Source: Apus apus (Eukaryota; Chordata; Aves; Apodiformes; Apodidae). Taken from it: a DNA stretch of 64,000 bases. Under the pieces are notes generated by a model. That model saw nothing but the letters and a program-made list of their open reading frames with translations. It made no database searches and had not been told where the DNA came from. The stretch covers positions 16,620,350 through 16,684,349 of the forward strand of contig NC_067286.1 in the NCBI RefSeq assembly GCF_020740795.1. Direction: 5' to 3'. A program made the position numbers and the translations under genes. How positions within the stretch are numbered: position 1 is the first letter of the stretch; every line of letters starts with the position of its first letter. Of this stretch, positions 1 to 64,000 are shown one piece after another.

Positions 1-376
1 TAGTGTGAAACAAAAAAACAAGTTTAAATATATCACTTTGCAATGGAGATGAGTGAATCGAGTTACTCATTTTTCAGGCCACAGTTACCTATACATAAAC
101 ACAGATGTGTTTGGGCAGAGGGTGGAGACTCAGTTTTCTGTTGGGATCCATGGGCACTGAAAACCTTGAGAGTGGTATATTCAATTTCAGCCTTAAATGT
201 GAAATCCAGTCTTATATGTATGTTAGGGGAATGCAGTTCCAACTGTCTTACTGCTTCAATATTTAAAAAGGCATTAGAGACTCAAATGATGTCACCATGT
301 GGCTTTTGCCGGAGGACTCTCAGAGATTTTTACATTCTGGACTCAGTGTGATTAGCAAAATGGCTTTTCAACTCAC
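1..376 (-). other. TNNT3 intron, left edge
   Basis: No troponin T exon is visible between the exon ending at 377 and the window edge. The mutually exclusive 41-nt exons and the terminal basic exon are expected further left. Confidence 0.6.
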
Positions 377-467
377 CTCATATTTTTTCCTTTTGATCTG
401 CTCTGTAAAGTCATACTTTTCAGTCTCCAGCTGGTATAACCAGTCCCACAGTTCTTTAGCCTTGTCC
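377..467 (-). CDS. TNNT3: TNNT3 exon, start of troponin I-contacting coiled coil
   Basis: This 91-nt exon completes the arginine codon and encodes 30 codons, from DKAKELWDWLYQLETEK to TEQIKRKKYE. It has acceptor CACACAG and donor GTGAGTTGA. It opens the helix that pairs with troponin I in the I-T arm. It ends in phase 0, where the mutually exclusive exons normally follow. Confidence 0.96.
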
Positions 468-1326
468 CTGTGTGTTTGTGGGGAAAGGAAGATGGGAAAA
501 AAACATCATATAAAGTATTTTCTACTGTTTCCACATCACTAGTAATGAGGCTTTTTACATTTTATTTAATGCAGTTCACACATCTTGCTTCAAACTCTTT
601 CCATCCTCTGAAAGCTGCTTACTCTTTTCAAGGTCACATTTTTCTCACCTTCTCACCCGAGAACCTTTTAGACTTGCACTTTTGCATGTGTCACACACTA
701 ACATATTTCCTACAGATTTAATTTTCCCCTTAACTCTTAATGAAAGTAGAGAGTCTAGAGGAATCAGAGAAGAAGGAAGGAGCACTCTGGAGGCTGCCCA
801 AATGAATGGTGTTACTGCCATAGCAGTAACATCTGTCTCAGGGCTGACATGAGACAACCTCCTCTTTCAATCGTGTAAACTCCAACATGTCTAGTCCAGA
901 CTATCATGTGATGACTGCTGTGCACCAGAGCACTCAGCTGCCAGGCCTCCAGCCTCCATGGAGATCCATACTTACACCTTAGCAGCCCATCTCACCCCTG
1001 AAAATGCTACAGATACCAATCTGTAGTTTGCTCAACTAATCTCAGAGCTGGATTTAAAATTTGCACTGGTCCCATAAATGACTAATCCTAATTAGCAGGT
1101 GAATTTAATGGAGCCATGCCAGGAACATGGCTGGCTGGCTACCAAACCATTTCAACAGTTCCCCACAGCCCCATTTCCCTTACATTCTCCAGATCAAGAA
1201 AGGGCACAACTAAACATTGTCCTGTGAAGAATTTCAAGGAAGGCTCTCTCCTCTACCTCATTTTCTCACTAGATGAGACTTGAGATTTCAGTGGATTACA
1301 TTAGGCAAGTTAGGATAAGCATGTTA

Positions 1327-1437
<111 letters not shown>

Positions 1438-1499
1438 CTATTTTCAGAACATCAATTAACATCAGACTGCAGACATTCAGGCCGAATGAAACTATTTCA

Positions 1500-1775
<276 letters not shown>

Positions 1776-1989
1776 TTACTACAGCATCCTCAGCAGCCAG
1801 CGTCAGTGCAGGGAGTGTGATCAGATAAGCATTTTGAGAATTGGCAACTCCTGCTTCCTTCTCTTGCTTTAACAGGGTCGTCATTTATTTTCTGAGCTGA
1901 GACAGACATAACCTGTATCTCTTTTTCTGTCTGTAGAGATGTCTTCCAATCTGATGCTGAGACAAGGAGAGAGATTTAAAGCCACTTAC

Positions 1990-2067
1990 CGCAAGCCTGG
2001 CCTGACGCTCCTTCTCCTTCTCAGCTCGGATTCTCTGTTGCTCTGCTCTTTCAGCTCTGCGCTTCTC
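1990..2067 (-). CDS. TNNT3: TNNT3 exon, T1 charged helix
   Basis: This 78-nt exon encodes 26 codons, EKRRAERAEQ to KERQARLA, between TTTCAG and GTAAGTGGC. It continues the highly charged single helix of the T1 region. Both ends are phase 0. Confidence 0.97.
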
Positions 2068-2380
2068 CTGAAAGAAGCAGTGGCACGGGCTTTCAGTCAT
2101 CATTATGGCCTTATCTACATCCAGTATTAACACCCCACTACCAAGAGCTTTGGTTTGTAGAGAGTGAGCCAACTACTCCCTTGCCAGAACATGCAGAAGG
2201 GTCTCGTACAATTCCCATATGGAAAACAAGAGATTGAGAGAGGATACAAATGTGGGAAGAAGGTATTTAGTGGTGACTTGAGCAGTCACTTCTGTACATT
2301 GTAATACAGCTTTCTGCCCAAATCCAACTGTGGACTATTGGATTTGACTTCTCATCTACAGAGAATCTCTCGATTTACTA

Positions 2381-2524
<144 letters not shown>

Positions 2525-3307
2525 CTAGAAAAGCAGGAAAATGCATTAAGCTAGCCCATATTACTCTAGGAACATGCCCTGAACATTTCCAGCACCCTGC
2601 CTACACAGAGAAACAAAAGCAGAAGTGCCTGCAGATATCCACGGAATTCTAGGGAACTGGCTGTTGTTGAGACAGTCAGTGAATCATCTAGGTGACAGTC
2701 AGGAGCCCAGAAAGGAACAAAATCCACATCTCCTACACCATATTTTATCCATAGCTTTGCTTAGCTGCCTCTTCTTCACTTAGGGATATGAATCTTACTG
2801 AGAAAATGGTTTTTGGGCAAAGAAGGTATTTCTGTGGAGATTTTTCAACACCAGAGTTTCTTCTTTTTTCTATCAATTTTCTAGGAAGGTATTTGGATCT
2901 CTATTGTTAAAATTCTGCTGTCATTTTAGGTAGTGTTTCTTAGCAATAGATGAGTATAGTCCTGCTTTGTTTCAACCTGCAACTTTCAATCCATTTACAA
3001 CAATGGGACAGGGGATCTGAAAGCTCCTAAAACACTTACTTTCTCCTTTCTTCATATATTGGCTTCAAAGGCTCAAGGAGGAAAAAACTAAATACATGAA
3101 TTAACATTTTAGCTTAGTCACATTAGCAACAAATGGATCCAGAGAGTTTCAAGGAGCAGAGAGTAACCTTTCACTGAGAAGAGCCTGCAAAACATCCATA
3201 CTTTTGTCCTTGACTTTATCCTCAGAAGTATCCAATAGAGGAAAAGTTATTTAGGTTTGCACACGTGTATGGCCTGAGTACAGACAGTCAGTCTCAGAAA
3301 TACTTAC

Positions 3308-3353
3308 ATCAAAATCTACTTTCTCACCCTCTGGTATTTTAGGAGCAGTTAGT
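3308..3353 (-). CDS. TNNT3: TNNT3 exon LTAPKIPEGEKVDFD
   Basis: This 46-nt exon runs from acceptor TCTGCAG to donor GTAAGTATT. After completing a lysine codon it encodes LTAPKIPEGEKVDFD, essentially invariant in troponin T and the start of the conserved core. It ends in phase 0. Confidence 0.96.
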
Positions 3354-4000
3354 CTGCAGAGAGTCAAAAACAAAAAGAACAAAAAAAGAGTATTTTAATC
3401 TTAAAGATCAGGTAGCTCTTCAAATAGCATGTCCAGACCTTATCTGCTCTGAAGAATGATGATGACAAGAAGAAATATTGCTGGAGATACAGAGGGGTGA
3501 AACAGCAAATCACTGGAAAACTATTCCAGAATAGCACTAAGGACCATTGTCCTTTGTGAGAGCTCATGCAGGACAGGGAGTTACCCCTAAAAACTCTTTT
3601 CACTCCCAAAGCCTGTGGTCATTCCCCACCACACAGAAAGACATTGTCCAGTGAGGCTGTCAGCGCGGTGCTGCGAACTCCTTTCTGGGCAGCTGGCAGA
3701 AAGGGAAGGAAGGAGCACCCATAACTTGGGGTATTGTGAGATGACTGTGTCTTGGACAGTTTGTGAGTCCTCTGACTCTATCAGTAGCTGGTCTTCAGAC
3801 CCTGACCAGTAACTATTGCTAAGGCATTCTCAGGCAGAAGCAGACATCCTGGAAAGGCATACAAGAACAGCTGGATGTCACACAAGGGAGGATTGAATAA
3901 AGGCTTCTAGTGGCAATTTGCCTAATAGACAATCTAAAGGCTTCTGCTAGATCAGGAAAATGATCCCACGGTTTTGAAACTCCCTGCCCGTCGTACTTAC

Positions 4001-4019
4001 TTGATTCTGGGCTTCTCCT
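4001..4019 (-). CDS. TNNT3: TNNT3 exon EEKPRIK (19 nt)
   Basis: This 19-nt exon has acceptor AACAAAG and donor GTAAGTACG. It encodes E-E-K-P-R-I plus two bases of a lysine codon completed in the next exon. It corresponds to the constitutive EEKPRPK segment; the isoleucine replaces the proline familiar from mammals. It shifts the phase from 1 to 2, so it cannot be skipped without a frameshift and marks the end of the cassette region. Confidence 0.9.
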
Positions 4020-7000
4020 CTTTGTTTGGTAACATGGCACAAAAGAGGAAGGGAAAAAGAGGGAGAAAAGTTAGAACAATAGAGATCATGCAGCTGCTAA
4101 AGTAAAAGGAGGGAAGGGAAATTCAATCTTAAGGGAAACATCCCAGATAAATTGGTTAAATTTCAAGCACTTACAAAAGAAATACACACACTCACACACC
4201 CCTTTTTTTCTAGGAGTGAATCTGCTTTTACCACTGAAACAGAATTTGGCAGAAAAAAATTAACAGACTGTATAAAAGTCCCAAACATAGCATCTGGAAG
4301 GCAATTGTTTCATGTAAATGCTAAATTATTTTTCTCAAACCATCCTGACCAAAGCTCTAAGTAGGACAGCTGGGCTGGAGGGTAGAAGAAAATGTTGCCT
4401 ATTTCAGTCACTACTTCTTTTGCTAAAGTAACCTGAATTTACAGTCGTGTCAATGATATCTGTGTTTCACCAGTTTTGCTCAAATGCCTCCCATGGAGGC
4501 CAGAGGGGAAAAAGCTTCACGACACATTTTCTCCAGGTTTACTGACTCCCAAGGTAGCTTGAAGCACATGTCCCTGAGATGCCTTGGTGCCCTGGGAAAG
4601 ACTTATTTTTCTGCACTGTTCCTCAAAACCAGCTTGGAAAGGTTATCCTCTCTTAGCAAGCATCTTCTTCCAAGGTACATGCAAAGTTCCCATGGGTTTT
4701 AACAGCAATGCTCTTTGCATCTCCAGGAGACGTATAATGCCCTTACAAGCAGGCTAGACCATGACAGAGCTGTCAGCTTTGGCCCCCTGGCAGTCAGAAG
4801 TGTTCCCCTACAACAAGTGACACCTTTCCCTGGCTCTCAGAAATGGGCTGTCTTAGGAGTTACTTGCTTAATATTTGTGCCTGTGATCAATTCCCCTCTC
4901 TGCTATGCACTTCAGTTCTTAACTCTAGTGTAACTGCAGTGAGTTCAGCACTGTTATTCTCACTAAAGGAAGGAAATTAAAACTGTGGGGTTTTTGGCCC
5001 CATCTCACAAGGACCCAGGTTGACTTTCATAACCACGTTTGAAATTTTAGGGATGCTGATGGATGCTACAGTCCAAGACTGCCTGTGTTGGTTCAGTGGA
5101 ATGAACTGAGGTAAAAAGCTCACAGCCTGCCGAATCTGTCAAAAAACAACCTGCTTTGTAAAGTAAAAGTAAAAACAGCCTCCCTCAGGAGTGGGTGCAC
5201 AAGCCCTGCTATCCATATCATGATACAGAAAGCTTTTATATTTATATTTTTTCAAATGCTGATTTGCATCCAGATGGTTTGGAACTGATGGAGGAAATTA
5301 GCAATAGCAAATGGAACAGAGCAGGATAAAATTAAATGGAACATTATATGAGGGGAAAAAAATAGCAAAATCTGTTACTGAAAAATATTTAGTGGAGACA
5401 TCACTTAGAAGGATGATGAATAATTTTAAAAAATCATGAAGCAGCTGGAAATGGGTTTTTGAGATAAGTAAGAGAAAAGTTATGAAAGATCAGAAACCAG
5501 CTTTTCCTTTCTCTCACACTTTCTCATACCAGTTTCAGTAATGAAATTTACATGAACACTGCCTACCAAAACGTATCTCAGCTGAAGCCTTGAGGTGCTA
5601 CAGCAATGCTAATAAAATAAGCAGCATGTAATTAGAAAAGTATTCTAGAGCACTCGCATAAAGGAAGCCACAAATTGCTCCTGAAGAAAACTAACATTAG
5701 CCAACAGTGTACTTCTGTATTTCTCCAGGTATTTGTTTCAGTTGTTTTGTTTTCAAATAGCCAGTGAGCTTCTTAACACATTAGCTAACTCATTGTTTTT
5801 TATCTGGAGAGTGGAAGAGTAATCACGATTAACCAGTCTATCAGGGATGTTATTCACACAGGATTTCCTTTCCCAGTGACATACCCAAATTATTTTGAGA
5901 AACATTCCTGTTAAACTTAAATGTGCCAGTTAGTGACATTTCAAAGGGGAAGGAGGAGGGTGGGAAGTAGAAATGAAATGACTAGTTTTGTTTGTTGACC
6001 TTGGTTGCCAGGATTGACACCTGTCTGTCAATAACTGTGAATTTGGTTTCAGCTGCTACCAATCAGTATTTTAAACTTAATTAAACCAACAAACAATTGG
6101 AATAATAATAAAAAGGTTAGTTTTTCTTGAAATATGAAATTTTAGTTAGAATATTTAAAGGTACCTCCATAAAAACAGAACATTGGGTAACAAAGAAATA
6201 GGAATTTTTATTAAAAGACAAACAGTAATAAATCTGTCTTTTGCAGTGCATGACCTAGCATGGTACATACTGTATGCACCAAAAGCAGCCCAGGATTGTG
6301 ATTTATTTTGAAATGCCCCTTCTTTCAAGACACCAAATCAAGGAACTGGGCCAAAATTTGTTGACAAGCAGGAATCATTATAGGAAATTCCTGTTCCTGT
6401 GGTGGATTTTGACTGACATTCTGGTCATTCTGCTTATGAACCATGGGGCTATGACAAAATCCCCACATACAACCCTGCCAAAAGAAGGCAAGAGCCACTG
6501 GAAATCCAAGTTCACTGCCCTGGAGATGAGAAATACTCTGAGTTTCTGGTTTCCAAAAAGGCTAGCTAGCACAGGGAGAACCCACACGACCGTAAATACA
6601 ACCTTACTTTCTCCTGCCCACTCTATGAAATGTTCACACATTGCTCCCCTTTTCTGTGAATCCATCTGAACTGTCTTCATTCAGAAATCCCTAAACACCC
6701 TCCATTAGTCCCACTTTTCAGAAGTAACATCTCAAGCTCACAGTGTGTCCTTGAAAAAAAAAGTAAAAAAAAAAAGAAGTCAAGATGCTATTAAAAATAA
6801 AAGGAAAAAGAGAAAAAGGAGGAGAGAACAAGGCTCAGAAAGGTCCTCAGGATTATTTCCCTAAATAAGAAAAAAACCTGAAAGTGAGCAAGAAAATGAA
6901 AACAAGTGAACAAATCTATGAAAACAGAACTAGAAAACACAGAAAATGCAGGTTGGCTTCAAGTGGCATTGGGCTTTGTCTTTGGAAACAGCTGGCCAGG

Positions 7001-8082
7001 TGTTCTAGGGGCTGAGACAGTCAGAATACAATGAAGCTACTTCAAAGGCCTATAAAAGTCATGAGAGTCTTTCTGTACATTTGAGCTGGTTTTGAACTTG
7101 GCCCAGGGGCTTTAAGTGATTTGCCCTCATGCAAGAGGAAAATTGACACACACATTTAAGATTTGGTCCTCTGAGTCTTGTCCTCACTCATGTGCTAAAG
7201 TGTCCACTCAACTACCTACTATGAGCACATCTGTTGTGAACACTGTCTTAAGCCAATGGCTCACCCCACCAGTATGAATAAATCTATGCACATACTTGAT
7301 GTTTAGTACAATTTTAAGTGCATGGCTGAAGCAGAAATTTAAATATCTGTTGATTCAGGCCTGGAGACCATGACCTTCTAAAGGTTGGGTGAGGCAGGCA
7401 TGTCTGTGTACAGCTCAGCTCCAATTTTAGGCCTGCCACTGGGATTTAAGAGATACTTTCCTTTCTGGCTAAAAGACAAATCCAGAGCAAGCTTCTAGAG
7501 CTTGATTTTCACCATGTGCTATCCTAATGAGAGTGTAGAGGCTTCTCAACACAGCAGTGAGATGCTCCAACCCGCGCCCAAGGGTGATTGGATATACACA
7601 GTAAGCAATTCTTTGCGGCAGAGATGCTTTGGCCCAGTTCCTGAGTTTAGAATCAAATGAGGAACAAAAACAAATACGGGGAGGAAGACATTAGAAAGAT
7701 GACTGTTGTCCTAAGACAACACTGAGCTACTATCATTGTATTCGCCTTCTTCATCAGCTGTAGGTTGAAGGATAAAAGCAAAAGAGAAAAAGCACAGTAG
7801 TCAATCCACAACAAGCACTGTTGTCTTAAAAGCAACTGTCCCCACTCTGTCCCTGCTATGCTGGGAACCTCAGACTCTCTGGAGATTGAATAAGAAGAAA
7901 CACCTTTTGGTGATTTGATTTGGCAAACATACAGCCCTTTTCTTCATGTTCATCCAAAGCCATCCAAAGAGACCGATTCCCTCCCACGCTCTCTTTGCTC
8001 TTGAACAAGTTCACTGTTTTTAACGCTGTTTCCCCATCACTGAAAGAGAAAAAAAGTGAAAGTCTGTAGGTGCATCACATAC
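4020..8082 (-). other. TNNT3 intron, no exon recognised
   Basis: This is the 4.1-kb intron between the mini-exon array and the EEKPRIK exon. I searched the minus strand for short phase-1 exons with GTATGT, GTAAGT or GTGAGT donors and found only donor-like words without a fitting acceptor (for example near 5880 and 7275). A fetal exon is known around here in some birds and mammals; none is evident. Confidence 0.55.
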
Positions 8083-8100
8083 CTTCCTCAGGGGCTTCCT
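8083..8100 (-). CDS. TNNT3: TNNT3 mini-exon EEAPEE (18 nt)
   Basis: This 18-nt exon has acceptor ACCAGCAG and donor GTATGTGAT. It encodes EEAPEE via a split glutamate codon. EEAPEP-type blocks occur before EEVQEEEKPRPK in mammalian fast troponin T, so this is probably the orthologue of one of those exons. It closes the array; a 4-kb intron follows. Confidence 0.87.
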
Positions 8101-8513
8101 CTGCTGGTGTTGTGGTACAAGCAGTGTTGGGAAGACAGGAAATTGGAAAAAAGAAACAAACAAGAAACAGAACAGATATTTAAAGTTCTTGGACACCTGA
8201 GAGACTAGGGAATGCATGAAGGGGGGGGAAAAAATAAAGGAATTAGTGAATTAAAGCAAGGAAAAAAGGTATCTGGAGAGGCTGTCAGGAGTTAACAATG
8301 CTGTAAGGTTAAAGTAGTAGTAAGCATGGAGATTAAAGGAGAAAAGGGCTGCAAGTGATCGTTGTGGTTAATATTTTTTTCTCATGTTTTGTTCTCTTCA
8401 ACCAACCCAAGACTCCTGTTCTCGGCTCGTGCTGTCACTGTCTCTCTCTCACACAGACACGCACACACTTGCATTGCAGCTAGCTGGAATACATCAGAAG
8501 TCATGTCACATAC

Positions 8514-8525
8514 CTGGCTCTTGAG
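8514..8525 (-). CDS. TNNT3: TNNT3 mini-exon AQEP (12 nt)
   Basis: The exon is CTCAAGAGCCAG after acceptor CACCTGAAG, with donor GTATGTGAC, and reads A-Q-E-P. The acceptor-side intron (CATGACACTTCACACCTGAAG, one base differing in length from the related site at 17233) is nearly the same as that of the first array member. It is the last 12-nt copy in transcription order. Confidence 0.86.
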
Positions 8526-9713
8526 CTTCAGGTGTGAAGTGTCATGGAACAAGGTGCAATGGAAAATAAGAGAATGAGAAACCTGTTATTTCACACACCA
8601 AAAAAACTTTTGAACCAAAGGAGAGGAGGCGCAGATAGGAAAAGGGGACAGGAGGACCAAGTTAAAGAGTAAACCTGAGATAAAAGAAATTAATTATATT
8701 TGAAATAGCATATAAAAGAAGTCACAGGACAGGAAAGGAATTCAGTCAGGTGAAAGCGGCAGATTTACAATAATACTGCAATGCTTAAAAAAAAAGAGCA
8801 TTATATGCCACGAGGTACAAACTGACAGCATGGTGTACCAAGGCTTATCTTGATTTGAAATATGCCATGAACACAACACTCCCAAAGCATTATTAGAGCC
8901 ATCCTTTCCTATAGCAGTATCTCAGACACTTAAACACAATGTGGTTCAGAAACCTACTGAAATACCTACTGTAACTCAACAATGTGCAGCTGACTTCCAA
9001 AGAAGATCAGTTCTTTTTTCTAGATCTATGGCTAAAGGCCATTTTGTTCCTTGAAGACAACTTGGATGTAAATAGAAGTCTAATGTTGTTCTTCGTATCC
9101 ATTTGCAATGAAGAATTACAAATGGTTACTTCATAGGAAGAAAATGTTCATTAAAAGTCTCTGCAGGTCTACATTTCATTCTTCTGGGGTTTTTGGCAAA
9201 ACAAGAATCAATCAGCAATGTGGATTTGTGGAGCAGATTTTGCTTTTTAGTCATACACACACTACTGAATATTTTGCAACACAAGCATGAAAATAATGCA
9301 AAATCTCACAGTATTTATATTCCCTGTATACAGTCAATGGGTCAAATTCTGTCCTGAGATTTGAAACTAAGATTTCACTATAGGAAGAAACATTCATTTT
9401 CCCATCACAGTCCATAATTTAACCCATTTCACAAGGACACTTTCTGCTGAGCTGCTCTTTCACAATCATGTATATGTTCCCCTAGTTGTTAGTAAAATTT
9501 TCATGCAAGAGGTAAGTTTCTTCCTACTCAGTGCTGAATACATTTTAATGAGAAAAAAACCCCAACAAACTATCAATAAAACAACCCCAAAGGCATGCAA
9601 ATTAAAAGCTATCATTGATAGATAGGTTGTATCTCCTGTCACCTTGCATTCGCTTCCCACACACACTGTCCCACCAGCCAGACACTGGGGAGTTTAGAAG
9701 TTAAATCACATAC

Positions 9714-9725
9714 CTTGAGGGGGGG
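9714..9725 (-). CDS. TNNT3: TNNT3 mini-exon APPQ (12 nt)
   Basis: The exon is seven C's followed by TCAAG, after acceptor AATGAAG, with donor GTATGTGAT. It reads A-P-P-Q, replacing the acidic residues by prolines. A CTAATTC motif lies at 9783-9777. The C7 run is prone to slippage, and one base gained or lost would shift the frame in any mRNA that includes it. Proline-rich blocks are found in avian fast troponin T N-termini, so a functional exon is plausible. Confidence 0.8.
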
Positions 9726-10612
9726 CTTCATTTAGTAGGAAGTGTCAGGGGAAAAACATAGGGAAGGAAGATAAAAGAATTAGAAATAAGTTATTCAGGA
9801 GGGGATCACCTCAAACTTTGGTAAGATTGGGTTGAAGACTAGGTTATAGGAATTGAGTGTTAATGAGTGGAAAAGGAGAGTAATTACAGTGGAGCATGAA
9901 GTAGACAGGGAGGGAATGCCATAAAAATGAAAGATAAAAGGAATTTGGATGCTGATGAATTGCAACAATTTAAATCATGCAAATATATAAACAGTGGGCA
10001 ATTGTAGCGGTGCTGGTGATGCTTAAATTTGAAAGGAAACACGCCCAAGGAGAGAGTTTTGCAAGTGTGCAGTGTAACTTGTGTCTCAGCTATGCACGTG
10101 GCCTCCTAGCTGTTGGAGCAGCTGTGAGGATACTGCAAGGAAAGAAGGCTTTGAACGTATTTCTTCATTGGCATCTGAAGCTCCACCATCTCAGATCCTC
10201 CACTGGCAAACGTGAGGCTTAGTTAGCTCTGCAGAACTAGAAATATTCCCATCTACACATGGCTTGTCTCTGCTGCAAACAAGTAGAAACCGCTCGAGCC
10301 TGCGTGCCAGGATCCTGCTGCAGGTGACACCTGCGAGCAGAAGCAGCTTGTGTTTCTGTAGCTCAGGTTCCTGCTCTCTGCCCTGGCTGCAGCAGAGTCA
10401 CAGCCCTGAAAGTTTTCAGGGGGACTAAAATGTTTCCTCTAAGCTTAGAAGGTGACTTTCCAGTTACAAACAGCAATTATCCTTGTTCAGTAGGGAAAAT
10501 TAATTTTAGGGAATCATAAAAATAGATTGATTCTTCATGACTTTGGTTTTCTTCAACATCTTCAAATTCCTATGTACAGGAATGGTTCAGATTAATGCAT
10601 AGGAATTTGGAT

Positions 10613-10626
10613 GTCACATGCATGTG
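10613..10626 (-). pseudogene. TNNT3: Decayed TNNT3 mini-exon
   Basis: This site matches the array in its flanks: ATGTCACAT on the plus strand downstream, TTAGGTGGAAAGTGTCAGC on the acceptor side, and the CTAATTC branch-like motif at 10671-10665. The exon body is collapsed. Between the AAG acceptor and the relic donor only CACAT remains, and the donor has changed from GTATGTG to GCATGTG. Five bases would break the frame, so this copy is very unlikely to be used. It shows that the array once had at least one more 12-nt member here. Confidence 0.72.
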
Positions 10627-12291
10627 CTTGGTTAGGTGGAAAGTGTCAGCAAAGAAAAATAAAGGAATTAGAGCAAGAATCATACAACAGCAACAACTCT
10701 GAAGTTGTGCAGGCCAAGGCTGTGACTTCGAAGATGGATCAGACAAAGACAGTATTAATAACAGAGAAACTAATAATAATACAATTACTTGAAAAGCTGG
10801 GATGGTCTCCCTCTCACATAAAAGTTTTCTTTTAAGTTTGTTCTATTTACCTCTTCTTTATAAACTTTCTTTTTGTTATGCTTTATGTTACTGAGGGAAA
10901 AGAAAATATGGGGAGACTGTAGGTTTGGCTTTATTGTTAATCAGATTACACTACTACCTGGTGTTTTGCACAAATTTCAAGCACATATGAATGGTAAAGC
11001 TTGAGACCAACACTCAAGTAGTGAGTAGCAATTCAATATATACCGGGGGAAAGAGATACAGAGGCAGACAAAGCAGCTGGAATGGTAGCAATGAACTTTA
11101 ACTTGTGCAAACCAAGGTCAGAAAAACCCTAGGAGCAAGTAACAGACAGTAATGAATATCATTAAAAGGAAAAGAGAAGGATATGAGATGAGAAGCAGCA
11201 AGGACAGGAGGGAAATGAGAGGCAGCACACAGATGAATGTTGAAGTGTTAAGTCATGCAAAAATCAATCAGACAGCTTTCACCTCACTCACTCCAATCCT
11301 AGTGAAAGTACTGATCTCCTGTAAGCTAAGAAGCTGTTCTCCCTCTGTCGACAGCAGACTGAAATAGCTGGGATGGGAAGCTGCTGAGGTATGACTGCTT
11401 TAATAAAGCTACTCCAAATGGCACAGAATAATTTTCACAGACCATTTAGAGGACACTGCAAGTTCATCCTCTGCTTTTCTAGATCATAAACATTATAACA
11501 TTCCCATGTGCAGTATAAGGATGGCTCTGACTCCAGTGTCTATAATTACAGCTTATATGTTGGGATATTTGTTTACAAAAATGTTACTACCTTTTTCATG
11601 CAACAGTTAGCTCTTATCTTCATTATTATGCATCACAGAGTAGAGGAAATTATTACTGGTGGAAAGTGTAAGGAAGCTGAAAGTTACAGTTTGACATTAA
11701 TATTTGATTTTTATTTGCTGTCTTCCACCATCTTTGAATTCCTGAGTATAATTTTAGAGTTACTTGTACAATTTTCCAACAGAAACTGTAGTTTCAATTA
11801 AATTTCAGTATTTCAAAAGTCATGTAGATTTAGCTAAGATTTGTGTTAAAAAACAGATGCACTTTAACAACCATTAAAGGTTGCATAGATATTAACATCT
11901 TTAGAACAAAACTTTCATTTTTTGCCATGTAAAAATCTGTTATTGCAGATTTGTTCTTGCATTACACTATATATACTCCACATAATCAATAAAATAAATG
12001 TCTCAGAGACATCTAAAACAGAATTTTCATTCAAAATTTGGAAATCTTCCATAAAGAAAAGAAAAAAAATGTTGGAACAAAATGTTTTGTTTCCAGTAAA
12101 TAAAAAAATAATTTTCATCAGCTGCCAAACAAGGTTGTTCCTCCTTTTTTCTTTTTTTGTTGTTGCTTTAAAAAGTTTCCATGTTGTCCCAATTCAGAAC
12201 ATGACCCAATTGTAAAATTGCCAAGTGCAATTGAATTTCCAGCACACAATAACCCTTCAGATTGACGCAGAGGAATTCAGAAGTCACATAC

Positions 12292-12303
12292 CTGGTTCAT
12301 GGA
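12292..12303 (-). CDS. TNNT3: TNNT3 mini-exon VHEP (12 nt), tandem acceptor
   Basis: The exon is TCCATGAACCAG with donor GTATGTGAC and reads V-H-E-P. The acceptor is again AAGAAG, allowing an optional extra glutamate. A CTAATTC motif lies about 50-56 nt upstream (12359-12353) in a good position for a branch point. VHE-type blocks occur in avian fast troponin T, which supports a real exon. Confidence 0.85.
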
Positions 12304-13679
12304 CTTCTTTAAGAGGGAGGTAGCAGGGAAGGAGATGCAAAGAAAGATAAGAGAATTAGAGCAAGAAACAAAGGATGATTAAAAAAAAAAAACACCTTAC
12401 AATATTTTTAGCCAGTGTGAAGGGGTTAAAGGGATAAAAACCATTAATAAGATTAAAAGATGAATAGAGGGCATATATGGATGTCAATCGTGGATAGGAA
12501 GGACAGGGGGTGTTGGGAGATAAAAGGTGCAGATGACTGACATATCTATTCATTAAGTTATAAATCAAGTGCCATCAGTAGCCTTTGGTTGATGAGTGTA
12601 TTTACTTGTATCTAAATCAAGTCCATTACCCGTAAGTTTGCATGCACAAAAAGGGTATGGACAACCTGTTCTTATTTATGTGCATAAAAATCCCAGCCTC
12701 TGCAGAAATCAATGGGCGTGGAGGAGCTGGCATTGATTTTCTTAAGGCCCAGGATTTCCCCAGTGGTGTGTAGGACTGCACCCGAGGTGGGAAGGTGATT
12801 GCAAGCACGTTACTGCTGTCCAACCTGCGGTGTAAAGTATCCAATGAAAGCCTAGCTGGGCATGCAGAGAAGAGAGGGCAGAAGGGCAATCGAAAGGTAA
12901 ATGGGTTTGGGCTGGCAGGCTGATGCTTCAGTAAGCATGTCCTACTATTTTTCTAATCACACAGGTTGTCTTACTAAATCTGGACTTTAATTCACATTAT
13001 AAAATCAAGCAAAAATGCAACCCTGCTACCCCATTTTTGCATAATGTGCATTAACCCAGAAAAACATCACTAGTTATGGGAAAAGCATGCAGCTACATTT
13101 TTTCTTTGACTTGGCATTTTCTAGAAACACATTGCAGTCAAAATATCAAAAATATAAGTCCAATCCTTAGACCAACAGAAAACTAGGTATGACACAGTGT
13201 CACTTGTTGCTTATGACTTCAGATGCAAATCTGTCCACACCAGCAGACATTGCTGCCAGAGCCAGTTTTGTCTCTGTGCAGTGGCAGGGGAACAGGAGGA
13301 AGAGGCACACCTGACAAGGGACATAGCATTGCCACAGGCCATGGCTGTCCCACCTCCAGCCCTGGGGCATGATCTAGAGGAAATGCTTTTGGGACCACTC
13401 TTTCCATATCAACTGGCATCTGTACCCATAGTTTAGTTAGAGAAATCAGAGTGCTGGGGAATATATAAGCCGTGCCTAGCCTGTGCTTCTGGCATTGCCT
13501 TCAAAACCGCAGTTAGTACTGATTACTCATCATGCTGCTTATCCTACAAGAATGAAGCAGCCATTGATGAGCATGCAGAGGATGGTTTTGCATCCTCTCC
13601 TCTTCAGCTACCTCCAGAATTCCTGCACACACTACCACTTTGGACAGAAACAGAGGAATTTGCAGGTCATGGCACATAC

Positions 13680-13691
13680 TTTCCTCATGAG
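13680..13691 (-). CDS. TNNT3: TNNT3 mini-exon AHEE (12 nt), ends in A
   Basis: The exon is CTCATGAGGAAA after acceptor TGCTAAAG, with donor GTATGTGCC. It reads A-H-E-E. Its last base is A where every other array member ends in G, which weakens the donor and turns the first residue of whatever exon follows from Ala, Val or Glu into Thr, Ile or Lys. AHEE recalls the His/Glu peptides of the galliform Tx segment. It is clearly homologous to its neighbours; whether it is spliced in is unknown. Confidence 0.8.
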
Positions 13692-14644
13692 CTTTAGCAG
13701 GTGAGAAGAGCCAGAGAGCAAAATGCAAAGGAAGGCAAGAGCATTAGAAATATCAGGACAGCCTTTCACTCATACAAAGGGGAGGGGGAGGGAAAACCTG
13801 AGAGTATATTGCAAGGAAATAAAATTAACATGGATATGAAAAGGACTACTAGAAGTGAGGGCACAAATGGTCTGAGATATTAATTACATAAAGCTGATTT
13901 AAGTGGCCATGACATTTGTCTTGTACGCATATTCCTTCAGTCCTGCATAAAGCCAGGAGCAGCATGCCATTTTACAGCCCTGATGCTCGCCCAAGTGGAT
14001 TTACAACCGGAGGCCAGCACGTTTTTGGTGGCACATGGCTGCTCGTACTACCATGAGACAATGGCCTAGACACTCCATTGCATGAAGAAGTAAACCATCT
14101 TTAATCATCTGCAAAGCTAAAGCATCGAAAAGACCACCAGTTGCTTTAAACAATGGGGTTCAAGCTGGAAAAAAAGGCATGTGGAAAGGCTATGGTAAGA
14201 ACATCAGCCCAGTAAAGGAGGGCAGATCCTCTCTGCAGCTGCAATGTCAACAGCTGCTGTAGCAGCAGACTGATTGTGGGCATATCTACACATTGTCCAG
14301 AGCCCCAAGCTGCTCTGAATGGTCCAAAATAAGCCTCCCAGGGAGACCCAAGCAGTCTCGGAGAAAAAGCTTTTCAATATTCATCCTTTTAAGAGGTTTA
14401 CATTTCCCAGCAGTTTTCATACAATCTTTTTTTTTCATGCAACAGTTACCACATAGCATCACAGGTGCATTCAGTGTCAAGACAGAACATAGAGGAAAAG
14501 AGTACAAAAGCCAAAATTGTGGAGAGCTTTATTCTGTATTAATATGCCTATCTTTAACTGCTGTTTCCTTTTACCATCTTATGGCTTACTGGCTAAAGCA
14601 GAGCTTACTCTGAAAGATGGGAAATCAGGACTCATGACACATAC

Positions 14645-14656
14645 CTTCCTCCTGAG
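14645..14656 (-). CDS. TNNT3: TNNT3 mini-exon AQEE (12 nt), tandem acceptor
   Basis: The exon is CTCAGGAGGAAG with donor GTATGTGTC and reads A-Q-E-E. The acceptor is a tandem AAGAAG, so use of the upstream AG would add three bases and give E-A-Q-E-E while keeping the frame. The acceptor-side intron is closely similar to that of the exon at 13680, about 1 kb away, suggesting a comparatively recent tandem duplication. Confidence 0.86.
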
Positions 14657-15181
14657 CTTCTTTAGGTGGGAAGAGCCACAGGACAGGATGCAAAGGAACA
14701 TTAGGAGAAACACATTATTACATGGGCTGATATTACATAGGCTGAATGTTCTGTTAAGTCAGAGGGAAAAGTTTCATCCCAGTAAAGGATGGAGTAATGC
14801 CCAGAAGGGAAAGGGATTTGAGGCATGTAAAAGGAACAGGGAAAAATCTAACAATAAGCTCAAATAGCACATGCTGAAATTTCCCTCTAATTCCAGTTTT
14901 ATAAGATCAACCTCCTGCCATTGCCCAGATGGGCTTTATGGCAAGCTCTGCACATGGCAGGAGAGGCTGGGTTACCACCAAGCCAACATCTGCTGGACCT
15001 TTCACCGAGACCATTCCCATATGTTAGCTTGTGGCAGGGCCAGTCATTGAAGAAAGGAGGAAAGCAAAGACAACAGAAGAAACAAAATGAAGTAACTGGG
15101 TGCTGCTACTCTCACCACCCCTAAATACCCCATCACCATCAAGGAGATGGTAGGAGCAATACAGAAGGCAATGACACATAC

Positions 15182-15193
15182 CTGCTTCTTGAG
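15182..15193 (-). CDS. TNNT3: TNNT3 mini-exon AQEA (12 nt)
   Basis: The exon is CTCAAGAAGCAG after acceptor TGACAAAG, with donor GTATGTGTC. It reads A-Q-E-A. It differs from the AQEE copies by a GAA-to-GCA change that removes one acidic residue. It lies only 450 bp from the exon at 14645, the tightest spacing among the 12-nt copies. A purine-rich minisatellite (15311-15378) lies just upstream of it in transcription order. Confidence 0.85.
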
Positions 15194-15310
15194 CTTTGTC
15201 AGGCAGGACGTGGTAGGGAGCAAGAGCAATGAGATGGAAAATGAGAACAGTTAGATTATAGGGGATATGAATGCAACAGGGGCTCTAAAAAACACAAGAG
15301 GCATGAAATT

Positions 15311-15378
15311 GAGAAACACAGGAGATGAAACAGAGAAACAGAGGAGATGAAACAGAGGAACAGAGGAGGAGATGAAAT
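15311..15378 (+). repeat. Purine-rich minisatellite, three units
   Basis: Three head-to-tail units of 22, 22 and 24 nt (15311, 15333 and 15355), each of the form GA(A/G)-rich plus GGAGATGAAA, lie in the TNNT3 intron just upstream of the AQEA mini-exon. On the transcribed strand they are pyrimidine-rich. Confidence 0.8.
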
Positions 15379-15728
15379 GGAGACAAGCAACCAAAGCACG
15401 CACAGGTACAAGAAATGTAAAACCTTCAGGATCTGGATGCTGTAAAAACCCTGCAAACCACTCAGAGTGGGTGTCCCACACTGTTATAAATAGGTTTGCA
15501 CTTGTTTCAAGTGTGGCTGGAGCACAAAGCTTTGCAAATGCAGAACCAACACACCCTTTGGCTCCTTCTACCTGGAGCACTACATCCCAAACCTCTCAAG
15601 TGCAAAGGGTGGGTTTCTGTTCTATCCTCTCATCTGTCCTGCCTGTCCTACTTTTCAAATGCCACGTGCAGTGCAGGGAGCCTGCTGGGGTTACTGAGCA
15701 TCTACAGGGATATAATTAATAAAATCTG

Positions 15729-15900
15729 AAGTATTATTGTTCATATCATATATAATAATATATATTATAGTCTATAAACATATATCCCTTGTACTATATA
15801 TAATATTACATATAATATGTAATATTACCATCTATAGACTTACATATATGATATACTCTCTATTATATTAGGTACTGTAGAATATGTACTATGTAACATA
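15729..15900 (+). repeat. AT-rich, TATA-type low-complexity tract
   Basis: About 170 bp made almost only of A and T, with repeated ATAT and TATTATA words, inside the TNNT3 intron between the 16340 and 15182 exons. A similar AT-rich tract occurs at 16935-17035. No gene signal. Confidence 0.75.
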
Positions 15901-16339
15901 TGGCTACACAGATATCTTACCACAGATGGATTTTTATTTCAAAATCCATCCACTCATTATCTGTCAAGCTACATAGAAGAAACCAGTTGACATCTGATGG
16001 AAACCCTTCTAGCCAGATCCCAGCAATTCCACAACAGGTGTTACAAACATCCAGGGCTAAAAACCAGCCTTGGAGCCTGCTGTGGCTTGGATGAGGGGCT
16101 GGTATCCTTATTTCCCCTGCTGTTCCCTCCCTGAAAGGGAGCAGAGGTGTCAGCAGAGATACACGAGGCTACGGGCACCATGTGCAAAGGACAAGAAAAG
16201 CCCTGTGCTTGCAGATCATCTGTCCCAGCATCTTCCTCTTGCCTCTTGTTTTCTTCTACTACCTTGCAAAGTGGAGGTGCACAGCAGCTCCAAGCCCTGC
16301 TGTGCGGGTAGAGGGGGGCTGAGAAACTGGTGCACATAC

Positions 16340-16357
16340 CTTCTTCTTGAACCTCTT
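16340..16357 (-). CDS. TNNT3: TNNT3 mini-exon EEVQEE (18 nt)
   Basis: This 18-nt exon has acceptor CCTGCAG and donor GTATGTGCA. It encodes EEVQEE via a split first codon. The peptide resembles the EEVQEE block of mammalian fast troponin T. The CAG acceptor is stronger than the AAG acceptors of its 12-nt neighbours, so it may be included more constitutively. Confidence 0.88.
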
Positions 16358-17221
16358 CTGCAGGTGGAAAACAGCAGCAAAGGGAACAGGAGGAGAAAAT
16401 TAAAACAAGAATTATCTTTTTGGAACATTCTTGAGGTTTGCCATGCTCCCAGGCCATTATGGAGAAGAATACACAATGATGGAATTACAGGGTGAGAAAG
16501 AATTAAAAATAACATGTTTTTATGAGCATATTATGGGGTTATACATGTTACTGAAATATGGGAATGTGACCACAAGTGAAAAACACATTAAAAAAGGCAT
16601 CCACTATTTTATTCTTTATTAGAGCTGGCTGAAATTTCCTAAAACTGACTTTTGGTGAAGGCAAAACAAAAAATAAAATTGCCACATTTGTTTTAAATCT
16701 TTTTCTGAAATGGTGATATTTTTTTGCCAACATAAATCTATTTTTGAAATTTCAAAGAAATTCATTGCTGAATTTCAACAGGTGGATATAAACTTTGCAG
16801 GGTGTTGTCTTCCCTTTTTAAAAAAATCTAAACTTTTGGTGTGAAAGAAAAGGACTTGACACTGTTGTGACCAAAAAAAGGCCAGTAGTTCAGTAAGAAT
16901 GGTAGGCCAAAATAAATACATGTATTTGTTTTCATATGCATATATGCATATACACATACATGTATATGTATTTATTTAAAAATTATATATGTGTATTTGA
17001 TATATATTGTTTTATATATTTTTGTTTGTTTTTTTTAAACAAAACATCAGGTCAAATTTCCTACCAGCTCAATAAGTTACATCAATGTCTGTTATTGCAT
17101 TGATGTCTGTGGCTCAGGACCACATCCCGGCCACTGGGAGTGAACCATTTGCTCTGGATTTCTTCACACACATTCTTCCTCTACAATGAGAGAGAAAGAA
17201 AGCAAGAGCCATGTCACATAC

Positions 17222-17233
17222 CTTCTTCCTGAG
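17222..17233 (-). CDS. TNNT3: TNNT3 mini-exon AQEE (12 nt)
   Basis: The exon is CTCAGGAAGAAG between the acceptor CACCTGAAG and the donor GTATGTGAC. With the G carried over it reads A-Q-E-E and leaves a final G. It is the first array member in transcription order. Its acceptor side (ATGACACTTGCCACCTGAAG on the minus strand) closely matches that of the exon at 8514, so these two may be the closest relatives although they are 8.7 kb apart. Mammalian TNNT3 also has an AQEE exon near this place. Confidence 0.88.
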
Positions 17234-18852
17234 CTTCAGGTGGCAAGTGTCATGGAACATGAAGCAACAGCAAGCAGGAAAATGAAAATAGAAAACTGTT
17301 AGAGAATGGTATTGGGGTGAGCTCAGGCCTGGGGAAAAAATGTGGTTAGAAAGTGATGGAGAGAAGTTATATGGAAAGGAAATTGATGACTTGGGAAGAT
17401 AACACAAAGGTCAAGCAAAAGTGGACAGTGAGAAGATACACCTCAGAGGAGATTGTCATGCAGATTAATTAGGAAGTTACCTGCCTATTAATTTCATATT
17501 AATCATTAAATTCTTGAAACCCAAAAGGAAACAGTTAAGAAGGGAAGGAGAAAGAAAAGAAGAAATGCTTCTCCTTTCAGGAAGACTTGTCTGTAGGCTT
17601 AACACCCTTTGCTTGCTCTTTGGACATTTGACAAGGCATGAAGGATGGAGCATGAATACTACCTTCACCTCCCTGGCTCTGCCCCTTCAGGCAGGACTAC
17701 AAACACGTTGATGACTGAAGGCACCTCTGCAACCCATGTGGCATCACTACTTTTCTTTTTTTGAGCCCTTTATCCCCTTGCAAGCAGTACTGGGGAATTA
17801 CAGACATAAGGCAGAGGGGAGACTTCCTCTCCTCAGGGGAGGAACTACTCTGGGCACGCCCACAATCACATCTCTGTTACCACCACCACTGATGAGAATT
17901 AACCAGTTGCAGCAATTTGGGGAAATCTGTGGCGAAAAAACCCCAACAACACACTCAACTGCTGTATATAAAATCCTTAAGCTGGACATTTCTGCACAGG
18001 GGCAAGTCTCTGTCTCAGAGCTGGCCTCATACCCTTCACATGCAAATATTCCACCTCCCAGTGAAGGGTTTTGCTCTTGACCCCTTAGAAGCTCTCTTGG
18101 ATACCAAGGGCAAATTCTGGGAGAAATCCCAGAGTTTGGCCTTCACCTCTGTCCCAGACATCTTGGGAAAACGGAGGATGACAACCAGCAGCTACACTTG
18201 TCTGAACTAAAGCCAGTCTGTTTAAAGTGCCCAGCAAAGACACCCATACATCTTCAAAATCTTCCTCTCCTTGCTGCCTACAAAAGCTGAAACAACTCAG
18301 GTGAGAAGGGCTTTTCATGCTCCATCTTTCCAGATCTGCGCTCTGTCTCTCACAGCTTGTCAAATCACCTTTTGCCAGCTAAAAGCACATTTAAACAATT
18401 AATCTTCGCCAGTCGGTTCTCTCCTTCACCTTTTCCAGGCTTTGACAGGGCCTTGTTGGGTGCTCCGCAGGAGCTGGGCAACCTGCTCTTCTTTTCAGTT
18501 TCAAAGTTTAAACTCAAGACGTGGCCATGGCCCAAATGAGGATGGTAGGATATGACCAATGATACGATGTGTGGGCTCTGTGCCAGTTCCTGTTCTGAAA
18601 CGCTCTGAGTTTACAGCCATTCCCTGCAGCTCACACAAATACTGAGTGTAACCATAACATGAAGGCTCAGGCACATCACGGCCCCAACTTGGGTGGTTTT
18701 TTGGTTCCCTATTGATTAATTGATCAAGTGTTTCAGATCACCTTTAGTGGCAAGCGCCAAAGAGAAGGGTGAAACACAGACAAGGAAAAAGCAGGACCAA
18801 GAATCAAAGAAATATAAATTACATTCCCAGGTGGTTTTGGGTTTTTTTTTAC

Positions 18853-18870
18853 CTTCTTCTTCGTATTCCT
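18853..18870 (-). CDS. TNNT3: TNNT3 exon 4 (EEYEEE), 18 nt
   Basis: This 18-nt exon has a TGCAG acceptor and encodes EEYEEE through a split glutamate codon. The EEYEEE block is typical of fast skeletal troponin T. The donor GTAAAAAAAA is weak and runs into a homopolymer, unlike the GTATGTG donors of the array that follows, so inclusion may be regulated. Confidence 0.9.
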
Positions 18871-19553
18871 CTGCATTGAAACAGGGGAGGGGGGAAAAAA
18901 AGCAGACAAATCAACCATCAGCCTTGACATGTTGGCAGGACATTACCCATGGCAGAGCCCTGTGCACTCACAGGGATGCCGAGCAAGATGGCCTCTGAGA
19001 GGACACTTCCCATTCAGCAAGTAAAAGAGCAAATAAAATGACTTTGAGAAAAAAGAGGAAGTATAGAAGGGGAGGAGGTCACTATCATTTTTTTTTTTTT
19101 CCTTGGGCAATGGGAACTCAGGCATATATGCAGGTTAGAAGGAAATAGGTGACAGAGGGACCCTTTAAGTAAAAAAAAAAACAAAACAGCAAAGAAAACA
19201 AACTTGTACATTTCTGTATCGATTTTTTTGTATATATTGTGGGTTTCTATGTTTTTTTTAAAAAACGAAATATTTAAAAGCGGCAAAATAATTGCCAGCA
19301 GATGGCAGTGCCCCTACAAAAACCAGCAGCGATCCCCACAATCACGGCATCAGTTTGGGGCTACAAGTAGTGGAAAATCAGCGGAAGCTGGTGACAGTCA
19401 GAGTCACATGCAAAAAAAAAAAGATATTTCAGATGTGCCTAACCGGATCAGCAATTGCTGTTAAAATATCAACAATGGGCAGAAAGGAAAAGACAGACAG
19501 AGCCAGCAAATGCTGCAGGTTTGCACAGAAGCAGAGATGGATTCAAGACTTAC

Positions 19554-19567
19554 CCTCTCCTTGTTCC
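19554..19567 (-). CDS. TNNT3: TNNT3 exon 3 (EQGE)
   Basis: This 14-nt exon lies between CTTGCAG and GTAAGTCTT. It completes the valine codon of exon 2, encodes EQGE, and leaves one G for the next codon. From here until the exon at 4001 every exon starts and ends in phase 1, so the cassettes can be skipped or combined freely without breaking the frame. This matches the MSDTEEVEQGE-type start of fast troponin T. Confidence 0.9.
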
Positions 19568-20189
19568 CTGCAAGAGAGGAAAAAAGATTATAGAAAGTAG
19601 ATAAATATTTGTTCCACTTCATATTGTCACCAGGCTTTAAATCACATACTGAAGCAGCAGAATGCACTATAGAAGTCTGTTGTTTCTTCTCTCCCCCATT
19701 CTTCCTTTGCTCTTCTAGCAGCCATTTGGTTTCAAGACTAATAAAGTGAGTGGGTTTAGATTTTATTTTAAATATTGCTCCTCATTCTGGTGGTACATAT
19801 GGCTCCATGCCCAGGAATAATCCTACTGCCACGGGGCTTTAACATGACACCTATACATAAGCACTGTACTGATGAAGCTGGACCTCAGCCCTGGTGTGCC
19901 AGGCAAGCCAGTCAATGGCCCACACCAACCCAGATGTGCTACAGGCTCCCTGAACCTTAGACTGTCTAATAAAAATTTTGGATAAGCCAGCTGATGCTCA
20001 ATATTTATCCTGTGGCTGCAGCAACATCAGTGTTGTGGTCTGTTCCCATTCCTTGCCCCCACTTGCTTCTCCTGCTCTACCATCACCTCGCATGAAACTC
20101 AAAGCCCAGAGCAGCCCTTGGGCCAGACCCTAATCAAGGAACATGTTAGTTAGAGATTGCTTGAAAAAGGTGCCAAATCTCATCTTGGG

Positions 20190-20217
20190 AAACTTTTTTT
20201 TTTTTTTTTTTTTTTTA
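20190..20217 (+). repeat. Poly(T) run in TNNT3 intron
   Basis: A long uninterrupted T run followed by AAAC in the intron between exons 2 and 3. There is no recognisable retroposon body next to it. Confidence 0.7.
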
Positions 20218-20697
20218 AACAGCAGGCAGGACAAAATTACACAGGTTGAGCTGAGCCTGCCTCGTAGCAGAGGAGGGGACCAAGTGACCATTGCAGGTCT
20301 GTCCATGACACCTCTGATCCCATGATTGCCCTACATCCCTGTACCTACTGATGCATAAATGTCAAATCATCCCGCTCTGTTTGGTCATATCATTCTAGAT
20401 TTCAAGTGTGTGTTTAATTCCCCCTCCTCCAGGTGTAGTGCCATGGCCACTGAGGACAGGCTGAGCTGGGTGGAGGTATTTGGAGGGCATCCCCTGTTGG
20501 ACAGGGAGGGTGTCAGCTGAACTTTCATGAACCCTTTGACATCCAAAATCCAAGATGCTTCTTCCCCACTGCCTCGGGGTGCTTTGGACCATGCATCGAG
20601 TAGTACCCAGCCTCTCCTCCTGATGGGGATACCCTCCCTCCTCTGCATGAAGCCAAGCTGAACAGATGAACATGCAGGCGGCTTTCTCTCTACTCAC

Positions 20698-20717
20698 ACT
20701 TCCTCGGTATCAGACAT
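20698..20717 (-). CDS. TNNT3: TNNT3 exon 2, start codon (MSDTEEV)
   Basis: The exon runs from 20732 (acceptor TTTAG) to 20698 (donor GTGAGT). Fifteen bases of 5' UTR precede ATG at 20717. It encodes MSDTEE plus the first two bases of a valine codon, the hallmark start of fast skeletal troponin T. The ATG has an A at -3. It ends in phase 2 and joins the G that opens exon 3. Confidence 0.95.
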
Positions 20718-20732
20718 GTTTGCAGTGAGTTC

Positions 20733-23700
20733 CTAAACAAAAGATGAAAAGAAGAAGAAGAAAAATTGTGTTATTCCTGGGAGTGCCTCTTAGAAAATGC
20801 CAAGGCAGGAGCAGATGGGCATTTGAGGACAAAAAAAGACAGGCACCTGCTTTCCCATGCAGCAGCCAATCCCCCCCCAACACTGCCATTTTGGGAGCAG
20901 CACAGACCTTTGCCAGCAGGTCAGAGGAGAAGAAGAGGGGAAGAGGGAAAGATCATCTGGAAAGACATGCACTGTCAACATGGCTTTAAGTTACAAATGC
21001 TCCAAAGTTCAGGGAGATGGGTGTCCTCATGCACCCATCTAACATTTCCAGCACTCCAGAAAGATCAGAGAATTTTTTCCTTCTGTTACACTACTGCAAG
21101 TGGGAAGGTGCCAGCTCCAAAGATTTAATCAGAGCTAAAAAAACCAGAGTAACTTCAATTTACAATCTACGCAGAGATAATTACTTTTTGCCAGCACCCA
21201 AAAGTGCCTTAAGTAGTAATGTCTGGCTTATTCAGCTGATGAATGAATGAACTGTTGATTAGTTTAGGATAAGAACTCACCAAATGCCTGGTTAGGCAAT
21301 TCCTATTGATATAACCAGGTGTATTAATCACAACCAATCCTTGCACTGTGGGGCAGAAGGGAACCCACCCCTGGCATTGTCACGGCTGGCATTTCTGCAC
21401 AGCCAAAGTGGGGCTGCATGGAGACCACAGCCTGCAGAGAGCTGCAGCTGGGGGAGTGCAAGGGCTGGGTACAGCCACTCTGCTGGTCTTTGCCAGACCC
21501 CCTGTGTGTATGGGAGCCTCAGCCATGGTCAGAGGGAGCAGTGCTGCTCTTTGGGGAGCATCATGGTAATAGCACACACTGCACCAGGTTCAGTGATGGC
21601 AGTGATGCAATGCTATGGCTCACCTAAAAGCATCAGCTGCCCTGAGGCAAGGGGGAGGAGGTGGGGAAGGGACCCCAAAACTTCCTCCAAATCCACAGCG
21701 GGTCTTAAATTAGAAAGCCAGGCTCCTCCTCACTGGGAAACTCTAACTGTGACTTTCATGACTTCATTACTCAGCTGATATATGAGAGACATCTTGAAGG
21801 AGCAGGTGGGCTGACTTAAGTTCAAAAGGAACAACTGCAGCTCAGCAGCTTTCTATTTCAGAGGAAGGCAATAATTCCATAGGCTCCAACCCTGCCCTAT
21901 AAGGGATCCTCTCCATTCCCCAGCAATGACCTTGCACACCACACGTTAACACCAAAAGGATTTAAAACCCTTATGTTCTAAGCAATGATAAACAGCCAGC
22001 ATTTTTATTCTTCTAGTTCCTTATTTATCCTCCTCATCAAATTCAGCATTGCACTGGAAGTAGTGCCAGCAATGGCTGTGTTATGACCTGATGAGTAGCT
22101 GGACAGAAGTATAATCCACTGCTAGGACACATGAGATTTGTGTTTTGTGATCTCTTGGTCCCAGGCTGCTTTTAACTTGGTAGCTGTGATTGCCCACTTC
22201 TCAAGTACAACAGCCACCCCAAGGAGTACTCTGGGGACTCAAACCCCACTAGGCAGGAGGAATCTGGGAGAATTTTCATGTTTTGGAGGAATTTCAGCTT
22301 TTCAAAATGCGTATCTGCTGCATCAATCCCTACTGATTTTTCTGTTAGTTATTTGGATGCTACAACACCTCTGGTCTCTCTCCCCTGGTCTTTTTTATCT
22401 AGATTGTCAAATCTTCAGGATAGACTTCCACTTGCTATCTGCACAGTAGCTAGCAGTATCATAGGTTTACAATCTCATTTCAGCCTCTAAAAAATTATTC
22501 AAGCTATTAGCAGTAACACTTGACATTATGTTGGTTTATGCAGTGGGGCAGCAGAGCTTCTGGCAAAAGCCCACAGAGGGAACCTACCAGATGGCCAGTT
22601 TTTGGCTATTTCCAAAATGCATGATCTCTAAAGGCTCAAAGCAATGGCACAGATTTTGCCTTTAATTTATAAACCCAGGTTTTCTCCTTCCAAAGGTGGA
22701 GGGGAGGGGAAAAAAAAAAAAAAAAGAAAAAAAAAAAAAAAGAGGACTTTTAAAGATCTATGGGCTAAATTCTTCTTCCCTCTCATTCCAGTGACAAGAG
22801 GAGCAATACTGCTCAATATTGGAGAAGAAATCAGCTCAAGAGCCCTGGGTGTGCACACAGAGAGCAGACATCTGTTTGCTGTAGGTTAGGCATGCAATGC
22901 AGCGCATGCTGATCTTTCCAAGGCAATTGAAGTCAATGGGAGTCTTTGCAATCAGGATTTCCATTAACAGTTAGTGGAATGAGCTCATCTAGTCTCTAAT
23001 TTAGCTCTAAGGACCTCTTGCTGAGGGTTGTCACATAGACCATTCCCCTACACTCTTCCATATTTGTTTATCCAAGCGCTAGAATGCGAATGGGATTTTG
23101 CCTGGCATCTGGCTCTGTGCTATAAAAGCCAAGCAAGAATGCCAGCACCCCTGATACCATAATATCCCAACCCTGAGGGGTTTTCTGGGCCCTGGATAAA
23201 ATGAGTTAATAACAAATGCATTGGCAGACTGTGCAGAGATGAGCTAGATGCAGAAACCCCATAGGCTAGGGAAAAGGGGACAAAAAAGTCCAGGGGGAAT
23301 TGCATATTTCAGCCCTGCAAGGGGCCAAGTTTGGTCACTTTGTCAGGAGATGTCATTTAAGGCTGTAGCTGACTGATACTGCCCTGGCTGGAAAATCAAG
23401 GTTTTGCCTCAAGAACAAGATGTCTGTCCCCTTTGTGCCATTCAAAAGCCATCTGGTCCCTTCAAACCGGGGCAAAACATAGACCATCAGAAGAACAGCC
23501 ACCTGAGATGAGAAAGGCTCTTGGATGCCCAACACTGCTGTCCACTTAACTAAGTCTGTCATCAGAGCAGCCAACAAAACCAAACTGTGTTTGCCTCCAA
23601 AAGGCAATAAAGCAAGCAGTCTGCTAAGAGCAGTATATTTTGCTATAAGGATTACATTCCATGAATGCAAGGGAAAGTCTCCAGCTGGCTTGGGATTATC

Positions 23701-25687
23701 CTTTGGTGGAAATTACTTTATGCACAGTAAATGCAGCCTAAGAATAAGGCTGTTAGCACCTTAAGGCAATAATAGGGTTTTGTTTGTACCATGGCAGAAA
23801 AATGGGCTCTGGTCTTGACTGAGGTTTAAGGGTGTAATAAAATCAATTAGTTAATACTGCCCACCATTTAGAAGGAAATCAAAACACACAGGAAACTTCT
23901 GTCAGACCTAAAACTTCCTACCTGCTCCCACTCCTTAAAGGTGAAAGCAAAGGTTATTTTCTGTATTTTGCTCAAGCTAAGCAGGTCACAACTGGAAGGA
24001 CAAATACCCCAATCCTTATTAGCCCCAAGTCAGCAGGAACACCACATCCCTTTTGGCCCCAAATGCTCCTGCCCTTGGCTGAAAGAACAGAGCCAGCACA
24101 TCCCAAGAAGACTCTTAGCAGCTGAGAATGCACCCGGGAGGGGGAATGGGCTGCCATGCACCTCCAGGCTATCCCTGGAAATAACCCGCCTGTCAGTCAT
24201 CCCCTCCCAAGCCAGGCCATACAAGGGAGGCAAGGTAGAAAGAGCCAAAAGAGAAGGGGACAAAAGTGGCCATGCTCAGGGAATGGGACCTTGCAGGGAC
24301 AGCTGTCAGGCGAGGACTAGGGGTAGGAGCTACCAAGCACCACACAGCCACTGTTTCCCAGCAGGAGCTGCTGCAAACCTACTGCATCCATCTTTTTACA
24401 TATATACATATATAAACAAAAACTTTATGTCTTACATATCTCTATTAAAAATATAAATATATTCATACACATTTCTATATTAAAAGCATATGCTTATACT
24501 TTTAAAAAGGTATGTTCCTTCCATCCTTCTCCATCCTCCCATTGTTTCTGAACTGCTGGGTAGTTTCCAGCAGGAAGCATTTCTCTCCCCAGGGGCTGGA
24601 AAGAAAAGTGCCCACCCCAGTGCTGCTGCAGCAACAGGGTAGCAGGACCCAAGTGCTGCTGCATGCTCCACCAGCAAAAAAACAAAATCCCCATTCCCTG
24701 CCCCAAAATGTGCCCTTTACTCTTGTCTTTGGGTTTTTAAGATCTGTCAGATCCCTGCATGTGGTTTGCTAGGAACGAGGCTGAGACAGAGAACTAAAAG
24801 GCAACAACCATGTTTAGCTCATAGTCCCTGCCTTTCCCCTCTTCTTGTGCCCACAAGGGACATCTGCCTGCCCCAGTAATCACCTACAGCCTGGATGGAG
24901 CTCCCCCACACCAGCCACATGCCTCCCATCCAAATCATTGGCATCAAAGCCACCCATGCTGGTGACACTCCTGCTTTTGGAGGGTACCCCCCACTTTGCC
25001 AGTGAAGAGCTCTGCCCCACCGGGCAGCCACAGGCTGGTGAGGATTATGCCCCCACACAGGGGGGGAATCACCCACACTAGGTGGTCAGGCCAGCAAAGA
25101 GCAGGGGTTTGAAGCCAGGCATACAGGGAGCACCCCATCACCCCTCTCAGTTTAACCCACTTCTCCTGCCCCTCTGTGCATATGGGGGGATTCTCATTTT
25201 CAGAGGAAGGGAACAGTTTTCCATGGCCACATTTGTGTTTATAAAGTCTCCCTAGAGCACCACACTCCACAGCCCTCCTCATCAGCTCCCTAATGGTTCT
25301 GCCCTTCGTCCAGCCTGTCTCTGCCATTTCTTTCTCCAGCTGACAGAAGACAGGAGATCAGCATTTCCCTCCAGCTGCTGGATTGTGTTTTCCAAAATGC
25401 CCTGTGAGATGCCACTTTGTTTCTTCATTCCCAGCCCCAGGCCTTGGTTTGGGAAGAGTATTTTCTCTCGCTGCTGATCCTTGAGAGTTCAGAGCACTTG
25501 AATCTCTGCAAGTGACATGAGCCTCACACAATGCCCAGAAAAAGTAAGGAAGGAAAAGTGCTTTTTCCTTAGGATCCTGAATCCTGTGGACCCCAGCTCT
25601 CCTCTGGGGCTTCTTTATTCAAACCAAGCCTCAATTCCTCTGCAGTTTTACCCCCCAGCAGCTCACCTCACCAGCATTCCCACTTAC
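20733..25687 (-). other. TNNT3 intron 1, no gene seen
   Basis: This 5-kb first intron has no convincing coding sequence. It contains an A-rich run at 22703-22741 and an AT-rich stretch at 24390-24490 with TATA-type repeats. First introns of troponin T genes often hold muscle enhancers, but I identified none here. Confidence 0.6.
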
Positions 25688-25754
25688 CTGGGCGGAGTGG
25701 AGAGAAGCAGAGAGCTCCCTGCTGAAGGAGACAGGCAGGCTGAGATCTGCAAGC
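25688..25754 (-). other. TNNT3: TNNT3 exon 1, 5' untranslated
   Basis: This non-coding first exon ends in CCGCCCAG followed by a strong donor GTAAGTGGG (donor GT at 25687-25686). The 5' end is estimated from the TATA box about 30 nt upstream and could be off by roughly 10 nt. It is followed by a 5-kb intron before the start-codon exon, the usual arrangement in troponin T genes. Confidence 0.65.
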
Positions 25755-25776
25755 GTCCCGAGGTGATGCAGCTCTC

Positions 25777-25816
25777 AATTTATAGTGACATTTGATCGTC
25801 TGGAGAAGCCGATTGG
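25777..25816 (-). promoter_or_regulatory. TNNT3: TNNT3 core promoter: TATA, E-box and CCAAT
   Basis: On the minus strand a TATAAATT box lies at 25784-25777, about 90 nt before the exon 1 donor. An E-box CAAATG lies just upstream (25794-25789) and a CCAAT motif at 25816-25812. Transcription probably starts near 25750-25760, about 30 nt downstream of the TATA box. A cluster of further E-boxes (CACATGTG at 26351-26358 and CATATG at 26360-26365) sits about 570 bp upstream. TATA and E-boxes are usual in fast-muscle contractile genes. The exact start and the function of the distal sites are inference. Confidence 0.7.
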
Positions 25817-28781
25817 CACCAGACCCCCTGTGCTGGGCAGGGAAAGGAAGGGAGCAGGGGGAGTTGGAGATGGAGGAGGGAGCAAGGGAAAGGGGAAAAA
25901 AGGTCATACCATGTATAGGAGCAGCTGGAGAAACTGCACAGATGATGCTAAGATGGGAGGGACATGTTTGGAGGGGAAAAAAAAAAAAACCAAAAAGCAA
26001 CACCTCCAGGGCTTATGTTTCTATATTTACAACCACACCAGGCAGGCAGAGCTCAAAGAGGGGTATCTGAGGCAAATGCACCTCAGAAAGAAATTTCACG
26101 AGCGCTGCAGCTCCATGGTGTGTGGTCACTGCTTAAAACCTGGTTGTGGCACCCTGGCTCTTGCAATCGCAGCACCCACAGAGGCCTCTGCCCTTCCAGC
26201 CAGACAGGAGCTCTTCCCTGCTGCCCTCTGCGTGCAAATGGCTTTGACTGTGCTGCAGAATTAGAGCCTGTGAAGGGCTTGGAGACTTTCTGCCATCCGA
26301 TGCTCCTTGAAACAACCGGTCATGAGGCATAAGAATTCAAAAGCACATAGCACATGTGTCATATGTGTTCGTGTGTGGGTGCTGTGTGGCCTGCACTTGC
26401 CTCTTGCTAAGACTATCAGAGCTCTGCTATGCATCAAGAATTGAGGAAGCCTGGAACAAAAAGCAGGAGAGCAAGAACGCAGCCTTAGAGCTTGTCTGAC
26501 CTCAAGCCACACTCAGAGCCATTCTTAGCATGATAAGAAAGCATTATTTAAGAAAGGACATCTTAGAGTGGGCAAACCCCCAATACCTGGACCTAGGATC
26601 CACCTAGGATCCCCTAGGTGCCTGAAAGGGTTTTGCCAGCAGAGCACCCTCTGCAGTTGCACGGCTATGCAGACAGACGATTGCCGTGCCTCAGACAACC
26701 CCCTGGCTCACGGTTTCTGTTTCACTAAACTTTACAGGCTTCAGCTCTTCATCCCCTCCCTCCCACCCCCTCTCTCCTTGGCAGGGCTCCCCGGCGGTGC
26801 AGAGCGTGCCCTCCGGTGTGCCTGGGAGCTCCCGCACCCCCCTCCTCCCAGCCTGTAGGGACAGAGAAAACCTTGAGGAGCTGCAGGGCAGGCGATATTT
26901 TTGGCCGAGGTCGCAGATTGATCCCTGCCCATTCTTTCCCTGCCACTTGCAGGAAAGAGTCCCCAGCCGAGGATGTGGAGACAAGCTTTTAAAGCTGTGG
27001 AGCAGGAATACAGCGGTGCAGCCTCCCATTCACCAGGTAACATGCATGAGCCAAAATTCTCCCTCCAGCTTGTGTGTTCCCTGGCTGCCTGGCAGCTTAC
27101 CCCCTTGCCTCTCTCCCCTACCCCAGCTTGAGCCAATCACTTTTGTCAGTTGGGAGGGGGACAGTGCCTCCATCCTCAGCACCCTGCCTTTGGCTGCCTT
27201 GAGTTTGCTGGGTAGGGGTGCAGAGGTGGGCCCCCCATGCTGCCAAGGAGAGTGGCACATGCAAGGGGACATGCAGTCAAACCAGGTATTGTAGCCTCTG
27301 CTCCCTCAGCCCAGGTCAGCCCAAAGTGCTAGTGCAGCAAACCTGCCTTCACGCTCTGTTTTCAGTGCCATCAAGCATTTTTGCTCTCTTCCCCCAGCTT
27401 GTTTTCCTTAGGCACTGCACCAGCTGGGCATGTCTCCAAGAAATACTGTATTTGCCCAAATGGGCAGCAGAGTAGGGGGGTGTGGGAGGGGAGTCCCCCA
27501 GCTGTTTCTCCTTTTATATTTGCCACGGAGCCAGTTTGGCAATGCTATTCACCAGTCCCCTTGGCCTGTCTGCCAGGTTTAAACTATTTCTAATTCTGAT
27601 GGGGCATTGTCAGTCAGGTCTCCCACAGCAAGGATTGGATCAATCAGTTAAAAAGGAAAAGTGGGTGTATGCAAGCCCATAAGGAGCCTGGGCTTACACC
27701 GTGGCAGCTCTCAGCAGATGTGGAGCTGAACACTCCTCTGGTCCTGTCTGGCTTGCTTGTTTGCTGCCAGCCAGTTGGCAGGAGCAATGTGAGCATCTTG
27801 CAGGGTTGAACAGCCACTGCCAGAGCAGTGCTACTTCTGCACCAGTGGCAGGAAAGCACTCCATATTACTCAAATTCCCCTCCAAGCATCTTGGCAAATT
27901 ATATTGATGCAGGCTACAGGAGGGACAGGTAACCAGATGTTTTTACCTGCAGCAGATCTATTTTCAAGTAGATGAGATGCCATCATTGCTCCCTGCAGCA
28001 CCCTCTTAGTTCATGTACATGTGTCAGTTCAGTTCCTGATATGGACACATTGGGCAACAGCTCCAGACAATGTCTGTCTTTACATTATGCCTCATGTCCA
28101 TGCTCTGGGAAACATCACCACCACCTGGGCTTATGGCCCATCTGCTTAGTATTGTCCCAAAGGAAGTCTGTGCATCCTATGGGCTGCCTCCATCAGAGTG
28201 CTCATGTCCATGTCACGCCTCTTGTCTACAGTCTTAGCATCATCCTCTTCCCACAAGATTGAGAGGATCTGTTCCACCCCTCTGGAAGAGGGTTTATCCA
28301 ATGCACACGTCCTCCATTTGCTCTGCTATCATCTGGTGCAAAACCAAGGCTCATTCCCCCCAGTCCATTTTATGTTTGCATTTTCTTTGCTTTGTGGATC
28401 TCCCTGTCTGCTTCAACATGCAACTATAGCACTCCCATGTCTTTGTTTCATGCTTTAGCCACACACCCTATGCTTTTCATACACACCCTACACCTAGTCC
28501 TTATTTCATCTCTTGATGCCATTGCACAACACTTTCATTCATAGCCTGCAATATTTTGTCATCAGCTTTACCTTTCTTTACTGAAGATGGTCCTGCTGTA
28601 GTATATATATTTTTTGATGACTTTACATTATCTCTGTGTCAGTAACAAGGTGCACTTGGACTTGCCTTTTTGCTGCTGCAGTGCAGCCACACCCACCTAG
28701 AGAGCAAGCAAAGCACCACTAACTACCTCGTGCTCTCCACTGATCATTTAGAAGACAGTACCAAGGCCAAAGAGACAATGC

Positions 28782-28825
28782 ATGCAGGTCACAAACATGA
28801 ACTATGCAGGTCACAAACATGAACT
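28782..28825 (+). repeat. Perfect 22-bp tandem duplication
   Basis: Two exact adjacent copies of a 22-bp unit that begins ATGCAGGTCACAAAC lie at 28782-28803 and 28804-28825 in intergenic DNA. Confidence 0.85.
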
Positions 28826-29257
28826 AAGGTCTCAAACTGCATAAACTCCCTCCACCTGCAGACCTCCAGCCAGAGCCTGGAGGGCATTTAAAGTGACAGC
28901 AGCTTCATCTGGGAGAGGATAAAGCAAACCAGTGTTCCTCCTTGAAACAGAATTAGAGGCTGAGACATAGACCTAGAGAAGTTTCCACTAGGTATCCTAC
29001 CCCAGTATCACATTCTTTTTTGGTAGGTAGGAGCCCCCAAACTAGTTATTTGAGATGTGCCACAGGAATATACAGCATAGCAGGGCCACTTGCAGGGGAG
29101 CTGAAATCAGCTCTTCTGATCTTTTCTGGTTGTTGGCTGACCTATTGCAGCAGCTAGTGCACTCAGCAGGACATGCCTTTGAATAGAGTGTTCACACATT
29201 ACCCCCAATAATTTTACAATTTGCATAAAGATGGGCACTTTGGCCAAATGCTTGCTT

Positions 29258-29296
29258 TTAAATAAATAAATAAATAAATGTATATATGTATATAAA
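29258..29296 (+). repeat. AAAT/TATA microsatellite
   Basis: Five AAAT-type units are followed by TGTATATATGTATAT, a simple repeat in intergenic DNA. Confidence 0.8.
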
Positions 29297-30720
29297 ATAC
29301 CCTCACCCCTTGTGATTATTGTACACCAGTCAGTGGGCAGCATTTCCAAGGTACTCTGCCTCCTGTGGCTGGATGGTGCCCAGCCAGTGAGCTGAGAAAA
29401 GTCCTCTAAAAGTGTATCTAAAACCTCTACAGCCCTGAAAGTCTGAAATCCCACCTGCAGCTTCACATTTATTACAGACTACAGAGTTTGTAAATCAAAT
29501 CAGCTACATCCTTCCCATAAAACAGGTGCTCTTTTACAAGCCAGGAGACACCTAAATCTTGAAAAGAAACATTATCTATCCTTTATTCACCAACTCTGAT
29601 GAACACTGAGCAAACTGATGCAATATGGAAGCAGATGTTGCTTTGGCATGGAAGTTGGGCCTCCTGAGGTCCTAACTCATCCATGACTCTGCAGTTACAG
29701 GGGAACTTGTGCTGGCACCTTCTTTCATCCAAAAATGGTTATATTATCCAAAGTGAAATTGCATGCCAGGAAAATGTGTTTTCCTTGAGTTGTTCCATTA
29801 TTCACAGTCTGAATGTTTCTACTTCTTTTTCCCCATTCTCTGAAGTCACATTTGAATGCTTTCAAAGCAACTTTTTATTTTGCATGATACAGCTATTCTG
29901 GTTTTGATGTATTTGTCCACTTACACAGATATCAGCACTGAAACACTTGAAGAATCTGAAACCACTCAAATGGGCTGAGCCAAAACCAGGCTTCCTCCTC
30001 AGCTCCTCTAATACGCCCTCTTAGCATTTAGGCTTGGGATGTTGGTGCTTGGCTTGTCTCTCCATCCCCAAACTAGGAGGGACCTGGTGCAGCGATGCCC
30101 CTCTTGCAACAGCCACTCAGATACAGGGGAGAGCAAGAATGGACCAGGTGTGGGTTCACCTGCCTGAATCCTGGAGGGTGTCTTTGGAACCTCAGGGTAC
30201 CAACACCTTCTCCTGATAGGGCTCCGTGACATCTCAGAGGTTCAGGGGCATAGCAAGGAGGGAAAAGGGCCACAAAATATCTTTCTGTTATTATCTAATG
30301 ACCAAATTACTTAATTACCTTATTACCAAATTACCTAGGTAGGCCTCCATCCAGCTTCCCAATACTTGCTCTTCTCCTTGCATCTGGAGAGAAGGAGCAT
30401 GTGGAGGACTCTAGTGTGTTGTTCCTTCTGTGAAATTCAGTCAGCAGTAGAATCTGCCCCTCTCTTAACCCCTCTTAGAATGTAAGAGGAGAAACTCTAC
30501 ACATTTGCACAAGAAGTGGGGAGGGATCTGAACACCTCCTACTTCAGCATCAGATGCAAACATGCCAGCCTGGTGTGTCATTCAGGCAGTGCCTGTTGCA
30601 ATACACTCACGAGGCTGATGCAGGTTTGGTAGTAACAGAGCAGGATACAACGTGTCCTTGGGCATTTGTAAATTAGGATAAAATTTTCTTATCCGTAATG
30701 ATTTTTTTCTGACTTTCACA

Positions 30721-30838
30721 GAGTGTTATGGGTTGGAAGGGACCTCTGGAGACCATCAAGTCCAACTGCCCTGCCAGAGCAGGACCACCACAGAATCTAA
30801 GGCAGGTTAGGTTCCAGTTAGGTTGCTGCAGTTGTCAT
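30721..30838 (-). mobile_element. CR1 LINE 3' fragment
   Basis: The plus strand reads GTTATGGGTTGGAAGGGACC followed by TCTGGAGACCATCAAGTCCA, the reverse complement of the conserved 3' end of avian CR1 elements. Only about 115 bp remain. It abuts a second, different CR1 copy in the same orientation. Confidence 0.85.
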
Positions 30839-32780
30839 CATAGTATCATAGAATCAAAGTTGGAAAAGACCTTCAAGATCATCAAGTCCAACTGTCTGCC
30901 CTACAATCCCTAACCACTAAACCTTCTCCCAAAACACCATGTCCACCTGTTTTTTTAACACCTCCACCACCTCCCTGGGCAGCCTGTTCCAATGCCTCAG
31001 CACTCTTTCTGTGAAGAAGTTTTTCCAAATATCCCATCTGAACTTCCCTTTGTGCAACTTGACCCCATTTTCTCTTGCCCTATCGCTGGTCACCAGGGAG
31101 AAGAGGCCAACACCCGCCTCACTACAACCTCCTCTCAGGCAGTTGTAGAGAGCAGTGAGGTCTCCCCTCAGCCTCCTCTTCTCCAGGCTGAACAGCCCCA
31201 GCTCCCTCAGCCTCTCCTCATAAGACCTGTTCTCCAGACCCCTAATCAGCCTAGCTGCCCTTCTCTGCACCCTCTCCAGCACCTCAATGTCCTTCCTGTA
31301 CTGTAGTGCCCAGAACTGCACACAGTGCTCGAGGTGCAGCCTCACCAAGGCCAAGTACAGGGGCAGGATCACCTCCTTGGTCCTGCTGGTCACACTATTC
31401 CTGATGCAGGCCAGGACACTCTTGGCCTTCTTGGCCACACTGCTGGCTCATGTTCAGCTGGCTGTCAATCAACACCCCAGGTCCCTTTCTACTGAGCAGC
31501 TCTCCAGCCACTCCTCCCCTCACTCTATCCCCTCATCCAAGTCATCCATAAAGATGTTAACCAGGAGCAGCCCGAGCACTGAGCCCCGGGGAACACCACT
31601 CCTGACCTGCCCTAACTGGATTTAACTCCATTCAACACAACTCTTTGGACCCAGCCATCCAACCCATTTTTTATCCAGTGAAGCGTGTGCACATCCAAGC
31701 CAGCAGCAGCCAGCTTTTCAAGGAGAATGCTGTGGGAAACCTTGTCAAAGGCCTTGCTAAAGTCAAGGCAGACAACATCCACAGGCTTTCCCTTGTCCAA
31801 TAAGCAGGTCACCCTGTCATAGAAGGAGATGAGGTTAATCAAACAGGACCTGCCCTTCATGAGCCCATGCTGACTGGGCCTGACCACCTGGTTGTTCTGC
31901 ATGCACTGCATAATGGTACTCAGGATGATCTGCTTCATCAGCTTCCCTGGTACTGAAGTCAGACTAACAGGCCTGTAATTTCCTGGATCATCCTTCCATC
32001 CCTTCTTGTATATGGGGGCTACATTGGCTGACTTCCAGTCTGCTGGTACCTGCCCAGTCAGCCAGGACTGATGGTAAATGATAGAAAGAGGCTTGGTGGG
32101 CACCCCCACCAGCTCTTTCAGCACCCTTGGGTACATCCCATCTGACCCCACAGATTTGTGCTCATTGTTGTGGTGCAGCAGGTCACTGACCATCTCCTCC
32201 TGGATTGTGGGGGGATCGTTCTGCTCTGGTCCCTGTCCTCTAGCTTAGGGAGTTGGATTCCCTCAACATGACTGGTCCTGTTATTAAAGACTGGGGCAAA
32301 TAAGTCAGCCTTTTCCTCATAATCAGTCACCATGTTTCCTCCTGCATCTAATAGGGGATGGAGGGTCTCCCTGGTCTTTCTTTTGTTGTTAATATATTTA
32401 TAGAATCTTTTCTTGTTGTTCTTTACCATGGAGTTCAGATTAATTTCCAGCTGGGTGTGGGACCTTCTAATTCCCTCCCTGCAGAGTCTCTCAGCATTTT
32501 TGTAGTCATCCTGAGTGGCCCGCCCCTTCTTCCAAAGACCATAGATACTCTTTTTCTCCCTGAGCACCAGCCAAAGCTCCCTGTTTTGCCAGGCTTGTCT
32601 TCTATGCCACTGGCTCACCTTGCAGCACATGGGGATGGCCTGCTCCTGAGCCTTCAATACTTCCTCCTTGAAGAGCGTCCAGCCTTCCTGGATTCCTATA
32701 CCCTTCAGAACTGATTCCCAAGGAATTCTGGCAATCAGACTACTGAACAAGATAAAGTTTGCCCTTTGGAAGTCTCAAAG
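30839..32780 (-). mobile_element. CR1 LINE, defective copy with pol remnants
   Basis: A 1.9-kb CR1 retrotransposon lies on the minus strand, its 3' end near 30840. The plus strand starts ATCATAGAATCAAAGTTGGA, the usual CR1 3'-end motif. Reverse transcriptase remnants occur in three open pieces: 32118-32750 (WKKGRATQDDYK, NKRKTRETLHPLLDAGGN), 31612-32193 (NYRPVSLTS, CLDFSKAFDKVSH) and 30917-31438 (C-terminal [20 protein letters not shown]). The frame is broken between pieces. Just after the segment encoding GVPQG-like and DDLDEG-like residues (about 31500-31620) the sequence jumps to the C-terminal part, so the central catalytic FADD region is deleted. It is 5'-truncated and cannot be active. 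Confidence 0.93.
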
Positions 32781-35700
32781 ACTATGGGAGTTTTGAGTTG
32801 TTCAAGTCATCAGTCAAAGAGGAATTAATTGCATTAGGGTATCTGCATGAAAAACTGAGCCCCTACCCCTCAATCCTTTCACAGGTCAGTGCTGCTCTGA
32901 GGAATGTTTCCTGCAGGGCCAAGCATGGTCTCATCAGCCATGAGGGAGACAGAGAGAGAGAAGGGAAATGGAGAGATCGCCTCTGACACCAACCCAAAGA
33001 TGCATCTGCATCCCTTATTCCATAGGAACTGGCCTCCTCAGACAGGCCACAACTCTGATGGATGTGGGAAATGCTTTGCTATCTTCATCTATGACAGAGT
33101 GACTGAGAATCAGATTAGAGCCCCATCACCACGCAGGGCCGATGAGCAACAAGGCTTAGCAGGGTGGTACTGGAAAAGAAGAAAGAATTTGCCTTCAGAG
33201 TTGGCTTTCTGGGGTAGCTCACTTGCCAAAAGCCAGCTGGACCAGACCAGGTTTAACCTGGGTGTAAAGCTGCTTTGGAAACCTCCAGAGAGACTGCTCT
33301 TGCATACCCCCATCTGCCTGTGAGCACATTTAACCTACCAGCTGTCTTGGCACCCACACTAAAAGGCTCCTGAAAATCTGTGAAAAAGCAAAGCCCAAAC
33401 TGGGATGGCTGCTGAAAAAGGGGATGAGACGCCAAGAGGTGCTAAAAACTGCATGGTGTTTGAGCAGCTCACACATTCGGTGAAGCCCGGTATTGGTCCC
33501 ATTCTTACCTCTTACTTTGGCAGTCCCAGCCCCAGTCTTCAAATCCAACTGCCTGCAAACCCCCAACCAAAATTCACCAAACTCATCAAACTCCCTCTGC
33601 TCCCAGCACAGCGTTTTCCACGCTTGCATGCTCCACATCCCTCGCCAGGAACAAGCAGAGATGGAGCCAGAAATTGCCCTCATCCTCTCCAGGGATGGCA
33701 GCAATCAAAGCACAGCTCCAGATTTGCATTTTGCAACCCTGACTTTTGCAAAACAGTAAATCTGACTGGCAGACTTGAAAAGGTTCCAGCTGGTTTAATT
33801 GCCTGGATCTACTCTGCTAGAATATCTGTCTTGGCAACATCACCATCATCTGCCCTTCACCTCTCCAGTACTTTAGATGCTGGACATTGCAGGGGCAAAG
33901 CTGGGAGTGTGCAATGGTGTTACTCGATCACCCTTCTTCATGCTAATTTTAGTTGATGGAACTTTTAATGCTTTTTTTTTAATTTATTTTTGAGAAAACT
34001 CTTGTACTAATTAGCTAGTGGAAATACTTCTTTCCATCTGATGCTTTGAACTTATCTACAGGGCTCTAAAAATCACAAGAAAACGACACTGAAATTTTCT
34101 CAAAGGAACCAGTAGATGCTATAAACCAAACCAAGTAACACAATGCACCCAAGATGCCAGTGATTGCAGATGGAAACAAATTACACATCAGTAAGTACTC
34201 AGTTTCATCTTTCTTCAGTCAATTTTGATTCCTGATTTTTGTGGTAGACTGTTGATCCATCGCTCATCTGTTTGCTTTGGGAGATGAGTTTGCTCCATCT
34301 GTTTGAGGCATTTAAGACACAATCCCTGAGGGATTCAGGAGAAATCTCTCTAAAGATAAGGGATCAGGCTGGATAACCTGAGACATAGCCAGGGGCTCAT
34401 ACACAGACTATTTACACCTAGATGGACACAACAGACAGTGAGTGCAAAGCCTGTACAGCAGGATGTGGGCCAGGACTGGTCTCTGAACCTGCTGTTTTGG
34501 GCTGTCCCCAGCGAAGATGAACAAGGCAGGAGAGCAGCTGAGGTGCTCACAGCAGCCAGAACAGCCTTTCCACAACTTTGGGGAAGAACTACTCTGAAAA
34601 CTTGATGCTTTCATGCTTTAAAATGCTTCCTGATACCAATACCAACAATATTTTCCCCTTAGTTTACTCCTTTGTTTTTCCCATCACCCTGAAAAGCTCC
34701 AAGCCCATTACACTTTTTTCTCTTTATTTGAGGGATGAAGACTGTGTGTCTTTTGCATTGCTAAATTATTAGAGTTATTGTGAAGAGATTAAGCTTCTTT
34801 CTGAAATTTATTATCTAAATAAAATTGTTCCACTCCAGAACCCTTAGGGGACACAATGCAAAAATCACAGAGAAATCACTTGTGGTCTGTTTCATTATCA
34901 TTCTCAGGATCCTTGTAACAGGCCCATATGAAGCAAATACAAGCTCCAGTTGTACTTCTTGTCACTGTCAGATCCAACTTTTTACCTGCTTTAAAATGTG
35001 TGAAGATATGTATACATATATATGTACACACACACACCAGCAGTAGCAAAAGTGTGTTGAGCTGGCAAGAGTTAACAACAGACCAACCTCAGAGCCTCGT
35101 TCAGTAATTTATCAGCTGCCACCTCATTATTTATAGCTGTTCCACTCTTCAAGCTTGTTTATTTTCCTTCCCTAAGGTGGTGGTGGCAGGAGGGGAAGCT
35201 CTGACATTCAGACCCAGGTGTCTCCAAGCCTGACCTTTCATTCAAAGAGCAGAAACATCAGACACATTTCAGGGAAGAAAGTCATTTGGCAACTTTAGAC
35301 TCTCATGTCCACCAGCTCACTGGAGGCTCAGTGCAGAGCTGCAAGCAAGGGTTGATCAGATCTGTTAACTACCCAGCTCATGTACATGAAGATAGTAATA
35401 AAAATGAGCCTATAATTATTCTATACCTGAAAAAAGAACCAGAGTCTAGCCCCCAATCACAAGGTACAAGTGCTATACAAAGACATTAAAGATATAACAT
35501 TCAAAATGGACTTGAGTTTTCCAATAGCTAAGTTTTCCCCAAATGTATATAATGCTGGTTTATCAAGAGCAGGAAACAAGGCATTGCAATGGTCCTGGGC
35601 CATGTTTTTCAACCTCGTCTCTCATCCACTCATATAGAATCATCAATTAAAGCTTGTCAGAAAAAAGCAGTCCTGAAGCTTGCTACAGAAAGACAAAAAG

Positions 35701-36043
35701 CCTGTAAGTCCCACAAGGATTTATTTAAGAGTAAATGCTGTACAAAATGACATTCCATTTCTGCATAATCTAAACAACCAGGACAGGAAAAGAAGAAATT
35801 GGAAAGAAGCAACACCTTGAGTTGTGCCTCAAGGTCAGAGCACTGAGAGCCCACGTGGGAATTAATGTCCAGCTCTTCAGGCACCACTGACTTGCTAAGG
35901 GGATGGTAATTTGGGACAGCATAGCAGCACAAAGAAGACAGGTAGCCAAGAGACACAGGACCAGAAAAGCATTGCTTTTCTCCACCAGTCCTGCAGCAAT
36001 ACACTCTCAATGCCTCAGTTTATCCTTGTTACAACAGTCAAAG
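32781..36043. other. Intergenic DNA between CR1 copies
   Basis: No gene is supported in this 3.3 kb. The one feature of note is the E-box/MEF2 pair at 35113-35136, listed separately. A CA/TA microsatellite lies at 35005-35037. Confidence 0.55.
35113..35136 (+). promoter_or_regulatory. Candidate muscle enhancer: E-box plus MEF2 site
   Basis: CAGCTG (35113-35118) is followed 8 bp later by TTATTTATAG (35127-35136), an exact match to the MEF2 consensus YTAWWWWTAR, with a CCACC-type box between them. Myogenic bHLH and MEF2 sites paired at this distance are common in skeletal-muscle enhancers. The site lies between TNNT3 and PRR33. Both motifs are short and may occur by chance. Confidence 0.35.
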
Positions 36044-36861
36044 AATCATAGAACCATTCAGGTTGGAAAAGACCCTTGGGATCACTGAGTCCAACCATCA
36101 TCCCTACTCTACAAAGTTCTTCCTTAAACCATATCCACCAACACCACATCCAAATCACCCTTAAACACATCCAGGGATGGTGACTCAACCACCTCCCTGG
36201 GCAGCCTACTCCAGTGTCTAACCACTCTTGTTGTAAATTTTTTTTTCCTAATGTCCAGTCTAAACCTCCCCTGTTGCAGCTTGAAGCCCTTCTCTCTTGT
36301 TCTGTCGCTAACTACCTGTGAAAAGAGACTAGCACCCACCTCTCTACAACGACCTTTCAGGTAGTTGTAGAGACTGATGAGGTCTCCCCTCAGCCTCCTC
36401 TTCCTCAAACTAAACATTCCCAGCTCCTTCAAGCATTCTTCATAAGATTTATTCTCTAGGCCCTTCACCAGCTTTGTTGCCCTCCTCTGTACTCACTCCA
36501 ACACCTCGATATCTCTCTTGAATTGAGATGCCCCAAACTGGACACAATACTCCAGGTGTGGCCTCACCAGTGCTGAGGACAGGGGGACAATCACCTCTCT
36601 ACTTCTGCTGGTCACACCATTTCTAATACAAGCCAGGATGCCATTGGACTTCTTGGCCATCTGGGCACACTGCTGGCTCATGTTCAGCCGCTTATCAATT
36701 AGAACCCCCAGGACCTCTTCTGCCAGACAGCTCTCCAGCCACACTTCCCTGAGGCTGGAGTGTTGCCTGGGGTTGTTGTGGCCCAAGTGGAGGACCCAAG
36801 ACTTGGCCTTGTTGAAGCCCAGACCTTCAGTTAAGATCTTATCATGAGTCTCACAGATGCC
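36044..36861 (-). mobile_element. CR1 LINE fragment, 3' part of pol
   Basis: The plus strand begins AATCATAGAACCATTCAGG, a CR1 3' end read in reverse. Two minus-strand open pieces, 36124-36468 ([20 protein letters not shown]) and 36493-36786 ([28 protein letters not shown]), are the C-terminal end of the CR1 polyprotein, separated by a frame break. The copy covers about 0.8 kb and is strongly 5'-truncated. It is a different copy from the one at 30.8-32.8 kb, with many differences. Confidence 0.92.
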
Positions 36862-39800
36862 ACCACTGCAAAAAAATGAGTTAATATTGTGAAAAAAGGA
36901 TGTCAGAAAGACAATGAACAGTTAGCTACTGAATAAGACCAGGCCAGTAACTGCTGTCAAGAGGCACAACCTGCTCTTTTACTCAGATGAGCACGAGTGC
37001 CCAGGAGCACTCTTCACATCCCTAGGAGAGAAGAGGTCCCCAGGACAAGCAGCCACTCAGTAAAGCTGGCAGGAGGCTGGCTTTGCAAAGGCTGCAGCAT
37101 AACCACCATGCACAGTGGTTTCTCCACAGCAAATTTGCCAGCAGGAGCTGTTCATTTTAGAGAGCGATGACCAGAAGCATTACACAGCTGCCATATTTTC
37201 ATCTGAAGTAAGTAACAAAACCAGCCACAATGCCCCATGCTTGCTGCTGAAGGGAGAAATGAGCCTTCGTACCCTCTGGCCATTGTCCAAGCTACACATT
37301 CAGAGAATCCAGGCTGCAGCATCTTTTTTTTTTTTTCCCCCCATCCACCACATGCACACCATGTTACTTTGGAAGGAGAAGCAGAGCTTTGTAAAGTTAA
37401 TTGTGGAAAAATTTCCCCAGGCAGAAAGTTTCCCCTGTAGCTCATAAAGAGCTACACACAACTGCTCCAAGCCAGGTCTTTCCTGGTTCCTCACCACCAC
37501 TAGAGTGCTCTAGTCTCCTTGGAGAGCTTCCACATAACCTGCTCGCTTCTGAGCTGCAGCCAGAACTTGGCACTTGTTTCTGTCAAAACTGTATCTAGGT
37601 CCACATGGGCTTTAAGTGGAGAAAATATGCTCTGCAAATTAACCCCCCTTAGAGAAATAATCTCACACAAGCTGCCTTTGGGTCCTTTTCTGCACTTTCC
37701 AAGCTGATAGAGCACAGGAACAGTACCAGAGGCACACCAGGACATCTCTATACACCCCATTGCTACTGCTCCGGCCTCTCTTGAAAATCCCAATCCAGCA
37801 GACTAAGGGCTGAAGCGAGGAAGGTAGAGTCAGAGGTGTCCATGCTGTCCAGTGCTCTCTGAGGAACACAGACGCCTTGAATTCCTTCTTGCAGGAGGAG
37901 CTGAAGCAGAGGATGGAGAGCACAAGGGTATCAATGAGGAGAAAGATGGCAGCAAGTGATATCTGAAAACCTTCCTCTTCCTAACACTTTAGGAAAGCAT
38001 AGGTAAGGATAGGACAAACTATTTGCTGTCTCTACTTTATAGAAGTGCTCAGAAGATCATCTACAGATGATATTTTCATTTTTTTTTCATTGGTTTTTCA
38101 TTGGAGGTTCCAGATGGGGTAGTCAGCTCATTAGAGTGCTGGGTTCCTATCCAAACAGCTACATACACTGACCTCATCTCAGCTGTTGAAGCAGCTTATA
38201 GAGGATTTTTTTTTTATATATAGCTGACCACTAATGATTTTGATCAAAGGCTGTGATGCTGCTTGGGTCTATTAGCTATGGAACTAAGCCCTCTGCTTCT
38301 CCTAGCTGATCACTCCATAGGAAGTCTTCCACATGCTGCTCCATCTCATCCAAACACCAGTCATTCTCATTTTAGAGTTAATTACCCCTGATAACAATGA
38401 TGAATGTAGCAAGATGACAGAGTGGTCCTAAATGGGACAGGCACATGAAGAGCCCCTTTCCTGCATGCATCAAGCTACTTTTCTTATGACTCAGCCTGAT
38501 GTTTCTTCTCCTCCACCTTCTACTCAAGCAGAGAGCTGCAAGGTCTTGGAAATTAGCTTTGCTGCAGGAACTCATATCAACAAAATCCTCAGAGATACCA
38601 TTGTTACATCTTCCTCAAATTTTATTAAATGCTTACAAAAAAAAAAATCCAGAACGCAGTAAATTTAAGCAAAAAGCAAACTGAGGCAGGAAAAGAGAGA
38701 AGTTGCTCTCACTCCAAAAGGACAAAAACAAGTTGCAAAATTATCTTGACATGGGAAGAGCATAGGAATGAGACTTTAAAGAAAGGATGAGGGACATGTT
38801 AACACCATGAAGTATGAAGATGTGGGAGAGCTCAGAAACAGCCCTGGGAGCCAGTTTACAGATCTCAGGTCCAAGATCAGAGTGCCATGCTTTAAGAGCT
38901 CAGTTTCCCCATGTTCACAGCAATCCCTGATCTCCCCAAAAACTCATTACAATGCATTTTTACCAAGACAGCTTCCAGCATAAGAGAAGCAGCCATTTCC
39001 CAGATATCCTGTCCACCTCCAGGAGCCTAGCAGGCAGGTTATCAGCATGCCCACCACCTCTGACATTCAGAAGCGTTTCAGTCATTGGCACTTAGGGCCA
39101 CAAGTGAGAGAACAAGCAAACCCCTTTCCCAAAGAAGGGAGATAATGCCAGTGATCAGCACTCCTTACCTGGGAAAGGAGACCTCCCACCCATGTTAAAC
39201 AGGGAGAGGAAGGAAGCAGCTGAGGCAAAGCTGTTATTGCCACTGACACACAGAAAAGTGGCAGGAATATCTTGGCGAGTGCGTAACTGTGATTAAAGGA
39301 TGATCTGGGAACTAAAGAAAAACAGTTGAATGTGATTTGGTGTACACAGTAGATGGAAGTCCCTCAAAGTAGATGTTGTAGAGGGACAGAGGCTGCATTG
39401 TAAACAGGGGAAGACTTTACCCATAGCTGGTATCAACAAGGTAACAAGTCCTTGCAGACCCCTCATGCTCAGGATCTGCTTATTGCCCTCCTTTCAAACA
39501 CTGATCCTTTCACCAGGTTTCTGCTGAGCTCTCTCTCTGCCACCACCCAGCCACTAAGAGCCACGCAAGTAGAAATTCATCATGTAGCAAAAGCCCTGAC
39601 AGCTCAGCAGGGCAGTAGACCCCTCTCTTCCAACACTTGAGAAAGAAGAGAGGGAACAGAGCCACAGGCTCCCATCTCCATAGCAGAGCCAGATAAAAAG
39701 TTAAAAAAGCCAAGAAGTCATGTAGAAGGTTAAAACAGGAATGGGTTTTGCCAGCTGATCTATTTCCTTTCATCCAACTGGAGGAAGCATGGGGTATGGC

Positions 39801-42800
39801 TCACACCCTGAGGGGGTCAGGTTGTACCCAAGCAGACTGACATCAGGCAGGAGGAGAGAAACATCCTTCAATTATCTTCTGTGAAGCAGAGGAAATAGTA
39901 GCATTGAGTGCTGCATTGAGCCAGGACCATCCTCAGCTGCAAGACAAAAAAAACAAGTTTATGCATATTGTTTGGCCTATCATGAGCAATACCCAAGGCT
40001 GTACAGGGGCATCATCTAATCTACCAATAACAGGTGGTCTTCTCCCACCCATTTCCAAAAACCCTGTGAATCAGCCCATAAAGCTTGAGAGATACAGGAC
40101 AGCCAATGTGTTACATGCTCATGACAGAGGTGCTGGGGGCTGCACACCTGGCAGACGTCACCACTGCCAAGGCAAAGGGAAAGATATGCTCCTGCCCAGC
40201 CATCTCCTCATGAGGAGGAGATCAGCAGGTTTCTTTCAAGCCCAAGAAAGCCACTAAAGCAGAGAGTGTATTTCTACAGCCTCCAGCAGCCACAGCTCTC
40301 TGCCTGGGACCATCTGTAGCGGTATCGGGTTCCTGCAGCTCTCGATCTGCTCTGTGACAGCTGGTGCAGCCAAGGAACTCTAGCACACAAACGACTTTTC
40401 CAGGGTGTGATAAATTACACTCTCCCCACCATTCCCAGTTTGGGGTTGATTGCAGATGGAGCAGAATCCAGGAGAACAGTTGAGGTCCAAGAGGGGGTGA
40501 CCCACAGGCACTCAACCAGAAGCAGAGAAACTTAACCCTTTGAAAGCCTCTTGACTCAGCTTTTAGCTCAATTTCCTTCCAGCTTATGGCAAGCCCACCC
40601 AAGTTTCTCAGGCAGTGTTTTCCCAATTGTTTCTGGGTTTTCAGCTCTAGCCTTTCTACTGGCAAAAACACAAGTCCATTTGTCCTTTGCTTCATTACAC
40701 ATCAAGGAGCAAGACACTCACAAATCTTGCTTGTTGCAGAATTTCTCCTGAACACACAAAGCTTTGAAAGAGACTCAAACTAAGCCAAGCATGACAGGGA
40801 AGGCAAATAAATTAAAAGCTGATATCCTTTCACAGTCTCTTAGCATCTCGCTGCCTCACCAGTCAAACACAGACTCCAGCACAGTCACATAGTGTGATGG
40901 TACCACCCACAAGGTTTCCAAGACCCACAGCACAGCAGGTTTCACATCAGATGGGATGCTGAGATAGTAGCAAGAGTGATTTTTAAGAGCACAGACTATT
41001 TTAAAAGACCACAAATCTTGAGGTTATGTGGTACAGAACAGCCTTTAACTTTGGGAACAGAGGGCAAGTTTTCTTGGTGCGTGGAGATTATATTTAATCT
41101 TCCCAGTCCATCAACCCCCATGCCCTTCTCAGTAACATCTGACAGCTCACAGCAAATCCCAGGCAAGATCCTGCTCTGGCCCATGTGGGAAGCTGCATTT
41201 TGCAGCCATCCATAGGACAAGGAAAACACTCAAAGGGCTGATCAGTAGTTGGGAAGTTCACTGCCCTGCCTCTTTAGTATTCTCAATACAACAAACCTGA
41301 AGCAGGTCCAGCTTATGATTCTGTCTTATCAGTGCTGCTAGACCACAGCTCATCTTGTAGTACAGGCTGTCTGTGGGACCACATTAAACAGGAGCAGATT
41401 AAATCATTCCACAATCCTAACATCAGATGCATGTACTCGTTCACCCTGCAGCAGATAAAAATCACCCAAGCAATTACCAGTTCCTATACAAACAGAACCA
41501 GAGTAGAGTTGCACAAGAGCAAGTATGCACCTCTCCAACTGAGGCATTTTATCTTTCTGAACCAGGAGAACCTAGAATACCCACAGGTCTGGGGAAAAGA
41601 GCAAGTATATGATGAATGGTCTCTCAGCCTTTTTTTTTTTTTTTTTTTGGGGGGGGGGGGGGTGGGGGCAGTGTGGACTTGTTTCTAGGAGTAGCTCTTG
41701 GAATAGAGCACGTCCTAATCCCAAACTTTTGCCTAAGGCATGAAGCTAATAAACCACTGGGAATGACCAACAGTTGTCACTCCCAGCTGGTACAAATCCC
41801 CTCCAAGCCCCTCTCCAAAGCAGTGGGAAGTTTCCATTCCCTGCAGCCAAAATAAATGCGTCAGTTGATAGCAGTGTAGCACTTGCTAGACACTGCCCAG
41901 ACTCTGCTCAGCACAGCCTCTGCTCTGGAAGACAGCTTGTTCACCATGGTGAGGGCTGGACCTTGAAGGCTTTGTGCCCCACATGCCACGTCTTCAGTGC
42001 TTCCGTTTGCTGCTGCATTTTTATGTTTGTGGAACAATCACCCTTCTCTCCCTAGTCCACAACCAGCTTTGGCAGCTACCCCACCTGCTTGCTTGGTACA
42101 GACCAGCTTCCCAACCCAGTGCTAAGAGCAGTGCTGCAAGCCCAACACTAGGAACTCAAGTGCAAGTAACTGTTCTGCAATTGTGAGAGTTTTATTCAAA
42201 ATCATTTTCTGGCACAGCAGGTATTATCCTACCCACCCACATTAACCAGAGTGAGTTGGGAGCCACAAGAAACTGAGAAAAGCACAGGCAATAGCCCCTC
42301 TGGGCAAGTCTGACATCACCCCACTTCCTTGCTTCAGGATGCTCAGTTGCATCCAGCACCAAGGATAAAAGGGCTCAGTGATTTCAGTCTCATTTAATAG
42401 CAAAGCTCCACAGCTCTGTGCTGAATGGCAGCCAAGGCAGAGTCAGATTTCTTTTAGGGGGCTGCCAAAGTGTCATGGCAGGTCAGAGGCTGGATGCTTG
42501 ATGTTCCTCAGACTTTCTCTTCCTGAGGAAGAGATGAACTGAGAGCAGTTTCATCTTTCTACACCCAACACAGACCCCTAGCTCAACTGAAGGAAATCTG
42601 GCTGGTGCTCGTCAGAAAGAAGAGATGATGGTGATTTAGCAACACAGAGCAGTAAAAGCAGCTGTACATCCTCCCAGGAGCAGCACAGTGTTGGCCAAAA
42701 GGGGTTCAGATGCAATTGCTATTGGAGATAAGACCCAACTCATACCACAACCCATTTCTGTTTCACTGAAGGATGAGTGATACAGGGAGGACAGTGGCAA

Positions 42801-43494
42801 TGCTCCCCAAGAGCAAACCAGGTTTTATCTTAGTAGAGTACAGGAAGAGAAGGTTCCCACTGTGCCTCATGCAGCAAAGAGCCACCAGTCAGAGTCAGTA
42901 TTGTGACAAAGCACTTTCTCTTCAGATAAATGCAGCTTTTAAGTTTCACAAGGATGTTTTTCTGCCAGCTGAAATCGATCAAGGCCAGTGTTGACTTTGA
43001 CTCACCCAATACATGTAGATTATGGCTGTTCTGTTGTACATAATATTGTATTAGAGTATTAATAACTGGAATTTGAAATGCCAGCTAACATTCCTGATTT
43101 GGCCTCTGGAGAATGTTTTGAAGTTTCAGAATTTCAGACCCGCTCTGTCTCTCTTGACATCTTCTTCTAAATCCTGTTAGGACTTGCCAAGACATGAACA
43201 TCTAGGGTCCCAAAGAGCTCTCACTGGATTTTGCACTAATGCCAGGAGCAGGAGGGGCTCCAGGTTTGGCAATAGAGCTTCCTCCCAGTACATCTCTTGC
43301 CTGCCACATCACCTTCAAGACTGGCTAAGGCTACCTTGAGAGACTAACAAAACAAAGACTGATGCTCTTTTCCCACAATACTGGCTCCATGCTCAGCTTT
43401 TGGAGAGAGGAAGAGGAGGCCTTATGTATGAACACTTCAACACCTAGCACAGGGCTAAACCCACACCAACTCTAAGCTTTGTGTTTTCTTTCAG
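36862..43494. other. PRR33 upstream region, no coding exon seen
   Basis: These 6.6 kb precede the large PRR33 exon. A 5' untranslated exon and promoter for PRR33 should lie here, because the coding exon starts at a splice acceptor, but I could not place them. Open frames (157 codons at 40222-40695, 118 codons at 41332-41688) look like chance. A T19/G14 homopolymer junction lies at 41630-41668. Confidence 0.55.
41630..41668 (+). repeat. T-run joined to G-run
   Basis: About 19 T's are directly followed by about 14 G's, one T, then five more G's. The exact lengths are likely to vary and are hard to sequence. Confidence 0.85.
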
Positions 43495-43497
43495 GAG

Positions 43498-45138
43498 ATG
43501 ACAATGCTGGTAACAGTAACATCCTCCATCCAGCCTGCTCCTATCCGCCACCACCTTTCTCCCCCTCCCACCCTACCAAAACCTGGGAAGGACAATCTGC
43601 GGCTCCAGCGGCTGCTGAAAAAGGCAGCCAAGAAAAATGCTGTCCTAGCTTCAGAGCAAGCCAAGTCCTTTCGGTCCAGCCTCTCACCTGTGAATGAGGC
43701 CAGCTCTGATCTAGAGCACGACGAAGGCGCTCCCCCAGCAGAGACCCCTGACACCACAGCAGCCCCCTCCACCAGCCTCCTGACCCACCTCTCTGTCAAG
43801 CCCGTCACCCACCGTGTCCCCTCCCCTTTCCGGAAGAGCAAGCCTTTCACGCTGAAGGTCACGGAGCAGAGGCGCATTGCCGAACACCTCAGGCTCACAG
43901 CCTCCCCAGCCATGCCCATGCTACACAAGCCCAGTGGTCCCAAGACTCCACAGCAGCCTGAAGGTATGGACACTGACCTTTCTTCTCCAGGTGACCCTTC
44001 TATATTTGTTGTTCCTCAGCCTCCTCCTTCCAGTATGCCCAGTAAAGAAAGGGCACCAGAGGTTACCTATGTCACCAAGGTGCACACTTATTTCCACAGT
44101 GTCAAGCCACCCAGGGCTAAAACACCCATATCAGATCAGATCCAAGTAACCACCAGCCATGAGGACAAAAGGCCTTCTTCTCCATTAGCTGAAATAAGCT
44201 ACTCTGAACCATCTCCAGGGCAGAAACTCACCCCACTCAATGACAGTAAGGCCACAGTTCCCACACTGGAGCCTCCGCTCCTTTCTCCTGCAGAGGCAGA
44301 GCCTCCTAAGGAACCCAAGTCTGCTCCTGATGCAGAGTCCATCAGAGCCCCTTCACCCAAGCCCAGCACCTCTGATGCCCACACCAGTAAGCCTATGACC
44401 CATGGAAATGACACAGAAATATCTGTATCAAAGACAGCTTCTGAATTACCTGAGCAAGATGGCAACATCCTAAAAACATCGACACCCAGCACTCCTTGGA
44501 GGCAAGCACACCCTGACACAGCAATGCCAGCACAAGCTGACAGTATGTGGGCCACCTCTACAGACAGCGAGGCAGAACATGTCATTCAACCACATATGAC
44601 CCCCAGTTTATCAAACACCAACCCTCCCCACAAAGCTGAGCCAGAACTACCACCACCAGTGGAAGCAGCAAGACCTCCTGGAGCAAATGCTGGTGGCTGG
44701 CAACGCCTCAGAAAACATTTGATTGTGCAGCCAGAAGCACCCAACTTCCCAGAGCCCAAACCAAAAGAGCTGGGACAGGAGGAAGGGAGCAAGGAAAACA
44801 ATGGCTCTCAAGCAATCACCAGTCAAGACTGCATGCTGTTTAAATCAAGGGCCACAAGAATGTGGGATGCTATTTTATATCAGGTGACAATCAACAAAGG
44901 GGAGAAGCAGCAAGCAGAAGAGAAGAAGCTGCATAAGGAGGAAAGCTGCTCTCTTCCCCGCCGCTTACCCATCCTTCTACACAAGCCACGCTTTGATGCC
45001 CGGAAACTGAAGGAGCTGGCTGCCAAACCCATCACAAAGATCACCACCGTGTTTGAGGTGGGAAGGTTTAGACCAAAAGTGGCTGAAGAACACACCAAGA
45101 GCTTTAACAGAACAGCATCAGGATGGTCAGTCAACTGA
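43498..45138 (+). CDS. PRR33: PRR33, proline-rich protein 33
   Basis: A 546-residue open frame in one exon begins three bases after a clear acceptor (TTTTCTTTCAG, AG at 43493-43494). It is assigned to PRR33 by its proline/serine-rich composition, its place between TNNT3 and LSP1, and its orientation opposite to both. The N-terminus has a conserved-looking basic block, PGKDNLRLQRLLKKAAKK, at about residues 29-46. The middle (about 60-470) is disordered, rich in Pro, Ser, Thr and Glu. The C-terminus has a second ordered-looking block, HKPRFDARKLKELAAK then ITKITTVFEVGRFRP, at about residues 495-530. No membrane segment or enzyme motif is seen. The first ATG (43498) has G at -3; a second at 43504 is also possible. 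The molecular function is not established to my knowledge. The gene call is good; the exact symbol rests partly on synteny. Confidence 0.85.
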   Translation: MTMLVTVTSSIQPAPIRHHLSPPPTLPKPGKDNLRLQRLLKKAAKKNAVLASEQAKSFRSSLSPVNEASSDLEHDEGAPPAETPDTTAAPSTSLLTHLSVKPVTHRVPSPFRKSKPFTLKVTEQRRIAEHLRLTASPAMPMLHKPSGPKTPQQPEGMDTDLSSPGDPSIFVVPQPPPSSMPSKERAPEVTYVTKVHTYFHSVKPPRAKTPISDQIQVTTSHEDKRPSSPLAEISYSEPSPGQKLTPLNDSKATVPTLEPPLLSPAEAEPPKEPKSAPDAESIRAPSPKPSTSDAHTSKPMTHGNDTEISVSKTASELPEQDGNILKTSTPSTPWRQAHPDTAMPAQADSMWATSTDSEAEHVIQPHMTPSLSNTNPPHKAEPELPPPVEAARPPGANAGGWQRLRKHLIVQPEAPNFPEPKPKELGQEEGSKENNGSQAITSQDCMLFKSRATRMWDAILYQVTINKGEKQQAEEKKLHKEESCSLPRRLPILLHKPRFDARKLKELAAKPITKITTVFEVGRFRPKVAEEHTKSFNRTASGWSVN

Positions 45139-45252
45139 AGCCAGGCTGCTTCACCAGGCCCGCATCTCTGGAGTTTCCTACAGGGTCCCAAGCAGGAGAA
45201 TCTATGCAGAGGTCTACTGCCCAACAGAGCCAAGTGTAAGGAAACAAAATTA

Positions 45253-45258
45253 AATAAA
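45253..45258 (+). terminator. PRR33: PRR33 poly(A) signal AATAAA
   Basis: An AATAAA lies 115 bp after the PRR33 stop codon. Cleavage would fall near 45270-45285. Confidence 0.7.
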
Positions 45259-45285
45259 ACCCCTCCAAGGCAGCAGCCTCATGCT

Positions 45286-48200
45286 GTGGGTTTAAGGATT
45301 ACTCTCCATATGTCTATAAGCTTAAACGCATAACACCCCACATCCACAGATCACGAGCCAGGAAAACAAACATGCACTTGTTCTAAAAAAAGCCAATAAC
45401 AAACACTGTGTGGAGCAACATGGGGAAGAGAAGGGATGCACAGAGTGAAGAGGACAAATTGCCTGTAGAAAAAGCCCAGTTTACAGGAAGATAATGGAAT
45501 CTGAATTTATTTTATTGTGTTTATTTAAGACCAAAAGAAATCCTAGAAATAAACAAAGCCATTGCACATGAGACCACATGAATGAAAGTGGGTTGCTCCA
45601 CATCTCTAGAGATTCTTAGAAACTGAACTCAAAGAGAGTACACATCATCTCTAGCTTCTCCACTGAAAGTACTGTGGAGGGCACCTCACACCCCTTACTG
45701 GGAACAAGGTGGAATTTCATCCTATCACTCAAGGCACTGACAAGGGACAGCAGAAGATATCCAAGCTGCTTACACATGGCAGTTTCCCTGCCTAAAAACT
45801 GGACATTACCATCTGATGTCCTCCTAGGTCAGTCTACTAAATCATAGCCCACAGAATGCTAACCTTATTGCAGTTATCAAATTTTGTTATGTATTTTACA
45901 GTGCATTTTAAATACTGTTTGGGGATAGTGCTTTCATGATAACCAGTAAAAGCCTTCTCCAGCATGTGGGCATCCAACTGTGTATTTAACAAGAAGCTGT
46001 TTGCTCCTGCTAGCCACATGTAGTCCCATTTTCAGAGGCAACATAATGGTTGCATACCTACTGGTGCCTGATGTCCTGAAAAAAAAAAAAAGAGTACTTA
46101 AAATCAAGTCCACGATTCTGTCCATCCGGAGAGACAACTGTGCTTTCCAGCATTAGTCACCCTTTGCATCTCCATCACCACCAAGCTTATAAGCATGAAA
46201 GCTGGAGATCAGCTATTTCTGCTGCTCAAGGGACTTTGTCATATGCTGGGATATTCCTACAGCTAATGTAGGATTGCTATGTTTAGTCCAAATAGGAAAT
46301 TTGATACACAACTCTTTACGTTTTCTTTGTGTGCAAAGGATATGGAGCCGACCAAGATTTCCCCAAGCCAAGCTGCAAACAGACTTGGAAACAAAACCAA
46401 AAGTCCCATTTGCCTTTTTGAAGTGTTCCAATTTTGTAATGATGCAATCAGGAGAGCTCAGTTATAATCAAACCATCACTGAAGTTTTCATTTTGCTGGT
46501 CTTATCCTCTCTCTTGTAACCCCTTCTCTATTTCAAGGGAAAAAAAAAAAAAAATAAGAAGAATAATCCAAGTGTCTAAAGCTTGGATTTCTCTGATCTC
46601 AGTTTTCCAGGAAAGAGCTGAGAAGAGGTAGGTTGGAAATTAGTGGATCCCAGGTAAGCCTTTGCAGGAAAATTCAACATACTCCAGGAGAAGGCTATGA
46701 AGATCCATGCAGCAATACAAAGACAAAAGTGCAGCTTAAAACATGTAGAATGTCTAATGCAGATAAAGATGGCCTTACCACTTCATGATGAAGTGGCACC
46801 TTACTGTAATGCAGATAGTTGGATGCTCATGCATAGGAGTCTTCAAGATTCACAGCAGTCACAAGATTCACAGCATTAGGGTGAAGCAGAAGAGCCAATA
46901 TTGATTAAACCTGGGAGACTAAATTAATCTGGCCAGGGAAGATGGTTTCAGAAGCAATTGTACTTTAATCCACTTTGTCCTGCAGCAAGGACAACCACCC
47001 AGGACAAACCAGCGACTCACACACGGTGATGAGGAAAGCCTTATGTCCTGCATCTGCTGGTCTTCACACTGGCCTGCATCCACAGCCCAGCCCCACTGCA
47101 CAGGGACACAGGATGAAGAATTGTCATGGGGAGAGTGAAGCCCACAGTGGGAAGCAGAGGAAGGCAAGCCTGGCTGCATGGTTTAGCCTTTCTGCCCCAA
47201 GACTGAAGGGCAGAGGTATACATCAAGCATGGCAAGTCCTTCAGAGACAAACTTGGCACAAGAGCATTGCAGAGGAGAGAAGAAATGCCTGGAGGCAAGA
47301 GAAGATTTCTACCAGCAGTTGGGAGCCATTGCAGCATGTCCCAGCTTGAGGCACCATGCTGAGTGAGGGAAGGGGAATGCTGCTGAAGACAGAGCTTGGT
47401 TATTGTCCAATGTCCAACAGCCTCCAGCAGTTGGTAAGAGCCTAAATTGCCGCTTACAGAAAACCTCTTGCCCCACAGCCTGCTCAGAGATCCTGCAGCT
47501 CGGGAAGGGTGAGGAGGAAAAAAACACTACCTGTGCTTAAGCAATGAGAAAGCTGATAAGGTGGTGTTGAGCAAGTGACACAGGGGTGAGCCAGAAGGGT
47601 TTGGGAGCAAAAAAGCAATCACAAAACATCCTGAAGTAGGGAAAAGGTTGAACGTAGTTCAGGGGGGTGGCGAGGAACTGGAAAGCAGGGACCTGTCAGC
47701 ATACAGAACAGCCAAGATCCTCCAAGAACAGAAACAAGGCAAGATCCTCCAAGGTATCAGTCATTTTGCTATTCAGTCAAAAGAAACCTCCCTTGTGAAT
47801 GAGCCCACAGGGAAACAGCGCTGTGCAGTGGTTCTTTGGAGTGGTAGGTGGATCCTAGAGGACATTCTGTGACAGTCACTGGCCCTTCACAAAAGGATGC
47901 TGGAAGAAAGATCAGAGATGAAGGCACTTCGCTTCAAGCTGCTTGCAGACTCCCAGGTCTCCCTTTGTTTGCCCAGGTAGGGCAAAAAAAACTGTGGATA
48001 ACCTAGCAAAACCTGTTTCCTATAAAAAACTGATGCTCAGTAGGATCCCAACTGGTGCATCAAAACAACCTTTAGGGGAAAGAAGAGGACTGATTAAAGA
48101 GGAGACCTTAAAATAGGTTTCTGGAAATCACAGGCAGAGATTAAAATTGAGGATATAAGTCCAGTGGGTTCATCCGTGTTTACATCTAAAAAACATAGCT

Positions 48201-49352
48201 TTGGGCAGGCTTGGGTTTCTACTGCTACCCATCTCAAAGTGGCACTCAAGAGAGCTTCTCTTATAAATGAGCACCATGAAAGAGAAAAAAAACCCAAATC
48301 CACAGAACAATATGCTGCACTCAAAAGCCAGGTCCTTGAGGGGAAAAACAAACAAGCAACAACAACAAAAAAGAAGAAACACAGCCCCTAGAAGAATTCA
48401 GAAACAAAAGGTGTATTGTAGCAGACAGAGCTATTTATAAACTTGGTTATGAAATAAAGCTTTTTTTTATAGCAGGAAAAAAAAAACAGAAACAAATGAA
48501 TGAGCTTATTTTCACCCCGACAACTTCCTCTCTTCTCACAGTGCCAGATGCTGCCTGGTTGGATCCAACCAGTTATCACCTCCGTCTATGCCATTCCTCC
48601 TTATTGCTGCTACCCTGTACTATCAGCCACTCATGGTAACACCAGGATATCTATTACATAAACACAATACAAGCACAAGATCCAAAGACAGTTTCAAGAG
48701 GGCACAAACAGCAACTCAACTCAGCCTTCCCACTGACTACACGTTAGAGGACAGTCCCTTCTGCTCTTTTGGTCTACCCAACACAGCAGATGTTCATGTC
48801 TGCCCTACTACAGACCTATTAGGGACTGGTTCCAAGAGGTTACTGAAATAATTTAAAGTTTTTTTACCCTGATTAAATCAATAAATTGGGGAATTAGACC
48901 TGAGAAGTATGTGAATTTCAGCAGTACATCAGTTCCCATGCTCAGCCAGAATGACCTCCAGCTATCTACTTCTCCTTGCAACATAAGAGAGCATAAGAAA
49001 AAATAGCAAATAGATTGTTCTTCAAACTAGCAAAGGCAAACACATCTTCACCCAAATGGCAGTAGCTAAGGGACTTATTCTGCAGATTAAACTAACACAA
49101 GTGCCCAGTTTCCTAGCAGCATCTGAAAGTCAAAGACCCAAGTAAATCTCCACCATACATCCACTCCCTCCCAGCTCAGAAAGTCAGGTGTTTGCCCAGC
49201 AGCAAGGCTCCAGCTGTTACCTCCAGTACCTTCCAACTCACCCAAAGTGTAGCTGGCAGAAACAGCCCCAATGTCTCACCAGAACAGCATGATTTTGTTA
49301 CACAGTGCAAGGTCATACCTCACCTACCTGATTAATGAGTTCTCCAGACCTG
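45286..49352 (-). other. Between PRR33 and LSP1 stop; possible long LSP1 3' UTR
   Basis: No coding sequence is supported. This is the 3' side of LSP1. I find no AATAAA on the minus strand close to the LSP1 stop; three lie within 20 bp at 45525-45506, and an ATTAAA at 46969-46964. The LSP1 3' UTR may therefore be up to 3.9 kb long, or use a variant signal nearer the stop. A MEF2-type word CTATTTATAA occurs at 48431-48440. Confidence 0.5.
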
Positions 49353-49439
49353 CTATTGCTCTGCAGCATCCTCTAGCAACACCTTCTTGTACTGGCCATG
49401 GCCTGTTGCAACAAATTTATACTTTTTGCCAGGAGTGGA
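49353..49439 (-). CDS. LSP1: LSP1 last coding exon, YKFVATGHGQYKKV
   Basis: The last exon opens after CCTCTCAG and encodes STPGKKYKFVATGHGQYKKV then LLEDAAEQ and a TAG stop at 49355-49353. KRYKFVATGHGKYEKV is the invariant C-terminal motif in mammals. The 3' UTR continues to lower coordinates with an unresolved end. Confidence 0.97.
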   Translation of the reverse strand, partial: STPGKKYKFVATGHGQYKKVLLEDAAEQ

Positions 49440-50167
49440 CTGAGAGGGAAGAGAAAGAAACAGCCTGAGCATGTTTTCTCCCTTAAATAGACAGTCAAGA
49501 TAAAACAACTGAAGCCAGAGAAGCATCTGATACAGTTATCTATTATCCCAGGGGACTTGGAGACGGCCTACTCTCTACTCCCTTCCTGTCCTTTCCCCCT
49601 CAACTTTTTGCACAGACTGACCACCAGTTTTTGTAAGTGTAAGGTAACACAGCAAGGGTGAGATGTGTGGTAGGAAAGGGAAGATGCAATGCCAGGCATA
49701 ACGAGGGAGGGCTCCTCCCAGAGGAGCCCCAAGCCAGGGTTGGTTGCACCCATGGCAAGAGCCAGTTTCATTTACCACATACTGGCAGCAGTACTGATCC
49801 AGGAACAAACAAGGTATTTCAGTCTTCCTCTCCCAGCCTAGACAGTTTGAGCAGCAGCTGCTTGCTGCATTTTAATAGGCATTCCCACAAATGTATCAGT
49901 AGGCACAAGATCCCAAACATTGATACTGTCTTAGATTCAGTTCCACTTAACTTTGCATGTTTTACTCTCCAGACTAAGAAAGCAAAGTAACTCACATCTG
50001 CAGTACAATTTTTGCCTTGAAGTCTGAGGCTCCCAACCCACAGCCTGAGAACAACATACTATGCAAGAGCCCTTTTCATCTTCTCAGTACTTCCAAACCC
50101 AGCTAAGAGCTCTTTTCTTTTTCACAGCAGAGGAAGTGCTTTCATACTCACACAGATACTAACTCAC

Positions 50168-50248
50168 CTTGATGTTGGTCTCAGGTTTGGGATTGCCCTT
50201 CTGTTCCCAAAGGCTTCTTTTACTCACAATGTCTCCAGCCACAATATC
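50168..50248 (-). CDS. LSP1: LSP1 exon, DIVAGDIVSKRSLWEQKG
   Basis: This 81-nt exon encodes 27 codons, DIVAGDIVSKRSLWEQKG then NPKPETNIK, between CTTCCCAG and GTGAGTTAG. The KRSLWEQKG motif is a conserved caldesmon/LSP1 villin-headpiece-like actin-binding element. Confidence 0.97.
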
Positions 50249-51038
50249 CTGGGAAGATTATGTTCTCATTACCCTTCACTGCTACCACTGCTGAACACAC
50301 CTTTGTTCACATCCCTTTCAAACCCACATATCCCATCTCCTTTTTCTTTCCAATATCACATCGCATGACATACGACAGCTGCAGCTAAAACCCTCGACTC
50401 TGAAAATATCTTCCTATTCCACGTAGATCCCATATTTTCCTCTTTCTCACTCTCTTCAACTAGAGCTTGGATCCGAAATACAATGTGTGTGTTTTCCTAA
50501 GTCTAACTATTTAAAACATACTAACATGAAGGCTTTTTTATATGGAAGGTATTCTGCTCACATAAACACAGGCTTGCAACCTGTGTGTTAAACAATCAGC
50601 TTCACTGACAATGACCAGAAAGTGAAATTAAGTGCAATACATAATACTCTCAGCATTTTGCCATTTTACAAAATTTATCACCTTAGTACAAGATCCAGCT
50701 TTGTGCTCAACAACTGGAGCTCAGTCCTAGCCCCTGCAGAACACAGACATTTTCCACACCAGCTCAATCTATCCCCATTTCAATGCAAGGCTTCAATCAG
50801 TATCAGAGGCATCCCCAGCTGTACCACCATGAAACAATTTAGGACCCTAGCACAGATGAAGCAAATCCCTGAGGTCTTGGCATTGTATGCTGGTGAAGGA
50901 GATGGAATCTCTAACACAGATGCCTTTAGATCTGGTGGGCACCACCAATGAGCTATCTCAACAGGCTTACAGGAGTACATCCCACAGGTCAGCCCCTCTC
51001 CCCACGCATGAGCAAGGCAGGTCCCATCAGTGCCATAC

Positions 51039-51179
51039 CTTACAGGATGAGGACTTTACAGCAGACTGAGCTGCCACCTCTCCAGTCTCCCAGAGGCTTT
51101 TTGTGCTGGCTACCATCATGCTTGTGGTGGGAAGGTCCAGAGAGGGCTGTCGGACAGGTTTTGGAGCCTTTGTGGATGT
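51039..51179 (-). CDS. LSP1: LSP1 exon, VASTKSLWETGEV
   Basis: This 141-nt exon encodes 47 codons in phase 0, including KAPKPVRQPSLDLP and MMVASTKSLWETGEVAAQS. VASTKSxWETGEV is diagnostic for LSP1. Serines in this part of mammalian LSP1 are targets of PKC and MAPKAPK2. Acceptor TTTCCAG, donor GTATGGCAC. Confidence 0.97.
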
Positions 51180-51560
51180 CTGGAAATACATGGAGGAAGA
51201 CCACTGTTAGGGAGCGTGAGCTTTCTTCCCCTGCCCCCCCCCCCCCACCTCTGGTAATTGGAGGTTCTGGAGGATGACGGGTTATAAAAGGAGACTTGTA
51301 GGGTCTTTCTAGTTTCTGCTAGATGCTCCCACCCTTTAAGCAAGGAACATGAGGAAACAAGGATGGGGCAGGTTGCTAAAGAAACCTACTTTATGCCATA
51401 AAGGGAGATAGAGTCAGGAGAAAGGGCTGCTCCCATCCAAGGGGAGATGACTCGGTTGTCACCTCCCAGATAATGAGGCTAAGAGGTCTGGTAGGAGAGC
51501 AACACTTGGCAAAGAGGGCTTCTGGGAGAATGGGGACAGACAGACAGTACAGCAGCCCAC

Positions 51561-51642
51561 CTCAATAGCCTGTGTGTACTGTTCCAGCCTATCATCGATC
51601 TTGGACACAGGGAGGGGAGGCTGGGTCTTCTTTATGCTGTTA
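51561..51642 (-). CDS. LSP1: LSP1 exon, SKIDDRLEQYTQAIE
   Basis: This 82-nt exon completes a serine codon, then encodes NSIKKTQPPLPVSKIDDRLE and QYTQAIE. The SKIDxRLEQYTQAIE block is shared by LSP1 and caldesmon and lies in the actin-binding half. Acceptor TCTCCAG, donor GTGGGCTGC. Confidence 0.97.
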
Positions 51643-51820
51643 CTGGAGAAGTAAGGAGAGCGTTAAGGTGATCCCACACTACCTCAGGCAGAAGGAAGGA
51701 CTTTGAGGGCCACAGGCAGCCTGTCGCTTCTGTCCATACCCAAAGCAGGGTCCTCTGGCATCCTCCATTTGGAGGAAGGGACCTGCTTTACCCCAAGGCC
51801 CACACCAACCCTAGAGATAC

Positions 51821-51864
51821 CTTTTCTTTATTGAGCGGTTCAGTGACTCGGTCCTGTCTGTGAT
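51821..51864 (-). CDS. LSP1: LSP1 exon, ITDRTESLNRSIKK
   Basis: This 44-nt exon encodes ITDRTESLNRSIKK plus two bases. DRTESLNRSI is nearly invariant in LSP1 and caldesmon-related proteins. Acceptor CTTTAG, donor GTATCTCTA. Confidence 0.96.
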
Positions 51865-54712
51865 CTAAAGTAGGAGAGAAAAGATAATTACTGTTGTACA
51901 TGGACCTCAGATGAATGTAGATCACCTTGGCTGACCATAGTTCAAACATTTCTCTTCCCTGCTCCCTCACCCAGAGCTTGGTTAGAAATGCCTCACTCAG
52001 TTCCATGTTCTCACACCGAGCAACCCTCTTCCTTGTCCTTTCCAAGGCAGCTGAGCAGAATCCCAACCAAAAGCACTAGTGCACAGTAGCAGCCCAAACA
52101 GTTTCAAGGGCAAGCCAAAAACATGCAGCTTAACTGACAGCTGAAACAGTAACCAATAGCATTTTCCCTGCTCAAGGTATCTTTCTCAGACACAAGAAAG
52201 TGACAAGTGTGGAAAAACAAGGGGGGAAACTAGAGGTGCTGCCAGCCACATCTGCACAAGAGGAGCCAAGCACAGAAGGAGCACAAGCATGAGTTCCATT
52301 GCAGCCAACCTGCACCAAAGAAACACAAAGACAGAGCAAGTCAGCACGTGGAGCTACCAGCTAGGCAGCCCTTATGGGCAAGTCATCAGAAAAGAGCATT
52401 TTGCACAAGAGGCTCCTGTGCAAGACAGGAACGCAAGCAAACACTTCATAACCACTGAATAAAGGAAAGCTGAAATGTTGCTAAACTCACAGCTTTTTCA
52501 TGCCCCAGAAAGCAAGAACACAGACAAAAATCACTTTCAAGTCAAAAGAGGGAGGGAGGCACTTCTTAACAGCAGCTCCTAGAGAGCAGCAACCAAGTAA
52601 CAAGGAGTCTTCTCCCTATGTATACTGCTCCTCATGCCATGGGAAACATCACCTACCAAGTCAGCAGATAAAAAACAGCACTAAGTGCTCATTTTAAGAC
52701 ACTTTCAGGATGCTGGTGCTAAATTTTACCTAAGCAGAAGACAAGACAGTGTCACAGAGAGGACAGATTTAACAGCTGCACCCTAAAGCACAAGGCCCAT
52801 TAAGAGGAGACCACAGCCACCAACAAACAGTGCAACCCTGGCTAAGGGAGGTGCACTAGGGAGAGTCCCTCTGCAGAGTCCCAGCACAGCAGTGTGACAG
52901 GTATCCCTCCAGCAGCAGGAATCAAGGGGTTTGGTGGTACTGGTGGAAGAAATGGTGCTGGAGGAACTGGTGCCTGCCCAAGCCCTGACTTCAGGGATTG
53001 GGTTGCCCTTCCCTCTGGGACACTGATGGGCAGGCTAGAACCTCATGGAGTGTTAACAGCACCCGAAAAGGGAATCAGGTAGATGCCTGCCCATGACTCA
53101 GCTTTTCAACAAGTAGATAAGATATCAATAGGAAAAACCTTGCCAACCCTGCCAGAGAGATGCTGTGCAGACCACCCATAGGTGCAAACCACCCACAGGT
53201 GCTTCCAAAAGGTCAGAAATTAGCATCAAGTTAAACATAGAAGGGCCTAAAAAGAAGACATAGGTGACAATAGATCTCAGCATGACAATCTAGGTGGGAA
53301 CAAACTTCTAAGCTATTTGAAGATCACCTCTGCCCTGTAGGGCAATTCCTTGCAGTGAGTCATGCATTTCTCTAGTCTCAAAGCACTTTCTAAAGGCCAG
53401 AAGAAGCCACCATTGCTCACTTAGCAAACCTCAAAACTTAGAACCCACAAGCAGCCTGAGACAAAACCAGGGTTGGTGCAAGGCTTCTCCCTGCCACCAG
53501 ACATCCATTTCAGCCCCCAGGCCACACTGGCCCTCTGAACCCCAACCACCCCATCACACTGCACCCCAACATCTGCCTGCCCCAGATGTGCATCTGGCCT
53601 CCACGAGCCACAGCTGTCAGGGGAGCTCACTGCTCACTGTAGAGGCAACGTTTCTGCTAAGCAATCCCATGCCAAAACACCTTCTTGGTAGTCAGTGTGT
53701 TTCATTCTGAGTGTTCACATAAAGCCCTGCTAGCTGGGGTGTAAAGAGCCCCCATCCTGTGGCAACATCCCAAGTTCACATTTTTCTTGAACAGCTTCAC
53801 ATTCAGCTTTGTGAGCTGGTGAGCTCTGACATCACCACAGAGACTGTATTTCTCAATCTTTCCCTTGAGTAACCATAACAGCAGCAGTTAAGTTCAGGTC
53901 AGCAAGCTATACATGTTTTAGGGTTGTAATAATGACAATTTCAGCACTGGAAGTGTGTCCCACATTTCCTCACTGGTCCCACTCCAGGGATATGCTTTGG
54001 CCACCCCCACACCACTTTTCAAATCTAACACTAGCACGTGGCCTGCATCCAAACCCACCCTTTCTCTTTTGTATGTTTTTTTTAAAGATTTCTCCATAAA
54101 CAGCAAGAATCTGATGGTTGTAGATGATGAAACCTTCCTCTTGTGAACTATTCACATCCGGGAAATATTGGCTAAGAAGCAAATAGCACAGATACAAATG
54201 CCAAAAAAATAAAGATAATACCCATAGCAGGTTAAGAGGGTGCCCAGGCTCCTCATCATGTCCCTCACTGCTATGATCAACAAGTTTAGGGCTTACATGA
54301 TAAAAAGCCATCTGCTACAGAAACCACTTCTTTGAAGCTATTGTATTTAATAGCACATGCACAAAAGTGAAGATTTGTAACAGATGCAACAGAAGTCACA
54401 ACATGCAAGTCACAGGTGGTGTTAAAAATGGATGTTTCACAAGAGCATCGATGCAGACAGATGTGATTGGGAAGTACATAATGCTTCCATTACAGCCTCC
54501 AACAACTCCAACAGGCAAAGCAGGAGTAGAGGAGGCTGACAAGGAAGATGAAGGAAACAGATCAAGTGATTTATCTCAGCCTGTAGCAGGAGTGGGATAA
54601 TAGGATTCACACCCTATGTTACTACAAGCTCTGGGTCATCTTTCCTCACCACTAATTAGGTGCTCTATTGTGATAGATGCCACTGCCCCCGAGGGGCCCC
54701 AGGAATACAGAC

Positions 54713-54838
54713 CTTGGTGGAGCATCCTGCCATGTGGTCAGAGCACAGCTCCTCCTCTACCAGGCTGGCAGGGCTTGGGGCCTTCTGGCGTTTCTCTGGT
54801 GTTTGTTCTTCTTCTTCATTTCTCCTTCGCTTCTTTTC
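54713..54838 (-). CDS. LSP1: LSP1 exon, PEKRQKAPSPASLVEEE
   Basis: This 126-nt exon encodes 42 codons in phase 0, from EKKRRRNEEEEQTPEKRQKA through PSPASLVEEELCSDHM to STK. The PSP-containing stretch lines up with the PRTPSPLVLEG region of human LSP1, which holds phosphorylation sites. Acceptor CACTCAG, donor GTCTGTATT. Confidence 0.92.
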
Positions 54839-55340
54839 CTGAGTGCAGAAAATTAACAAGCCAGGGAGTGAGCTGGTCAAAATGCAACCAAAGGGATTTT
54901 CCTCCTGTCTCCCAGGCTTCCTGCTTTACACTAAACAAACACATGAGCATAGAAACTTTGAATTCATATCACCTAATTTTGAAAGATCCAGGAAGAAGCT
55001 CATGTGTTGATTTGGGGAAAAAAAAAAATACTAAAGATTTTAGCAGCTCAACCACCCCAACAGACCAACACACCACTCAAGTTCCAGCTTTGTCTCTTGT
55101 TTAACAGGAATTATACCTCATCAGAAGAGCAAAGAAAGAAAACCTCAGCTGGGAGAAATGCAGGATTTAGAGATACATCAAGCCGAAGTGCTCCAAAGGT
55201 GCATTAAAGTATGGGGAGAGGAAAACAAGGAGCAACATTTCAATTTGAGTTCTGAAGAGCTAGCCACTGCCCACAAAACCACAGGAGAAATAATAGCACT
55301 TTCCCTCTCAGCATTTCAAGGACATGACTGGTGATCCCAC

Positions 55341-55536
55341 CTCTTGCTTGGCTCTCTCCTCATCCTCCTGCTCTTGGACCTGTTCTTCCTCTCGGCTCAG
55401 CCTTTCCTCCTCCTCAGTAACAACATTTTCCTCCCGAATCTCCTCCAGGCTTTCCTGATCCAGTTCGATCTGCTCCAGTTTGACTTCGGCTTCCCTCACG
55501 CCACCGTCCTCTTCTTCATATGACTGTTGTGGAAAC
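55341..55536 (-). CDS. LSP1: LSP1 exon, Glu-rich acidic region
   Basis: This 196-nt exon has acceptor CCTCTAG and donor GTGGGATCA. It encodes 65 codons, from FPQQSYEEEDGGVREAEV to QEQEDEERAKQE, rich in Glu and Gln and probably helical. It corresponds to the poorly conserved acidic part of mammalian LSP1. The assignment follows from phase continuity on both sides and composition. Confidence 0.9.
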
Positions 55537-58277
55537 CTAGAGGTAGGGGAGAGAGGTCAAAGAAGCAAATCATGTTATTATGAGCCTACAGACACCATCA
55601 GGTGCCTCAGACCTCTAGAAATCCTGTTTTACCGCTACACCAAGCCTACAGCTTGCTATGTGTTTTACACCAGGGTTCACAGCACTTCCATTGGTCCCAT
55701 ACAGTTCCAGGCATCCAGACGTAACAGCAGTCACATCACACCCCCAAAACTCTGAATATCAAGGATATAAATCAATTAAGAGTTGTGGCAGAGCTGAAGG
55801 CATCTGCACCTTTCCAGCCTCACCACAGGCAAGACACACAGGACAACAGAAATCAGACAGACTTCAGCACGGGGTCCTGACCTCTGCTCAGGAAAGACAG
55901 GCAGAAAGGACATTGTCACCATGATGTGGTGCTGGCTCAATTCCTTGCTCTGCTACAGCCAAAATCCCAGGGCAACCAGCATGTTCTGTGATCCTGGTGC
56001 ACAAACACAGATCTGACACTCCCCATGGTTCACAGCATCAACTTAACATGGAGCACCAAATACAGGTTTAAAACAAGACAACAGGGTTTGTACAAGAGGA
56101 TTCCTTCAGGTCTCCAAGGCTGCAGGGAGGAGGCCCAGGGGTGTTTTAAGTCATTAGCTTTGCAAAAGCAGAGGAGCCCTTACCTTTGGGCACAAAGTTG
56201 ATGGGAGCACGTAACCCCAGAGTTCTTCCTGGCTCACAGCTGTGCACCAAGATGTTATTGCCATCTTATTTTCCCTGGCCAGAGAACAGATTTCTCCTCC
56301 CACCCATTTCTTAGAAAATCACCTGGCCTGCAACAGCAAGGCTAGAGAGCTGGCTAGAGGGCAGCTGCCAGAGTGCAAGGCTGACTCACTAGTTCTGCCT
56401 GAGCAGCCAGCACAAAAACACACAAAAACCTCCTCAAGCAATGCTTTTCCACCCACATCTCTGCTGCTGGGAAGGCAGCTCACAGGACAGCCACTGTCCA
56501 GCCCTCCCAACCTACCACAAAGGGAAAAAGCTGATGCATATACTGGCTCACTTGGCTTGCCACTAATCCTGCCAAAACACCACAGTTACCCACAGCTAAT
56601 GGGTTCTGAAGGTTTTATAGCCCAGGTAACTAGTTTCTTTTAACCAGGATGCCAGCAGTGCCTCTAGCTAAAGTGTCAAGCTCATATTAAAACTTTAGGC
56701 CACCAGATATGATGCAGTCTGTAGGATGCCTTTCGCTCCACAGCCCTTTTGTATAGGAGACAGTCAGTCTGACCCAGCTTCCACCCTCCTGCATGCCACT
56801 GATAGCTGTGGGGGCACAGATGTCCCCCACAAAGCAGGGAAACAGAACCAAAAAGAAAACATGCCTCAGCACCAAAGCCCTCAGGGGATGCACAAGCTGT
56901 TTTAGCTCCATACAAAGGGGAGAGCAATCACTCCCACCCCCTCAGTTAAGTCATTATCTAAATGCATTCAAAAAACCAGAATTTGCTCCATATTCAGCTA
57001 AACAGGAGAGAGGGGAGCTAGCTACAGCACTGCTTGTCCCAGCATGGGATATCCCAGCCAGATACACAGCCTACCTGGGCTCACACCACACTCCAAGCCT
57101 GTCCTTTGAGTGAGGCAGGTAAGCAAGGAGGAAAGGAAAAGCTGCTCAAGGGACTTTAAAGGGCACTACCAGCCACTAGCAGGTGGTCCCAGCTTTTGTG
57201 AAAAGCCTGCTCCCGGCAAGCACCACCCTCCTCTGATGGCTTTCACCTGTTAGGGGTGCCACTGCCTCTGCTCAGCACCCTCCTGCCCTACTACAGAATA
57301 AACACTAGCATCACATAAAAATCAAAGGAGCAATTTCTAGAGAGGATAACGCTCTCAGTTAATTCTCTTTTGAAGGCCAAAAGAGAATAGCAGTAGCCTT
57401 TCTCTCTGGACAAGCCCTTTGAAAGGGGTGTGTAAAAAGAGGCAGCAAGCTGAAATGCAGATGGGGATGATTTCTAATTCCTTGCAAAGATGTGATAAGC
57501 AGTGCTTTGGTGAGGTGCTTGAGTGGTGCTTGTGGGGTCAAGGCTGGGAAGATATAGCTTGCAGAGTGGTCTAGCTACAGCGTTTGGGAAAAAGTAAGAA
57601 AGAGGAGAGCTCTGTTTGTTAAGTAGTAAATATTGAACTTGGGCATTTTTTCAGTCTCGTGGGTAATGAAGAGGCTGTGTTATCACAGGGTAACATCCCC
57701 TATAAAGTCAAGCTGCCAAGAGAGCTGAGTCACAGCATTGACATGCAGGTAGAAGGTGTCCAAGGGAAGTGGTTAATGCAGGAGTTTGGTTCAGCTCAGC
57801 AATGGGAGAGTGATAGGAGATAGGGATTATACAGCTGGCCCACAAGCACGTCTAAGGGCTTTTTGCTGCCTGTTTTCCACCACTGAAGGAGTCACACACA
57901 AGGTGGGCTGGAGTCATAACACCCACTATGCTGCCATGAGCCAGAAAGCAGCAATAACTTCGAACTTTTTAGGCTGGCCTGGATTATGTTAAGACGCCAT
58001 TTCAGTCCCTGCAGCAGCTCAGGTGGCTTAAATCCACTGTTGCCACTCCTCCAGATGCAGGCATCTTGGCAGACTGCCATTGCTTGGAGCGCAAAACTCA
58101 ATCCAAACATCCCTGCAGTCCGAGGCAGTCCCTGAGCCTGTTCCTCCCCACCAGCCCAAATGGCAGGCCGAGAGCACCTGTCCCAGCAGCACAGGACCCA
58201 TCCTGCCCCTCCTTGGGGACCATCCTCTTGCTGCGCACACTGGTCCCCTCCCCTTCTTACAACTGTGTCCTACCCAC

Positions 58278-58367
58278 CTCTGTTTGCGCTGCTCAAGCTT
58301 CTGGGACCAGTCACTGAACCCCTCATCCTCCTCCAGCTCTGAAGTCCCGGATGGCTTAAAGTCATAG
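58278..58367 (-). CDS. LSP1: LSP1 exon, DEGFSDWSQKLEQRKQ
   Basis: This 90-nt exon runs from acceptor TGTTTCAG to donor GTGGGTAGG. It completes a histidine codon and encodes YDFKPSGTSELEEDEGFSDW and SQKLEQRKQ plus two bases of an arginine codon. DEGFSDWSQ is a recognisable LSP1 motif. Confidence 0.95.
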
Positions 58368-61300
58368 CTGAAACACAGCAAGAAGGAAAATCAGAATGAG
58401 ATGCAAAAAACCCCAAACCTGGCCTGAAAAAAACCCAGCCTCATACTGTCCTTCTCTCCTCCCAGTTATTGTATCTTCTGTCTTCTCACTGCTCCCAACT
58501 CCCACTTGAAGCCTTATCCTCCCTTACAGAAAAGATGCCTTTTCCAAATGCTGAGGAGCACCCTGGCGCAAAGGGATCACTGCAAGATGGAGAGCAAGAA
58601 GGAGCAGCAGCTCCATGTCTCTGGCAGGAGCATCCTGTTGCCTGCTTGGTCTCTGGGGCCACATGCAGACAAGCAAAAGACAAGCAGTGCATCAAAACCA
58701 AAATATCCATGGTATTCTTCTGCACCAGAGCTGGCCCTACTTTGTCTGGACCAGAGGTTTTTCAAACTCAGTTGCTGCTTGTCCTGTGCTTGCTTATACA
58801 CAGCCCCATAGAAAAAAAAAATCAGCAGGAATCAACCTAAACAGACTGCTGGATGAGGAAGGCATGAAGACCCAAATATTAGAACACTGGCTCAAGTTCT
58901 AGCTTGGATCCTCACATGTCCCTGCAGCTCTGAGCCTGTCACATGCACTTGCATGACTCTGGATCCCCACCTGTGAACACCCAAGTGCTGTTTGGAGCTG
59001 CAGCCCTCCGAGACCACACAGTTGCCAGGATCAGATGTAGGTTGGCCATATACTGGGACTGTTGGGTTTTTTTCCTGTTTCTGTCCTTGCATTTGCAAGG
59101 AGAATCACCCCTCAGCAAGTGGTTCTAAGTGGGCAGCCATGTTGCAAGCACTGGCCTGAGGATGTGGCTTGAGAGATGTTTTTTGGATGCAGGGCAGTCG
59201 TGTCATCTGGGAATGTCAATTAGGATGTGGGGCCCACAGATTAGTTTAAAACTCAGGGATTCAAAATACATAATAACTGTGAGTCTTTTCTTTGCCTATC
59301 TGGGCTCTTAGGAAGTGTCAGGAGATGCTTAGCCTCCTCTGTGATCTCAGTGGCTTGAAACATGGGTAATTTGTCTGAGATTCAGGAGTCTCATATTAAA
59401 CTGACTGCAGGAGCTGAGGGTTTGCAAAAAACACATGCCCTTACCAGGGTCACCAGAGAGGGTGGTAGCCAGGAGTGCACACCAAAAATGGCTGCTCAGC
59501 CACAAGATTGACCAGAGCCCAGCTCCTGCCTCTCTTCAGCATCCCCTTCCACTGCTGAGTGTGATAATGTGTTGGTCTAAGACATCACAGCCCAGACTGG
59601 GTTATTTTCCACTGTGTGTGTAGCAGCAACTTATGAATGCCCCAGGACAACACTCCGGAATTCAATGCAGAGCCAGGACCATGGCAGAATCACTCTGATG
59701 TTTGTGGCCCTGGCCACAAACGTGTGCTCAGGCTATCAGAAAAGCTCCCAGGGAAACAAGGGAGATTGGCCAAACACTGTTTGAAAACTGGTTGCTTTTC
59801 TGTGCCCCTCTGCAAACCTGGCCCCTGTGGAAGAAATGGGCCAGCATAGCCCTGTCAACCTAAGCTGATGCCCATCCCTCTGGTTCCCAAGGCTACATGT
59901 ATCTTCTCTGAAGACCCGCTGTTCTGGGGGTTATTTATGTTTGGGTTTTTTTTAGTGGGGAAAGGGAGGAGAAGAGTTTCACTCTGTCCTCTTGGTGCAA
60001 GAAAATGCTGAGGGTGAGTTTGCACAAACAGGAGTGACATGGATGGGGTAAGTCCTTGTGCAGGAAGAGACAAGGGAAGGAGGGAGCAATGTTTTACACA
60101 AGAGAGGAAAGCTTTTAAGAAGATTAATAGCCAGGACTGAGCCTGGCTGCATGAGCAAGCCCAGGTGGCTGTCAGCAGCTGCAGAAGAAACCAGAGGATG
60201 GACAGAGAAGAAGCATCCTTCCCAGTGAAGCCTGGTAAAGCAAACTCAAGCATTGTAGAGCAGGGAGCAAAACCCCCTCATTCTAGGAGTTCTTGTCATT
60301 ACCCCCTTGGTGATACTCCGTTTAATTTTGGCACCGCTAACAGTCCCATGGGGTCAGCAGCTTCTCTGTGCCTTTGTCCACAGGACTGGAGCCTGCAATC
60401 AGGGTTACTGGGGCTGCCACATGCTGCCCTGTGCCTGAGACCACTCACAGAATCTCCTGCTAAAGCAGATCTTGTTGACTGTTTTAAAGACTTTTGAGAA
60501 TTATTTTCCAGACTCTGTGTGAAGGGGAGTTTGGAAAAGCTAACAATTATTAGTACTTTCCAGATCTTCTGTTTGCTTTCAGAGCAGACTGCAGTGGGTT
60601 TGCCTGTAGAGCATCACAGGGTGTATTGCCACAAAATATTTTGAAGCATCTTTGCAATGCTTTTAGAAAAAAAAAAAAGGTCTGGGTAGTTTTGAAAGTA
60701 TCTGAGAAAAAAAACTGATCTTTTCCTAAAAATAGAATTTTATAGGTTTTACTATTTTTTTCAGTAAAATGAAGGTGTTGCTTCTCTCTGATTGTAATCC
60801 CAGATCCTGCCACCACTTTCCCATTGTGTTTAATATATTTAGGAATAAGTTCAACACAGAAGTAGTGGGAAGACTGGAATCTTTAAGACAGAGTTAGGGT
60901 GACACAGAGTGGAGACTGGTTTTTGTGGCAGCCCCAGTGCTGCACAGCACCTGGGCTGCTGAACTGTGGACACCGGGAGGCTGCAGTGAGATGCTGAGGT
61001 GGAACACTGGGGACAAGACTGGTCTTGCTATCCCTCCTCCTCTGACAGCAGATAGCTCAGCATCTCCAGAAATGCCTTCTGAGCTATGTTCATTTAGGAC
61101 CTGCATCAAGTTAACTTTAACTCTTGGAGCTGTGAAATGTACTGAAGTACACTACTGCTGTACACCACTGCTGTGACCTGACCAGGTTAAGCATCATCCT
61201 CAGGCACATGTCTGTCTCTGCACATATCAGGAATTTCCATTACTTTCAGCATAGGATGATTCACGAGCTGGGATTTAACCAAGCACTGAATCCCTGGCAA

Positions 61301-61604
61301 TGGGGACTGCGCCGGAGCTCAGCCTTACCCAAGCTGTCCTAATTTAAACTTGCAGGGCAGTAAAATGTCCAGCCTCCAGCCAAAGGGAAAAAGCGCAAAG
61401 CAAGGATTCTGGCTTTTTTTGCCTGAACTAGAAACATGCTGTTTGTTAGCCTGGGTGAAATCCCCCAGTGCAAATCTGTTAAGGAACTTACCCACCTTCC
61501 CAAACCACCCCCAACAAAAGAGACACATGCTCCATGGATGCAGGAAGGGTTTGGTGCAAGGACAAAGTGTGTCACTGAAGTATTTATCTGTGGGCATTTC
61601 TTAC

Positions 61605-61757
61605 TGGTTTTCCTGTGATGGACCCACACTCTCCGAGCAGGATCCAGTGCCATTTAAGCCCTCTTCTGCCTGGGACCTCAGCTGCTTCTCCCGCTCCCGC
61701 CGCCGCCGCTCTCTTGCTGCCTCCTCCTCATCTTCCACGCTCCACTGTGCTGTCAGC
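61605..61757 (-). CDS. LSP1: LSP1 exon, LTAQWSVEDEEEAARERRRR
   Basis: This 153-nt exon has acceptor TTGGCAG and donor GTAAGAAAT. It opens with the last base of a split codon, then encodes 50 codons including LTAQWSVEDEEEAARERRRR and EREKQLRSQAEEG, and ends with two bases of a codon. TAQWSVEDEEEA is near-identical to mammalian LSP1, and EEEAARERRRR also recalls the caldesmon N-terminus. The frame stays open upstream of the acceptor back to 62449, but that part does not look like protein. Confidence 0.95.
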
Positions 61758-63797
61758 CTGCCAAGCCAGAGGGAAAAAACCATCCTTAACACCATCAGGC
61801 CCTGCAAAACCTGGCAATACCCACTCTTGAGGTGCCTGGGCTCCCCCTCAGCAAGTAAGATATTCCTGCAGAGGAGTGCTCCCACCATGAAGAGTGGTGG
61901 TCCTTGAAGCAGCATCCCTGCCTCCATCAGCACAGCTCCACAGCGGGACCTACCAGTGTGCAAGGATAAGGTGGGGCACATAGACTGGGAGAGAGGTGGA
62001 GGACAGCCTTTCCCACCTACATGAGGAAGATGTGGTGCGTATCCCCTTCCTCCCAGACTATCCACCTCCCTGCAGGCTGGAAGTCCTCTGAGATGCACCA
62101 TTCCCTGCAAAGCAGGTTTGCACCCCAGGGGGAGGTGTAAAGGATCTTGCAATGCTGCAAGAAATCCACAGCTCCATCTCAAGCTTTGACCCACAGAGGG
62201 TGAGATCTGCACCCTGGGAGTGAGTTTCCTTAAGCAGTTGAGCTGCTTCTGCCTGACCAGGTGCAGAAGGACCAGCAGTGGAAGGTAGCAGCTGTGTCCC
62301 AGTCTGCCCTGCTGAGCTTCCTTCCTCACTTGCAGAGGAAAAAACACTGCCCTGATTTCTCCCAGGCATCTCAGCTGCTGGATATTAACAGTTCTGTCAG
62401 CAGAATGGCCTCTCACATCCCCAAGGAAGTGATAAGGCAGCTGCCACATTCCTCCTCCAGTGATAACGTTGGTCTCCAGGCAGGATTGGCTCCAGCTTCA
62501 CCACTGGCGGCACCAGCTGAGATGCAGGCGCCACGGTGTCAGGGTCACCACTAACCCAAAGGGCCTGCAATGGCAGCTGGGGCAGGGCAGGGCATATCTG
62601 GGTCACAGCATCTGGGACTGATGCCAGGGCAGATGCTGGAGCGGGTGCTGGGGCAGGTGCTCCCTCACCCCATTCAGCCCTGGCTCAGCCAGGTCCAAAA
62701 CAGATCATGAGGGCTGTTTTGCCTGGCATTTGCCAGCCTATTTACAGAGATCCTCTTGTGCAAGGCGCTCACACGGGAGCTGGGAAGGGGATCTCCCACC
62801 AGCCGCAGGACCCAGCCTGAGCTGTCCCTCTGCCCCGTTTGGGCACACCCTGAGGACTGCAGCCCCTACAGGATGAACATGAGCAGCAGATACAGTGTGA
62901 CAACAGTTCAAGAGCTTGTAGAAAGGAAAAGAAAAACAATGACACAAAGAAAAATGCCTTAGTTGAGACTTGTTTCAGCCCAGTTTGAGTGAACGAGGGG
63001 CAGGTTTCAGCTGACCCCAGAAGTGCCACTCGGCCAGCCTGCCTGGCTTTGCCCACAACCTGGAATATGAACTACACAAGAAGGTTTCACTTCATCAGGG
63101 GCCTCACTGAGATTGTTCTCACTTGAGGTTCAGGACAGATCCCACTCCTCCCAGAAAAGGAAAGGAAAAAAAAAAGAATTAACTGAGACACTTTGTTCAA
63201 GAAAAACTTAGCTTTTCTAAGTACACTACAAACCTTTCCAGGGGAGATCTGCTCAGAGCCTATTGTATTCCGTGGCACCACAGGACCGCAGAGCTTAGCC
63301 CTGGTAGCATCTCTTCACAGAGTGGTCCCACTGCCATGCTGGCAGGAAGCTGGGAGTGCTCCCACATTCCTGCCCTCCCAAACTCCCATCTCCTCCAAGA
63401 ACGCAGAGCCAGAATGTGGACCCGGATGGAGACAGGACATCCGTCCCCACTGAGCCCACAGGGTAGCAGGAAAAGCACATCCCGGACTTGGGCCAAGAGA
63501 CTGCTCCACTGCCATGTAATAATTATTGCCTGCCTTATTTTGAGTGAGGTCTTTCTGCGAGCAGCAAATTCAGCCACTCTTTCCCCTTCCCCCCTCTGCT
63601 CCCCCTTGCCACCTCACTCTCCATGAGGAACAGAGCAGACCCAGACTAGAGTCCAGGCTCCCCTCTTTCCATCCCTACTCGTCCCACACTCCTATTTATT
63701 GTTTTCCCTCAGGTTCCCATAGAAACCCTTGTCTGTGGGCCTGGCAGGAAGCCACCATGTTGTTGTGTATTTATTTTTTTTTAATATATAAATGAAG
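61758..63797 (-). other. LSP1 upstream intron or 5' flank, no exon found
   Basis: I searched for a start-codon exon that would splice to the LTAQWSV exon and found none with both a suitable ATG and donor. GT words near 61953 and 63124 lack a supporting frame. Imperfect GCTGG/GGGCAG repeats occur at 62575-62665. Confidence 0.5.
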
Positions 63798-64000
63798 TCA
63801 TTCATTAAACTCTGCCATGATCTCTCCTCCTTGTGTGACAGCTCCAGACAGTCTCTGATTCAGAAAGGTTCTTAACCCCTGCTTGCCCAGATCACCCCTG
63901 TTCGAAGATGCGAGCTCCACATCTGTGCCAGAATGAATTAGATTTAAATCTAATTCCCTTGCCATCTCCTCCAGCTCCTCAGGAAGGCCCTGCTGAGGCT
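63798..64000 (-). CDS. Unidentified reading frame, possible terminal exon
   Basis: On the minus strand an open frame enters at the window edge and runs at least 67 codons to a TGA at 63800-63798. It contains PEELEEMARELDLNLIHSG, then TDVELASSNRGDLGKQGLR and ends MAEFNE. An AATAAA lies 23 bp after the stop (63775-63770), as in a very short 3' UTR. I do not recognise the protein. It could be the last exon of a gene to the right, an alternative LSP1 5' exon, or chance. Confidence 0.3.
   Translation of the reverse strand, partial: PQQGLPEELEEMARELDLNLIHSGTDVELASSNRGDLGKQGLRTFLNQRLSGAVTQGGEIMAEFNE

Follow-up and report, generated by a model that had tools for sequence, protein, structure and literature searches.

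The locus raises the question of whether a run of very short exons in the troponin T gene TNNT3 of Apus apus is a special array of its own or a version of the N-terminal exon region described in chicken. The window, meaning the whole stretch of 64,000 nucleotides that was analysed (C6:16620350-16684349 of a 1.10-Gb genome), carries TNNT3 on its minus strand, and joining the exons gave a complete reading frame. It encodes a troponin T of 279 residues when exon 4 and every mini-exon are kept, and one of 232 residues when exons 2 and 3 are followed directly by exon 8 and the later exons. The joined protein matched the Pfam Troponin family at 1.2e-29, which places a troponin T core in it, and the fast-skeletal PDB chain 1ytz_T aligned over its whole 107 residues (194.9 bits, 2e-56), supporting the gene name given in the first-pass annotation. 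Further PDB chains labelled fast-skeletal were 2w49_1 (9.5e-45 over 89 residues) and 2z5h_T (6e-26 over 55), while the five highest-ranking rows (245.8-264.7 bits) were cardiac chains, at 285-295 residues longer than every fast chain listed. The TNNT3 exons outside the mini-exon set are as follows.

20698-20732, minus strand: exon 2, start codon, MSDTEEV
19554-19567, minus strand: exon 3, (V)EQGE
18853-18870, minus strand: exon 4, EEYEEE, 18 nt, phase 1-1, donor GTAAAA, without a match to the array profile described below
4001-4019, minus strand: exon 8, EEKPRIK, AAG acceptor, distant match to the array profile
3308-3353, minus strand: exon 9, LTAPKIPEGEKVDFD
2408-2524, minus strand: exon 10
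1990-2067, minus strand: exon 11
1641-1754, minus strand: exon 12
1328-1437, minus strand: exon 13
377-467, minus strand: exon 14, with the C-terminal exons past the window start

The alternative C-terminal exons of the 16/17 type, IVTLRNRIDQAQK and ILTMRCRLQELSK (41 nt each), and the last TNNT3 exon were placed beyond the window start in the neighbouring stretch L010. Troponin-domain exons at C6:16713162-16714063, on the same strand and about 90 kb from the TNNT3 match, were assigned to TNNI2 by inference from the synteny described in passages of PMC9825255.

Between exons 4 and 8, nine in-frame mini-exons were located at 8083-17233 on the minus strand, each preceded by AG and followed by GTATGTG (9/9), all of phase 1-1 and encoding, in transcript order, AQEE, EEVQEE, AQEA, AQEE, AHEE, VHEP, APPQ, AQEP and EEAPEE. 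The earlier description of nine intact exons in this order, with uniform phase and identical donors, was thus recovered in full. Its lengths of 12 or 18 nt hold for the exons as read, but exon f may span 15 nt and exons b, d and i have alternative acceptors. The mini-exons, and a decayed tenth copy, are listed below with their places relative to chicken.

17222-17233, minus strand: mini-exon a, AQEE, at the position of chicken AHEA
16340-16357, minus strand: mini-exon b, EEVQEE, at the position of chicken EEVHEE, with a 15-nt alternative, EVQEE
15182-15193, minus strand: mini-exon c, AQEA, in the place of the P exons
14645-14656, minus strand: mini-exon d, AQEE, in the place of the P exons, with a 15-nt alternative, EAQEE
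13680-13691, minus strand: mini-exon e, AHEE, in the place of the P exons, last base A, weakest donor of the nine
12292-12306, minus strand: mini-exon f, VHEP (12 nt, 12292-12303) or EVHEP (15 nt, at the position of chicken EVHEP)
9714-9725, minus strand: mini-exon g, APPQ, at the position of chicken APPP
8514-8525, minus strand: mini-exon h, AQEP, in a unit resembling that of exon a
8083-8100, minus strand: mini-exon i, EEAPEE, with in-frame alternative acceptors giving 12 or 21 nt
10589-10679, minus strand: decayed tenth copy, exon mostly gone and GC where the GT donor belongs (read by eye)

A scan of window positions 3400-20600 for exons of phase 1-1 and 9-39 nt, with 75% or more E/D/Q/H/A/P/V and a GT[AG][AT]G donor, which exon 4 among others lacks, recovered the nine together with their alternative acceptors and a single further 9-nt candidate. 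The latter, at 17172-17180 with donor GTGTGTG, was not counted as a mini-exon. Acceptor pairs 3 nt apart occur at b (EEVQEE), d (AQEE, 14645) and f, and the acceptor used at f may be the earlier AAG, which would give EVHEP as in chicken.

The copies are related to one another. A profile built from the seven copies that most resemble one another (a, c, d, e, f, g and h) with their flanks recovered each omitted copy in a leave-one-out test (7/7, E 7.5e-8 to 1.9e-23), and the full seven-copy profile also matched i (1.3e-8), b (2.3e-7) and the decayed copy at 10589-10679 (8.2e-7), so the ten copies are real relatives and the tenth belongs with the others, as first proposed, albeit with a broken exon. 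After a gap in the scores came exon 8, weakly, at 0.015, then two same-strand places at 0.23 and 2.1, with 0.33 as the best match on the opposite strand. A count of the motif GTATGTG over the 10,101 nt searched gave 10, of which nine belong to the mini-exons and one lies in an AT-rich stretch, whereas 100 dinucleotide shuffles averaged 0.6 and never exceeded 3. On the strength of this count and the leave-one-out test, a chance origin of the array was rejected. The tandemly duplicated unit comprises a mini-exon plus some 100 nt of intron. Resemblance was also seen among three intron stretches, at 9.5, 11.6 and 14.4 kb, in which the array profile has no match.

When the seven copies are aligned, every pair agrees at all seven donor bases, and mean identity is 0.88 over four acceptor bases, 0.62 in the exon, 0.54 in the upstream flank and 0.35 in the downstream flank beyond the donor (38 columns). 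Such invariant donors beside diverged introns point to selection on the splice sites, and introns that have drifted far while donors and frame stayed intact speak for use of the mini-exons. As the flanks of the 21 copy pairs share just 38-55% identity in the alignment, most of the duplications look old, although not all equally so, since closer stretches join d to e (81% over 67 nt) and a to h (75% over 93 nt, 8.7 kb apart). We conclude that the array is real and looks old, and claim no date for it.

The uniform phase was said to allow any subset of the mini-exons, and indeed all 512 of the 512 subsets keep the frame to the normal C-terminus. With exon 4 omitted and f taken as 15 nt, they yield 480 distinct proteins of 232-273 aa, and with both forms of f allowed, 1024 combinations yield 720 distinct N-termini (exon 4 apart). 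The earlier estimate of hundreds of N-termini is therefore correct as arithmetic, and as arithmetic only; for chicken fast troponin T, passages of PMC11016001 report 11 isoforms at detectable expression levels. The net charge of the tail ahead of KPRIK ranges from about −7 to −23 (K, R, E and D counted, exon 4 apart). The mini-exons are not fully interchangeable because exon e ends in A, altering the next residue: the residue at its join is K, T or I, where the other exons give E, A or V.

For comparison with chicken we relied on the first 80 residues of avian fast troponin T, printed within the chicken discussion of PMC11016001, where the order is AHEA, EEVHEE, histidine-rich repeats, EVHEP, APPP and EEKPRIK. 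This order, in one protein with presumed exon limits, fits a, b, (c, d, e), f, g and exon 8. Four of the nine mini-exons (AQEE, EEVQEE, (E)VHEP and APPQ) thus align to parts of the printed N-terminus outside the P segment, c, d and e (AQEA, AQEE and AHEE) occupy the place of the histidine-rich P repeats, and h (AQEP) and i (EEAPEE) are extra, without a clear counterpart in the printed segment. There is accordingly a tandem run of mini-exons of matching phase, flanked by exons that resemble exons 5 and 6, its place being read from that single printed protein. When all 512 in-order subsets were scored against chicken, a-g, a subset chosen after the scores were seen, tied with all nine for best, and 12 of the 2520 possible orders of a-g reach the score of the actual order, which is itself among them. 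When all nine were shuffled at random, the alignment was as good as that of the actual order in 352 of 5000 cases, so a one-to-one correspondence with chicken is only moderately supported. The suggested kinship with the extra exons of galliform TNNT3 is nevertheless borne out by the fit of a-g, whereas the picture of a special ten-copy array is not supported, given that four of nine exons align outside the P segment and about three stand in the P place, fewer than the seven of chicken.

These data bear on two alternative accounts of the array. It could be a lineage-specific expansion that arose independently of the galliform P exons and was then shaped separately, which would fit its histidine-poor peptides, the extra exons h and i, the closer likeness of a to h from opposite ends of the array and of d to e as signs of some later duplications, and the emu, which is said in passages of PMC7581897 to be without a P segment. 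We consider such an origin unlikely, as the flanks of the copies are so diverged and EEVQEE, (E)VHEP and APPQ stand in the order of chicken; the same flanks and the order of the first seven exons do not support the independent shaping that the first-pass annotation had proposed. Alternatively, most mini-exons might be relics that are rarely spliced in, with inclusion confined to the canonical ones. Seven of the nine have AAG acceptors, a weak type (matrix score 0.1 or less), the CAG acceptor of EEAPEE (exon i) scores −4.2 and the donor of exon e scores 1.6 against 5.0-5.7 elsewhere, all on Shapiro-Senapathy-type matrices usable for ranking only; moreover, one copy is already broken. However, nine donors identical at seven positions and a frame unbroken in all nine (0/9 breaks), amid strongly diverged introns, make widespread disuse quite improbable, and an AAG acceptor is no sign of disuse because exon 8 has one too.

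A further alternative, that the array builds a metal-binding Tx cluster like that of chicken breast muscle, draws on its position within the TNNT3 gene and on one possible zinc site, HEEIH or HEEKVH, that appears where e is joined to f. As had been remarked, histidines are few: 2 among 41 mini-exon residues, where the chicken segment as printed has 17 in 55, and two at most in any of the 1024 combinations. No mini-exon peptide contains the chicken repeat, and the repeated H(E/A)EAH of the Tx cluster of Galliformes and Craciformes occurs in none of the 1024 combinations, which leaves a Tx cluster here very improbable. Passages of PMC8990283 call the Tx feature absent from other species. HExxH and HExxxH each occur in 128 of the 1024 combinations and arise solely at the e-f join. 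There is thus a slim prospect that splicing, through this join and the 3-nt acceptor shift, could create or abolish one putative metal site in troponin T or choose between two spacings for it. Such a site would not lie outside printed knowledge, because passages of PMC11016001 report one or two putative zinc sites as detectable in fast troponin T of many other birds.

In 30 kb around the TNNT2-like gene of the same genome (C24; name inferred) the repeat unit had no match (best E 0.18), and a BLAST-type search of the genome with one 151-nt unit found only the unit itself, a null that says little because the array's other copies were missed too. TNNT1 was not found with an exon-10 query, which matched two places, TNNT3 and the TNNT2-like gene. 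Mitochondrial cytochrome b from this genome is identical at 346 of 380 positions to the chicken chain 1bcc_C, and together with globin matches it marks a bird. Alpha-A globin fragments scored slightly higher with goose, cormorant and duck chains (1faw 213.8, 3wr1 210.8 and 3eok 209.7 bits) than with quail and turkey chains (3mjp 208.0 and 2qmb 207.5 bits), with a similar ranking in a second comparison, a margin too small to bear on membership of Galliformes or Craciformes; the six rows above these were fused human-type chains, each matched twice. A tRNA scan of the second mitochondrial piece gave one gene. Nine splicing-motif patterns were counted over the 10,101 nt that span the array and in 100 shuffles. 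Observed counts were 12 for TGCATG, the RBFOX motif (mean 5.6, reached in 5/100 shuffles), 21 for a CELF-like pattern (13.5, 1/100), 16 for GCATG (12.1, 15/100) and 4 for a pattern derived from the units' own upstream text (1.1, 1/100), with ACTAAY (QKI), CTAAT, YGCY (MBNL) and TCTT (PTB) at or below expectation there. As nine patterns were tried, no splicing regulator is claimed.

Taken as a whole, the array is very probably the alternative N-terminal exon region of avian TNNT3, homologous to the chicken P exons and their neighbours and presumably used as cassettes; it is a known kind of region, namely a histidine-poor version of the P-exon region described in chicken. The mini-exons are probably optional, by analogy with chicken. 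Passages of PMC5062619 and PMC7581897 put the P exons of avian TNNT3, which number up to seven, between exons 5 and 6, with w and y exons near, and PMC7581897 describes their splicing-in after hatching in pectoral muscle. Cassette mini-exons might likewise be included here in sets varying by muscle and age, which would add between 0 and 41 residues to the flexible, acidic tail at the N-terminus, across the charge range given above. From the chicken literature, the lengthened tail would be expected to tune the middle, tropomyosin-binding part of troponin T. The acidic tail may also weakly hold calcium, and such binding was measured on chicken breast troponin T, which is not histidine-poor (passages of PMC7581897 and PMC11016001). 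Since repeated histidines are lacking, the metal-binding Tx cluster of chicken should not form. Should the array have the age that its flanks suggest, P exons may have been plain acidic spacers before the galliform histidine-rich metal-binding cluster. The histidine-poor set helps to separate two ideas on this segment, one of charge and length, which covers calcium holding and a change in the neighbouring part of troponin T, and the other of metal binding.

Among known systems, the TNNT2-like gene is a paralogous troponin T gene whose surrounding 30 kb gave no match to the repeat unit. Mammalian TNNT3 is alike in that most alternative 5′ exons share one phase class (human alternative exons 4-8, passages of PMC2447309), and its alternative exons 16/17 have counterparts in the bird gene studied here; P exons, in the literature passages covered, are described for birds only. 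Among the papers listed, from a literature with few subscription journals, no DNA-level account of non-galliform P exons appeared, and Jin and Samanez 2001 may well cover other birds. With the avian P exons (Miyazaki et al. 1999; Jin and Samanez 2001, as cited in passages of PMC5062619, PMC7581897 and PMC11016001) the array shares tandem mini-exons in apparently the same place of the gene and acidic peptides with Ala first. The Apus apus set is not larger than that of chicken, which has seven P exons against about three in the P place here, and in place of the five-residue chicken AHH[A/E]E it has the four-residue, almost histidine-free AQEA, AQEE and AHEE.

Similarity within the mini-exon array of TNNT3, the fast skeletal troponin T gene, joins its opposite ends, where the unit of exon h (AQEP with its neighbouring intron; window 8488-8580) and that of exon a (AQEE; 17196-17288) share 75% identity over 93 nt. 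Three similar intron stretches without an exon (9471-9527, 11566-11622 and 14431-14461; best 84% over 31 nt) are perhaps traces of larger duplicated blocks. Close downstream of exon a lies an in-frame 9-nt candidate exon encoding EEE (17172-17180, minus strand), preceded by AG and followed by GTGTGTG, which is probably a chance occurrence.

The exon-10 query of the whole Apus apus assembly recovered TNNT3 and a TNNT2-like gene. TNNT1 was not found by this query, and may be absent from the assembly or too diverged for the query.

Further open frames were observed in the window:

31615-32244, minus strand: LINE-type retrotransposon frame of 210 aa, Pfam RVT_1
30920-31447 and 32121-32774: two frames flanking the retrotransposon frame
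55311-55556, minus strand: Glu-rich frame, located between the TNNI and TNNT3 exons

The RVT_1 match (5e-17) covers 165 aa of the retrotransposon frame, and the element is presumably CR1; a Pfam search of the two flanking frames gave no match. The Glu-rich frame likewise had no Pfam match and, judged by its place and the synteny described in PMC9825255, might be part of LSP1 or PRR33.
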